DNA of 64,000 nt, taken from contig CM056742.1 in assembly GCA_029851415.1 (NCBI GenBank), positions 16,533,736 to 16,597,735 on the forward strand, given 5' to 3'. The first letter of the stretch is position 1; every line of letters starts with the position of its first letter. A program made the translations under genes and the position numbers. Source of the stretch: Eretmocerus hayati. Taxonomy: Eukaryota > Arthropoda > Insecta > Hymenoptera > Aphelinidae. Positions 1 to 64,000 of this stretch are shown here, in pieces. The notes under the pieces were generated by a model. The model had not been told where the DNA came from, ran no database searches, and was given only the letters and a program-made list of their open reading frames with translations.

Positions 1-673
1 ATCAATGAATGAAATGGTCACTAGTAAGGAAAAACGTAACCACGCTAGGTATTGCTCTACAGTTGTGCGAGTTGTAAAGAGTTTTGTGAAAGAAAAGAGT
101 GACGTATGATTATTATAACGTCACTTGAAGAAAAAATGACTGACAAGGAGAACCCATCAGGTGTTGTGGGACATGGATTTTGCTGAAACTCTGGGGACAG
201 TCTCTTTTTACCTCCAAAATATGAAATACAAAGCCACACTTGCAAATAACCAATCGCTTTTAAGCCACATGCCTACGACATTAGTATTGCCCATATGGGC
301 CCATTTTCAACTAAGATGTATATGGGTATAATCGCGATAACTTACACATTTTGTGTCCAACGTATTATACACATTATATGTAAATGTGCAAATATAAAAA
401 ACGCGTCACGCTTTATGATGGATAGAGTAAATATCTTTGAACTATACGCGCGCGCGGCGTTTATCGCCTTCTCTTTCTTTAACACGTATACTCACTCAGT
501 ACGTCACACATAGTTACTTATAATACCGGACACTAAAAAGCGGCGGGCTACAGTTATAGTTATATATTATCAACGGACAATGCCGATTCGCATCTTTTTT
601 TTTTATTCTTACATGTATGACGTGTGCAAAAACCGTTTACTTTCTACAGCTGTTGTCTACATTTATTCTATGT

Positions 674-702
674 TGTGTGTGTGTGTGTGCGTGTGTGTGT
701 GT
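674..702. repeat. (GT)n microsatellite
   Basis: A run of GT dinucleotides interrupted by one GC. Simple sequence repeat with no visible gene context. Confidence 0.9.
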
Positions 703-1961
703 AATAGATTTATTATATTTACGTACAACTATCACGGAAATACGATATTATTATCGCCTATATAATACAATTTGCCGCAAATATGTGCAAATATATATAT
801 ATTCTATATACTCAAATGCGTGAGCGTTTACTTGCACACAAAGCAATATAGATTATACACATACATAGATATACTTATATCTAATGTTTGTAAAGGTATA
901 ATGGTGGAAAGCTAAAGTGTTTGCAAAAGATTTGAATTTTTCGTAAATGGATTTGATTTGAAAGTGTTACAACTATATTGCCGCGAGAAACTCACAAAAC
1001 TCTACTAACACTATACTATATCGAAACGCGAATTTTCCAATGCAAGTTGCGAGAGAAGCTTTATTTATCAGTATATAATCGTTTCATAGGATTATGAATT
1101 CGTCGTATCATTTCACACGTGGATTTGATTTACGTAACTCTGGCGCCGCGCACGTTAATCCAACAGGTATACAGATATTTTATATATATATAAAATATGA
1201 GTTGACTCGACTTGCGCGCGTCAATTTCAGTTTGTCGATTCGTATATTTAATGATTCAACAGGAACACCTCATAGCGATTGGCGAGCGCGAATTTCATTA
1301 CTACGCAAAAAGACATTGTTACAACATGAAACCAATAGTACGTATATCGACACACAAATAGACAGTTTACTCTTTTCGAACAGCGTAAATAGATTTGTTT
1401 ATTCGCGATTGCGCGCGCAGTGCAATGGGATTCAACGTATATAATATCGTGAGACATTCTGATTTTGCATGCATGAACAAAGTTTCATTGCTAAATTACG
1501 AGTCTTGATTATTGATTAAAGTTTACGGGAGATGTTTTTTCAATAACCATCATTTTCTTGTCCCTAGCAGAAAGTCATTTTCTGTATAGCACATCAATCT
1601 CTATCAAAAGGCTAATTTCTTAGACTACATATTAGGTAAAAACTATTTTATGGCGATTTATGTGTTACATTGAAACTAATATTTACGAGAATATTTACCA
1701 CAGCCAACGCATTCAAATCAAACCCAAAGTGAAGTTTGCAGGATAATTTGTGAAATATAATAATTTCAATACTACCGGTTTTCATTTCTTTTTTCTCTTT
1801 CACTTTTCTTGTACAAATTTGAGTAAAGCACTTTGACACATTTACAATACAGCCTCTATAAATGTTGAGGTTAGAAAGAATCTCGAACGTCATTCCATCC
1901 GGAAAAACCGTTGAAACATTTCGGTAATGCGCTTCTTAGTACTTTGAAAAAGGAGTCTTCT

Positions 1962-1983
1962 CCCCCCCTCCCCCCCCCCCCCC
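1962..1983. repeat. C homopolymer tract
   Basis: Twenty-two bases of C with a single T interruption. The exact length may be unreliable because homopolymers are prone to sequencing and assembly error. Confidence 0.85.
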
Positions 1984-2819
1984 GAGGTCGATGGCATCGT
2001 CAAAACTGTATACCAATATATTCAGCCGAAACGATCTTTAGCATAATACGTCAAACTCAAAACGACGCGCGCGTAAGTTTCATTAATAAGCTGTGATGAT
2101 TGTGCGCAAATTTTACATCTCTTTGTACACCACACAGGTTTTACCATGTATCGATATTTGTACTACTAGGTTTTTACGCGCATGCCGATCTCCAATGACG
2201 AAAAAATTTTTCACACATAACCATCAGCACATACATAACTATCAACTATTATAGTATTAGTGTCGGTTGATGTGTCACGAGAGTAGTATATTCATGCTCC
2301 GTCGTTGAAAACTGGTGAGATAAAAAAAAATTCGCAAGTGGTCATTGAATATCGATATACCTGTCTTTACGCGATGACTGCGTCATTTTTCATAAAATTT
2401 ATTGATGACGTCCAGGATAGTGTAGACGTACATACACTTGCAGCAAGTATGAAAAAAAAAAAATGATCATTTGTCGTGGTAAACAATTTTTTCTTTCTCA
2501 ATCTTGTATTAAACAAACAACTAACAAGTGATACGATATATGTGGTGTTGTGACCATATAGAAATATACCATTGCTGCATAGAGGTTGATGAACAGCTGT
2601 GCGAAGACAAAACAATGTCTGATGGGTATGAATAATCCGAAGTTATAGTGTTCCACGAAGAGCTGACCCTCTTGTTCTCGAAGTTTTTAAAATTATCGCG
2701 AGAACAAATGAACGCGTTTCGCTCTTATACGCGTCCGTTGACTCTTTCACGCGCGCTATCGAATATGCTATATATATATATGGCATACAAAGTCAGTTTC
2801 GTATAATTAAGAGGTTAGA

Positions 2820-2841
2820 AAGAGAGAGAGAGAGAGAGAGA
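2820..2841. repeat. (GA)n microsatellite
   Basis: Uninterrupted GA dinucleotide run in non-coding DNA. Confidence 0.9.
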
Positions 2842-5800
2842 AATAGAAAAATGTCAGAGAAGAGACCCATCACTTTTGTGCAAATCAATATATTCTATTT
2901 TAGCTTTGTGATTAGGATGATGTTTCTGGTATATATAATCAAGCGAAAGAAGATCTGTTGAAAATTAAAATCGTAGGAATGAGTGTGTCATAAAAGACAT
3001 AGGATTTTAGAAAGTTTGGACGAGAATGTATGGAAAATTCGAACACGTGCTCTGTGACTGTTTTTCATGTTAATTTTTCAAACGCGATATATTGGCATTG
3101 GAAGAGGAGGATATTTGCGTATAATTTTTCAATTGAAAACTCTCACGTGTCGCCTGTGTGATTTCTTCGAATTATCATTTGATTGGATTGAACTTGTTTC
3201 GTCTGCAACAGTTGTTCTCTGTCAATATATTAAACACAGCTGTACATATACGCGAAATTTTACGAATGGCATTGATAAAGGTGGAGGAGTCAGCATAGAT
3301 ATAAAGGACTTAGAATTGTCTAAATATTTAAAACGCACCTGATGAAGATAATCAGTCACCATATTAATTCTAAAGAGAGTAACAACGTTTCTACATCAAG
3401 TTTTGTAAAACAAAGAGGAGAAAGCATTTCGACATAGTCTAAGACACTTCAGCATTCACACTGTCAGAGAAGTAATTGTAAGACTCTAAAGCACCAACTT
3501 GGTCAATTCTAATTCTAGCGGTACAGTTTGCTGTATAAAATACGAAAAAATCAAGATAAATTCTCAGCCCCAAAAGTAACAAATTTCGCTAAATTTCTCA
3601 AATCATCAGGATCTCTATGTAAAACTCTATTGACCTTGGTACAAAATACTACATTTTATATCTCATTCCAAGTTTAACAACGCTATGGGCAGTCTCAGAA
3701 AAATCACTCCATATTAGTTACTATCAGACCGATATCAAAGTTCTCAGTATGAGCCGTCGCTGAGATCGTCATATTATCAAATACTTGACCATATACCAAA
3801 CCAAGATACGCGGATCGATCCCAAGGTGAAGCAGAGAGAAGAAATATTTACCCTCGTCCATCGACGGCAAGTGACATATATTACAAATACAGGCTATATA
3901 AGCTATGGTTGGTTGGATACCTCCTACAGGATAGGCTTCTTCTTGCCCGCTGGATTACCATATATTACACTGGCTGCTATTTAGAGGTATGTAGTATGAA
4001 AAGGAAAGGGGTTTTGCGCAGGCGTACACAGCTGTTGTGGAAGTAAGGTGCAGAATCAGCAGCAGCATGCCAGACAGGAACGGGAAAAGGCAATGTAAAG
4101 GGGTTGTTTCTGTATACACTGGATAAATTGTATGTATGTATGTACAGTATTCCAGGATTCTGTTGCTGACGGATCCAGATGTTAGATTTTGGACGGTATT
4201 CTGTTGATATACTGTATACTGTTTTGGTGCTCATTTCATGCTTCGAGGCAAAGTCGATATCACCATCAGAAGGATTATACAAGTTAGGAAAGGTTAGATT
4301 ATCTGGGTTCAACATACGGGACACTTATACACTTGCGTTTTAGGAATTACTATGGGAAAGATTATTGCTACTGCTGTTTGTAATGTTGTTGCAAAATGAA
4401 AGATCATCTGTCGACTAATGGGCCAGTTTTGTAACTGGAAAATTATTTGTGTGAAAGCTTGGATATCGAAATTTTTGGCACAATGTTTCGAGATGTTTTT
4501 GGATGCAACTATCGCTGAAAGTTTGGGCGAAGAGCTATGGCTTCCCTCACGATGACGAATCTATCTGTTAATGATATTCTGAATCATCAACATTATTCTG
4601 TTCTGTGCCATTATTTGTATTGGCTGAAGTTATGGTTCAATTCTCAGCCATAGAATTTTCTCTGGGATACAATCAACTTGTCATCGGAATTTTAATGCGC
4701 AAACAATTGAAACAGATTCAACACTGTCAAATTCTGTTTCAAAGTTTCCTGATATCAAAAGTATCAAGACTGTATTGTTGTTAAAATATCGATGTACTCA
4801 ACTTTTTTGATTCCAGAGTGTTTGGAGAACTTTGATTGGAGTTGTCATAAAGGAGAGGTTGTATTGTGATATTTGAATAAGAGTGTTGATCGTGTTGGAG
4901 CATAGGACTCGTTTTCTTTGGTTACAAAATATGAGGGAAATTTTGGTTTGAAACGGTCAATGCCCAAAAGCCTAGAAACTTTGAAAGCCTACACAGGCGA
5001 TTGATCTTCCTGATGTAAATTTGAGACAGCTTTGATGGTCCAAATCAGCCGTTTGTGATTTCTTGCAGGTCAGAACCTAGAAAATTTAATGGAACGGAAG
5101 GATCCAGAAAAACGATTGCAATCTAATTCTGAACTCAGTTTCTACAGTACATTAAAAAACAAAACCGTAAAGCACTCAGTTAGTGAACTTTTCTTTAAAT
5201 TTGTAGTTCTGCATCATCACTTAACAATTCAAATCCTGATGAAATCTGAAGAAAACTAGCAAACTCACAAGCAAAACTCGAAAACTGGACAATTCTGCAC
5301 ATTCGAATTTGATTAAGTGTAGGTACGTTTTCGAAACTCTTCAAACAAACTTTTTCTCCTAACCAACAAAAGAACGCGCCACAAATCGTCTCTCGCGTGT
5401 TTCTCTACACGAGTATGACAAACGTGCAGAATATCTTGCGCGTGGACAAAGTATACTTATAGCACATAAGCTATAGCATTCAGCATCCCACTATCACAAA
5501 CCATAATACAACAAAGCTGAAAATATAGTCAGGACATCACGCGTTCGCCCACGTTCTGTCATGAACCGGCAGCCGCGTGAGTCCGTCTCATGGTTTCAAG
5601 CTCTCTTGTATGTCCTCGACGAGACGAGCTTTAGTATTAATTATATACCCTGTCATGGCCACAACCAAAGAAGAGACAAAAAGCTTTGTACATTTAAATC
5701 ACGGTGCATCATTTTCAACACAGCTGACTCACAAAGAAGAATAACATCACTCTGATTCCTCCAGATTGTAGAAAATCTTGAAGAAGAGGAGAGAAGTGTC

Positions 5801-6668
5801 GGGTCAAGAGCCTCTCTGAAATAGAGATTACTTAGGATGTTGGCTTGTTCTGGATGATTACATCTATAAATAAATTGGCCAGGATACAGGGGCACACATG
5901 TGACATGTGTATACGAGTATATGCGTTTACAGATGATGTTACTGTTTTAAACTAGTAAGAGCACGTGGTGATTGCTGGTGCTGTATTCAATACTCATGAT
6001 GATGATGGAGTTTATTAGAGAGAATCTGTATTATATTTTGCAACCGCGCACTTGTTAGCCGCGTGCAACACACGACTCGTGCCTGGCATCATGTTTTTGA
6101 TTAATAGCTGATTATTACTCATATCGTATCATAAGATTTGGTACGCCTGCAGAATAATGTTCAAAAAATTGGAATATTTGTACAAATTATTGATGATTTT
6201 GTTTGCTTTTCTGGAAGGATTTTCGCTAACACCTTAGAAAAAAATCAGATGTTGAAATGGTATTATTACTCACAGTCTTACAATGGGTTTATATGTTCAT
6301 AGAATTTTGAAGAATTTTGTGAGGTTATATCCAAATCTTTGAAACTACTTAGATGTGCCCTTACTAGGGACTTTACTATGAGGTTGAACCTCCTTTTGCC
6401 AGTCGGATTGGCTTCTGAGAAGTAGAAAGTTTTGACAGGAAAAAAATCCAAGTTACATATTAGGATAAAATTATGAAATTGACGCCATTTTACTTTAATT
6501 AATCGTGATCGATTGCGACATGACTGACCAATCAGGAAAGTGTGATAACCGCGGCGGTAGATTCTCAATTTTATCCTCATAATCAGTATTTCAATCAGTG
6601 CGCACTCGTAATTCAATCGTAATACAAGCTTCAATCGAACCCTGTATCGCAGGGAATATATATGTATA

Positions 6669-7606
6669 GAGTAGGCGAAACTACCGCCATCGTATGCAAA
6701 AATAGCGTGATGAAAATGTTTTGTGGGATACTCACCGTAAGGCCTCCCTGATCCTAAAGACATATGCTCCTAAGCCGTATCTGGGTGCAAAATTGTTTAA
6801 ACCGAAATTGTTTAAACAATTTGATAAAATTGTTCATTTCGAATTGAAACCAATTTTACAAGGTGATTTGAAGCATTCTAAAGAAAAGTTACTCTTGTCA
6901 TTTTTTCTAAAAGCCATCATTTCCGAGCTACAAGTGTTTCAAAGTTGAAAAAACGCGAATTTTGCGATTTTGAACTTTAAATAAAGGTAACAACAAAGCG
7001 AGAAATCAATGTTCTCAATGTCGGGATCTGTTCACTACGGTGTCCTCTACGAGTTCCAATAGCAAATATCCATGGTCCCGACTTAGAACCTTCCGTTTTT
7101 CGGAAGTTTTCAATGCACTGTTTTCAACGGGTCTGAGATTGACTATATATATCGACCCGCGATGTATATAGTTATACTGGCGCCTGTAGAAACAGTGCTT
7201 TGAAAACTTCCGGAAAACGGAAGGTTCCAAGTCGGGACCATGGACATTTGCTATTGGAACTTGTAGAGGACACCCTTGTGAATAGATCCCGACATTGAGA
7301 ACATTGATTTCTCGCTTTGTTGTTACCTTTATTTAACGTTCAAAATCGCAAAATTCGCGTTTTTTCAATCTAAAAATGCCGACAGCTCAGAAACAATGGC
7401 TCCTAGAGAAATATGACAAGAGTAACTTTTTGTTTAGAATGCTCCAAATCACCTTGTAAAATTGGTTTCAATTTGAAATAAACAATTTTGCACCCAGATA
7501 CGGCTTAGGAACATATGTTAGGACCAGGGAGGTCTTACGGTGAGTATCCCACAAAAAATTTTCATCACGCTATTTTTGCACATGATGGCGGTAGTTTCGC
7601 CTACTC
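6669..7606. mobile_element. Palindromic non-autonomous DNA element, copy 1 (938 bp)
   Basis: The two halves are inverted copies of each other. The left end begins GAGTAGGCGAAACTACCGCC and the right end is its reverse complement. Homology continues inward through a TTTAAACAATT-type motif, a CGAGAAATC segment and the paired TTCCG/CGGAA segments, to a short centre near 7140-7175. TA lies immediately outside both ends (6667-6668 and 7607-7608), consistent with a Tc1/mariner-type TA target duplication. No coding capacity is visible; open frames running through it are by-products. A second copy is at 36155-37134, which shows that this is a dispersed family. It is a MITE or small foldback element, and the superfamily is inferred only from the TA. 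Confidence 0.85.
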
Positions 7607-10600
7607 TAATACAAATATAAGAAAGAAGGGGGTGCAAGATAATTCCATGTTTGATAACAGCTCTGCCAATATCAGTATACCAATACACAGCAAAGATAAA
7701 AGATATCAATAACGATTCTGAATCAGATTTCACGCTGCGTCATAATGTGTTGTGGAAAGACGCAATTCATTCAATCGTGCGACTCAACTTTGAAAAACCT
7801 CATTCCAATCCATCTCAATTTTAATCAATTCCAATTTTGAAGATCATGTCTTCAATCAGAGCTACAGCTTATGGAATAGAACAAAATTTTAAATCACGGA
7901 AATCAAACTCGAAATCAAAAGTTCACCCTGATGTCTGAACAATTAACATCGAAAGCGAAAATTTAGAAGATGAACGAGCAAAAAGAAGGCCGAGGAAGGA
8001 GTAAATAAAGATGAAAAAAAAAAGGAAGGAGGTGGCGATAGAAGCATATAGAGGATAAAAGTGAGCGAGTTGTTGTCGGGGTTATCGTCCAGAGAGCCGC
8101 AGAACAAGCAAACGCCAGATTCATTCTTGAGCATCAGTAGCATGCAATCGAGACTTTTCAAGCAACAACTAATATAAGAAGACCGGGAATGAATCCGAAA
8201 AAGACGCAAGCGGAGATCGGAAGCCGGTCAACGACTTACCAGAAGCTTCCTCTCTGCTCTTTCCTTTATGCATCTTTCGGTTTTAGCTTTCCATCTGTAG
8301 CCACTTAGATAAATAAACAAAAGAAATGAATTTGGCGCGCGGCAGGTGCACGACCGCAACGCTCGTCATAGTCTTCAACAAGTGTGAAAAATGACACAAA
8401 CAATGAATTTAAATGTGTGGAGAACAGTTTGGTGACTTTTGCGTTATAGTAGTGAAAGGAAGATGATGGAGAGGTTTGGTTGAGGTTAGAAGCCATGTGA
8501 TGAGGAAGTTAAGAATTCATGAGATGCTTTGGAAATCCATCGATGAGGTATCTGTAAAAGGTTCCTAAAAAGGAGCCTTTGGTAATTAAAGTGTTGGAGA
8601 ATGTAAGGCTTCGTTATTTTTCATCATGACTGAAGCTCGAAAATGTGAAGACTTGAAAAAGAGGAAAGCTTGAAGGGGTTCGCTAAAAAATTTCTAAAAG
8701 ATGTAAGGGATCTCAAAGTAGAGCTTCCATTAATTTTGCGTGAGACAAAGAGTGTCTGCTTCTGACGGAAGAAAGACAGGTGGTCAAAGTGACGCAAGAT
8801 TCAATCACTAGAAGTTTTGATGGACATGGCAAGATTCAGATTATTCAGAATGATGATAATCTGCGTTCAAGTAAAACAAGAACTTTTGAGATTGTTCAAA
8901 CACAAGGAATTGAGTAACTAAATGTACATTTTGAATGTACAAAGGCCATTTAATTTGATTCTGGTAGACATACATCAGCTGCTAACAGTGAGACTGAAGA
9001 AGAACTAACTCATTGGAAGTGATTTGAATTCGCAGTCAACGAGGTGTAAAACTAATCCATCCATTCACTTCTCTTTTAGATTGGATTTCTGATTTTGGTG
9101 AAAATTTTCCGATAGGCATGAAGATGATGAAAAGTGATCCAATTGAAGATCAACAGATCTGGAGTATTCTGAGAACGTGGGAATTCAAAAAGTCCCGTTT
9201 GTTCATCAGTGTCTATGATATGTGAAGCCTCTATGGGTGTTCATGTCCAGAAAAACTCTGAAGTGGCTCCATGGATCCAAAAACTACTCTGGTTACTGAA
9301 TAATGAGCACAATAATAAATATAATTATTCAAGGATACGATTGGACTAGTAAAGAGAAATCGCAGGTCAGGATACTTCATCAACTGTACCAATATTAATC
9401 ATATTACAAAAACTAGTGAGGAATGTTTCTGTGAGAAATGGCCAGGGTGAACAGAGAATTCTCAAGACAACGATCAATCCTACTTGAAGTTTTGCTTCTC
9501 ATTTTCATGAAGATGGCTCGAAGGATAGGTCAATTGCAAATGTTCCTCACAACAGTACAGCAATCATTCTGTTTGAGCATCTGAAATCCAAGCCAGGGAT
9601 GATCATGAATCATCTCGCAAAAGCAGCATTGTTCATCCGCATTCTTCACAACAATAACCCCAAAAATTTTCATTTCTCTTGAACACAGGCTTGACACAAA
9701 TCCTTTCTCTGATCATTCAACACCAAAATCTCAGAACAATGTAGAACTTATCTGACATGACTATCTAGCACTGAAAATTGAACTTCATCAATTCTGAATC
9801 TGTTTGAATGACAGAAAGGGAAATATAGCACCTTCTGAACATGTGAACCCAGTCTCACATACTTTGCATCCTGCAACCCATGCACCAAAAATCATCCTTG
9901 AGAAGCTTCAAACGACGACATCAGACACAGGAATCGAGTCTGCCGATTCCAGAATCGACATATACCCTCGTCTGACTGCACTTCATGTACAATGTACAAT
10001 GTCATGATAGCATGCTCTGACTCACAAGTTATATATCGATATACATATATATATGTATGCATCACCGGCTGGTATATTTGGGCAGTATGCACCCGACGAC
10101 CTCCATACAACACACACGCATCATATTAGGTGGCCAGTCTGCGTGCACCACTTTATATACCCATATACATATATGTGATTTTATATATATCTATATATAG
10201 TCAGTATAATGTATTGGTGGTGCAGCGGGTGCGAGTCGGACAGCTATGAAGAAGAAGAAGGGGAAGGAAGGGGAGCTCTCCGTTGCTGTCAACGACCTCG
10301 ACCTTCCACAAAGCTCGCGGCTTCTCTTGGGCTTCTCTCTGATGCTCTGAATGCTCTCAAGAGTGTATTACTGCAGCTGCTGCCCATGCAGGCTTTTTGA
10401 AGCGTAATGCTCCATGTAGCATCAGCGAAAATGCGCCCAATGCTATATCACCGAAAATCTCCCATGTTGGGTTGCTCTCGACTTTTCTTCTTTGATGAGA
10501 TCCTTTCCACTGTTCACTGCTGCTGAAGTATTCCTATGCTACCCCATGTAGTATTATAGGTTAGGATACATAAATGCGTAGTTCTGCTATATGTCGCCTT

Positions 10601-13266
10601 GTTGTCTCGTTCAGTTTATGATTTTGTCGAGTCACGTCACGTTTTCCTTTGTCTGTATATAGAAAGTTCAACATTTTGGAGCAAAAGCGTCCTTTCGCAG
10701 TTCCAAATAGTCATAATAAGCTGATGAATGAGGTGCAGCAGCTGTAAAAGTATACAAATGTGCACTGTTTGAAGAACGGATTAAGGTCTTGACTACTACT
10801 GCTCTGAAGTACATAGTCTTGAGTTTCAAGATTATTAGAGGAAATTTTAGAAGGTATAAGGAGTGGGGTGAAGAAGTAAATTTTCACACTCGAGCGCAAT
10901 ATTTGCAAGGCTGCAGAAGAAGGAGAGTGAGAATCAGCTCTCTTGTGATGCTTTGCCGACGAGAACAGAGAAGAGTGAGAGCGAGAGAGAGCTTTCATCG
11001 CTTGAGCGACCATCTGGAGGCTGACGAACTCGTGTAAAAGAGCGAGAAAGAGAGTTGTATATAGTCATGTGAGAACCTCAGTGAGAACATTGCTCTTTCG
11101 AGCACTTGAGGTGATACTCGAGTGGAAATATAGAACTTGAGAAATAAATTCATAGAGTTCATTGTACAGAATCAGAGTGGACTATAAATTTATCCCTGTA
11201 AGATGATTAATAACACAAGTACCTTGTAATGCCTTTTGTTTGAATGAAACTGGAAAATGAACCTCGAGATGAAGATTTTGGAGTAGTTTTTTACTTTGCT
11301 GTGACGTATTAGTCTGCAAATCTGCTCCAATAATAAGTTTTATGATTAGTGTCAGAGAGGATGGTTTGGTAGTACTATTGGGAGGAGATTCGTATCTAAA
11401 ATTTTCGTCCATGACCTAAAAGTTCATTCTATAGTTCTTGGCATTTCACTTGTGATATAGATCCTAAGGACTTCATTAAACAGAAACTGAAGAAATTCTT
11501 TTGACATACAATGAGAGGTTCAATCTTATGTGGAACACGGATCTTCATGAAACTGTGGGGACCACGTCATGTTTTGCTAAATGATAGAGTCATCTCGAAG
11601 GTTTCCTATCCTGACATACAGTTGTGGAGACTGGCGTAACTTATTCAACACGAACCAATGTATGCAATGCAATCATATTATGTATAGCTGTATCTCAAAG
11701 GAATCATTGAACTGAATCCTTCGAGATAACTTCATTTTCTCACTTAAAGCTCACTTTGTTAGGGGACAAACTTATAGCAGGATGGTAATTCTGATTGAAG
11801 TATACAACGACTAATTTCTTCACACAAATACAAAAAGTTGGAATAAAATGCGTGATTGTGTGACGCAAGTATAATAAAGATCGAGTCTGGAACATCGTCT
11901 TCGATATTGAACTCTGATTTTCGTGGGCAAGTGAAATGTGACTCCCCAACACAGAGATACCAGAGCACATCGATATCCAAACGGCATATATATATTTGTG
12001 AACACAGCTGACAAAATTTGCGAGCAGTATATTGACGCAGGTGAACGACCCACCACATCAGCCATTACCAACAACCAGAGTCCACACATATACTTGTATA
12101 TAATCTCGGGTATTCGACGACTGATGATGCCTTCACAGAGTGTAATACATCTATGGATGCCTCACGGATGGATTTCTGATTGAATACTTTATGCATAGCC
12201 ATGAAAAACGGATGAACCTTCGATGATGATGGGCATACGGTTGAGGCGCGTGCTTCTAGCTGTTTTACTTCGATATTGAGCTCGAATATATATTTATTTA
12301 TCAAGTATGCGGAGAGAGGAAACAGCCAGCTGAAAGGTGCGTGAATCATTTTTGATGTCTCACCGATGACGACGACGACGACGACGATGACCCCGTGTAA
12401 AAGTACGCATCTCTTTATCGTGTTAAAAGTTCTGTTCTGAATAAAAATAGGAAAATTGCGAAGAATATGGGGAAAAAGTCGCTGGCATCCGCTCAGAAAA
12501 TCAGCTGAGAATTTCTGGAAAATTTGTACAATTAAGTTTTTGATGTAATGATGCAACTTAATGACAGATCACGAGGAAAATGTGAATATTTAACCGTCGT
12601 TTGTTGATACAACACATTGGTTTTGCCTTTTGCATTTTTTGTATAGGAGAAAACTCAGTCAAACTGGTTCCAAATTAGGATCTAACCTCAACTGTTTGTT
12701 TATTCGGTACAATTCTTCTGGATGTTGAAATTTGCTCGTGACTCTGAAATTTTGATGGAATTATCCACAAAAAATGTGCGACTAAAGTCAATTATTATTG
12801 AACTTCAGAGATGTTATTGCAATTCAGCTACAGATGGAGTATTACCTGAAATAACAAAATCAAGTTGGAGAAAGAAAGTCGATGAGAGCTAATCCAAGAC
12901 TTTTGCAGCACAACAGAGTTTTACATGAAAGATCTGAAGAGAAAAAAATTTATTGTACACATAAGAAAAAAGAGACAAATTACTGATCAATGTCCGGCAT
13001 GGTGTAGCTCTCATGCAAAGTATGATGAGAGAAGTAACATCAGAGAGTCCTCGCACACATCCAGATAAGGATCTGAGATCGTTGCAATAGAGAAGAGAAG
13101 GAGGAAAATGTGCACGAGCGACCTTTGAATCGACACCATCATCAGCGCGTTTGACGATCGAGGGAGTGAGAAGCGGAGTAGTGCCGTCCTCGGCGTCGAA
13201 CAATAACGGATCGGTAATTACGACACACCAACTATGTATGTTCGACAAAGTCTTTGCCGTTCAATG
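7607..13266. other. Non-coding region, no gene recognised
   Basis: No supported gene. The longest open frame (12065-12556, minus strand) contains a run of valines that comes from a GAC/GTC trinucleotide repeat (12366-12388), and I regard it as spurious. The base composition resembles the rest of the gene-poor left part of the window. Confidence 0.55.
12366..12388. repeat. (GAC)n trinucleotide repeat
   Basis: About seven tandem GAC units. It produces artefactual poly-valine or poly-aspartate in overlapping frames. Confidence 0.85.
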
Positions 13267-13293
13267 TAAGGTAAAAGCACCAGTACCTGGACA
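13267..13293 (+). repeat. Left terminal inverted repeat of the Tigger-like element
   Basis: Twenty-seven bases starting TAAGGTAAAAGCACC and ending CCTGGACA. It is the exact reverse complement of 17632-17658. A degenerate partial copy (AAAAGCACCAG then TTGGACA) recurs at 13462-13482. Further ACCTGGACA motifs are at 13505-13513 and 13526-13534, probably subterminal transposase-binding sites. Confidence 0.93.
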
Positions 13294-14007
13294 GACTTTT
13301 GGGAGAGTCGCAAAAATATCGAATTATTTTTACCAACAAGTAATATAGGCCAAATCTTGTGAATCGACATTGTACGGTCAGATAAGGGAGTCGAACCCAA
13401 CTTGTTTCATCAAGAAAAGTTGAATATTAAACGAAAACGAGACTATTAAAATCAGAGATCGAAAAGCACCAGTAGTTGGACAACCTATTCGACTCGGCTG
13501 GTGTACCTGGACACGAGGATTGAGTACCTGGACAGATTGAAATGAAGCTTGGCTTACGTAAAATTTATCGTTTCACTCGTGATAATTAACAGTAATGATG
13601 AAACGACGGTACCTCTTGACTATCTATATTTTTTTTTATTTATTACATTCTAAAACATCTATAATTTGAATACAGGAACACGTAGAAAACATGTAGATCA
13701 CTCAAAGTGATACTCAACGTTGTACATATTTTCCAAATCAAACACATTAATAATTACTGAATGATAACATTGTGAAATTGTCTTATGCGATCAATTTTTT
13801 AAAATCAAATTCTCACATCGTATCATGAAGCTATTGAGAACTCCACGAACAGCACATATAGATGTCTCGAAATTTTAAAACAAAAATGCTAGCTAAGTAC
13901 ATCTGACTTTGGCAAGAGATTAAATGTAATCTTTGGAAAGACCAATATCTCGAAACAAATACAATTACCAGATCACATAAAAAACATATAAGAAAATCTA
14001 GATTTCA

Positions 14008-16875
14008 TCAAATTTTTTCTTGTTTCACTTTGATTTGACCCTGTAGGCGTTCCATTTCCACTAAATTAATCTTCCTTTCTACTTCTGCACACTTCGTTTT
14101 CAACGTTTCGAGCTTCAATTCTAATTGCTTTGCATTAGCCTTGCCTTCTGAAGTCTTCATTTCTGCTCTGACTGCTTTCATTTCAGCCATCAAATTTTTT
14201 TTCTCATTCTGTAATGCAGATTTTCTCTCCTTGCATGATCTATTAATGTTAGATTCTTTCTCCCTTATCAATTTGTTTTTCTCTCGCTTTTCTTTGTTCA
14301 TCTGAATCTGTTCTTCTCTCAATTTTTTTTCTTTCTCTCTAGTTTCAGCAATTTTCATCAATTCTCTACAGAAGTGAGCTGGTGGACAATTTTCAGCCTT
14401 AGAACCAGTTTTTTTCTTTAAAACTTTTTCAGGAATTTTGAAAATCTCCTGAAAAGCATTTTCTTTGACCACAGGATCAGTACGGCTATTTTCATCAGGT
14501 GTAATATCCTTGAGTGGCGGATAGTCAGGCATTCCATCGGGGCTATCATTGGATGATGCAGGGCTTAATTTTGTTGACAAATCCAAGACTTCTATTTCAT
14601 CATCAGAATGAATATTTACACTTGATTGAGCAACGACCAATGTATCACTCAAAGTTTGATTAGAGGGTGGATTCACTTCATGACTTTTATCCTCTGATCC
14701 AGGTGCAATCTCATGGTTGCGTACCGCAGTCTCTTGAGTGTCACTGAGAATTTGTGCAGAAGAATGAATAATTTCAGTGTCTTTCTGGGTAGGAGTATTT
14801 GTAACTGGATCAGCAGATGGAATCACAGATTCAACATACTGGATAAATTTGTCATCTGGGTGGAGTCTAGGTTCTTCACCCTCATTTTCAATATCCTTAA
14901 AATCAATCATCACAGTATCTTCTTCTTCAGGTACAGAAAGAAACACAATTTCAGACTGGGCTAATCCATTTGTGAATTCTACTTGAGTACTTATAATTGA
15001 ACTGCTTTTATCACAGAGCTCAATGCCACTATCATCATTCCCCTCTAGCGGGTGAGAAAAGTTTGTGGATTGTGAGTCAGAGCTTTCCCTACAATCCATT
15101 TGGAAAGACTGTTCCTCAGTCAATATATCATAATCTAATTGCTCAACTTCAATCAGTGAACCATCACAACCAGGTTCAACAGAAGGTTGGATCAGTTCTG
15201 ATGGATAGGATTCATGGGAAGCAGCATCACCATTGAGATCTCCAGAGTAATCACACATATTTTTTATTTTGCTCCAGCATTTGTGAGTGTACAGCAACTC
15301 TGAATCACCAGTCCAAGCATTTTGAGATCCATTTTCTAAAAATGAATTAAGAACATCTGGTTCGAGCACTTGGTTCTCAAAGAATTTCAGAAACTGCTCG
15401 ACAAAATTTTGTGACTTATCAGAGATCACAACTGAAGCATTAGTACCAAAATCTTCATGACTGGCTTCAGGTACTTCTGATGCATTCTCAGCAGACAAAC
15501 ACCTATCCTTTTTCTTCAGTTTATTCAATACATTATAGTTGACAGCCTCTTCATCGAATGGATGGAGTCCTGCAGCTCTAAATCCATTCACTATAATCTT
15601 CTTGAATTCTTCTTTGTTAGATTCCAATACTTTTGCAAGTACAGTGGCAACCATGTACTTTTTGAAATCTGTTTGTGGGTTATCAACTCTGAATTGCACT
15701 AGAGCAGACTTGTACAACTGTTTGAGTGGGCGGAAGAATGCAATATCGAGTGGTTGAAGTATGTGGGTACTGTTTGGATACAATGTGATTAATTCAATTC
15801 CCACATCATCACAAAACTTGAGAGTTTCATAAGCTATGTGTGATGAGTGGTTGTCTACGTAAAGCACAACAGGCAGTTCAATGTTTTGTTCCTTTAGCCA
15901 CTTGTAGAAAACATTCACAATGTAGGCATGAAAACTCTCAGCGGTCATCCAACCACCCTCTGATATACCTACACCCCAGTCAAGAGGAATCCATCTCAGA
16001 ACCTCTTTCTTGGGAATAGTTTTCAATTCAAATAATACTAATGGTGGAGGAAGTTCTCCACTAGCACTAGCTATGAATAAAACAGTGACGCATGTTTTTT
16101 CACCACCTGGTACAATAGTATATACAGCCTTACTACCTTTCTGTGCTATTACATGCTCTGCTTTTGGAACCAAGACGAATGATGATTCATCCAAATTGAA
16201 TTTTCTTTGAGCTGGAATGCTCAGAAGTTTTTTCTCCATTAAATACCCTCGAACCTTGGCAAACCACTCTCTCAGATCTTTCTCAGATACTGAAGCTCTC
16301 GATACTGACAAATTTTGAGCAATTCTTGAACAGAGATTGGGGTGCCTCTTCATGAATGCACTGTACCATACCTTGCCTGGACGACCATCCTTGAAAGGAG
16401 TATTTTTTCTTGTATCATTGACTAATTTTTGGATGCAGTCTAGTAACCTTTCTTTGGTTACCGGAAAACCCCTATGCTGGCATTTTAGTAACCAATTCAC
16501 GACATCATCTTCTTCTTGAGAACTTAGTACTGTTTGGGGCCCTTTTTTACAGTTTAGAGGATGTATACCTTTCATTTTAGCATAGAGCGTACTTTTTGGG
16601 ATATTAAATCTGAGCTGAGCATCTCTCAACGACAGACCATCCTTACACATAGCATTGAGTGCTTCTTGTACTTGATCTGATGTGTATGCATGAGTGGGCT
16701 TCTTCTTTGATTTCTTAACTTGTTTTGGCATCTCATTTTTATTATGAAATGGGTGCTGACCAGTATGCTTTGCACTCTTGCGCTTTGAATTCACTGAATT
16801 GTTTTTAGTCTTACTAATTTTTGCCATCTTGTGAGTAAATTTGATACAACTCCTGAAAATATGCATAACTATCAT
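14008..16875 (-). CDS. Tigger/pogo-family transposase with long C-terminal extension
   Basis: The product should bind the element ends and cut and paste the transposon in the nucleus. In the 955-residue frame, residues about 60-105 form a Psq-type helix-turn-helix (SLRDAQLRFNIPKSTLYAK). Residues about 110-185 form a CENP-B-type DNA-binding domain. A DDE endonuclease core follows, with D229 (NLDESS), D341 (YVDNHSSH) and D377 (LQPLD), a DD35D-like spacing. After the catalytic core (to about residue 450) comes a long acidic, Ser-rich tail, a VLDLSTK motif at 763-769, and a Lys/Glu-rich predicted coiled coil at about 840-955. Known Tigger transposases are usually near 500-650 residues, so this is long. 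The true start is probably Met17 (position 16827), because the sequence just upstream resembles a splice acceptor. There are no internal stops. A domesticated gene is unlikely given the intact terminal repeats. Confidence 0.9.
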   Translation of the reverse strand: MIVMHIFRSCIKFTHKMAKISKTKNNSVNSKRKSAKHTGQHPFHNKNEMPKQVKKSKKKPTHAYTSDQVQEALNAMCKDGLSLRDAQLRFNIPKSTLYAKMKGIHPLNCKKGPQTVLSSQEEDDVVNWLLKCQHRGFPVTKERLLDCIQKLVNDTRKNTPFKDGRPGKVWYSAFMKRHPNLCSRIAQNLSVSRASVSEKDLREWFAKVRGYLMEKKLLSIPAQRKFNLDESSFVLVPKAEHVIAQKGSKAVYTIVPGGEKTCVTVLFIASASGELPPPLVLFELKTIPKKEVLRWIPLDWGVGISEGGWMTAESFHAYIVNVFYKWLKEQNIELPVVLYVDNHSSHIAYETLKFCDDVGIELITLYPNSTHILQPLDIAFFRPLKQLYKSALVQFRVDNPQTDFKKYMVATVLAKVLESNKEEFKKIIVNGFRAAGLHPFDEEAVNYNVLNKLKKKDRCLSAENASEVPEASHEDFGTNASVVISDKSQNFVEQFLKFFENQVLEPDVLNSFLENGSQNAWTGDSELLYTHKCWSKIKNMCDYSGDLNGDAASHESYPSELIQPSVEPGCDGSLIEVEQLDYDILTEEQSFQMDCRESSDSQSTNFSHPLEGNDDSGIELCDKSSSIISTQVEFTNGLAQSEIVFLSVPEEEDTVMIDFKDIENEGEEPRLHPDDKFIQYVESVIPSADPVTNTPTQKDTEIIHSSAQILSDTQETAVRNHEIAPGSEDKSHEVNPPSNQTLSDTLVVAQSSVNIHSDDEIEVLDLSTKLSPASSNDSPDGMPDYPPLKDITPDENSRTDPVVKENAFQEIFKIPEKVLKKKTGSKAENCPPAHFCRELMKIAETREKEKKLREEQIQMNKEKREKNKLIREKESNINRSCKERKSALQNEKKNLMAEMKAVRAEMKTSEGKANAKQLELKLETLKTKCAEVERKINLVEMERLQGQIKVKQEKI

Positions 16876-17631
16876 TTACTCTGAATAAATAGTGAAAAGC
16901 AACAGACATTCTCATAAGAATAAAATACTCACTTGATTCTTATTTTGCTCAAGGAGCATGAGGCATTTTAAGGTTATGGTGTATTGTGCAACAAAATTCA
17001 GCTTAATTATAAGACCATCACTCCACAAATCACTCCTGAATTGCGTTTTCAGTGATACTAACACATTGCAGCAACTCAGATACTAATAATTATTGGTAAT
17101 ATTATACAATTAGTCCTAATAAAGCAATCAGCCCTGACTCGGCGTCAGTTTGTCCAGGTACAGAAAACACGGTGTGGGACAGGCTTCTTATGCTGGACAC
17201 TCGTCCAGATATAGAAGCCCCGTTCACACACGGTAGGTATAACTGGACGCGCGAATTTTCGAAAATAAATTAGTTTGAAAGTCGGATTCTTACTGAAAAT
17301 AGTAGTTCAAACTCTGCTCTAGTCAGAGAAACCCCAATATGAAAGATGAAATGTGATTAATTTGTTATTACGAGACACTCGAGAATGGGTGCGAACCTCC
17401 CGGGACACTCGCGAAGCCCGCTCGACATCATCCGCAGACCGCTCTCAGTCGTGTCATTTTGATGAGCGTTTTATTTAATAATTATGGCTGTATTATTGAG
17501 ATGAGCTATGAATAATGATAGCTAAGCGTTTGAAAATTCCAGTAGAAAAGTTTGTATTAAGAAAAATGCATCGACTAATGGAGAGTTGCGTCATCTTTCA
17601 TTTGTCCAGGTATACCTTCCAAATCTCACAG

Positions 17632-17658
17632 TGTCCAGGTACTGGTGCTTTTACCTTA
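17632..17658 (-). repeat. Right terminal inverted repeat of the Tigger-like element
   Basis: Exact inverted match to 13267-13293. Additional TGTCCAGGT copies lie just inside at 17151-17159 and 17603-17611, with a weaker copy near 17201, mirroring the left side. Confidence 0.93.
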
Positions 17659-17920
17659 TGAGTTAGATCAGACAACCGTCACTTGTGTGAGAAAATGTGT
17701 AATGGCACAAGTAGCAAATTTACTGCTATAGAATTGCTGCACAGAAGACTTTTTAATATTGTGCGGGATAAGATGAAAGATTTCACCAGAACAATATAAT
17801 ACTTCATCAATCATATAATATTACTTTAGCATAGACACGAGTCCATGAAAATTGTTCCGAGCTATTGTTCGTCAAACGGTGGGGATAAATTTGACTCTCT
17901 AACCGTGCTCAAATTTGCAA

Positions 17921-17929
17921 CCGTGTTCA
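17921..17929 (+). repeat. Left 9-bp target-site duplication (CCGTGTTCA)
   Basis: Direct copy of 26748-26756, immediately outside the 84-bp terminal inverted repeats of the giant element. Nine base pairs is the usual duplication length for Mutator-like transposition. Confidence 0.75.
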
Positions 17930-18011
17930 ATGAAGCTCAAGTTAGCCGACGGACTTAGCCGCAGATAGCCGGCGACCTGGGGCAAAATGATACACCATGA
18001 AATTTCGTTTC

Positions 18012-21000
18012 CCTGGGAGTGTCCTCTCTCGAGAGTGGAGTCAAATGAGAGGTTATGATTCAGACTACCTATACTGTGAGTGTGATCGAGCAACATTAGG
18101 GCTAACATGGTAACCTAACCTCAAAACCACCGCCGAAGTCGGATTTCGCTAATGGAACGCCCGATATCTCGTCTTCCTGGGAGTGTCCTCTCTTGAGAGT
18201 GGAGTCAAATGAAAGGTTATGATTCAGACTACCTATACTGTGAGTGTCATCGACCAACATTAGGGCTAACATGGTAACATAACCTCAAAACCACGGCAAA
18301 AGTCGGATTTCGCTCATCAAAAGCCCGATATCTCGTCTTCCTGGGAGTGTCCTCTCTCGAGAGTAGAGTCAAATGAAAGGTTATGATTCAGACTACCTAT
18401 ACTGTGAGTGTGATCGACCAACATTAGGGCCAACATGGTAACCTAACCTCAAAACCACGGTGGAAGTCGGATTTCGCTAGTCGAAAGCCCGATATCTCGT
18501 CCTCCTGTGAGTGTCCTCTCTCGAGAGTAGAGTCAAATGAGAGGTTATGGTCCAGACTACGTATACCGTGAGTGTGATCGACCTACATTAGGGCTAACAT
18601 GGTAACCTAACCTCAAAACCACCGTGGAAGTCGGATTTCGCTCATGTAAAGCCCGATATTTCGTCTTCCTGGGGGTGTCCTCTCTTGAGAGTGGAGTCAA
18701 ATGGAAGGTTATAATTCAGACTACCTATACTGTGAGTGTCATCGACCAACATTAGGGCTAACATGGTAACCTAACCTCAAAACCACGGCAAAAGTCGGAT
18801 TTCGCTTATGGAAAGCCCGATATCTCGTCTTCCTGGGAGTGTCCTCTCTTGAGAGAGGAGTCAAATGAAAGGTTATGATTCAGACTACCTATGCTGTGAG
18901 TGTTATCGACCAACATTAGGGCTAACATGGTAACCTAACCTCAAAACCACGACGGAAGTCGGATTTCGCTCATGGGAAGCCCGATATTTCGTCTTTCTGG
19001 GAGTGTCCTCTCTTGAGAGTGGAGTCAAATGAAAGGTTATGATTCAGACTACCTATACTGTGAGTGTTATCGACCAACATTAGGGCTAACATGGTAACCT
19101 AACCTCAAAACCACGGCAAATTCGGATTTCGCTCATCAAAAGCCCGATATCTCGTCTTCCTGGGGGTGTCCTCTCTTGAGAGTGGAGTCAAATGGAAGGT
19201 TATAATTCAGACTACCTATATTGTGAGTGTCATCGACCAACATTAGGGCTAACATGGTAACCTAACCTCAAAACCACGGCAAAAGTCGGATTTCGCTTAT
19301 GGAAAGCCCGATATCTCGTCTTCCTGGGAGTGTCCTCTCTTGAGAGTGGAGTCAAATGGAAGGTTATAATTCAGACTACCTATACTGTGAGTGTCATCGA
19401 CCAACATTAGGGCTAACATGGTAACCTAACCTCAAAACCACGGCAAAAGTCGGATTTCGCTTATGGAAAGCCCGATATCTCGACTTCCTGGGAGTGTCCT
19501 CTCTTGAGAGAGGAGTCAAATGAAAGGTTATGATTCAGACTACCTATACTGTGAGTGTTATCGACCAACATTAGGGCTAACATGGTAACCTAACCTCAAA
19601 ACCACGGCAAATTCGGATTTCGCTCATCAAAAGCCCGATATCTCGTCTTCCTGTGAGTGTCCTCTCTCGAGAGTGGAGTCAAATGAGAGGTTATGGTCCA
19701 GACTACGTATACCGTGAGGGTGGTCGACCTCCATTAGGGCTAACATGGTAACCTAACCTCAAAACCATCGTGGAAGTCGGATTTCGCTAGTCGAAAGCCC
19801 GATATCTCGTCTTCCTGTGAGTGTCCTCTCTCGAGAGTGGAGTCAAATGAAAGGTTATGATTCAGACTACGTATACCGTGAGTGCGATCGACCAACATTA
19901 GGGCTAACATGGTAACCTAACCTCAATACCACGACAGAAGTCAGATTTCGCTCATGTAAAGCCCGATATTTCGTCTTCCTGGGGGTGTCCTCTCTTGAGA
20001 GTGGAGTCAAATGGAAGGTTATAATTCAGACTACCTATATTGTGAGTGTCATCGACCAACATTAGGGCTAACATGGTAACCTAACCTCAAAACCACGGCA
20101 AAAGTCGGATTTCGCTTATGGAAAGCCCGATATCTCGTCTTCCTGGGAGTGTCCTCTCTTGAGAGTGGAGTCAAATGGAAGGTTATAATTCAGACTACCT
20201 ATACTGTGAGTGTCATCGACCAACATTAGGGCTAACATGGTAACCTAACCTCAAAACCACGGCAAAAGTCGGATTTCGCTTATGGAAAGCCCGATATCTC
20301 GACTTCCTGGAAGTGTCCTCTCTTGAGAGAGGAGTCAAATGAAAGGTTATGATTCAGACTACCTATACTGTGAGTGTTATCGACCAACATTAGGGCTAAC
20401 ATGGTAACCTAACCTCAAAACCACGGCAAATTCGGATTTCGCTCATCAAAAGCCCGATATCTCGTCTTCCTGTGAGTGTCCTCTCTCGAGAGTGGAGTCA
20501 AATGAGAGGTTATGGTCCAGACTACGTATACCGTGAGGGTGGTCGACCTCCATTAGGGCTAACATGGTAACCTAACCTCAAAACCATCGTGGAAGTCGGA
20601 ATTCGCTAGTCGAAAGCCCGATATCTCGTCTTCCTGTGAGTGTCCTCTCTCGAGAGTGGAGTCAAATGAGAGGTTATGGTCCAGACTACGTATACCGTGA
20701 GTGTGATCGACCTACATTAGGGCTAACATGCTAACCTAACCTCAAAAGCACGGTGGAAGTCGGATTTCGCTAGTCGAAAGCCCGATATCTCGTCTTCCTG
20801 TGAGTGTCCTCTCTCGAGAGTAGAGTCAAATGACAGGTTATGGTCCAGACTACGTATACCGTGAGTGTGATCGACCTACATTAGGGCTAACATGGTAACC
20901 TAACCTCAAAACCACCGTGGAAGTCGGATTTCGCTAGTCGAAAGCCCGATATCTCGTCTTCCTGTGAGTGTACTCTCTCGAGAGTGGAGTCAAATGAGAG

Positions 21001-22606
21001 GTTATGGTCCAGACTACGTATACCGTGAGTGCGATCGACCAACATTAGGGCTAACATGGTAACCTAACCTCAATACCACGACAGAAGTCAGATTTCGCTC
21101 ATGGAACGCCCGATATCTCGTCTTTCTGGGAGTGTCCTCTCTCGAGAGTGGAGTCAAATGAATGGTTATGAGTCAGACTACCTATACTGTGAGTGTGATC
21201 GACCAACATTAGGGCCAACATGGTAACCTAACCTCAAAACCACGGTGGAAGTCGGATTTCGCTAGTCGAAAGCCCGATATCTCGTCTTCCTGTGAGTGTC
21301 CTCTCTCGAGAGTAGAGTCAAATGACAGGTTATGGTCCAGACTACGTATACCGTGAGTGTGATCGACCTACATTAGGGCTAACATGGTAACCTAACCTCA
21401 AAACCACCGTGGAAGTCGGATTTCGCTAGTCGAAAGCCCGATATCTCGTCTTCCTGTGAGTGTACTCTCTCGAGAGTAGAGTCAAATGAGAGGTTATGGT
21501 CCAGACTACGTATACCGTGAGTGCGATCGACCAACATTAGGGCTAACATGGTAACCTAACCTCAATACCACGACAGAAGTCAGATTTCGCTCATGTAAAG
21601 CCCGATATTTCGTCTTCCTGGGGGTGTCCTCTCTTGAGAGTGGAGTCAAATGAAAGGTTATCATTCAGACTACTTATACTGTGAGTGTCATCGACCAACA
21701 TTAGGGCTAACATGGTAACCTAACCTCAAAACCACGGCAAAAGTCGGATTTCGCTTATGGAAAGCCCGATATCTCGTCTTCCTGGGAGTGTCCTCTCTTG
21801 AGAGTGGAGTCAAATGGAAGGTTATAATTCAGACTACCTATACTGTGAGTGTCATCGACCAACATTAGGGCTAACATGGTAACCTAACCTCAAAACCACG
21901 GCAAAAGTCGGATTTCGCTTATGGAAAGCCCGATATCTCGACTTCCTGGGAGTGTCCTCTCTTGAGAGTGGAGTCAAATGAAAGGTTATCATTCAGACTA
22001 CTTATACTGTGAGTGTCATCGACCAACATTAGGGCTAACATGGTAACCTAACCTCAAAACCACGGCAAAAGTCGGATTTCGCTTATGGAAAGCCCGATAT
22101 CTCGTCTGCCTGGGAGTGTCCTCTCTTGAGAGAGGAGTCAAATGAAAGGTTATGATTCAGACTACCTATACTGTGAGTGTTATCGACCAACATTAGGGCT
22201 AACATGGTAACCTAACCTCAAAACCACGTCAAAAGTCGGATTTCGCACATCAAAAGCCCGATATCTCGTCTTCCTGTTAGTGTCCTCTCTCGAGAGTGGA
22301 GTCAAATGAGAGGTTATGGTCCAGACTACGTATACCGTGAGGGTGATCGACCTACATTAGGGCTAACATGGTAACCTAACCTCAAAACCACGGCGGAAGT
22401 CGGATTTCGCTCGTGGAAAGCCCGATATCTCGTCTTCCTGGGGGTGTCCTCTCTTGAGAGTGGAGTCAAATGAAAGGTCATGATCCAGACTACCTATACT
22501 GTGAGTGTGATCGACCAAGATTAGGGATAACATGGTAACCTAACCTCAAAACCACGACGGAAGTCAGATTTCGCTCATGAAACTCCCGATATCTTGTCTT
22601 CCTGTG
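18012..22606 (+). repeat. 164-bp tandem array, left arm, about 28 copies
   Basis: The landmark CCTGGGAGTGTCC (or CCTGTGAGTGTCC) recurs at 18012, 18176, 18340, 18504 and so on to 22601, a constant 164-bp spacing. Each monomer contains a CTCTCGAGAG palindrome (often CTCTTGAGAG), the segment CATTAGGGCTAACATGG, AACCTAACCTCAAAACC and CCCGATATCTCG. Several monomer subtypes are interspersed. One variant (CGTGAGGGTGGTCGACC) recurs about 820 bp apart (19712 and 20531), indicating a five-monomer higher-order unit. No protein-coding frame persists across monomers. The array forms the left arm of the giant foldback element. Confidence 0.95.
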
Positions 22607-22990
22607 AGCCCCGGGGATAGGCGCGACAACTATGCGCTTGTCAAGACTATATCCTAATATGCACTTAGTACATATGTGAGCATCAGATTAGCAGAATATA
22701 CAAAGTTAACTACTTGAGCCAAATAATGCCCACGAGATCGTGTGAATTTTTCATCATTCTCGAAGGCCGTTCAGCCTCTCGAACTTCGTTCATCTTTGGT
22801 CTCAGGATATAGAGTCTGGAAGGATCTTCTCCATGTCATAATTCGGCACAAGCGTCGGACGCAGAATCTCAAGGAAAGATGCCGCGAATAGGTTTACATG
22901 TGTATTGATCGGACTTCAGCTCGTCACATGGAAATTGGGAGTTGCGATGAATGATAATGATCTTTTATTGGTTTTTGTTGAGCCAAAAAT
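22607..22990. other. Single-copy spacer between the two left-arm arrays
   Basis: About 380 bp with no tandem structure, beginning GCCCCGGGGATAGGCGCGAC. The right arm has no equivalent: there the 77-bp and 164-bp arrays are separated by only about 30-40 bp (about 25165-25200). It may be a remnant of internal element sequence or a later insertion. No coding frame is recognised. Confidence 0.6.
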
Positions 22991-23490
22991 TCTGTCGGGG
23001 GAACAATCCACGCCACAACCTAGGAAGGCAAACTAACTCGCAAGTGCCCGGTGCTCGGAACGAGAATTTTTTGGGGGAGAAATCAACTCCAAAACCCAGG
23101 AAGGCAAACTAACCCGCAAGTGCCCGAATGCTCGGACCGAAATATTTTCGGGGGAGAAATCAACCCCAAAACCCAGGAAGGAAAACTAACCCGCAAGTGC
23201 CCGGATGCTCGAACTGAAATTCTCATGGGGGAGAAATTAACCCCAGAACCTAGGAAGGCAAATTAATCCCCAAGTGCCCGGATGCTCGGACCGAAATTCG
23301 TTTGGGGGAGAAATCAACCCCAAAATCCAGGATGGCAAACTAACCCGCAAGTGCCCGGATGCTAGAACCGAAATTCTCATGGGGGAGAAATTAACCCCAG
23401 AACCCAAAAAGGCAAAGTAAGTGCCCGGATGCTCGGACTGAAAATCTTGTGGGGGTGGAATCATTCCCAGAACCCGAGAAAGCAACCACA
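22991..23490 (+). repeat. 77-bp tandem array, left copy, about 6 monomers
   Basis: The landmark CAAGTGCCCGG recurs at 23041, 23117, 23194, 23271, 23348 and about 23418, a period of 76-77 bp. Monomers contain GGAAGGCAAACTAACCCG, ATGCTCGGACCGAAATT and GGGGGAGAAATCAACCCC. The period is not a multiple of three, so the open frames crossing it differ from monomer to monomer and are not proteins. It is inverted relative to the array at 23995-25165. Confidence 0.92.
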
Positions 23491-23995
23491 CGCGCCTGCT
23501 GGAAATAATTCCGTGGTTAATCGCAAGGACCCCTGGGGCTTGATCCTGGGGAAAATTCCGATCTTAATATTCTGCCAAATTGGGCATCAAAGACGTGCTG
23601 CATACAAATTTCGACCATTATCTTTCCAGTCCATGAGGTGGGTGACGAGTCGGAAAACGAGTTCTCTCTATTTTGCTCTCTAGGAGCTTCGAGTGGAATT
23701 TCGCTCGGATACTTTTAGAGAGCAAATATCAAGAAAGCATACAAACCCCAAAATACCTGGATGCTCGGTTCAAAAAATTTCTCGTGCGAAGAATCATTCC
23801 CCAAACCTTTGGTCCGAGCATCCAGGTATTTGCGGGTTTCGTTGCAATCGTGGGTTTTGGAAATTATTCCCTTCACGAGAAAATCTCTGCTCCAAGCATC
23901 CAGGTATTTACAGGTTTGACTGCCTTCCAAATTGTTAGGAATGATTTTTCAACGACTGATTTTTGTCGAAACATCCAGGCATGGGCGGGTTAACT
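23490..23995. other. Core of the giant foldback element
   Basis: Spacer between the inverted 77-bp arrays. The part at about 23500-23640 (ATTCCGTGG, GGGCATCAAAGACGTG, GCATACAAATTTCGACC) resembles the short palindrome at 54450-54705. The part at about 23740-23925 is a small repeat cluster around CATCCAGGTATTT and its inverse. No coding frame is recognised. Confidence 0.7.
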
Positions 23996-25165
23996 TGCCT
24001 TCCTAGGTTCTGGGGTTGATTCCTCCCTCAAAAAATTTGGGTCCGAGCATCCGGTCACTTACTTTGCCTTTTTGGGTTCTGGGGTTAATTTCTCCCCCAT
24101 GAGAATTTCGGTTCGAGCATCCGGGCACTTGCGGGTTAGTTTGCCTTCCTGGGTTTTGGGGTTGATATCTCCCCCGGAAAGATTTTGGTCCGAGCATCCG
24201 GGCTCTTGTGGGTTAGTTTGCCTTCTTGGGTTTTGGGGTTGATTCCTCCCCCAAAAGAATTTCGGTCCGAGCAACCGGGCACTTGGGGAATAGTTTGCTT
24301 TCCTGGGATTTGGGGTTGATTTCTTCTCCAAACGAATTTCGGTCCGAGCATCCGGGCACTTGGGGATTAATTGGCCTTCCTAGGTTCTGGGGTTAATTTA
24401 TCCCCCATGAGAATTTCGGTTCGAGCATCCGGGCACTTGCGGGTTAGTTTTCCTTCCTGGGTTTTGGGGTTGATTTCCCCCCGAAGAGATTTCGGTCCGA
24501 GCATCCAGGCTCTTGTGGGTTAGTTTGGCTTCTTGGGTTTTGGGGTTGATTCCTCCCCCAAAAGAATTTCGTTCCGAGCATCCGGGCACTTGGGGATTAG
24601 TTTGCCTTCCTGGGATTTGGGGTTGATTCCTTCTCCAAACGAATTTCGGTCCGAGCACCCGGGCACTTGGGGATTAATTAGCCTTCCTAGGTTCTGGGGT
24701 TAATTTATCCCCCATGAGAATTTCGGTTCGAGCATCCGGGCACTTGCGGGTTAGTTTTCCTTCCTGGGTTTTGGGGTTGATTTCCCCCCGAAGAGATTTC
24801 GTTCCGAGCATCCAGGCTCTTGTGGGTTAGTTTGGCTTCTTGGGTTTTGGGGTTGATTCCTCCCCCAAAAGAATTTCGGTACGAGCATCCGGGCACTTGG
24901 GGATTAGTTTGCCTTCCTGGGATTTGGGGTTGATTCCTTCTCCAAACGAATTTCGGTCCGAGCACCCGGGCACTTGGGGATTAATTTGCCTTCCTAGGTT
25001 TTGGGGTTGATTTCTCCCCCAAAAAAATGTCGGTCCGAGCATCCGGGCACTTGCGGGTTAGTTTGCCTTCCTAGGTTTCGGGGTGATGACTGTTCCCCAG
25101 ACAGAATCATTTGCCAGAGCACCTTGGCATTTGCGGGTTAATTTGCCTTCCCAGGTTTCGTCGTG
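23995..25165 (-). repeat. 77-bp tandem array, right copy, about 15 monomers
   Basis: Inverted counterpart of the array at 22991-23490. GAGCATCCGGGCACTTG-type landmarks recur at about 24045, 24115, 24193, 24269, 24346, 24425, 24500, 24577, 24654, 24732, 24807, 24885, 24961, 25038 and 25115. A four-monomer block (about 307 bp) beginning near 24346 is duplicated almost exactly from 24654, showing local higher-order amplification. Confidence 0.93.
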
Positions 25166-25199
25166 AGAATCCCGCGTTGACGCAACTTGAAGATATTAT

Positions 25200-26664
25200 C
25201 GTAATCTTTCATAAGCGAAATCCGACTTACATCGTGGTTTTAAGGTCAGGCTACCATGTTAGCCCTAATGTTGGTCGATGACACTCACAGTATAGGTGGT
25301 CTGAATCATCACCTTTCATTTGACTCTACTCTCGAGAGAGGACACTCCCAGGAAGACGAAATATCGGGCTTCCCATGAGCAAAATCCGACTTTTGCCGTG
25401 GTTTTGAGGTTAGGTTACCATGTTAGCCCTAATGTTGGTCGATGACACTCACGGTATACGTAGTCTGGACTATAACCTGTTATTTGACTCGACTCTCAAG
25501 AGAGGACACCCCCAGGAAGACGAAATATCGGGCTTTACATGAGCGAAATCTGACTTCTGTCGTGGTATTGAGGTTAGGTTACCATGTTAGCCCTAATGTT
25601 GGTCGATCGCACTCACGGTATACGTAGTCTGGACCATAACCTCTCATTTGACTCCACTCTCAAGAGAGGACACCCCCAGGAAGACGAAATATCGGGCTTT
25701 ACATGAGCGAAATCTGACTTCTGTCGTGGTATTGAGGTTAGGTTACCATGTTAGCCCTAATGTTGGTCGATCGCACTCACGGTATACGTAGTCTGGACCA
25801 TAACCTCTCATTTGACTCCACTCTCGAGAGAGGACACTCACAGGAAGACGAGATATCGGGCTTTCGACTAGCGAAATCCGACTTCCTTGGTGGTTTTGAG
25901 GTTAGGTTACCATGTTAGCCCTAATGTAGGTCGATCACATTCACGGTATACGTAGTCTGGACCATAACCTCTCATTTGACTCCACTCTCGAGAGAGGACA
26001 CTCACAGGAAGACGAGATATCGGGCTTTCGACTAGCGAAATCCGACTTCCACCGTGATTTTGAGGTTAGGTTACCATGTTGGCCCTAATGTTGGTCGATC
26101 ACACTCACAGTATAGGTAGTCTGACTCATAACCTTTCATTTGACTCTACTCTCGAGAGAGGACACTCCCAGGAAGACGAGATATCGGGCTTTTGATGAGC
26201 GAAATCCGACTTTTGCCGTGGTTTTGAGGTTATGTTACCATGTTAGCCCTAATGTTGGTCGATGACACTCACAGTATAGGTAGTCTGAATCATAACCTTT
26301 CATTTGACTCTACTCTCGAGAGAGGACACTCCCAGGAAGACGAGATATCGGGCTTTTGATGAGCGAAATCCGACTTTTGCCGTGGTTTTGAGGTTATGTT
26401 ACCATGTTAGCCCTAATGTTGGTCGATGACACTCACAGTATAGGTAGTCTGAATCATAACCTTTCATTTGACTCCACTCTCAAGAGAGGACACTCCCAGG
26501 AAGACGAGATATCGGGCGTTCCATTAGCGAAATCCGACTTCCGCGGTGGTTTTGAGGTTAGGTTACCATGTTATCCCTAATCTTGCTCGATCACACTCAC
26601 AGTATAGGTAGTCTGAATCATAACCTCTCATTTGACTCCACTCTCGAGAGAGGACACTCCCAGG
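25200..26664 (-). repeat. 164-bp tandem array, right arm, about 9 copies
   Basis: Reverse-orientation copies of the left-arm monomer. GGACACTCCCAGG or its variants end at 25352, 25516 and so on to 26664, exactly eight periods of 164 bp. It includes the same variant subtypes as the left arm, for example the form with GTGGTATTGAGG and GATCGCACTCACGG. The first monomer is truncated near 25200. Confidence 0.94.
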
Positions 26665-26747
26665 GAAACGAAATTTCATGGTGTATCATTTTGCCCCAGG
26701 TCGCCGGCTATCCGTCGGCTAAGTCTGTCGGCTAACTTCAGCTTCAT

Positions 26748-26756
26748 CCGTGTTCA
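26748..26756 (+). repeat. Right 9-bp target-site duplication (CCGTGTTCA)
   Basis: Direct repeat of 17921-17929 at the outer right boundary of the giant element. The match is exact over nine bases. Confidence 0.75.
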
Positions 26757-29700
26757 AATCAGGACTTTTATTTTATTTCATTTCAAGAGTTTGGTCAGAA
26801 GTCAAGAGTATGCTATATAGGTCTGACTGGGCAAAAAAAAAATAATAAGGAAGGCATTTGGGTTTTTGATAGTCATCACTTGCTTGCCACATAATACATT
26901 GCCTACTCTTTTTACAGCAAGCTGCAAGATTATAAGAAACAAAAAAATGGAAAAGATGATGATCGACCGAAACTTTTAATTTCTGTGAAAATTCCGTTGA
27001 GGTTAGGTATGTTTTTTCAATTGACTTAAATCCCAGTAGAACGACCATGAGTATGTAAATATATTGTCAAAGTCAACCTTTTGTCTCAACTTACCATTCC
27101 AAAATTCGAGCACTAGTAAAAAGCTACAATTTTCACACAACGTCAACGAAATGATGAGAAGAATCAATTACTTTATAAACCTCAAAAAAATTAAAGTCAA
27201 GGAAGTGAATAAAGGTGCAGCGCAGATAAGTGCTTTCAGAGTAGAAAAAAAAAAAATAATAATTGGAACTGCGAAAGAGGCGTTCGAAGCAACAGGTAAT
27301 AAAAAAACGTTGTCATCATAGGTAGGTTTTGACAACGATTTTGAAATCACCTGATGTACAGTACAGATAACCTTGGCCCACTGTGTTATACGAACCAATA
27401 CACGTAGTTTTAACAACGTCGTTGGAGTGTCGATTCGACACGGGCAAAGTTGATATGGAGTGAGAGAGCTCTATCGATGTACAAAGTGATCGTTGGTGGA
27501 AAAAGTATAGAAGGAATCAACTGTGGAAACCAACCATAGATATATAACACTCCCACTATCGGAATAAATCTGATGGTGGCGCACTGTTACGTTGTAGAGT
27601 TTGGAAAAGTGATATGATGAAATTTGGTAGAATTGAGTAAAATTTTAGCCTCGGTATGGTGAAGGAACGAAAAGACTGATTGAACTGAAAAAAATGTTCA
27701 AGGATGTATACATCTGATTATGTCCCTGAAAGACCTACTGAAATCAGTTGATCACGTTTTTGAATGGCTGAACTAGATATTTCACTTTCCTTTACTGGTG
27801 ATTGAAATTTTATACCAAATCTTGGGGACAGAGTAGCATTAATCAAAGATTTTTGAAAATTCTTATGCTGATACATAAATGTTATACACCTAACCTTACC
27901 TAAACTTGATCTCGCTTTATTTTTGAAAATGATCATATGATACTTTCAACGGCTGTTCTGATGTAGAACGAACAAAGAAAGAAAATAAACAAAGAATCGT
28001 CCATGCACTCGAATATTGTGTATATTAGATAAGAAAATGAAAATATCTGAGAAAGTGCGCAAATCCCATAAGATCGGATCAATTACAAGAAAAACCAATG
28101 AAATATTAGATCCCAAGAGATCCGATGTACCATAGAACTTGAATAAGCCTTCGCTTTCGCGGTATATAAAACACATCTAAAACTCTCTTTTTTTTTCTTC
28201 GTCAACACTTCCTTGTATTCGCGAAGAGGAGAAATTATTGTGATAGCGGAGTAGCTCGGTGGCATAATAGAGAGCATTAATGTGCATGTGACAAAAAGGA
28301 AATCAAGTGCGCTGACTCGCTGATTTTCGTATGCGAAAGCTTCATATTGACGAGGACTTACACACATACTTTACTATACACTTATAATAAAACTTTGACT
28401 ATGTGTGTGTGAGAATGCAACAATGCACAAGCTTGATGGTCAAGCAAGAACAATGATGATGTGATGATGATGAGATGATGAGAATTAGACTCGCGTCCTT
28501 TTTTTTCTTTCGCAAACCTGATGCACCGTTGTGTTTTAAGGTATACCTCCTCTTCCTTTCTTTTCGTTTGCTTCTTGTCCACCACTAACATTACACATTA
28601 TGTGTTATAAATACGAATATGAAAAAAAGACTGAATGTAAAATTAAAATACACGTGCGAACACGTGCATGACTCGCTATCTCGCACGAGATTTGTTGCTT
28701 TTTTTAACATGCGGTTTTGGTTCGAGACTTTCATTTTTTTGGAAGAAGAATTGAGTAAAAGTACACAATTTAAAAAAAATAAAATTAGATAATATGATGA
28801 TCGAGGATAATCTGAGAAGTTTTCTGTTGTGGACAAAGAAATCCTATGGAAAATGTTGTTCATAACGTATTTGCAACTTTTTTGTTATCTTTCTTGATTA
28901 ATGCTTGGAAACTCTGAAGAAAAAGAAGGGCAACGAGAATTTCTATTTTTTGTAGCGAACGGGATAAATGAGCGTTACTATGATGCTTTTTTTTGCACCA
29001 AATATACAAGATTACGCTCAATTATCGTATGAACTTGTTTGTATGAAAAAAAGGTCGCTCTAAAAAATCATTTTTTGAGCTCAATTTCATCAATACACCA
29101 ACTTTTCCACCAATTCTGCTCTACATCATTTTTGACCTTCTGTCAAATTGATCTTATCATTATTCTGCTGATTGTCAAAGATCGTGATCAATTTATAGCA
29201 CTTTTAACTCAACAATCGTAACTTTGAATTCAATTTTTAGATTTTTGTGCTATAAAATAATATGGATATGAGACTGCGTGTAGATAGGTAGTGTCTAGTA
29301 ACATAATTTACATTATCAAAGTTCAACCAGATACACAAGGTTTTTGAGCATCTAGTTTTTTTTCTCGAAAAAATCGTAAAACGAGAACCGTCAACAACTC
29401 ATGGCATATTTTTGAAGTTAGGTCGGTCTAGTCGTAATAGTACGATGAGGCAGTAAAAAAAAAGTTGTCGTGAATATGAATATTTCTTATTGCAAGGCTG
29501 CGCGACATTTATTATTATAAAATGAGAGAGTCTCCTTCGCGCGAATAATTATACCTAGTATATCCAAAGATGAGGGTCCTTGAGATTGAAATGAGAATAT
29601 GATGAAAAAGGACGCGAGTGCAGACGACACAGAGAGAGAGCAGAAAAGTTCGAAGAAGAGAATATTGCGAAGAATATAATAAAACCAACGACGATTTGAA

Positions 29701-31376
29701 AAGGTGTCGAGGAAAGAAAGGAGATCATCCCTGTGTGACCCTGATACAAAGTATCTAAGGGGAATATCTAAGCTTAAAGGATTATTTCTTTAAAGGAAAG
29801 TCTTGGAAAAATTTTCATAAAATCTCCACGAGAATTTGAATCCGTACGGTTAATACAATTTGATTAGGCATAAATTTAATCAAACAAAAGAGTTAACACG
29901 TCGATATCAAGATAATAATCTTCAAAGATGCGGTAAGTTTAATTCAGATTTCAAGATTCTAATAGAATACCATAACCTCTCTTTCTCCCTTGCTTCTTAG
30001 ATCCAATATAAGGAATAATAAAGAGATGACAGAGAGGGAGAGAAGTTGAACGGCGACGAAGCATCGTTAGTTGAAAAAATTAGCATTCGAGGCGAAAGAT
30101 TTGATTACACACAAAACCAAGAAGGCATACAGCAGAGCGGGAAACACAAGACAAGGGAGACATCTCCGTATTATTGTATCTCCGGTTCGAATCACGACGG
30201 ACATTAGATAGACAGATTTTCACACAACACTGTTCCTAAACGTAAAAAAAAACATCCATTCAGATTAATGAGCAAAATAATGATGCATGAATGAATATGA
30301 ATACGAGGTTGATAATATCATTATCATTTTCGTAAAAATTTTCAAAATTTTTCTCAGATGTTCCTCAATACACAATGAGGTTACAAAGGAAATACAAAGA
30401 GGAACTTACAGAACATCTTGTTTTCGAGGTCAATGTTTGTTATACATAGATACATACAATACAAATGCATCGTCGCATGTAGATGAAAATAAATTATTCG
30501 CAAACGCATGAGTGAGATCGTCCAAGCTCTATGCCAAAATCTTACTCTAGTCTAATAGAGCTCACTGCCGCGCGACATGTATCATCATCGTTATCATTCA
30601 TCTATATACCTATCCGCGTGGCATGATGCAAACTCGAAGAGATTTTATTGAGACGGTGCTTATATTAAGCGAAATTTGGCTATTTATCAAGAGCCACACG
30701 CACGCATACAAGAAACTCTGGCGCAAGCATGTCATATTAGAGACATTTTAGTATGCATAAATCGTTAAAAGCATCTCTGGTGAAAAGTTGATGATATGTA
30801 GAGATAAGGAAAAAAGTAAAAATTTGAGTACAGGTGTGTAATAGAAAAATTACTTTTTGGCACACACGGTTCTTCTAAACAACGATATTTGTACAATTCT
30901 ATAAAGAAGAACAGCAGCAAAAGTGCCTGAAGCTGGTGGTGGTGGTGCCACTATATACCGCTATGTGCTCTCGCACACGCGCGGCCTTGAACGGTCTGAT
31001 TCTCGTCTGATGCCTGATGCTTGCCTGCCTGCATAGCGCGCGAATTTTCGACCTTCGTCTCTTTTTTCTTTCTTTAGAAGAAATAACCAGATGGACGCAT
31101 ACGCAGAAAGTCAAAAAAAATAGCCTTATCGAAAAGATCTTGCATCTTTTTTGAGGTTAGAAAGGATGAATTTCATTATTTCGCCTTTTTTGCAGCATCC
31201 TATGCAACGATTGCAATAATTGTTCATTCATTTTGTTAGTTAGTTGAGTATTATAACATTGTTAACTTGATTCTGGGATTGTCAAAATATGTATAGGTAT
31301 AAGGTTGGAATGTATAGACTGCGCAAAAAGTGAGATGGAAGAAGGTAATGCCATTCACGTGATTGCGTTTCTGGGA

Positions 31377-31402
31377 GAAAGAAAGAAAGAAAGAAAGAGA
31401 GA
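31377..31402. repeat. (GAAA)n tetranucleotide repeat
   Basis: About six GAAA units passing into GA. Simple repeat in non-coding DNA. Confidence 0.85.
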
Positions 31403-32540
31403 AGGTTGATGGCTGCCTCTGGACTATATGAGAGATAAATATTGTGTTATCTCTACCTGCAGCTATATGTATAGCTATAGTGATGCGGTATTATGTGCAT
31501 TTTTCGCACCCGCGGAGAACCTAAAAATACTATAGTCGAATTACAGATGAAGCGTCTGTTCTGTTTTGTGGAAATGAAACCGCCCCCTGAACCTAAAGAA
31601 TAGAAAGATAGAGGCAAAGAGAATATCCTATTGGCCTATGGGATGAATAACTCGGTTATAATTATTAAAGATATAATACTAGATAAAGCGCCTTTCACTA
31701 CGCCTAATAAATAAGGGATGAGATGATACTTTAAAGAAAAATGAAAATACACCGCTGTATTTTTCATTGTGGCTAATAAAATTTTTTTTTCGAATCCAAC
31801 AAAGATGACAAACGAGAGACAAAATTCAAATTTGAGAATGATTATTTTAAACTGTTTGCGATTAGGGTACTAAAAGAATCATCGAGTGGTTACAATTCCG
31901 ATATATAAAGTATTCAATCTTGTGATTTTGTGAGAACTCAATCTAACATATACAGAATTTGTTAAGAAAATAAAAAGAAAATTTGCGCTTTCACATGCTT
32001 CCAAGTATCAGCAGGTTTTTGGTCGATGACCAGAGATTTTTTGCTTCTAAAATTTTGTTGTAAATCCATCATTCCTGTAATCATTATGATAGTTTAATTG
32101 GCAAGGTTCAAACTCATGAATGCGCATATAGTTGACGATCAGCGACAGCATTTTACTTTCATTCAATGAACTCAAAAATTATTGTTCTTCAAACTTTCAG
32201 CAATCAAATCTACTTTTCATTCAAGCTCTAAACTTTTTTAATCGTCAAAATTTGTAAAAAAAATTATAATGAATACGAGAGCAACAAATTAACAAAGTGT
32301 ATATCTGAAAGGCATGTCATACACATCTGAAAGGCAGAAGATGAAAATCTCAATTTCCAAAAGAAAAAAAAAAGTATGATTCATCATTCGAACTTGATCA
32401 ACTTCTAAACTGTCACACTCGCACCCTCATAAATCGCAATTCCCTCCCTCCTCCCTTCCTTAGTAATCCAAATTTTATTCTCACTAAATGCAAAACTCCA
32501 TGATGCACATACACAACAAAATACCCGCATGAATTGTTCG

Positions 32541-32554
32541 CCCCCCCCCCCCCC
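32541..32554. repeat. C homopolymer tract
   Basis: Fourteen consecutive C residues. It creates an artefactual poly-glycine frame on the minus strand. Confidence 0.85.
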
Positions 32555-33179
32555 AAATGGAATACTTGTAGTCAAGCTCATCAGTAACTGACTGACGTGA
32601 GACAATATATCGTGATCGTCGTGTGTCATGGAAAACCAGATGTCTCGTGCATAATGGCCATCACGATCATCAGTTGTTATATTACCAACTCATGACAGAT
32701 CGTGCTGCGCTATTACCACCACTGTATAAACTGATATTTATACCTCAATAAGCTCGCCAAAACTTTCTAAAATGTCATATTTTCATTTCTGGGATAGGTA
32801 ATTTATGAATGTAATTTGAGAAGGCTATTTGAAAACTAATCACATACAGGATACAATCGTTTTGCTACCGATTATTCTGTTTCAAACTCGTAGATAGCAA
32901 ACCCTTATTATACAAACTCAGATTATTCATACATTCTTTAATAATCATCAATTCATGTTTTAAACGAGTAAGAAAACTACCAAATTAATGACGCAACCCT
33001 GTAAAAATTACAATCATCCGGATAAAAAAAAAGAATGAAATACCGTAATCTCTTTGAAAATACAGAGACGCGTGACTGGTCAAACTCTTCTTATCAAAAC
33101 CTGCCAATTCAAGATAAAAAATATATCCACCAGAAGAGAGAGGTGCGTCATACTCAACGTAATCGACCTACTATTTATT

Positions 33180-33204
33180 AAAAAAAAAAAAAAAAAAAAA
33201 AAAA
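33180..33204. repeat. Poly-A tract
   Basis: Twenty-five consecutive A residues. It could be the tail of an old retroposed sequence, but I see no recognisable body upstream and no target-site duplication. Confidence 0.85.
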
Positions 33205-35751
33205 TCACAAATTGACGAGCGTCGAACACTTTCCTTCAAAATACAACCATATCAACGCCTGACTCAATGAAAGTATATATTATCAATACGAACTGCTCCC
33301 CAGTCAAAGTCGTTGTCGTCGTCGAATAATTCGTTACGTAAGAAACCGTCGGACAGACATCAACTTTGAAATTATGAATATCTATAGGCTGAGTTTTCAC
33401 GAGACGATTATTTACAAAAGTACACTACTTGTAAGTATGTGAGTAACGAATATCGAAGGCGGCAATGGAAATTGGCGCGAGCGAGTTATTATAGGATAGA
33501 ACGGAGTCTTTGAACGGAAAACTAAACGCGCAATATATAAGAGAGTGAAGAGAGAGCTCGAAGTAATAAAGGAAAAGTGTGCGTGAGATCGGTAAGCTGA
33601 GCTATGTTGTATGAAAGTAAAGTAAGCATATAAGCTAGAGTATGATGTATACAATATATAAACCTGAATGAGGTGAAGTGAAATGAGAGCGAAAAGCGTT
33701 GACTGCATGAGCAACGATGCTGCTGAAATACACAAGATTATGGAAAAATGAAGGTAATTTAGTTCATTTAGATTTTTTGGGAGATTTGATACACATGCGA
33801 GTGATATTAGTTCTTTCGATACAGTTTCACATGTGATTATGTAATTATGAAGCTAGCTCGACAACTCGAGTGTTAAAAATTGAAATCGAATATTTCAAAT
33901 GCTGAGTCCTGAGTGCAAACTCAAAAAAAAAAACACTATATCATGTATAGTATGCATACATAGTCCTACAATGGATTCCTCTGAACCTACAGATACAACT
34001 AGACAAATAATCCCCAACCAGCAATGTTTGTCAAATTCACTCAAAATCTGATGTATAGTTGTGTTATTTTTAGGGTATAAATTCCTTGCCGGTAATGGTT
34101 CACCAAATCGCATAAAGACTTTCTCTGAGAGTTTCTATTTCATCAGTGAATCACTGGCCATTCAAAAATAATAGAATGACTTCTTCGAAAAAATGTATAA
34201 GCACTAAATAGTTCCTTCGAGGTTAATTTCAATTTTTGAGTGATAAGACACCCGAAAAGATCACAAGAGTTGAGTTCTATACGTATCTGTGTAATATTGC
34301 CCCATGATATTTCTGGACCAGCAACTGTTGACCAATGGAATCACCGAGTGGCCAATTGAAAAATGATGAGGCTGATAATGACAGCAAGGAGTGATGTAGA
34401 AGAGAAACATGTCAATACAGAACGATAATTATTACTCCTGATATCACACGAGATTAGCAGAACTGTGAAAAATCAGCTGTAAATTAACTTTAAGTTAACA
34501 TAGAATGAATCAAAAACCTATAGTCGAAGGAGACAGAGTTCTTACAATGGCGAACAAAGTGAATATTCATGTCGTTTATACAGGAAGAACGCATTTTCCG
34601 ATGAATAAGATATGGGTTTGGCACCACACTGTGATGCGAAGAACAAAAGGCAAGGAGCTTGGAAGGTCGAGTTACTCAAACATAAAGGACATCCTATAGT
34701 CTAGCCAGTTTTCACTAATTACTTCGTATTTCACTTTCGCAGTCTTATCTTGGCACGCTGTCCAGATAATCTGATGAAGATAATGTAATACTGCTGCACT
34801 GATCAGCTTGGCAAACAACATTATAACGGGATAAATAATAGCTCGACGCTTCGGGAAAATTGAATGCTTGCGAGAGAGAGAGAGAACAAGAAGGAGAAAG
34901 TTATCATTTGCAGGGGGTTATAACGGAATAAGCGATTGAAATGATTGACCATATGTTATATTAATCTCAATCCATTTATATTTGGTTGTTCGTTCAACTG
35001 TAGAAATTAATCTTGATTGAGATTGTGGCCTTCAATTCAAACTTTCATCAAGGCTAATATTCTAGGGAGGTTCACGAAAAATAGTTTTTCAGTGACTTAG
35101 GTAACAGTATTTGTCTTAATAATCCAATAATAAGTGTTCGATTAATGAAATTGGAAATAATTTTTTCAAAGAACAGTAACTGCAAATGAATCTGAGTGGA
35201 TGAAATTTATGAAATAGGATGTCGAACTAATTATTCCAAAATCAGATAATCTTCAAGCGACTCATTGATTCATAAGATATTACTGCTGAGGATAATTCAT
35301 ATATTTGAATAATTGAGATATATTGAAAGCACGAGTAAACAAATAAGATGTACAAGGATACGATAACCAGTTTTTCCAGAGATACAGAGATTATGCAAGA
35401 GAATTCAAATGGTGTAATAAGTATGAAATGTTGCCAATTGCTTTCTAGAAATCTCCAAGCGTACACTAATCACAGTCGTATATTTCCAAATTAACTAACA
35501 GTAGATTCCAAGAGACTGGTAAATAAATATCCGTACACTTTGCAAAATTAAAAGCAAATATTAAAAGAGACGACTAATAAAATTACAAGTTGCAAAATTT
35601 GGTTCATATATTTCAAGAGAACAAACATGACCCAATCCTTCTGTGATTTATTAATCTATTCCTAAATTGGAGGTCATAATATCAAAGGAGGATGGGTCAG
35701 CAACATGAATAAATCACATGAGCAGTGAGAACGTGGAAAATTCTGCGTGTT

Positions 35752-35770
35752 GAGAGAGAGAGAGAGAGAG
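35752..35770. repeat. (GA)n microsatellite
   Basis: Uninterrupted GA dinucleotide run. Confidence 0.88.
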
Positions 35771-36154
35771 CGACGTGGGCTTTCCATATTTTTACTCACA
35801 CAATCCAGCAAGCTTGCAAAAGCCCCGGTCATAATGAATAAGCCTTGCCACAATCGCTAAGAAAAGAGACCGGGCATATACGAGTTTCACGCGCTCATAC
35901 CACTTTCCAACCGAGAGTTGCTTACACTTCGGGGCCGTTATCATAAGGCACATTTCCCCTTCCTTAACACCTTCGCCTAGCTAGGTGCATCACCTTTAAG
36001 CTTCAACTTTTCCATCTATATCTAATAATCTGACTTTTCCTTCATTTTCTGGAAGTAGGTATAGGTTAGGTTGCATGAAGTGCGCATTTGAGGATGTAGA
36101 TTTCCCTTTCCTCTGTAAGGCAAATGAAACACGAGTCTCAGATACATGTTTATA

Positions 36155-37134
36155 GACTAGGCGAAACTACCGCCATCGTTTGCAAAAATAGGTGAGTGGA
36201 ATTTTTTTGTGGGATCCTCTCCGGAAGACCCTCCTGATCATAGAGACGTATGGACCCAAGCCGAATTCCGATGCAACATTGTTTAAACCGAAATTGTTTA
36301 AACAATTGACAAAAATCACTTATTTCGTCCTGAAACTAATTTTATAAGGTAATTTGGGATATTTTGGATTGAAAAGTATTCTTGTCATTTTTCCCTAGGA
36401 GCCATCATTTCCGAGCTATAAGCGTTTCAAAGTTGAAAAAACGCGAATTTTGCGATTTTGAACGTTAAATAAAGGTAACAACAAAGCGAGAAATCGATGT
36501 TCTCAAGGTCGGGATCTATTCACCAGGGTGTCTTCTACAGGTTCCAATAGCAAAAGTCCATGGTCCCGGCTCAGAACCTTCCGATTTCCGGAAGTTTTCA
36601 ATGCACTGTTTTGAAGGGATCTGAGATTGACTATATATATCGGTCTGCGATGTATATAGCTATACTGGCGCCTGTAGAAACAGTGCTTTGAAAACTTCCG
36701 GAAAACGGAAGGTTCTGAGCCGGGACCATGGACTTTTGCTATTGGAACCTGTAGAAGACACCCTGGTGAATAGATCCCGACCTTGAGAACATCGATTTCT
36801 CGCTTTGTTGTTACCTTTATTTAACGTTCAAAATCGCAAAATTCGCGTTTTTTCAACTTTGAAACGCTTATAGCTCGGAAATGATGGCTCCTAGGGAAAA
36901 ATGACAAGAATACTTTTCAATCCAAAATATCCCAAATTACCTTATAAAATTAGTTTCAGGACGAAATAAGTGATTTTTGTCAATTGTTTAAACAATTTCG
37001 GTTTAAACAATGTTGCATCGGAATTCGGCTTGGGTCCATACGTCTCTATGATCAGGAGGGTCTTCCGGAGAGGATCCCACAAAAAAATTCCACTCACCTA
37101 TTTTTGCAAACGATGGCGGTAGTTTCGCCTAGTC
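36155..37134. mobile_element. Palindromic non-autonomous DNA element, copy 2 (980 bp)
   Basis: Second member of the family at 6669-7606. The ends begin GACTAGGCGAAACTACCGCC and are inverted at the right end, with TA immediately outside (36153-36154 and 37135-37136). The arms are nearly identical to each other: CCGGAAGACCCTCCTGATCA, GTTTAAACCGAAATTGTTTA and AACGCGAATTTTGCGATTTT each recur inverted. This suggests a younger or better-homogenised copy than copy 1. The centre is near 36640-36670. No coding potential is visible. If transcribed it would form a hairpin with arms of about 470 bp. Confidence 0.88.
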
Positions 37135-37136
37135 TA

Positions 37137-39713
37137 TTAGTTGTTTTCTGCGTACTTTATCATAAAACTACACGTGCGTGACTCGTTGTTCTTCTCTTCT
37201 CGAGGTGAGGCACATGCACGCGCACTAGACTAACTATATTATAAAGTATAGATACGCTGAGATAAGTAGGTATACCTATCCGATGCAAACTCATACGATA
37301 TATTAACATATAATTCAAGTTTGGTGACGCAACGAGAAACTCTGATGCTGACGATGCTTGATGTAGATTTCATAAGTACACGAAGAAGAAGTATACATGA
37401 ACTATAAGGATGTTGGAGGCTGTAGAACGAGGAAGGGGAAATATAATGTAAGTATAAGTACCTAGAGGTGTGGATAGGTGAGCCACGTGTGCGAGGAAAA
37501 TCTATTAGTTTGGCATGAGTCGAGTGACGACATATATCAATCACTTTTTGGCTGAGTCTCATAGGTTACCGATTTGTAATCACGGAACTTGCATCATTAA
37601 AAAATTTTTGAAATAAGAAGTAATTGTTCGACGAATTCGAACGTTTTATAATAAGAAGTAAGGTAATTTTTTCTAGATGTGTCGTAACTATAAGAAATTT
37701 GAAGCAGAGTTTAATAATTATTGAAGCAGAAGGAGGAGAAAGATAAGCCGGGTTATCGTAACATGAACGTGCCAATCACGTCGTCGTCGTCTCAAATTAT
37801 AACAATAACGTTGTCTTCGTATACGATTTATACCAAATATGATGATATGACCAACAATGATATTTAACACTACAGATAGCAATTACCAAAATAAGCTCAA
37901 CTATCTCATAGCAATCGTTTAACCACTAGTTCTTATTTTTTATACACAGCAAGGTAATAAATCGTGAATCTTTATGAAGTTGAAACAGAAATTGAATTCA
38001 CAGTGACGTCGAATAAGATATCATTCAAGTTTCGTAATAACTCACTAGCTAACTAAGTAAACACCCGTATAGATACATTTATAGGTTAAGAAATCTTTAG
38101 TTTTCTAGTTAACTTGAACACGGTGATGATGATTATGATGTGATACAGTCAAAGATTTGGGTCACGATTATTCATTATCAGACGATTTCATCGCTCTTTT
38201 CTCGAAAGTGGCAATTAAAACACCAAAGAAGCCAGAGCGCTCATCCAAATTGACGCTCACATAAAATCGTTCGATCCCCTCCATACTTATGAAGTTTAGA
38301 TTATAATAAAACGCATCTTGAATTCAATGACGAATATAGTAAAGAATAAAAGAAGACAAGAAAAGCTACGAGTTTTCTTTGTTCTGGGGTTATGCATGTA
38401 TATTCCAGGCTGCATCGTGATCATGATGTAGGCTGTGTAACAAGTGTGTAGAACGTATGCATTCCGTTCGATATATCTAAAATTCAAAATGATGAAACAA
38501 CGTATATCGAGTGAAACAACCTTGCAGCTTTCCATCCATTATACACTTCATTTTCTCAACATATCTATATAACGTATTTCGACTCATCATCATCGTCATC
38601 ACAAGGAGATGTATGATGATGAACTTTTGCTGAATTGCGTAATTTTTTCCATACTAGTATTACCATAGAATCTACCAATCAACATCTATAATCTTTCAGT
38701 TAGAAAAAAATAATCAATCCATGAGATGGTTAGAAAAGAGCAATATGTACGGGGATATTAGAAACAGCGTGAGCGATGCGATTGCTCAATGTCACGGATA
38801 TATAATACATAAAGAAGAAGAACGAATCATGCCAGGGTTGGCACACGTCACGGTTTGGCTACTTTGAAAAAAAAAAAAAAAAAAAAAATACTAATTCCAC
38901 GCCCCGACCACATGCATGAATTTCAAAGAATACAAAGCACGTGCGAAACCCCCCTACACTTTTTTTCCACGGAAATAACGTTCGAATTAACCTACAAATA
39001 AATAAAATACAAGTAAACAAATATACCAAAGACCGAGTTCCTTGTATTATATAGCAAAATGGCTCGAGAAGGAGAGGGAGTTAGTCGAAGCTGGCGTGAC
39101 TTCTCCCCACGTATATACCTACCTACCTCTCGATGCGCAATAGAGACTGTCTACCTTTTGTCCGCTGCTATATATATGCTTCATGATAGAACACACTCAC
39201 TCTCGAGGAAGCTTTTCATACATCAGACTACCTAATACTATTTACTTACGAGGTTAAATAATAATAACATAAAATGTGTTACCTAGGACTGATGATGACT
39301 GTAGATATGAATTCTCGGCGTGGCCGGGCTCAATATGTCATGATATGTCAGCTGACTTGACGTACTATCTCAATGTTGGCCTCGGGCGAGCTAACCGCGC
39401 CAGTATCCCACATAATTGGCCACCGCCTTAGTATAAACTTCTTTTTTTCTTGCCCTGGCGATGTATTAGATCGCACCACTAGCTGCTGGCAACAGATTAT
39501 ATACCTATCCCAAGTATATAATATAATTTCTTGTCTCGTTCCCTGTGTTATTGAGGCACGAACACAAATTTTTTTTTTGCACTCGCGCACCCGCACAGAA
39601 TAAACAGACAGATACAGATAGACACCTGGACGACTTCTACTAGGATAAATTATTTATGTCGGAATTAGTATTATATATCTGTAGGATACTTTGTGTGCCA
39701 GGTCTCTATGATA
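37137..39713. other. Non-coding region, no gene recognised
   Basis: AT-rich, with a poly-A run (38867-38888) and short microsatellites. Overlapping frames on both strands at about 39348-39603 are not convincing as genes. Confidence 0.5.
38867..38888. repeat. Poly-A tract
   Basis: Run of 22 A residues. No retroposon body or duplication is recognised around it. Confidence 0.85.
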
Positions 39714-40178
39714 TTATGGCCACGACGGCACAGCCAACGAGATACAACATCTACACGAGACCGAGGTCTGAAGAGAACTGATTTGCTGCAGCGACAGCAG
39801 CGACTGCGGCTCTTGCAAGTCAGATAGCGGATTTCTTGGTTCTTTGGCCCCCCTCTCTACAATTTCCGCGATTTTATGCAGCGCCGTCACAAATCCGACG
39901 TCACTTTTGTTCTGAGCTTTTTGTCTTGGAATTGAAGCTTGAAACTTTTGTCTTGAAGATTTTGTGGGATTTGGAGAATTACGATTGTTTATTGTTGACT
40001 TATACTTGAAGGATAATTTTTTTAGGGTTTTTCGAAGTATGAAAGAAGCTTTGACTTTGTTTTGTTGAGGTTGAGTTGAGTTCAGTCCAGAATTCAGAGA
40101 AAGGCGTGTACTAGAGGGCGCCTCTGTACTGAAGCTCATCGTAAAATCGTAAATGTCATCTCGTCGTCTGTCCGTCAT
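39714..40178 (-). CDS. Possible uncharacterised protein divergent from VPS72
   Basis: An uninterrupted 154-codon frame that starts 330 bp upstream of the VPS72 start on the opposite strand, so the two could share a bidirectional promoter. The product is Ser/Asn/Gln/Lys-rich with a basic middle (residues about 48-90) and a helical-looking segment near FVTALHKIAEIVERG. I recognise no domain, signal peptide or membrane segment. It is longer than most background frames here, but that alone is weak evidence. It may instead be a chance frame over VPS72 upstream DNA, or a first exon with the rest unrecognised. Confidence 0.3.
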   Translation of the reverse strand: MTDRRRDDIYDFTMSFSTEAPSSTRLSLNSGLNSTQPQQNKVKASFILRKTLKKLSFKYKSTINNRNSPNPTKSSRQKFQASIPRQKAQNKSDVGFVTALHKIAEIVERGAKEPRNPLSDLQEPQSLLSLQQISSLQTSVSCRCCISLAVPSWP

Positions 40179-40420
40179 TCATCGCTGATGAATCAGTGAG
40201 TTTATCATTAATATTACTTAGAGCTTTGCTGTGAGGAAGAACAAGAGCTGATTAAGTGTTGAGTGCTCATTTGATAAAAACTAGAGGTGCAATTTGAGTG
40301 AAGCAAACGCCGTGAATACTGCTGCTAAAGGCCTAAAGTTGATTGTCTGAGAGGTTAGAACGACTGCGCGACCCGGATAGTTTGATTTCTTTGAGCACCT
40401 TAGTGTTGTGACTTGTGACA

Positions 40421-40478
40421 GTAAGTCTTCACTTACACATTTTCTTAGTTATAAGAATATCTCGATTTTTCTGACCAG
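40421..40478 (+). other. Possible 58-bp 5'UTR intron of VPS72
   Basis: A strong donor (GTAAGTC at 40421) and an acceptor (TTTTTCTGACCAG ending 40478) lie just upstream of the VPS72 ATG. If used, the 5'UTR exon ends at 40420. This is inferred from splice signals only. Confidence 0.4.
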
Positions 40479-40507
40479 ATTTTTCTTGAAAAACACCAAT
40501 CAGAATC

Positions 40508-42016
40508 ATGGCATCAAGGCCCAAACGTGCCAATGCTGGCAACAGAATGGCAAAACTCCTCAACGAGGAAGAGGAAGATGATTTTTACAAAACTACCTAC
40601 GGAGGCTTTGAAGAAGCTGAACAGGATATTGATTACAAGTGAGTTTTTTCCAGCTTCTAATTCTAATTCTTCACAAATCTGGTTTGCAAACCTAATTACA
40701 TATTATTACAGGGAAGAGAAGGAGGTAGAGGACGAGGTAGATTCTGACTTCAGCATTGATGAAAATGATGAACCAGTTTCTGATCATGGGGAAGAAGAGG
40801 ATAAGAAGAGGAAAAAAGGAGTCTTTACTAAAGCTTACAAAGAGCCAGCCAAACCTAAAGTTTCCAAACCCAAAGAGCCGCCGCGAAAGAAGCCTAAAAT
40901 TCAGAAAATTGAAAGAGTGTTCATTGACAACATAGGTATGATTTCTAGTCTGAGTATATTTCTGTAGCTCATTACATTGTGTAATGAATCTTTATAGAAA
41001 GGAAATCTATTCGGCGTTCCACTGCTGCAAAGTCTGCTGAGACTATGAAGAGAATAAAGGCAAGGGATGAAGATCAAAAGAAAAAAGTCAAAATTATAAA
41101 ACCGGATTATTACAAGCCATCTCAAGAAGAGTTGTTGGAAGAGGCCCTCGAGACTGAGAAGATTAACTTAAAATCACTTGGTGAGGAAACTTGGATTTTT
41201 AAAAGCACCGCTTAAAAATAATTATGTCACTAATTGTGAAATTGATTCTTTAGAAAAGTATCAAAGATTGGAAAATGAGAAAAAGAATGCAAGGACTGTT
41301 CGCAAAGCTCCTGTGGGTCCCATGATTAGATATCAGTCCCACTCTATGCCAGTCATGGTACTGTCCAACTCACAGAAAGAAACCAAAATCGATGTCGTTG
41401 ATGATGGTGCTGATGCAAATTCTGAAAATGTCGCCACAAACTCGCAACAAAAAAAGTGAGTCCGTATTCAGTTGTGATTTAGGGAGCACCCACTAATTCA
41501 TTCTGTTTGCAGAGACGAAACACAAATCAGTAAATCACAAAAAAGTGGCAACTCATCACAGTCAAAAGATTTTGAATCCGTTGAAACCAATGGATATTAC
41601 GAGAGATCGTTCGTTACGTTTGATAGTGCCTTGCAGTTTACGGAAATTTTCAAAAAGAAAACTCCTCCAAGGCCTACTTTGAAATCTTTCTGCGCTATCA
41701 CAAGGTATGTCATTGAATGGTTACACTCAATTCTTATCCACAAAGGTGCAGTAACTAAAATCGATTTTTTAGACTACCAGCCAGGTATCGGGACCCCATG
41801 ACTCAACTGCCGTTCAGGAATGTCCAAACTTTCCGTCTATTACGAGATGCTTACTACCAGCGAGTAGAAGCTTCATCAGATATCAATGATCCAGAAATAA
41901 CCCCTGAGTTGGTACGATGGCTTGAATGGAGGCAGAGGAATAATATTGCAAATAGTTTAAGGAGTACAGTCCGTCTTGAAGCTGCTTCTTCTATTCCTAT
42001 ACCTAGCTCCTCATGA
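40508..42016 (+). CDS. Vps72: VPS72/YL-1, H2A.Z chaperone subunit of the SRCAP/Tip60-type complex
   Basis: VPS72 (YL-1) binds H2A.Z-H2B dimers and helps the SWR1/SRCAP and Tip60 chromatin remodellers deposit H2A.Z in the nucleus. I join six coding exons: 40508-40638, 40712-40935, 40998-41180, 41254-41455, 41513-41704 and 41773-42016. All have GT-AG borders and compatible phases, and give 391 residues; the human protein is about 364. The start MASRPKRANAGNRMAKLLNE matches the conserved YL-1 N-terminus. An acidic stretch follows (EDEVDSDFSIDEND), then basic nuclear segments (PPRKKPKIQKIERV). Near the end is the YL1_C domain (TLKSFCAITRLPARYRDP, then TQLPFRNVQTFRLLRDAYYQ). Introns are about 57-76 bp. 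The gene converges with Rab11, and a possible divergent frame lies upstream. Confidence 0.93.
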
Positions 42017-42149
42017 GTTTTTCTGATTCTTCAACGAATCACTGGGGAGAAATCATCAATTCCAAATGAAGATCTGGACCACAAAGATTCAGTGTAAATA
42101 ATATGTAAATTGAACAAGGCTATTGAGAAACTCATCTCTGTATCATGTA

Positions 42150-42155
42150 AATAAA
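42150..42155 (+). terminator. Probable VPS72 polyadenylation signal (AATAAA)
   Basis: Canonical AATAAA 134 bp after the VPS72 stop codon, at a typical distance for a short 3'UTR. Confidence 0.6.
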
Positions 42156-42160
42156 TGTAA

Positions 42161-44542
42161 TTACTTGTATTTTTAAGATCAGAATAGAATGGATGCCGGA
42201 GTCGGATGGTTTTAGAAACTGCTTGGATTAGAAAAACACAATAAGTCGACTTGTACACGAGATTTTGAATTCTGTAGATTGAAATCACTAGGTCACAGAA
42301 TCTCCCATAATAATACATTGTTAACAATGAGTTCAATGAACTCAGTGTAATTTCTCTCATCTATACAATAACCACATATATATCAACTTAGAACTTGTCT
42401 TTTTTAGTTGTGGCACAAAAGGGTTCATTTTGATCCCCACAATGTTTTATAACCAGTCAGTGTGTTAGCTTGATGCTTCCATTTCATTATTCAAATTAGG
42501 ATTTTGATCTATTCTTGTTTTGGAATGAAGTAACGATATCAGTGTCCTGATGGGCACAAACTTTTCTGATCCTAGGCTGACAATTATTCGATGAGAACTT
42601 GAGAATCAGAAAAAATTCTTGAAAAGCCAAAATTATTTGGATAAATGCAATACTGTCTTTCTCTAAGATGAAGCAGCCATGACTCATATTCAGGATCAAC
42701 ATTGCATCCTACAGGGCAGTGAGAAAAAAGAACATTTCTGATGATCTCTCACAGTCCAACAGTTTAATTACACTCAGAAAAAATTATTCTGGGACTCCGC
42801 AAGACGATTGCTGAAAATTTATCGCATATATATACGCGTTGTACGTTTAAATAATAAGAGGTCATAAATTGTTCATACATTTTAGTTTTATTCAAACTTG
42901 AAAATTCAGAATTATTCCTCAATTTCTTCTTATCAATCAAACGCATCACCTACTGTATGTTTGCTGAAAAAAATTGCATAACATTGACAATACACTCTAT
43001 AATACAAAAAATTTATCAATTGCCAACCTTCCAACGCACTGAATAAAAAACATTCAAAATTCTTCTTACTACAATAACAAGTTTCTCATGAGCCTGCCAA
43101 GTAAAAAGTTCTTTTCTGCAAAATTTGCGAATTGATTTTCGAAACATTAATCCATGATTCAAGCCTTTGATTTGCACATCTTAAAATGAAAAGAAATTTG
43201 TAGGTTCAAGCCATGTAATACTTGTTTTTAACTTACTTTCATCAATAGCGATCATTTCTTTGTATTATACAATGTTTTACAAAAGAAAGACTCGGAACCC
43301 AATCGGCGCAATATCAACCAAGTATGATCTTTACTTGACTCTCCAATGTATCTCACTCTTTTAGAACATTGGAATAAAATTTCTCTTGGTAGAAGATACA
43401 ATTCAATATCTCGACCACTTCAAAACCACTCAACAAAATTCTGTATGCTTGGCTTGGCGACTTAATAGTCACTTGTCATTTTTCTCTCTTTTGCCATAAA
43501 TGTATATTACATATTACAAATCGTTTGTATATCCATAATCACATTATGCGTTGAGAGGAGAATCATTATTTGTATTACAAAGAAGCTGTAATACAACATT
43601 CAATTAATAATAACATAATATATCTTTCGGCCCTCTCATTTCTATTGTTTATTCTTATAGTGTGTAGTTCGTGGAATTCACGCACATACGAGTGTATCGG
43701 ATATATCCGCTCTACTTACGCATCGAAGGCGAATGCTCAGTGTTCATGTGTGCATTTGTATAACGTATGTGTATACGAGCGAAATAATCATAAACTGAGC
43801 TTAGAAGATCAGACAAGAGAGAGAGAGAGAGAGAGAGAATGAGGCGAGGAACAAGCGGTACAAAGATCGCTACTTAAAAATCGCGTAACAAAGACGACAA
43901 AAGAGCCCAAAAAAGGTTGAAGTGTATGGGCCTTTAATTTGTCTCTTATGCACCTATCAGTAAAATTTGAACCACTGATCCATTTGCAAGTATATCGATT
44001 TTACGAAAGTTTTTGGCATTGAAAATGCATTTTTTGCACTATAGCTAGAATGAGAGAGCTATACACGAACAGTACAACGCTTAGGCGGACCAAATAAATT
44101 GCATCTCATGCATGCCAGCAATTTCCTTCCAACAAATAGTCAGTATCATCAATTCATTTTGTGGATCTAACAAACCTGTTAAGCATACGAGATAACAGGC
44201 CCGTACACATAGTCTTGACTCTCGTGTGCTCGCGCACCCGTTACATCTATGAATGGCCGTTGCTCTTCCCATGCCTTTTTTCGAATCTCTCTCTTGCTGC
44301 ATCTACAACTCAAATTGAATTAGAGTATTACTATTTTCAAGGGTTGTAGTAAAAATCATGGCAACCATCATAAAAAAAAGTGCATTGTCTACTGATATCG
44401 TCCCGTAAAGAAAGCAATGAATCATCTAGATATGAAGTCGTTTTATACAATATTCTGAACCAATAAAAGATCTCCCAAATGAAATTACAATATTACAAAA
44501 AACTCACTTGTTAAGCAAATCACTCGTTAAACAAACATCACG
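42161..44542. other. Convergent intergenic region and probable Rab11 3'UTR
   Basis: Lies between the 3' ends of VPS72 (+) and Rab11 (-). No coding sequence is supported. A (GA)n run is at 43816-43838. Several AATAAA-like signals on the minus strand (for example around 42890) could end the Rab11 transcript, but I cannot choose among them. Confidence 0.5.
43816..43838. repeat. (GA)n microsatellite
   Basis: GA dinucleotide run in the presumed 3' region of Rab11. Confidence 0.88.
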
Positions 44543-47356
<2,814 letters not shown>

Positions 47357-49950
47357 TGTGATGTTTTGAGCGAGGTTTTGAGAGCAGGGGGCCGCAACCT
47401 GCTACCTCTTCTTCGTCGGCTCTAGTTGTTCAACTTATAGCACAGATTTTTTTTTTATGATTTTCTTCCTTTTTCTACTGGTACACACTGATTACAACCG
47501 GGACAGGGGCAGCGCAGTGTCAATGGTCAACACCAATATAAACGAATAACACACTGATGCTAGCTGATGGTCGACGACGACGACGATGATGATGCTGTAT
47601 ATGTAGGTAATATAGATAGATGAGAGCGTCACACGTTACTATATATGTAGAAGGAATATATATGCAGATATATATCCTCTATATGCAGAAGGAGAGACTA
47701 GTGATGCTATGAAGAGACGATGTGTTTATCCTTTCTTTCAATTTAACTGTACAATATGGCCTCCTTTTTCCTATATAGTACGCCCCTCTTGCTTCTGATG
47801 ATGATGCTTTGACTTCAACGTCGTGCAGCACACAGCTGCAGCTGGCAGCTAATATATATATATATATAGCTAATTCTCTTGCACACTTGATTCAGAAAAC
47901 GGCCAACAGAACCTTCCTTTTGATCGTGATGTATTTGGCGAGCATTGGCGAGCATTCAGCAGCGGACTGAAATCGTCTGCAATCGGAACATTTGATTGAG
48001 GCGCATGCGTAGTGAATTGTATAGAGGGCGGTAGCGTACAGGGACCCTAGAGCGTACTTGATTTTTCGAATGCGAAAATTTCATAGAAAACGGGAAATTG
48101 AGAACAGTTTGATGGATGAATGATGAATGCATGCCGAGATTGCCGAGTAGTTTAGCTAAGAGTATTAGCATGCGAAATTGGTCAGAAACTGTAGATTGTC
48201 TACGGTTTAGAGTTTGAATAGTAACGGTTTGGGTGTTCCAGAGTAGTGACCCGCTACGTATAGTCAAATGTTGATTGGAATGTATGTATCGTATCTTATT
48301 TCGGTCTTCTTTTGTCTCATTGAATCTCAGGAAAATTTTGATCAAGAGCATTTCGACTGATTTTTACAAGTTTGTTCTAAAAATTATTGAGATGGACGTC
48401 TTGAATTATTATTTATCTCTTTATTGTATGACACACGGGCTGATGGATCAGTAGGGCCCAGAATAATTGTTCACATATAAGCTCACATATAAAACACTAC
48501 TCAATATTTCGGTGGTATATTTGGAAGAATGATATTATGTGTCTGCTGGTTGTACAAAAATTATGCCAGTTCTTTTCAACGTATTTTTTCGGTGTTCTTT
48601 TTTACTCAAAAAAATTATCATAAAAAAATGGTCAAAATAAATGTCAATTCCTTGGTCAATTTCATGTCATGTGATTTTTCCTTTTTCAGGCTTATATTAT
48701 ATGAATTTGAAGCGTTGTGGTGAAGCTCTCGTTTGGGATTCGGGCGAAAAAATATGTCAAATATTTTACTTTTGAGCATTGAATCTCACTGCTGTAAAAT
48801 CGAAAAGACTATCACTTTTTATGGGTACGGTGAGCACACAAGGTACATTTTGTAGCGTAATTTTGCCTAAAATTTTTCTCACTCAGCTTACTATGATGAA
48901 AGGGAATTCCAAACCTTTTCCCACTATTTTTTCTTCCTTAGAGTTGATCGTTAGGCTTAATTTTTTCAAGTTCCGAAGTTTGCCGATGTATCGGAAAAAT
49001 TTATTTTTACACTTCGCGGAATACTTTTTCGCGAAAATCAACGTTTGCTAAACTTTTTGGCCAGTAGGTATCTGGTGGCCAAATCGAAACCCAAAATTTC
49101 AAGATCGTAGCTTATAAATCGCTTGCATGGCTGTAGGATAAATTTTGGTATCAAATGTCACGTTACTTATAATGTCATGCTACATCGTTATCCGTGTTAC
49201 CCATATAGTACCGACGAGTGAACATTTTCATATCCGTGCGTGAGTTGATTCGTACTATACATGTTTCAAAAAGTCAAGAACACATTTTAGAACCTCCAAA
49301 AATGATATTTGGAAATGGCAAATTTTCGACCATCAAATATCGAAATTTCGATGAAACTAATACTTATTTATAAAAATTCGTCAACGCGCTTTTGAAGTTG
49401 ATTCTAATCAAGTGTGTATCTTTAGCTCATCTGAAGATTTATTTCCCAGCCCTGGAGGAAATTGATCCCAGCTTCGACCAATCAAAATCAAAACTCACTC
49501 TAGATTTAAACAAAAGTGTTGTGGAATTTCGGTAGCGGCGATTACCTCTTTCGATGCTTTGGCCAGGAATTTCATTGGATGATCATTCAAAGATGTGTCG
49601 TGGGGTTCCCTAAAAACTCTCAAAAATCGGGAAATTTCATCAAATTCTACTTGTGCAATGCTTCGGAAGCCAACGCTTCGCAACTGAGAAGCTGATGACT
49701 TTTGTTCCTTTACTTATTGGAATGGAAAACCGTTTTTGTTATTTCAATTTTTCGTCCAAAAACTGAGTATTAAAACGACTTATGGTAAGGATTAGTTGAG
49801 TGGCGAACAGGAGTAATAATTGGATCTGAGACAAATTGTAGTCTTAATATTGTGAAACCTGGCGAAATGGGAAGTATAAGAGGTAAGAGGGAGCAAAAAT
49901 TCGCCGCGTTGAACCAATTCTGAGTGATTCTGAAAATTTTTTCGTCACAG
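47357..49950. other. Upstream region of Rab11, no gene recognised
   Basis: Includes the Rab11 5'UTR and promoter region, whose exact limits I cannot set, plus a TA microsatellite near 47852-47869. The frame at 47956-48351 (minus, 131 codons) shows no recognisable features and I do not call it. Confidence 0.45.
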
Positions 49951-49969
49951 CCCTGGTGGAAAAAACAGC

Positions 49970-50110
49970 GTAGTACTGCAGTAGTCTACTGTCTGGCTGA
50001 TCGTACTACTGTAGTAGCTTACTGTCGTACTACTGCAGTAGCCTACTGCAGTAGTACGACCGTAGTCTACTACAGTACTACTGAGCGTACTACTGTCGTA
50101 CTACTGGATA
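49970..50110 (+). repeat. CTACTG/CAGTAG-rich minisatellite-like block
   Basis: Irregularly repeated TACTGCAGTAG, GTCTACTG and GTACTACTG elements, each partly palindromic. The mirror block is at 51733-51875. It forms the outer part of the palindrome arms and could fold on its own into local hairpins. Confidence 0.8.
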
Positions 50111-50587
50111 ATAGTACTGAGCTGGATTTCGCTGCTGTGTTTACTTTCTGCCCTTGAGAGGATAGAGGCAAAGAGAAAAAATTATAAAAGGGTGAGATCT
50201 CTAGATGAGTTTAGGCTCACTCATGAGGAGCACCTTCGTAAAAGACTTGTGCGCTACTTTTTCAAAATGCTTCAAACCCATAACATAACATAACCTTCAC
50301 ACGCCGAGCGCGCGCCCGCTCTCCCCGCAAACTCACACAGCAGAAGACAAGAGTCGAACTGTCGCGGCCGTACTCATCGTTTTGTTTTGATATGTCGAAG
50401 CAACAATTTATCGTCTTATGTTGATACATTCTGTCGGATTCTGCCATTTGAGTATCAACGATAGGCTATGGATAACAAAGCCGGTTGTTATTCATGCCGA
50501 TAAACAACAAAAATGAGGCCCAGATCACGAGCCCCTCGTGGGGGCTCGACGCTTATAAGTAACATTTGAGCACAAATTGTGATAGTG

Positions 50588-50660
50588 AGAATTATAGCGC
50601 AAGTGGCAACGGGTCCGCCTCGCACGCGGGAGGCTCGGGATCGCTTCCCGGAAACGAATA
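50588..50660 (+). repeat. tRNA-derived (SINE-head-like) segment, left arm
   Basis: Contains a good internal promoter A box (TAGCGCAAGTGG, 50595-50606) and a B-box-like sequence (GGATCGCTTCC, 50638-50648; two differences from the GGTTCGANTCC consensus) at tRNA-like spacing. An anticodon-arm-like stem CCGC/GCGG encloses CTCGCAC, and a T-stem-like TCGGG/CCCGG encloses ATCGCTT. The acceptor stem does not pair, so this is not a functional tRNA. A T-rich tract follows. It may be a tRNA pseudogene or SINE head captured by the palindrome. Confidence 0.45.
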
Positions 50661-51187
50661 TTTTTTTCTTTTTTTCCCGATTCTGTTTTTGTTTTGCTTT
50701 ACGCAGACTTGCACTTTTTTCCTCGGTATCGAAAATGTATTCAATCCTAATTTTATTCATTTACAATGTAATTCAAATTTTGACATTCAAGTTTTAATAA
50801 TCTATATGATTGAATTTCGAAAATATAACCGCTACAGCATATTTTCTAATTCAGTCATGAATTGATGAGTTACATTTTTTTTGATTCATTTGGATTGAAT
50901 AAATCCAATCTGCATTTATGAAATATTATTCAAAAGTAGAAAGTAATTAGTTAATTAATTTAAATATAATATTTGAAGATGTACAAATAGCCCGTTAATT
51001 TTTCATTGGATTGAAAAATATGCTGTAGCGGTGCCTATATTTATCTCAAAACTTGAATGTCAAAATTTGAATTACATATATAAATGAATAAAATTAGGAT
51101 GAATACATATTAGATACCGAGGAAAAAAGTACAAGTCTGCGTAAAGCAAAACAAAAACAGAATCGGGAAAAAAAGAAAAAAAAATAT

Positions 51188-51257
51188 TCGTTTCCGGGAA
51201 GCGATCCCGAGCCTCCCGCGTCCGAGGCGGACCCGTTGCCACTTGCGCTCATTCTCA
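51188..51257 (-). repeat. tRNA-derived segment, right arm
   Basis: Inverted copy of 50588-50660. The B-box-like sequence is at 51197-51207 (reverse strand). The A box at 51239-51250 has lost its first T, and the anticodon-loop position differs by one base. The copies have therefore begun to diverge. Confidence 0.45.
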
Positions 51258-51893
51258 CTATCACAATTTGTGCTCAAATGTTACTTATAAGCGTCAAGCC
51301 CCCATAAAGGGCTCGTGATCTGGGCCTCATTTTTGTTGTTTATCGGCATGAATAACAACCGGCTTTGTTATCCATAGCCTATCGTTGATACTCAAATGGC
51401 AAAATCCGACAGAATGTATCAACATAAGACGGTTAAATTGTTGCTTCGACATATCAAAACAAAACGATGAGTACGGCCGCGACAGTTCGACTCTTGTCTT
51501 CTGCTGTGTGAGTTTGCGGGGAGAGCGGGCGCGCGCTTGGCGTGTGAAGGTTATGTTATGTTATGGGTTTGAAGCATTTTGAAAAAGTAGCGCACAAGTC
51601 TTTTACCAAGGTGCTCCTCATGAGTGAGCCTAAACTCATCTAGAGATCTCACCCTCTTATAATTTTTTCTCTTTGCCTCTATCCTCTCAAGGGCAGAAAG
51701 TAAACACAGCAGCGAAATCCAGCTCAGTACTATTATCCAGTAGTACGACAGTAGTACGCTCAGTAGTACTGTAGTAGACTACGGTCGTACTACTGCAGTA
51801 GGCTACTGCAGTAGTACGACAGTAAGCTACTACAGTAGTACGATCAGCCAGACAGTAGACTACTGCAGTACTACGCTGTTTTTTCCACCAGGG

Positions 51894-52749
51894 AGACGTT
51901 CAAGGCTTTTTTTAACATCACGAAATGATATAGCGATGAAAGAAAAAATCGGCCCATACTTACTTTGAACTTTCGAAGTGTCGAACTCTCGAAGAGTCTT
52001 TTGATAGGTTCAGAGAGATAGAAAACGAGTAGATTGATTTTCAGCCTACGACTCATAGAGATAGATTATTTCGACTTTTCCAAGGACAACCTAAAAATAA
52101 GATCGGAAGTGGTGAAATTCTAGAGATGAGACCGTGTCATACACATCATTACCACATTCGCTAAAATTTTATGCAAGTACGTTAGTCAGGTTAAGACTAC
52201 CTTCACTTGAAACTCAAAGAAAATCATTTTGACAAAATGTCAAAGCTATACACATTGTCTATGGGTTTTCTCTTGATCGACTTCGATGACACGACTTTAA
52301 CAAGGTCTTTATCTAATAGTGGTTGATTGGATCAAAATGCTTATTCGCGTATTGAATTAAGTCTCGGTTGCTCATTTACTCGAGTCATGCGAGATTAAAT
52401 ATTTTAGTGGAAAGTTCAATATAATGTTTCACGCACAAAGGAAGCGTTCTTTTTGGTCAACATCCTGTACTGACCCGCTTCATTAATTTTTAAACTCATT
52501 ATACAGATCATTCTTCATACAATGATAAGAGATAGAAAATGGATTGAAGTGCGTCAAAAGTTATGCATGGGAGTGACTTGAGATATCCCATGTTCGAGGA
52601 GCATGAATCACACTTTTCGAGAACGCAAAATTTCTTTGTAGCAAGTAAGGAGCTTCCCGAGACTCTAATTACGGCACATTTTGATATCATTCTACGTATC
52701 TGAGTTCAGTTCTTAATAAGGTTTGAAAACCTTATTACAATGTTAAAAC
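51894..52749. other. Non-coding region, nothing recognised
   Basis: Between two palindromic elements. No credible frames or repeats were identified. Confidence 0.4.
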
Positions 52750-53560
52750 ATGATCAATTTGCCACGGTGCTCGGGAAGGGACGATAGGTTCAACAAAAAT
52801 AAAAATGTCAAGGAAAACTGACGAAAACTGAGCCTGTGATGATCTAAAACTATGCCCAAGGACCAACATTTCGTTGAAATCGAAAATGGTTCAATGCCCT
52901 TTTTGAAAATGCGATCTTGATCCGTGTTTTTACAAGTCATTTATTGAATGGAGCTTTTCTATGATTTTCACTTGTCGAGACAGCAAGAGCTCTAAAGCTC
53001 ATAACTCAGACGCATCTCAATATTTTTTTATGCACCTAAGCTCAATTCGAAGCTCAATCCAAGCTCTTCAAAACAAGTTGTCGTGAGTATTTGATTCCAA
53101 CATGCTGATGCCGAGCTATACCAGGAATTAGAGGCTCAAAAAGCCTCAAATCATTTAGAAGAGGAAATTGAAAGTATCGATCCAAACTGAGATCACTCGA
53201 CTCTGGTTCATTCAAATTCATTTTACTTCACCTCATTTTAATGGTCTTGGAATGAACAATGAACTGAGCTGAGGTACGTAGGAAAATATAATGATGCATT
53301 TGAGTTATGGAGGTTCAGAGCCACCACCGTCTTGCCACACAAAATTGCTAAAGGCGCTCCATTTGATTAAGATATAAAAAACACGAAACAAGTTCGCATT
53401 TTCGAAAAGGGGATTGCGCCATTTCAATTCCAAAAAAATGTTGATCCTTGGGCATGGTTCTAAATCATCACGAGCTCAGTTTTTGTTGGAATTATTGTTA
53501 AACCTATTGTCCCTTTCTACGACCACGTGTTGCAATTTCGTTGAATTTTGTTGATTCGGA
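52750..53560. mobile_element. Old, degraded palindromic element
   Basis: The segments around 52750-53070 and 53245-53560 are imperfect inverted copies. For example GATGATCTAAAACTATGCCC (left) pairs with the inverse of GGGCATGGTTCTAAATCATC (right), and CATAACTCAGACGCATC pairs with the inverse of GATGCATTTGAGTTATG. Substitutions and indels are frequent, so the element is old. Its boundaries are approximate and I found no target duplication or coding capacity. Confidence 0.7.
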
Positions 53561-54449
53561 GATTCCACCTACATAGATACCCCGAAAACCTGTATGAACG
53601 GTTCTAACCAGAACCATTTCCTTGTTGATAATTATAACGATTATGGTTATCATAATTGGGATTCTTGATTCAACTCAAACAGAAAGTGACTTCCCGAGAT
53701 TAAACAAAATTGAGAGTGAATATCGCTAAAAAAACCTAATTTGAAGCGCATCGCGGAAGTCCGAGTTGTTTTCTATACTTTTTTGAAACTTTTAGTTAAA
53801 CTAGAAGACGTAATACAAGGCTTCGATGTTACTTTCCGAGAAAAAATTGAGACTTCTAAAAATTTTGACCCAGGCACATTTTCATTATGATTCCCATTTT
53901 GGGCATTCGCTTTATTTATTTAAATTATTGACATTAGCCTCGAAATACTTGGAATAATCTCAAAGGAGTGTTGAGATATGGGGATGCGCCGGATTTAGAA
54001 GCTTAGGAAAACATAATCGGTTCTCGAAAATGGAAATTTATGTTTGTGATAGCAGAATATCAAAGCAGGGTATCCATCAACGTGGTGAGCAGGGAAAACA
54101 GGGATGATTCAGAGATAAGATTCAATAGACAAACCTGAAGAATTCAGGAGTTTCATTCCAAAAAACTGGATATTCAGATTCTTCAATTGATTAGATGGGA
54201 AGATGATAAATTTGTAAAAAATGCGACCTCATGCACTCAACCCACTTATTTCGGCTAACGACAAGACCAGTGAATTTTCGGATTTTTGCATCGGCTCTTT
54301 TTGACTACCCGCATCTCAATCGACGACACCTTTTTCTTACTTCACAAGTTGTTTTGGAGAAGCATTCTGCTCTTTTCTCGTGTATGTATGTATGTACGCT
54401 CAAGAGTATATTTGAACTGATTGAACGTTTTTAATCTGGCCACCCTGCT
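53561..54449. other. Non-coding region, nothing recognised
   Basis: No supportable gene or element. Confidence 0.4.
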
Positions 54450-54705
54450 GAAAATGATTCCGTGGGACCTGGCCCTGGAAAAATGTTCAATCTTGACACT
54501 TGGGAAATTTGGCATCCAAGGCGTGCAGCATACAATTTTGACTATCTCTCTTCCAAAAATGGTTGAATTTAGTCAACTATGGTCAAAATTTGTATGCGAC
54601 TCGTCTCCAATGCCGAATTTCGTGAAAAACAAGATTGGAAATTTTCCCATGGCCAGGTCCCACGAAATCCCATGGGGCCCCACGGAATTATTTTGGGGTT
54701 AGGGG
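54450..54705. repeat. Short palindrome related to the core of the giant foldback element
   Basis: The left half (ATTCCGTGGGACCTGGCC, TTCAATCTTG, GCATACAATTTTGAC) is inverted in the right half. It also resembles 23500-23640 in the core of the giant element, sharing ATTCCGTGG, GCATC plus CGTGC, and GCATACAA plus TTTGAC or TTCGAC. It is likely a short relative or remnant of the same family. Confidence 0.6.
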
Positions 54706-54775
54706 ATTCATCATTTTGAGCGAATCAGAGCTTGATATTCAAAAGTGTTCGATCAGTTCAGATTTGTACAGCATA

Positions 54776-55602
54776 GGGGAGAGTGGGGCAAAATTGGACG
54801 GATTTTGCAGTGGGGCTATCTGACGATACTTGGGGCTAGGCGCGCTATGGGACTTTGAAGTTCAACTATTGAATAGATTGTAAAAAAATTTTCAGGAACC
54901 AAGGTCATGTTATCATACTTTTTCTTGTAGTTGAAAAACAAAAATCTGTCCAAATTCGCCCCGAGCTTGGGGGCACTTTTGACAAGTTTTGGGGGCAAAT
55001 TTGGACAGCCTTCCAAAATTGAGGTATATTGCATTATTCCTCACCTACTAGAGTCTCATTAGCTCATCAAAACACGTGGTAATAAGCCAGAACCAATGAG
55101 GGAAACCCGCCTGAGACTTTTACATCCTCCCATAGCCCGAGCAAGCAAGCCATTTTTGTGTCATTCTTCAGCATTATTGAAATAGGCGCTTCATTGGTGC
55201 ACAACCGTCTTTAGCAATCAGTAATCGACTCGCGGCTTCTAAGAGTCGACTTTTTTTCGTTTTTCTTCACATTGGAGGTATTCATACTCGCCCTAAAGCA
55301 ACGGCTCAAAATCTTCGTTTTGTAATGTAGTTTTTGACCCCCAAACGGCGATTAAGCTCGTCCACTTTTGCAGAAGTAGCGTGAATTTTTGCATTTGGAA
55401 AATAAACCACGTGAGGCCCTCAAAAAGCACACCTACGTCTGCGAAGACCCCCAATATCGTTTCGGGAGGTCTAACCGCGATAAAAACCATTGTCTGTGAT
55501 AGTATTGAAAATGTTTTTATGCGGCGGAAGCCTAGACTCGCCTCCAACCGAGCTATCTCACTTATCCAATTTTGCCCCCGTCCAATTTTGCCCCACCTCC
55601 CC
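54776..55602. mobile_element. TA-flanked non-autonomous DNA element (827 bp)
   Basis: The left end GGGGAGAGTGGGGCAAAATT is inverted at the right end with a one-base indel (GGGGAGGTGGGGC... on the reverse strand). TA flanks both ends (54774-54775 and 55603-55604). The motif GGCAAAATTGGAC is repeated, doubly at the right end, and related GTCCAAATTCGCCCC / GGGGGCAAATTTGGAC forms sit inside. No transposase frame is present. A Tc1/mariner or pogo-type MITE is the best fit. Confidence 0.75.
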
Positions 55603-55604
55603 TA

Positions 55605-58491
55605 CTTAGGAGCTGGATATTTTTCATCTCAGGATGGACAATCTGGGAATTCCAGGGATTTTCTTTCAGCCGACTCGATAGGCAAGGGTGGGCCGAAAAA
55701 TGAAAAGTTTCCTAAATGATTGAGCTTGAGGTCAGGAAAGATGTATTTTCAGCGATCTAGAAGCGAAAATTATTTCGGTAGGTGCTGAAAAATAAATCTT
55801 GCCACCGCGATCAAGACCCCTAAAGACTTTCGAAAGTAGAGAAATTTCTCTTGAGAATTGCTATTTCAACGTTATTTCCCGAAAGTCTCGTCGGAAGTGG
55901 ACTAAGAAGGTACATTGCATTCATGTGGCCAGAATATGATGCAAATGATCATACCGCGTATTTTGACTCGCACAAATCAACAGCGAGGTTCACGGACAGT
56001 CCTCAGGAGTTTTTGGAAATAACGAGATAACGATTCTAGCAAGAAGATACTTTTTTCGGAAACCACCAGAATCCATTCAAATTGATGAGTTGCTGAGAAG
56101 AGCGTTCTGATATGAACTCTTATTGCATCATATGTTGACTTAGAGGAGTTTGGACTTCGAGAAGGTTTTATGGACTTTGAACAAGTCTAATTTGAGTATC
56201 GAAGATCTCGTGGCACGTGTGTCCTATAACAACTAAGTGTGTAATAAGGATGATCAGCCCGAATTATGAGTTAGGGCGAGAATTGTCAGACGTGACTCAC
56301 TCAAAACTAAAATTCGACGCATCCAGGATCCATGAAATCATCCTGAATCGTTCTCAGAGTGTCAAAATACGGGTATAACCATCAGCGTGAATAGTCCAGG
56401 CATATTAGAAAAAATGCTCTTTTCACCTTCACGCCAATTTGAACGGAATTTGGTGTTTTCTGAAAAAGTGTCATTTTTTTGCTACCAACGATAACTTGCG
56501 ATTTACAAAAACGGGTGACTTCGAAATCTTAAGCGAACCTCGTTTTCAATTTTTTCGAAGTCGCAAACTTCAATCCAGAGAGAATTCATGAGCAAAGTAC
56601 GGTGAGCAGTCGTGGAATTCGAAAAGTACCCGTTCATGCTTGTACTTTTTGCGAGTGAGATGGGCAATATGACAGTTTTTATACCACTCAAAACAAAAAT
56701 TTATATCAGATCGTTTTTGGTGCCTTGAGGATCGTAACCTCATCCTCAACATAATCTCAGAATCGGAATCTAGTCTCAGGATTTCAAGTACCAGTCCAGG
56801 GACAAAAACATGCTTTTTCAGATCTGGGCAGATATAATGTCCAGTGAGTGTATCTGTAGTTTTCTGTGCAATCCCAGGGTCACTCTCCAAAGTAAGTGGC
56901 AAAGAAAGGATCCAAATATCAGAACCCTATAATACCTACCAAGATTTTTTCTTTTTTCGGCTTTTGAATGTGATGCAAACTATTGCAGTAGAGCTATCCG
57001 GACTCCGAGTCCATTGAATACTCGACCCACGACTCGATCGAATATAATGGTATGATAAGCATGAAATTCTGAAGAACCAAAAGACCACTTTATGCTGTGC
57101 AACGCAGGCACGTATTACTACGTGTGGAGCAATTTTGTTATGAGTTTTACTCACTTATTTTCCTTACAAGACGCAATTTTTCCATACTTACCCGAAACAA
57201 TCGGGGAAGATTAAACATCGAACTTGAGACGGTTTTTCGTGAGAACCTTATTTTTGCTATATTATTTGTTGGTCAGGCCGGTGTCGACTTTCAAAGTTTT
57301 TTCAAAATGCATTTAAAGCTATCACAAATGTTGAAGCTATCGTCGAGTTCTAACGTTTCAACGAATCGCCGATGTAACTTTACTATCTGTGATACTACTT
57401 CGAAAATTCATCGGAAAAACTCGCAAGCCGACAATGCGGGTATCCGAAATATCCGTTTATGTTACTTGTGCCCAAAAATCGCAACTTGAACATGATTTTT
57501 AAGCACTCGTAACATAAAATATTGTATGACACTGATGCGTGCGGACGGGTAGTGTCATAAAGTACTATTACAGTTTTTGCGGACATTTTCGGCCCTCATC
57601 AAGTTTGCGCGGCATTACTCGAATAAGTCAAACAGTGATCCGGCCGATGAAAACGCTCATCTAAATATGGTTCCTGGACGATAAAATGGCTTTCATGAGA
57701 TCAATTTGGCTAAACTTTTACCTTCAATCAAGCTATCTAGTACCGTAATACTTTTTGCAAGGACGTCAAACATGAATATTGTGGAACCATATATATTGTC
57801 ATAATTTTACATTAATATTGCACTCGACCTCGAGAATCAAAACTACTATTCTTCAGAGAACAGAAAAGTAGAATTTATTCATTCATCACCTTCAATGACT
57901 GCAGGATCAATTTGTATAATAATATTTAAAGGTGCAAGTAGTTTCTTATTCGATAATTTCTTTATGGGAAATTTCCCCATGTAAGACTCCTCATCTCAAT
58001 AGTAGAAGCGAAATTTCAGTAACATTGGGGAGACTCTGATGTGTTGATTTCCATGCCTGGTAATTTCCTTCGCAAGAGTCATTACGAAATCAAGTTGTCC
58101 AAGTCGCAATTCTAACTGATGATAAAGGATCATCGATGACGACGTATTAGCAATTAATTCATAAGATAGTTGATCATTAACTAAAACCGGGGAACTTATT
58201 TGTGTTGCCGCGAGGCTTCTTATTCGTCTCGATCACTATTCTTCACGTCACGTGAATACGTGGTAGGAGAAAAGAGTCGAACGCGGATCAAGCGAGAATG
58301 ATGCGCGACAAAAAGCAGTCGCGGAGCTGCGAAAAGCCGCGTCGCATCTTTACGATCCCACGCGGCTTTTTTAGCCAGACTCGGCTTATGTCTGCTATCA
58401 AAATCGGAGCATCAGCCGCGCTTGTCATCGACTGGAATTTTAATTTGTTGAGACAATTCATTATAGCAACAAGTGCTTATTGCATGTGAAA
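55605..58491. other. Non-coding region, nothing recognised
   Basis: Several 60-130-codon frames on both strands show no domains and no splice context. I see no repeat or RNA gene I can support. Confidence 0.4.
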
Positions 58492-59189
58492 ATGAGATTT
58501 TTAGTAGCCTCTGATGTCACAATATTGAATATATATGCTGCTAATAACGAAGTGAGTCTTGTAGTACAGTATGTATATTTTGAGCTTCGAGACACATTTC
58601 CGTTGTCCTTTGTGATCTTACGTAAAGATCAAAAAACTTTGCTGGATTCATCTTATTCCATTGTATTCAATGGTAGAAGATGTGTTCGATTAGTCATGTT
58701 TGAAACAATGAAAATGTTCAAGGTCACTTTGATTTGTATCTATTCTGAATAAGCTTGGGCAGCCATGTGCCCAAAGACTTTTAGGGTTAGTCTATTATAA
58801 GAAATTTTCTCTGAATTAATTCATTAGCACATGCCTATCTTTAGCAGTTGGACAGTACTTTCAAAAAAATATTCAGATGATGTTAGATGAACTCAGTAAT
58901 ATCATTACCACTTGCTCAGCTAACATTTTTAGTGAATTGTAGTCTTGCAATGTCAGCTGTTCTCCTAGTTTTTTTTTACTCAGAAAAAGAGCTTGAGATT
59001 CTAGATAAGGATGAAGACGTAACTAGAGTGATAAGCGTTCTCGATGCTCTACAAAATTTTAGTTTCTCCACTAGTCCATTGATTAAAATCATTCAAGTAA
59101 CTCTGAGATATATTCAGAATCTTCTGAAAACTATTATCCCTTATCAAGATGATAATGTTGTGACTTTAATTGATTGTTTACAGGAATGA
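58492..59189 (+). CDS. Probable uncharacterised spliced gene
   Basis: Open frames in different phases can be joined with GT-AG borders: 58492-58735, 58848-58931 and 58984-59189. The phases fit (1/2 at both joins) and the result is about 177 residues ending in DNVVTLIDCLQE. The last acceptor has a strong pyrimidine tract (TTTTTTTTTACTCAG) and the donor is GTGAAT; that intron is 52 bp. The first donor (GTATCT) is weaker. The joined middle part reads YFQKNIQMMLDELSNIITTC then ELEILDKDEDVTRV, which looks like a helical protein. I recognise no family and see no signal peptide or membrane segment. The ATG chosen is the first in-frame one; an upstream exon is possible. It ends 242 bp before UCKL1 on the same strand. 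It could instead be a decaying pseudogene. Confidence 0.4.
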
Positions 59190-59431
59190 TGTTTTGTATT
59201 CAATTTGTATGTCAAACTGAACTTGACCATACACATGGACAAACTATTTCCTTTGGTTCAAGTAAGTAACCTTTTATTAGATACTTTTGTGAAAAATCAG
59301 TGCTTTAAGTTGAATTTTAAACCCAAAGGACTCCAAATGAAGTTGCAGTGATCCATGTGTATAATTGGTGAGCCCTGCACAAGAATTGATGTAGATAGTA
59401 TTGAGTATTAATTGAGAGTACTTCTATAAAT

Positions 59432-61090
59432 ATGGCAGCAAAGGTAACATTGTATGAACCACCAAGTTCTGCCAGCTCTGAGAGTGATGAAGGTGAGCCT
59501 TACATAGACGACAGAGAAATATTTTTTTCCGATGAGCTTTCTGAAGAATATAGAAGAGATATGGGAACTCCTACCCCTGCTTCACCAAGACCTCCATCAG
59601 CAGGCTCTCAAAAATCACCACACACTCGGAGGCACAGAACTACTAGCTGTTCACTTTCAAATAAAAAGACAGCAACAGAGTCAATTATTCAAGGCAAAAC
59701 TAGAACAATATACACAGCAGGCAGACCTCCTTGGTACGATTCTGCTGGACAACAAGTTGAACCATTTGTGATAGGTATCTGTGGTGGAAGTGCTTCTGGG
59801 AAAACAACAGTTGCCACAAAAATCATAGAATCTTTGGATGTGCCATGGGTCACACTGCTCAGCATGGACTCCTTTTACAAAGTTCTTAATGAGAAACAGC
59901 ATGAAATGGCTGCTCATAATGAGTACAATTTTGATCACCCAGATGCCTTTGATTTTGAACTGTTGAGAGTTACATTGCAGCGGTTGAAAGAAGGAAAGAA
60001 AGTAGAAGTACCCATTTATAATTTTGTAACGCACAGCAGAGAAACAAGAACAAAAATGATGTATGGTGCTAATGTGATAATATTTGAAGGGATACTGACA
60101 TTCTACAATGCAGAGGTTCTGAAAATGTGTGATATGAAAGTATTTGTTGATACAGATGCAGATGTAAGATTAGCTCGACGTTTAAAACGAGATATTTCAC
60201 AAAGAGGTAGAGATCTTGAAGGAGTCCTCAAACAGTACAGCACCATGGTGAAACCATCTTTCTATTATTATATTGCACCTTCAATGGTTCATGCAGATAT
60301 AATTGTTCCTAGAGGAGGCGATAATGAAGTTGCCATAGAACTAATAGTTCAGCATGTTCATACTCAACTCCAACTCAGAGGCTTTAAATTAAGGCATAAG
60401 CTGGCTCATTCATACATTGGCCAACCTCTCCCTGATTCACTGTTTCTACTCCCTGATACTCCACAAATCAGAGGATTGCATACTTTTATCCGGAACAAGA
60501 ATACACACAGGGATGAATTCATATTCTACTCTAAGCGATTGATACGTTTAGTGATAGAATATGCCTTATCTCTGCTACCATTCAAAGATGTCATAGTAGA
60601 AACACCCCAAGGAGTTCACTATCATGGAAAAAGAAGTGCTTCAGATAAAATATGTGGTGTCTCTATTTTGAGAGCTGGTGAAACTATGGAGCAAGCTGTG
60701 AGAGATGTTTGCAAAGATATCCGCATTGGAAAGATTTTAATTCAAACAAATCAGCAAACTGGAGAGCCAGAGCTGTATTATCTCCGTTTACCCAAAGATA
60801 TAAAAGACTACAGAGTGATTTTAATGGATGCAACTGTAGCAACTGGTGCAGCAGCTATGATGGCTATAAGAGTTCTCCTGGATCATGATGTTGCTGAGGA
60901 CAACATCATGCTTGTTTCTCTCCTCATGGCTGAGTCAGGAGTACATTCGATAGCATATGCCTTTCCTAATGTCAAAATAGTAACTTCTGCACTTGATCCA
61001 GAAATAAACGAAAAGTTCTATGTTCTGCCAGGCATAGGTAACTTTGGCGACAGGTATTTTGGAACCGAGCCATCATCCGTCACTGAATAG
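59432..61090 (+). CDS. Uckl1: Uridine-cytidine kinase-like 1 (UCKL1)
   Basis: UCKL1 proteins join a uridine/cytidine kinase domain (phosphorylating uridine and cytidine in pyrimidine salvage) to a uracil phosphoribosyltransferase-like domain. The frame is 552 residues, close to the human length of 548. Residues 1-90 are a variable Ser-rich, acidic N-terminus. The kinase P-loop GGSASGKTT is at 118-126, with the Walker-B-like LLSMDSFYK at 142-150 and [11 protein letters not shown] next. The UPRT-like part spans about 325-550, with ILRAGETME at 412-420 and [11 protein letters not shown] at 465-475. The latter differs from the DPMLATGG loop of active UPRTs, as in other UCKL1 proteins, so phosphoribosyltransferase activity is doubtful. 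It ends [17 protein letters not shown], as in the family. The coding region has no intron. AATAAA follows at 61210. Confidence 0.96.
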
Positions 61091-61209
61091 TCTCTATGAA
61101 TAACACAGTATCCTAAGGGTCTGAATTGTAGATGTATTATAACTTGACTTTTACCGTTTGACTGATGAGAAAACTGTTTAAATTTGGATAATTTATCACG
61201 AATGTTGTA

Positions 61210-61215
61210 AATAAA
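61210..61215 (+). terminator. Probable UCKL1 polyadenylation signal (AATAAA)
   Basis: Canonical hexamer about 120 bp after the UCKL1 stop codon. Confidence 0.6.
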
Positions 61216-62095
61216 CAGATTTTGAAGATGATCTAAATGTAATTCAATATACTTCTCCCAGAAATCAAGTTGAAAATCAAAAATTCTCACAAGATGCATC
61301 AATTCATAGATTTGTAAGAGATCGAGCCGACCCAAACTTCCATCTCACGCGTTTCTTGGTCGATATAAGACTACCCAGGCTTTACCCATTTAATACAGTA
61401 AAACCTTGTGTGATGATATATATCATGCGACAAGTTCCGAAAACTCACTGATGGTGAATTTTGATTAGGTCTAACTTTAAAAGTAACAATTAAAGGAACG
61501 TTTTACCTTTCCGGATCTAATCGAGAAAATCTCGATCTCTCCTTTTCGGATGTCTATTTAAGAAAACTCGGATCGACTATTTTTTTACGATAATCTTTGT
61601 ACGTTTTCATGGCCTATCTTTTAATCCATTCAATTTAAAAACGGCGAATATCAATGAATCACGTGAACGACGACACCTCAGAAATCCGATAGAAGCAACA
61701 AAAGTATATACAGTAAATACCTAATCGGTCTCACTCAGAGGATCTTCGAATGATCATCTCGCCGGCCGATTCAAACTCTCAACGACAGTGTTCTTCAATC
61801 AAGAGTTTCAGGAGTTTCAGCACATCTCCATGATGAATCTTGTCTGAACCTTGATCGCATTATCTCTAAAAATACAGGGCCGCCGTTTGGTCGCCGTCTG
61901 TTTCGCTCGATCGCTGCTGCATTCAATGCGGAAAATCTCTCAGTCACTCGTTACATTGCATCTCTTGCTGCAGTTTCCGTATTAGCTGCATTTGCTGCAT
62001 ATCCTCGGATTGTTGGGTTTTCCGCGCAGAGCGCGGCCGCAAATCAAGGTTAGGCCTGCAGGCTGCAGTTTAGCAGAATACCAGAATATAGCGGC
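61216..62095. other. UCKL1 to MEAK7-like intergenic region
   Basis: About 0.9 kb between two same-strand genes. Its right end (from about 61870) is GC-richer and probably holds the promoter and 5'UTR of the downstream gene. The frame at 61992-62246 is a shadow of the downstream first exon and is not called. Confidence 0.5.
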
Positions 62096-63318
62096 ATGGG
62101 CAATAACCAGGTTGCTCGGAAAAAGGCTGCAACCGGTCCAAATGGAGCCAAGGCCGATAGTCAGACAGTTTCTAGGAGCTCCTCAGGAGATTTACAATCA
62201 AATACCCACGTGCAGTTCCTACCCATTGACAGACTTGCCAAGGTGAGATTTTCATTACATTTCATTTTTGATGCGAATTGTTTTAAGGTTCTATGAATTG
62301 GCAGAGGTAGGTGTACAACGATGAGTCGTTGCACCAGCTTACCTTATCTTGAAAGATCGTTATCGAGCTTTCAGGTAGAGATACTTTGCTTGCTCATAAC
62401 TTTGGCATTTCCTTCACTCGATTGATGTTTTGAACTTTGTATCCCGGAAAACTTTATGATTTTCTTTATATTTACTCTCCTTCTGTTCCTTCTTTTTGGT
62501 ACCAATCAAAAGCTCTTCATTAATCGAGTTTAAGATGGTAGCAAATCATTTCTACTGAGTATTGCTTTGACTTTTAGATACTCACAGAGATATCGCAGAA
62601 AGAAGAAGCAGTTAATGGAATTTCAAGAACAGTCTTTCAAAAATACTTGTTCCCACATCACGCCAGTATTGGAAACAGATTATTCTCTCACTTTCATGCC
62701 TCATCTAAAGGCACAAATGCACACTTGAGCCAGTCTGCATTCAAACAGCAAGCTGAGAAGTTCTTAGCCATTCTGAATGATGAAAAGGTTTTGGAAAACT
62801 ATGTCAGAATGTTTTCTGACAACAAGGATGCAAGCGAAGTCACACCCGATGGTTTAAGAGAGTTACTTATGGTTTCATACAGACTAGCTATATGTGGCAA
62901 TGGAGGTAGCTCATGTGCTCAGATACTTGATACAATATCAGCTGTTGTCAACTCTTGTGTAAGCGTAGATTCAAAAATTTTTTTGCTATGTTTTACGTGT
63001 TATACTTATTATAATACAATGGTATTCTTGTAATTACAGTTTCATGGCAAAGATACTTTGTCTGTCAGTTTTGTCAGCAATTGGCTTTGGCAGAATTGTC
63101 CAAGAATAGTTCATGGTATGCATAGGTATGTGATACACATCTTGACAACAGCATATCGGAGTGGTAAAAGTCTGATGCTGAGTGAGCAGTCAGGACCACA
63201 TTTGATACCTTCAACGCCAGTTCTGGATCAACCAGATAGTGCTGATTCTTTTGAAGCACCTCTACCATTGAGCCATGTGTGGCTATTAGCCTCAACCTTA
63301 CCAAATTGTTATATAAAG
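62096..63318 (+). CDS. Meak7: MEAK7/TLDc-domain protein, N-terminal part (runs off the right edge)
   Basis: Three phase-0 coding exons, 62096-62242, 62578-62958 and 63040-63318, give 269 residues ending at a clear donor (GTAAGT). The rest lies beyond the window. The product starts MGNNQ, a likely N-myristoylation signal as in MEAK7 (human TLDC1, worm EAK-7), a lysosome-linked factor in an alternative mTOR pathway. The layout follows that family: an EF-hand-like helical region (FHASSKGTNAHLSQSAFKQQ, VTPDGLRELLMVSYRLAI), a conserved FVSNWLWQNCPRIVHGMHRY segment, then PLSHVWLLASTLP just before the expected TLDc domain. The TLDc catalytic-like fold itself is not in the window, so the assignment rests on the N-terminal pattern. 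Other TLDc proteins are less likely because of the MGN start. Confidence 0.65.
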
Positions 63319-64000
63319 GTAAGTTGACTCATTTTGTCCTGAGTTGTTGCATCTTATCCTTCTGAAAACACCCTTTGGTACCTTTTGATAGTATAACTTG
63401 TGTTTCATTTCTCTGATGAAAAATTAATGATGGTCTATAGACTTTTTGATTGTCAAGCTGATTTAGCTTATCTAGTGTAGATCTCTTTTTTTCGACTCTC
63501 ACCTTACCAAATGTACCCGCGAGAAAACAAATGAGTCGTTAAACGAGTCCAATGTTTGTTTCATCGTGTGGAGTTGTTTGGAGTTACTCATTGAAACGAC
63601 TCATTCAAAAAGTTCAAGTTTAAATTTTTCACTGTTACCGACTTATTTTTCTAAGAAGATTGCAGTGTCAGTGAAAAAAACCTAAATTTTAAAATGTACC
63701 GAATAAATTATTTCAATAATTCGTTCTAACGACTTCACATAATGAAACGAATGTTTGAGTCTGTCAATGACTCAAATATATGGCTTATTGATTTTCACAC
63801 GGGTAACAGCTCTCAGCTTTTGATGTAGATGCTAGTTTTGTTGATATAATAATCAGACAAGGGTATGTGAAACGTCAACAGCACCCATAATAATTTATGT
63901 GTAGTGCAGATAGCTACTTAGCTCTTTTGTCCTCTATTGAGCTCCTGTGATATGAACCCTACCACAGAACGAGTCACATGGATTTCCTTGGGGTTTGTTG
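63319..64000 (+). other. Intron 3 of the MEAK7-like gene (continues past the window)
   Basis: Begins at the GTAAGT donor following the third exon. I find no further exon before the window ends. A short inverted pair AATGAGTCGTT (63530-63540) / AACGACTCATT (63595-63605) is present. Confidence 0.5.

Follow-up and report, generated by a model that had tools for sequence, protein, structure and literature searches.

Background

Foldback transposons have long been known, and the transposase that moves them, the origin of their arms and their relation to satellite DNA are questions of the field. The FB and FB-NOF elements of Drosophila have long inverted arms of tandem repeats, a 9-bp target duplication and a separate coding class, and the duplication made by Galileo is 7 bp long. 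In Tribolium castaneum, the 164-bp satellite TCsat23 forms the inverted termini of the 9.5-kb element Rehavkus-1_TC and occurs in short arrays, mostly of five and eight monomers (PMC10218199). Rehavkus duplications are 9 bp in length, and a PHD finger is listed for Rehavkus in Table 1 of PMC6446971. Tetris of Drosophila virilis carries foldback arms in which tandem TIR-220 repeats separate an outer domain from an inner one, is flanked by 8-10-bp duplications, and is linked to satellite arrays (PMC4079207). The Mutator/Foldback element Tm1 of root-knot nematodes has composite inverted repeats with a variable number of tandem units, a 9-bp duplication, and both coding and non-coding classes (PMC3169594). 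With Rehavkus-1_TC, Tetris, and Tm1 described, the foldback kind was already known. Eretmocerus hayati is listed with complete copies in a survey of arthropod MULEs published in 2026, which for its three hymenopteran species gives transposases of 334-475 aa in elements of 2.2-4.1 kb (PMC13359780); because these elements are smaller, the large elements of E. hayati seem to be absent from that survey.

Structure of the element

The E. hayati assembly of 692,130,109 bp was generated from PacBio HiFi reads at approximately 693x coverage using hifiasm (PMC10482854). A foldback element of 8.8 kb was found at positions 17930-26747 of the window, a stretch of 64,000 nucleotides to which all window positions refer. 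The features of this element are as follows.

17921..17929, no strand: target site duplication, left copy CCGTGTTCA
17930..18004, + strand: left terminal inverted repeat, start ATGAAGCT, ahead of the first 164-bp unit
18005..22608, + strand: left outer array, 164-bp unit x 28.1, 91% matches (Tandem Repeats Finder, TRF)
22605..22919, - strand: remnant of the 3' region of a transposase gene, 90% over 316 bp to C4:21371399-21371714
22987..23475, - strand: left inner array, 77-bp unit x 6.5, inverted relative to the right one
23496..23722, no strand: core, approximate limits
23791..25158, + strand: right inner array, 77-bp unit (TRF 24059-25084 x 13.4; a 307-bp period was also called)
25206..26671, - strand: right outer array, 164-bp unit x 8.9
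26672..26747, - strand: right terminal inverted repeat
26748..26756, no strand: target site duplication, right copy

The two ends were identical in 81 of 85 aligned columns, with 3 mismatches and 1 gap, and inward of them the arms agreed in 483 of 491 columns. The terminal sequence is referred to as the ATGAAGCTGAAG end. The same 9 bp lie directly outside the element on both sides, and a 9-bp match at a given spot has a chance of about 4^-9. An earlier note on this DNA had described a palindrome with arms of 164-bp arrays outside and 77-bp arrays inside around a small core. The inverted ends and the order of the arrays were confirmed; as the outer arms are unequal, with 4.6 kb of 164-bp array on the left and 1.5 kb on the right, the palindrome is imperfect, and a 378-bp block (22609-22986), confined to the left arm and derived from a transposase gene region, has to be added to the description.

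The outermost 164-bp monomers of the two arms pair with each other (R1 with L1 at 98.8% and R2 with L2 at 99.4%), monomers R5 to R7 have their best matches in L18 and L22, and R8 is closest to L2 at 94.5%. Mean monomer identities within and between the arms were alike (0.913, 0.905, and 0.911). A common origin of the 164- and 77-bp units was rejected, with 26 of 300 shuffles reaching the observed score, in agreement with the earlier view that the two monomers are unrelated.

The core, possibly a small dispersed repeat, matched window positions 54460-54693 weakly, at 69-73% and in either orientation; among the 58 loci examined it had no match. No frame of 120 aa or more was present within the element, and the transposase protein described below gave no tblastn match to it at E values up to 10.

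Related copies

A genome search with the 84-bp end, proposed earlier as a check, returned 7 matches at 5 loci, the window included. In addition to the pair in the window, the end is present as a pair at C3:104.56 Mb (C3a) and singly at C4:71.34 Mb, C3:106.78 Mb (C3b), and C3:57.31 Mb (C3c), so that five further ends at four other loci align from the same boundary. Three of the five match from the first base; in the left end of C3a and in C3c the BLAST alignment starts at base 3, and the initial AT is replaced by AC and AG, respectively. The flanking DNA varies from locus to locus, and the two flanks of C3a match each other. Three marks of the foldback structural class were found, namely inverted arms of tandem repeats, a duplication of approximately 9 bp at the window copy, and dispersed copies with shared ends.

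The C3a copy carries 164-bp arrays outside and 77-bp arrays inside, in the same order as in the window and at approximately 72% identity. Because the whole nested plan is repeated, nesting is an inherited trait of the family. At C4:71.34 Mb the end is followed by left 164-bp arrays and by 77-bp arrays in both orientations, interrupted by other DNA, and no right 164-bp arm was found in the 39 kb examined. C3c holds solely 164-bp arrays in its 39 kb; its ORFs were considered as a partner and set aside, being enclosed by inverted pieces 98.9% alike that apparently form a separate 7-kb element. When the 164-bp pair was used as a query, at least 128 matches were obtained (25 of 26 candidates scored) at 15 loci. 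Among the loci listed, 7 of 15 were two-armed, all with a + arm followed by a - arm and none reversed, and 10 of 15 were without a match to the 84-bp end.

The mirror symmetry of C3a extends at least 250 bp past its ends, with 240 of 253 flank bases matching. Of 918 candidates for the flank query, 40 places were scored, and the C3a pair alone spans the query, bar 2 bases; the two parts of the query are scattered repeats. An inverted duplication that followed insertion would best account for the mirrored flanks, and with its flanks mirrored C3a offers no test of the target duplication. The C3a arms differ by one large gap of 492 bp, equal to 3 x 164, and by three further listed gaps of 18-40 bp. 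As a second duplication test, the copy at C2:153.99 Mb was discarded, no end being recognisable by eye in its two flanks. The 9-bp target duplication, claimed earlier for the window, was therefore seen in the single testable copy, the window copy itself; at the other four loci, three copies have one recognised end each and C3a has mirrored flanks instead.

Candidate transposase

C3b is a longer copy with the same terminus, such as the earlier note had suggested looking for, and encodes a transposase-like protein. It has 164-bp arrays on both sides (on the left, 4.6 and 73.5 copies split by 10 kb of other DNA; on the right, 24.6 copies) and the shared end at the right; no left end was recognised. 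The run of 73.5 copies, the longest found, lies inside an element, and the seeding of satellite DNA proposed earlier was not seen for the window family. The ORF of C3b is 977 aa long with a C-terminal Peptidase_C48 domain (Pfam, E 1.4e-7), and comparison of the protein with the genome gave at least 56 matches (47 of 72 candidates scored), several of them in long open frames.

Residues D130, D205, H243, H248, C250, H253, and E428 were kept in all of six long E. hayati proteins, which were hand-picked from 30 loci with transposase matches and P0001. A wider alignment comprised seven proteins, fragments included, and counts refer to rows with a letter at the position: D130 was conserved in 7/7, D205 in 6/6, H248, C250, and E428 in 5/5 each, H253 in 4/5 (replaced by R in one relative), and H243, which is variable, in 3/5. 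The resulting D-D-C..H-E core corresponds to the pattern of Mutator-like (MULE) transposases. A DDE core with C..H between the second D and E is present, as is a duplication within the 8-11 bp expected of MULEs (9 bp, in the window copy). No Pfam MULE profile was reported for P0001 (E up to 10) or for seven others (E up to 1), a negative weakened by the HMMER filters, which drop most weak matches. By their residue pattern, C3b-type proteins would be MULE-like. In the four proteins whose C-terminus is complete, the HW, DS, P.Q, and CG.H positions of an Ulp1 protease are retained, presumably its catalytic residues, and a C/H-rich N-terminal part is present in the three proteins that reach that region.

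A protein search using P0001 alone recovered itself and nothing else. Relatives outside E. hayati include a protein of Diatraea saccharalis with 27% identity over 91% of the query and a 1733-aa protein with PHD, Ulp1, UCH, and Macro domains. The related protein P0007 combines a similar core with an Ulp1 domain and a PHD finger. QAD02_003567 of E. hayati is a protein of a relative. No PHD finger was detected in ten scanned proteins with partly resolved upstream exons (P0001, L034, L038, L040, L041, L043, L044, L045, P0002, and P0005).

A link between these genes and the window element is provided by positions 22605-22919. The matching segment, C4:21371399-21371714, lies on the 3' side of a transposase relic, 57 bp beyond the last codon that was matched, and the same window stretch is 68% identical over 237 columns to C3b, approximately 0.4 kb 3' of its ORF. 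No 164-bp array was present in the 1.1 kb examined beyond the C4:21.37 Mb match, and at C3b approximately 2.9 kb of other DNA separates the matching 3' region from the array; the window, where the two meet directly, thus bears a separate rearrangement. The element, which keeps this 3' scrap of a gene just ahead of its 77-bp array, is interpreted as a non-autonomous derivative. The coding relatives examined lack 77-bp arrays of the window type, the only related unit being one of 103 bp that lies near the relic at C4:93.15 Mb.

Sister families and unit length

Tandem arrays of at least 100 bp were found around 7 of the 30 loci with transposase matches, in 6 places; at the other 23 no such array was present within the stretch examined. 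At C1:184.78 Mb an unrelated 164-bp array (164B) lies in inverted orientation, up to 97% alike, on both sides of an Ulp1 ORF. In the family with a 1213-aa protein, the gene is followed on its 3' side by a 163-bp array. In the 1171-aa family, four copies are 99.8% alike where aligned, two of them with the whole frame, and are associated with a 178-bp array; the 178-bp arms enclose the transposase frame in three copies, as 1171 aa in two and as 732 plus 455 aa in the third. Among the matches listed, 164B was two-armed at 16 of 24 loci and the 178-bp unit at 16 of 20, none reversed; together with the window-type unit (164A), + then - arms were present at 39 of 59 listed loci, always in that one order. 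The 163-bp unit matches along approximately 47 kb at C4:42.033-42.080 Mb, among the matches listed. Other arrays near relics have units of 103, 153, and 142 bp, the inner unit of the window being 77 bp, and a 15-kb array of the 142-bp unit is present at C4:71.36 Mb as well.

Homology among the 164A, 164B, 163, and 178 monomers was rejected, as 44 to 295 of 300 shuffles reached the observed score. The unit lengths of 164, 164, 163, and 178 bp, together with the 164 bp of Tribolium Rehavkus-1_TC, raised the idea that the length of the arm unit, rather than its sequence, is kept by selection in this lineage; the four units were chosen after the fact, and the idea, rather unlikely, is offered as a lead, not a result. 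If it were true, each paralogue group of the transposase would work with its own array of near-set length, as would fit a constant pitch in the phasing of a transpososome or of nucleosomes, and the lineage would keep producing new satellites of set period.

Interpretation and alternatives

The window element is best explained, with a probability of roughly 0.85, as a non-autonomous Foldback/Mutator-like foldback DNA transposon, a deletion derivative moved by a transposase acting in trans. It would have been cut and pasted into its site by an enzyme most likely belonging to the paralogue group encoded in the larger element with the same end. This candidate combines a zinc-binding-like N-terminus with a putative catalytic core of the D-D-C..H-E type and an Ulp1-type protease at the C-terminus. 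The coding region was probably lost; a fragment from immediately 3' of the gene is still present at 22605-22919, the middle is occupied by two 77-bp arrays in opposite orientation, and 164-bp arrays form the arms. The latter probably serve as many binding or spacing sites for the transposase, and their lengths probably vary in whole-monomer steps, by unequal exchange or conversion, as the copy numbers and the one gap of 3 x 164 bp suggest. The element is read as a new variety within the Foldback/Mutator kind.

The earlier assignment to Foldback and Rehavkus-type elements is retained in its first part. Membership of Rehavkus in the Repbase sense is possible and somewhat doubtful: the satellite in the inverted termini, the 9-bp duplication, and the 164-bp length of TCsat23 in Rehavkus-1_TC (PMC10218199) speak for it, as does P0007, whereas the PHD finger listed in Table 1 of PMC6446971 was not detected in any of the ten scanned proteins. 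An ordinary dispersed satellite captured by a transposon by chance would explain why 8 of the 15 listed loci of the 164-bp type are one-sided, with the 84-bp end unmatched at 6 of these 8 (C1:74.01 and C3:50.25 Mb among them), and why four two-armed loci likewise lack an end match among the matches listed; this is highly improbable given the constant order of the arms in three unrelated families, never reversed among the loci listed, and the transposase frame inside three pairs of 178-bp arms.

A satellite palindrome formed by inverted duplication of an array, without transposition, would fit the mirrored flanks of C3a, but the flanks of the window element are not mirrored, and its 9-bp duplication falls at a boundary common to other loci, which leaves very little probability to this origin. 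The same boundary, the matching ends, and the CCGTGTTCA duplication bear out the earlier description of a transposable foldback element. Long tandem arrays are hard to assemble, and a collapsed or mirrored repeat could in principle imitate a foldback; such an artefact is extremely unlikely because HiFi coverage is approximately 693x (PMC10482854) and an independent copy at approximately 72% identity has the same plan, and the unequal arms and 8.8-kb size of the element also argue against it.

Comparison with known systems

Inverted arms of tandem repeats are common to FB and the window element, the FB units being approximately 31 bp versus 164 and 77 bp here. Galileo, of the P superfamily, differs by its THAP transposase; it resembles the window element in having foldback arms with tandem repeats, which in Galileo hold extra transposase binding sites (PMC4079207). 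Tetris has one monomer family of approximately 220 bp, and no transposase was found for it (PMC4079207), whereas two nested families and a candidate transposase are present here. Tm1 differs in its 13-15-bp unit and asymmetric 7-bp end motifs (PMC3169594). In the literature searched, no account was found of a nested pair of arrays, an Ulp1-fused transposase candidate, or sibling units of near-equal length side by side, nor of any work uniting NOF, foldback, Ulp1, and transposon.

In a single HiFi genome, copies with an ORF and probable non-coding derivatives thus occur together with four arm-type monomers that are unrelated yet nearly equal in length, a copy with an apparently duplicated flank (C3a), and a sister family whose unit also matches along approximately 47 kb; selection on the length versus the sequence of the arm unit can be tested directly in these families. 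Rehavkus-1_TC and the window element are alike in building their inverted termini from tandem units of 164 bp, a likeness in length (PMC10218199). The window element departs from Rehavkus-1_TC in its additional inner arrays of 77 bp, in the fusion of the candidate transposase to Ulp1, and in that the proteins scanned gave no PHD finger. The 164-bp satellite arms of Rehavkus-1_TC fit the E. hayati pattern.

Relatives and repeat arrays elsewhere in the genome

At C3:104.56 Mb, where a relative shares the nested plan of the element, mirror symmetry (3837-10000 of fetched stretch L008, and L009) was found to extend past both ends of the relative and to take in adjacent repetitive sequence, which includes GGAT arrays and a part that we read as gag-like. 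These mirrored flanks are likely an inverted duplication that arose later than the insertion.

Among the matches listed for the 163-bp unit, which forms the array 3' of the 1213-aa transposase gene of a sister family, many lay on a single strand over approximately 47 kb at C4:42.033-42.080 Mb, and this region is a candidate free satellite of the transposon-linked unit. A 142-bp satellite of approximately 102 copies was located at C4:71.356-71.371 Mb (L016 5184 to L017 10000), and its unit also adjoins a transposase relative in stretch L052. In the family of 1171-aa transposases, one frame at C3:136.18 Mb (L033 3257-4344) is shortened and continues into the 178-bp array of the family; this truncated copy possibly represents a step from a coding to a non-coding copy.

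At the C3c locus, a 7.4-kb stretch (L015 1212-8585) is bounded by 446-bp inverted pieces that are 98.9% alike and contains nested inverted repeats. It encodes a 570-aa protein, for which no Pfam match was obtained at E 0.001.

Other features of the window

14008-16875, minus strand, open reading frame of 955 aa encoding HTH_psq, HTH_Tnp_Tc5, and DDE_1 domains
59405-61090, plus strand, uninterrupted 561-aa frame, uridine kinase and UPRTase
6656-7611 and 36142-37139, pair of approximately 1-kb repeats

A smaller second foldback-like structure was observed at 49951-51893, with ends of 293 bp (2 mismatches) and minisatellite-like, CTACTGCAGTAG-rich arms having 11-, 13-, and 24-bp periods. The approximately 1-kb repeats match at 82% directly and 79% inverted, and because the pair matches in both orientations, the copies are near-palindromic. 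The element core (23496-23722) is 69-73% alike, also in both orientations, to 54460-54693, located 31 kb away. The 955-aa frame, near the element, is a pogo/Tc5-like transposase gene.
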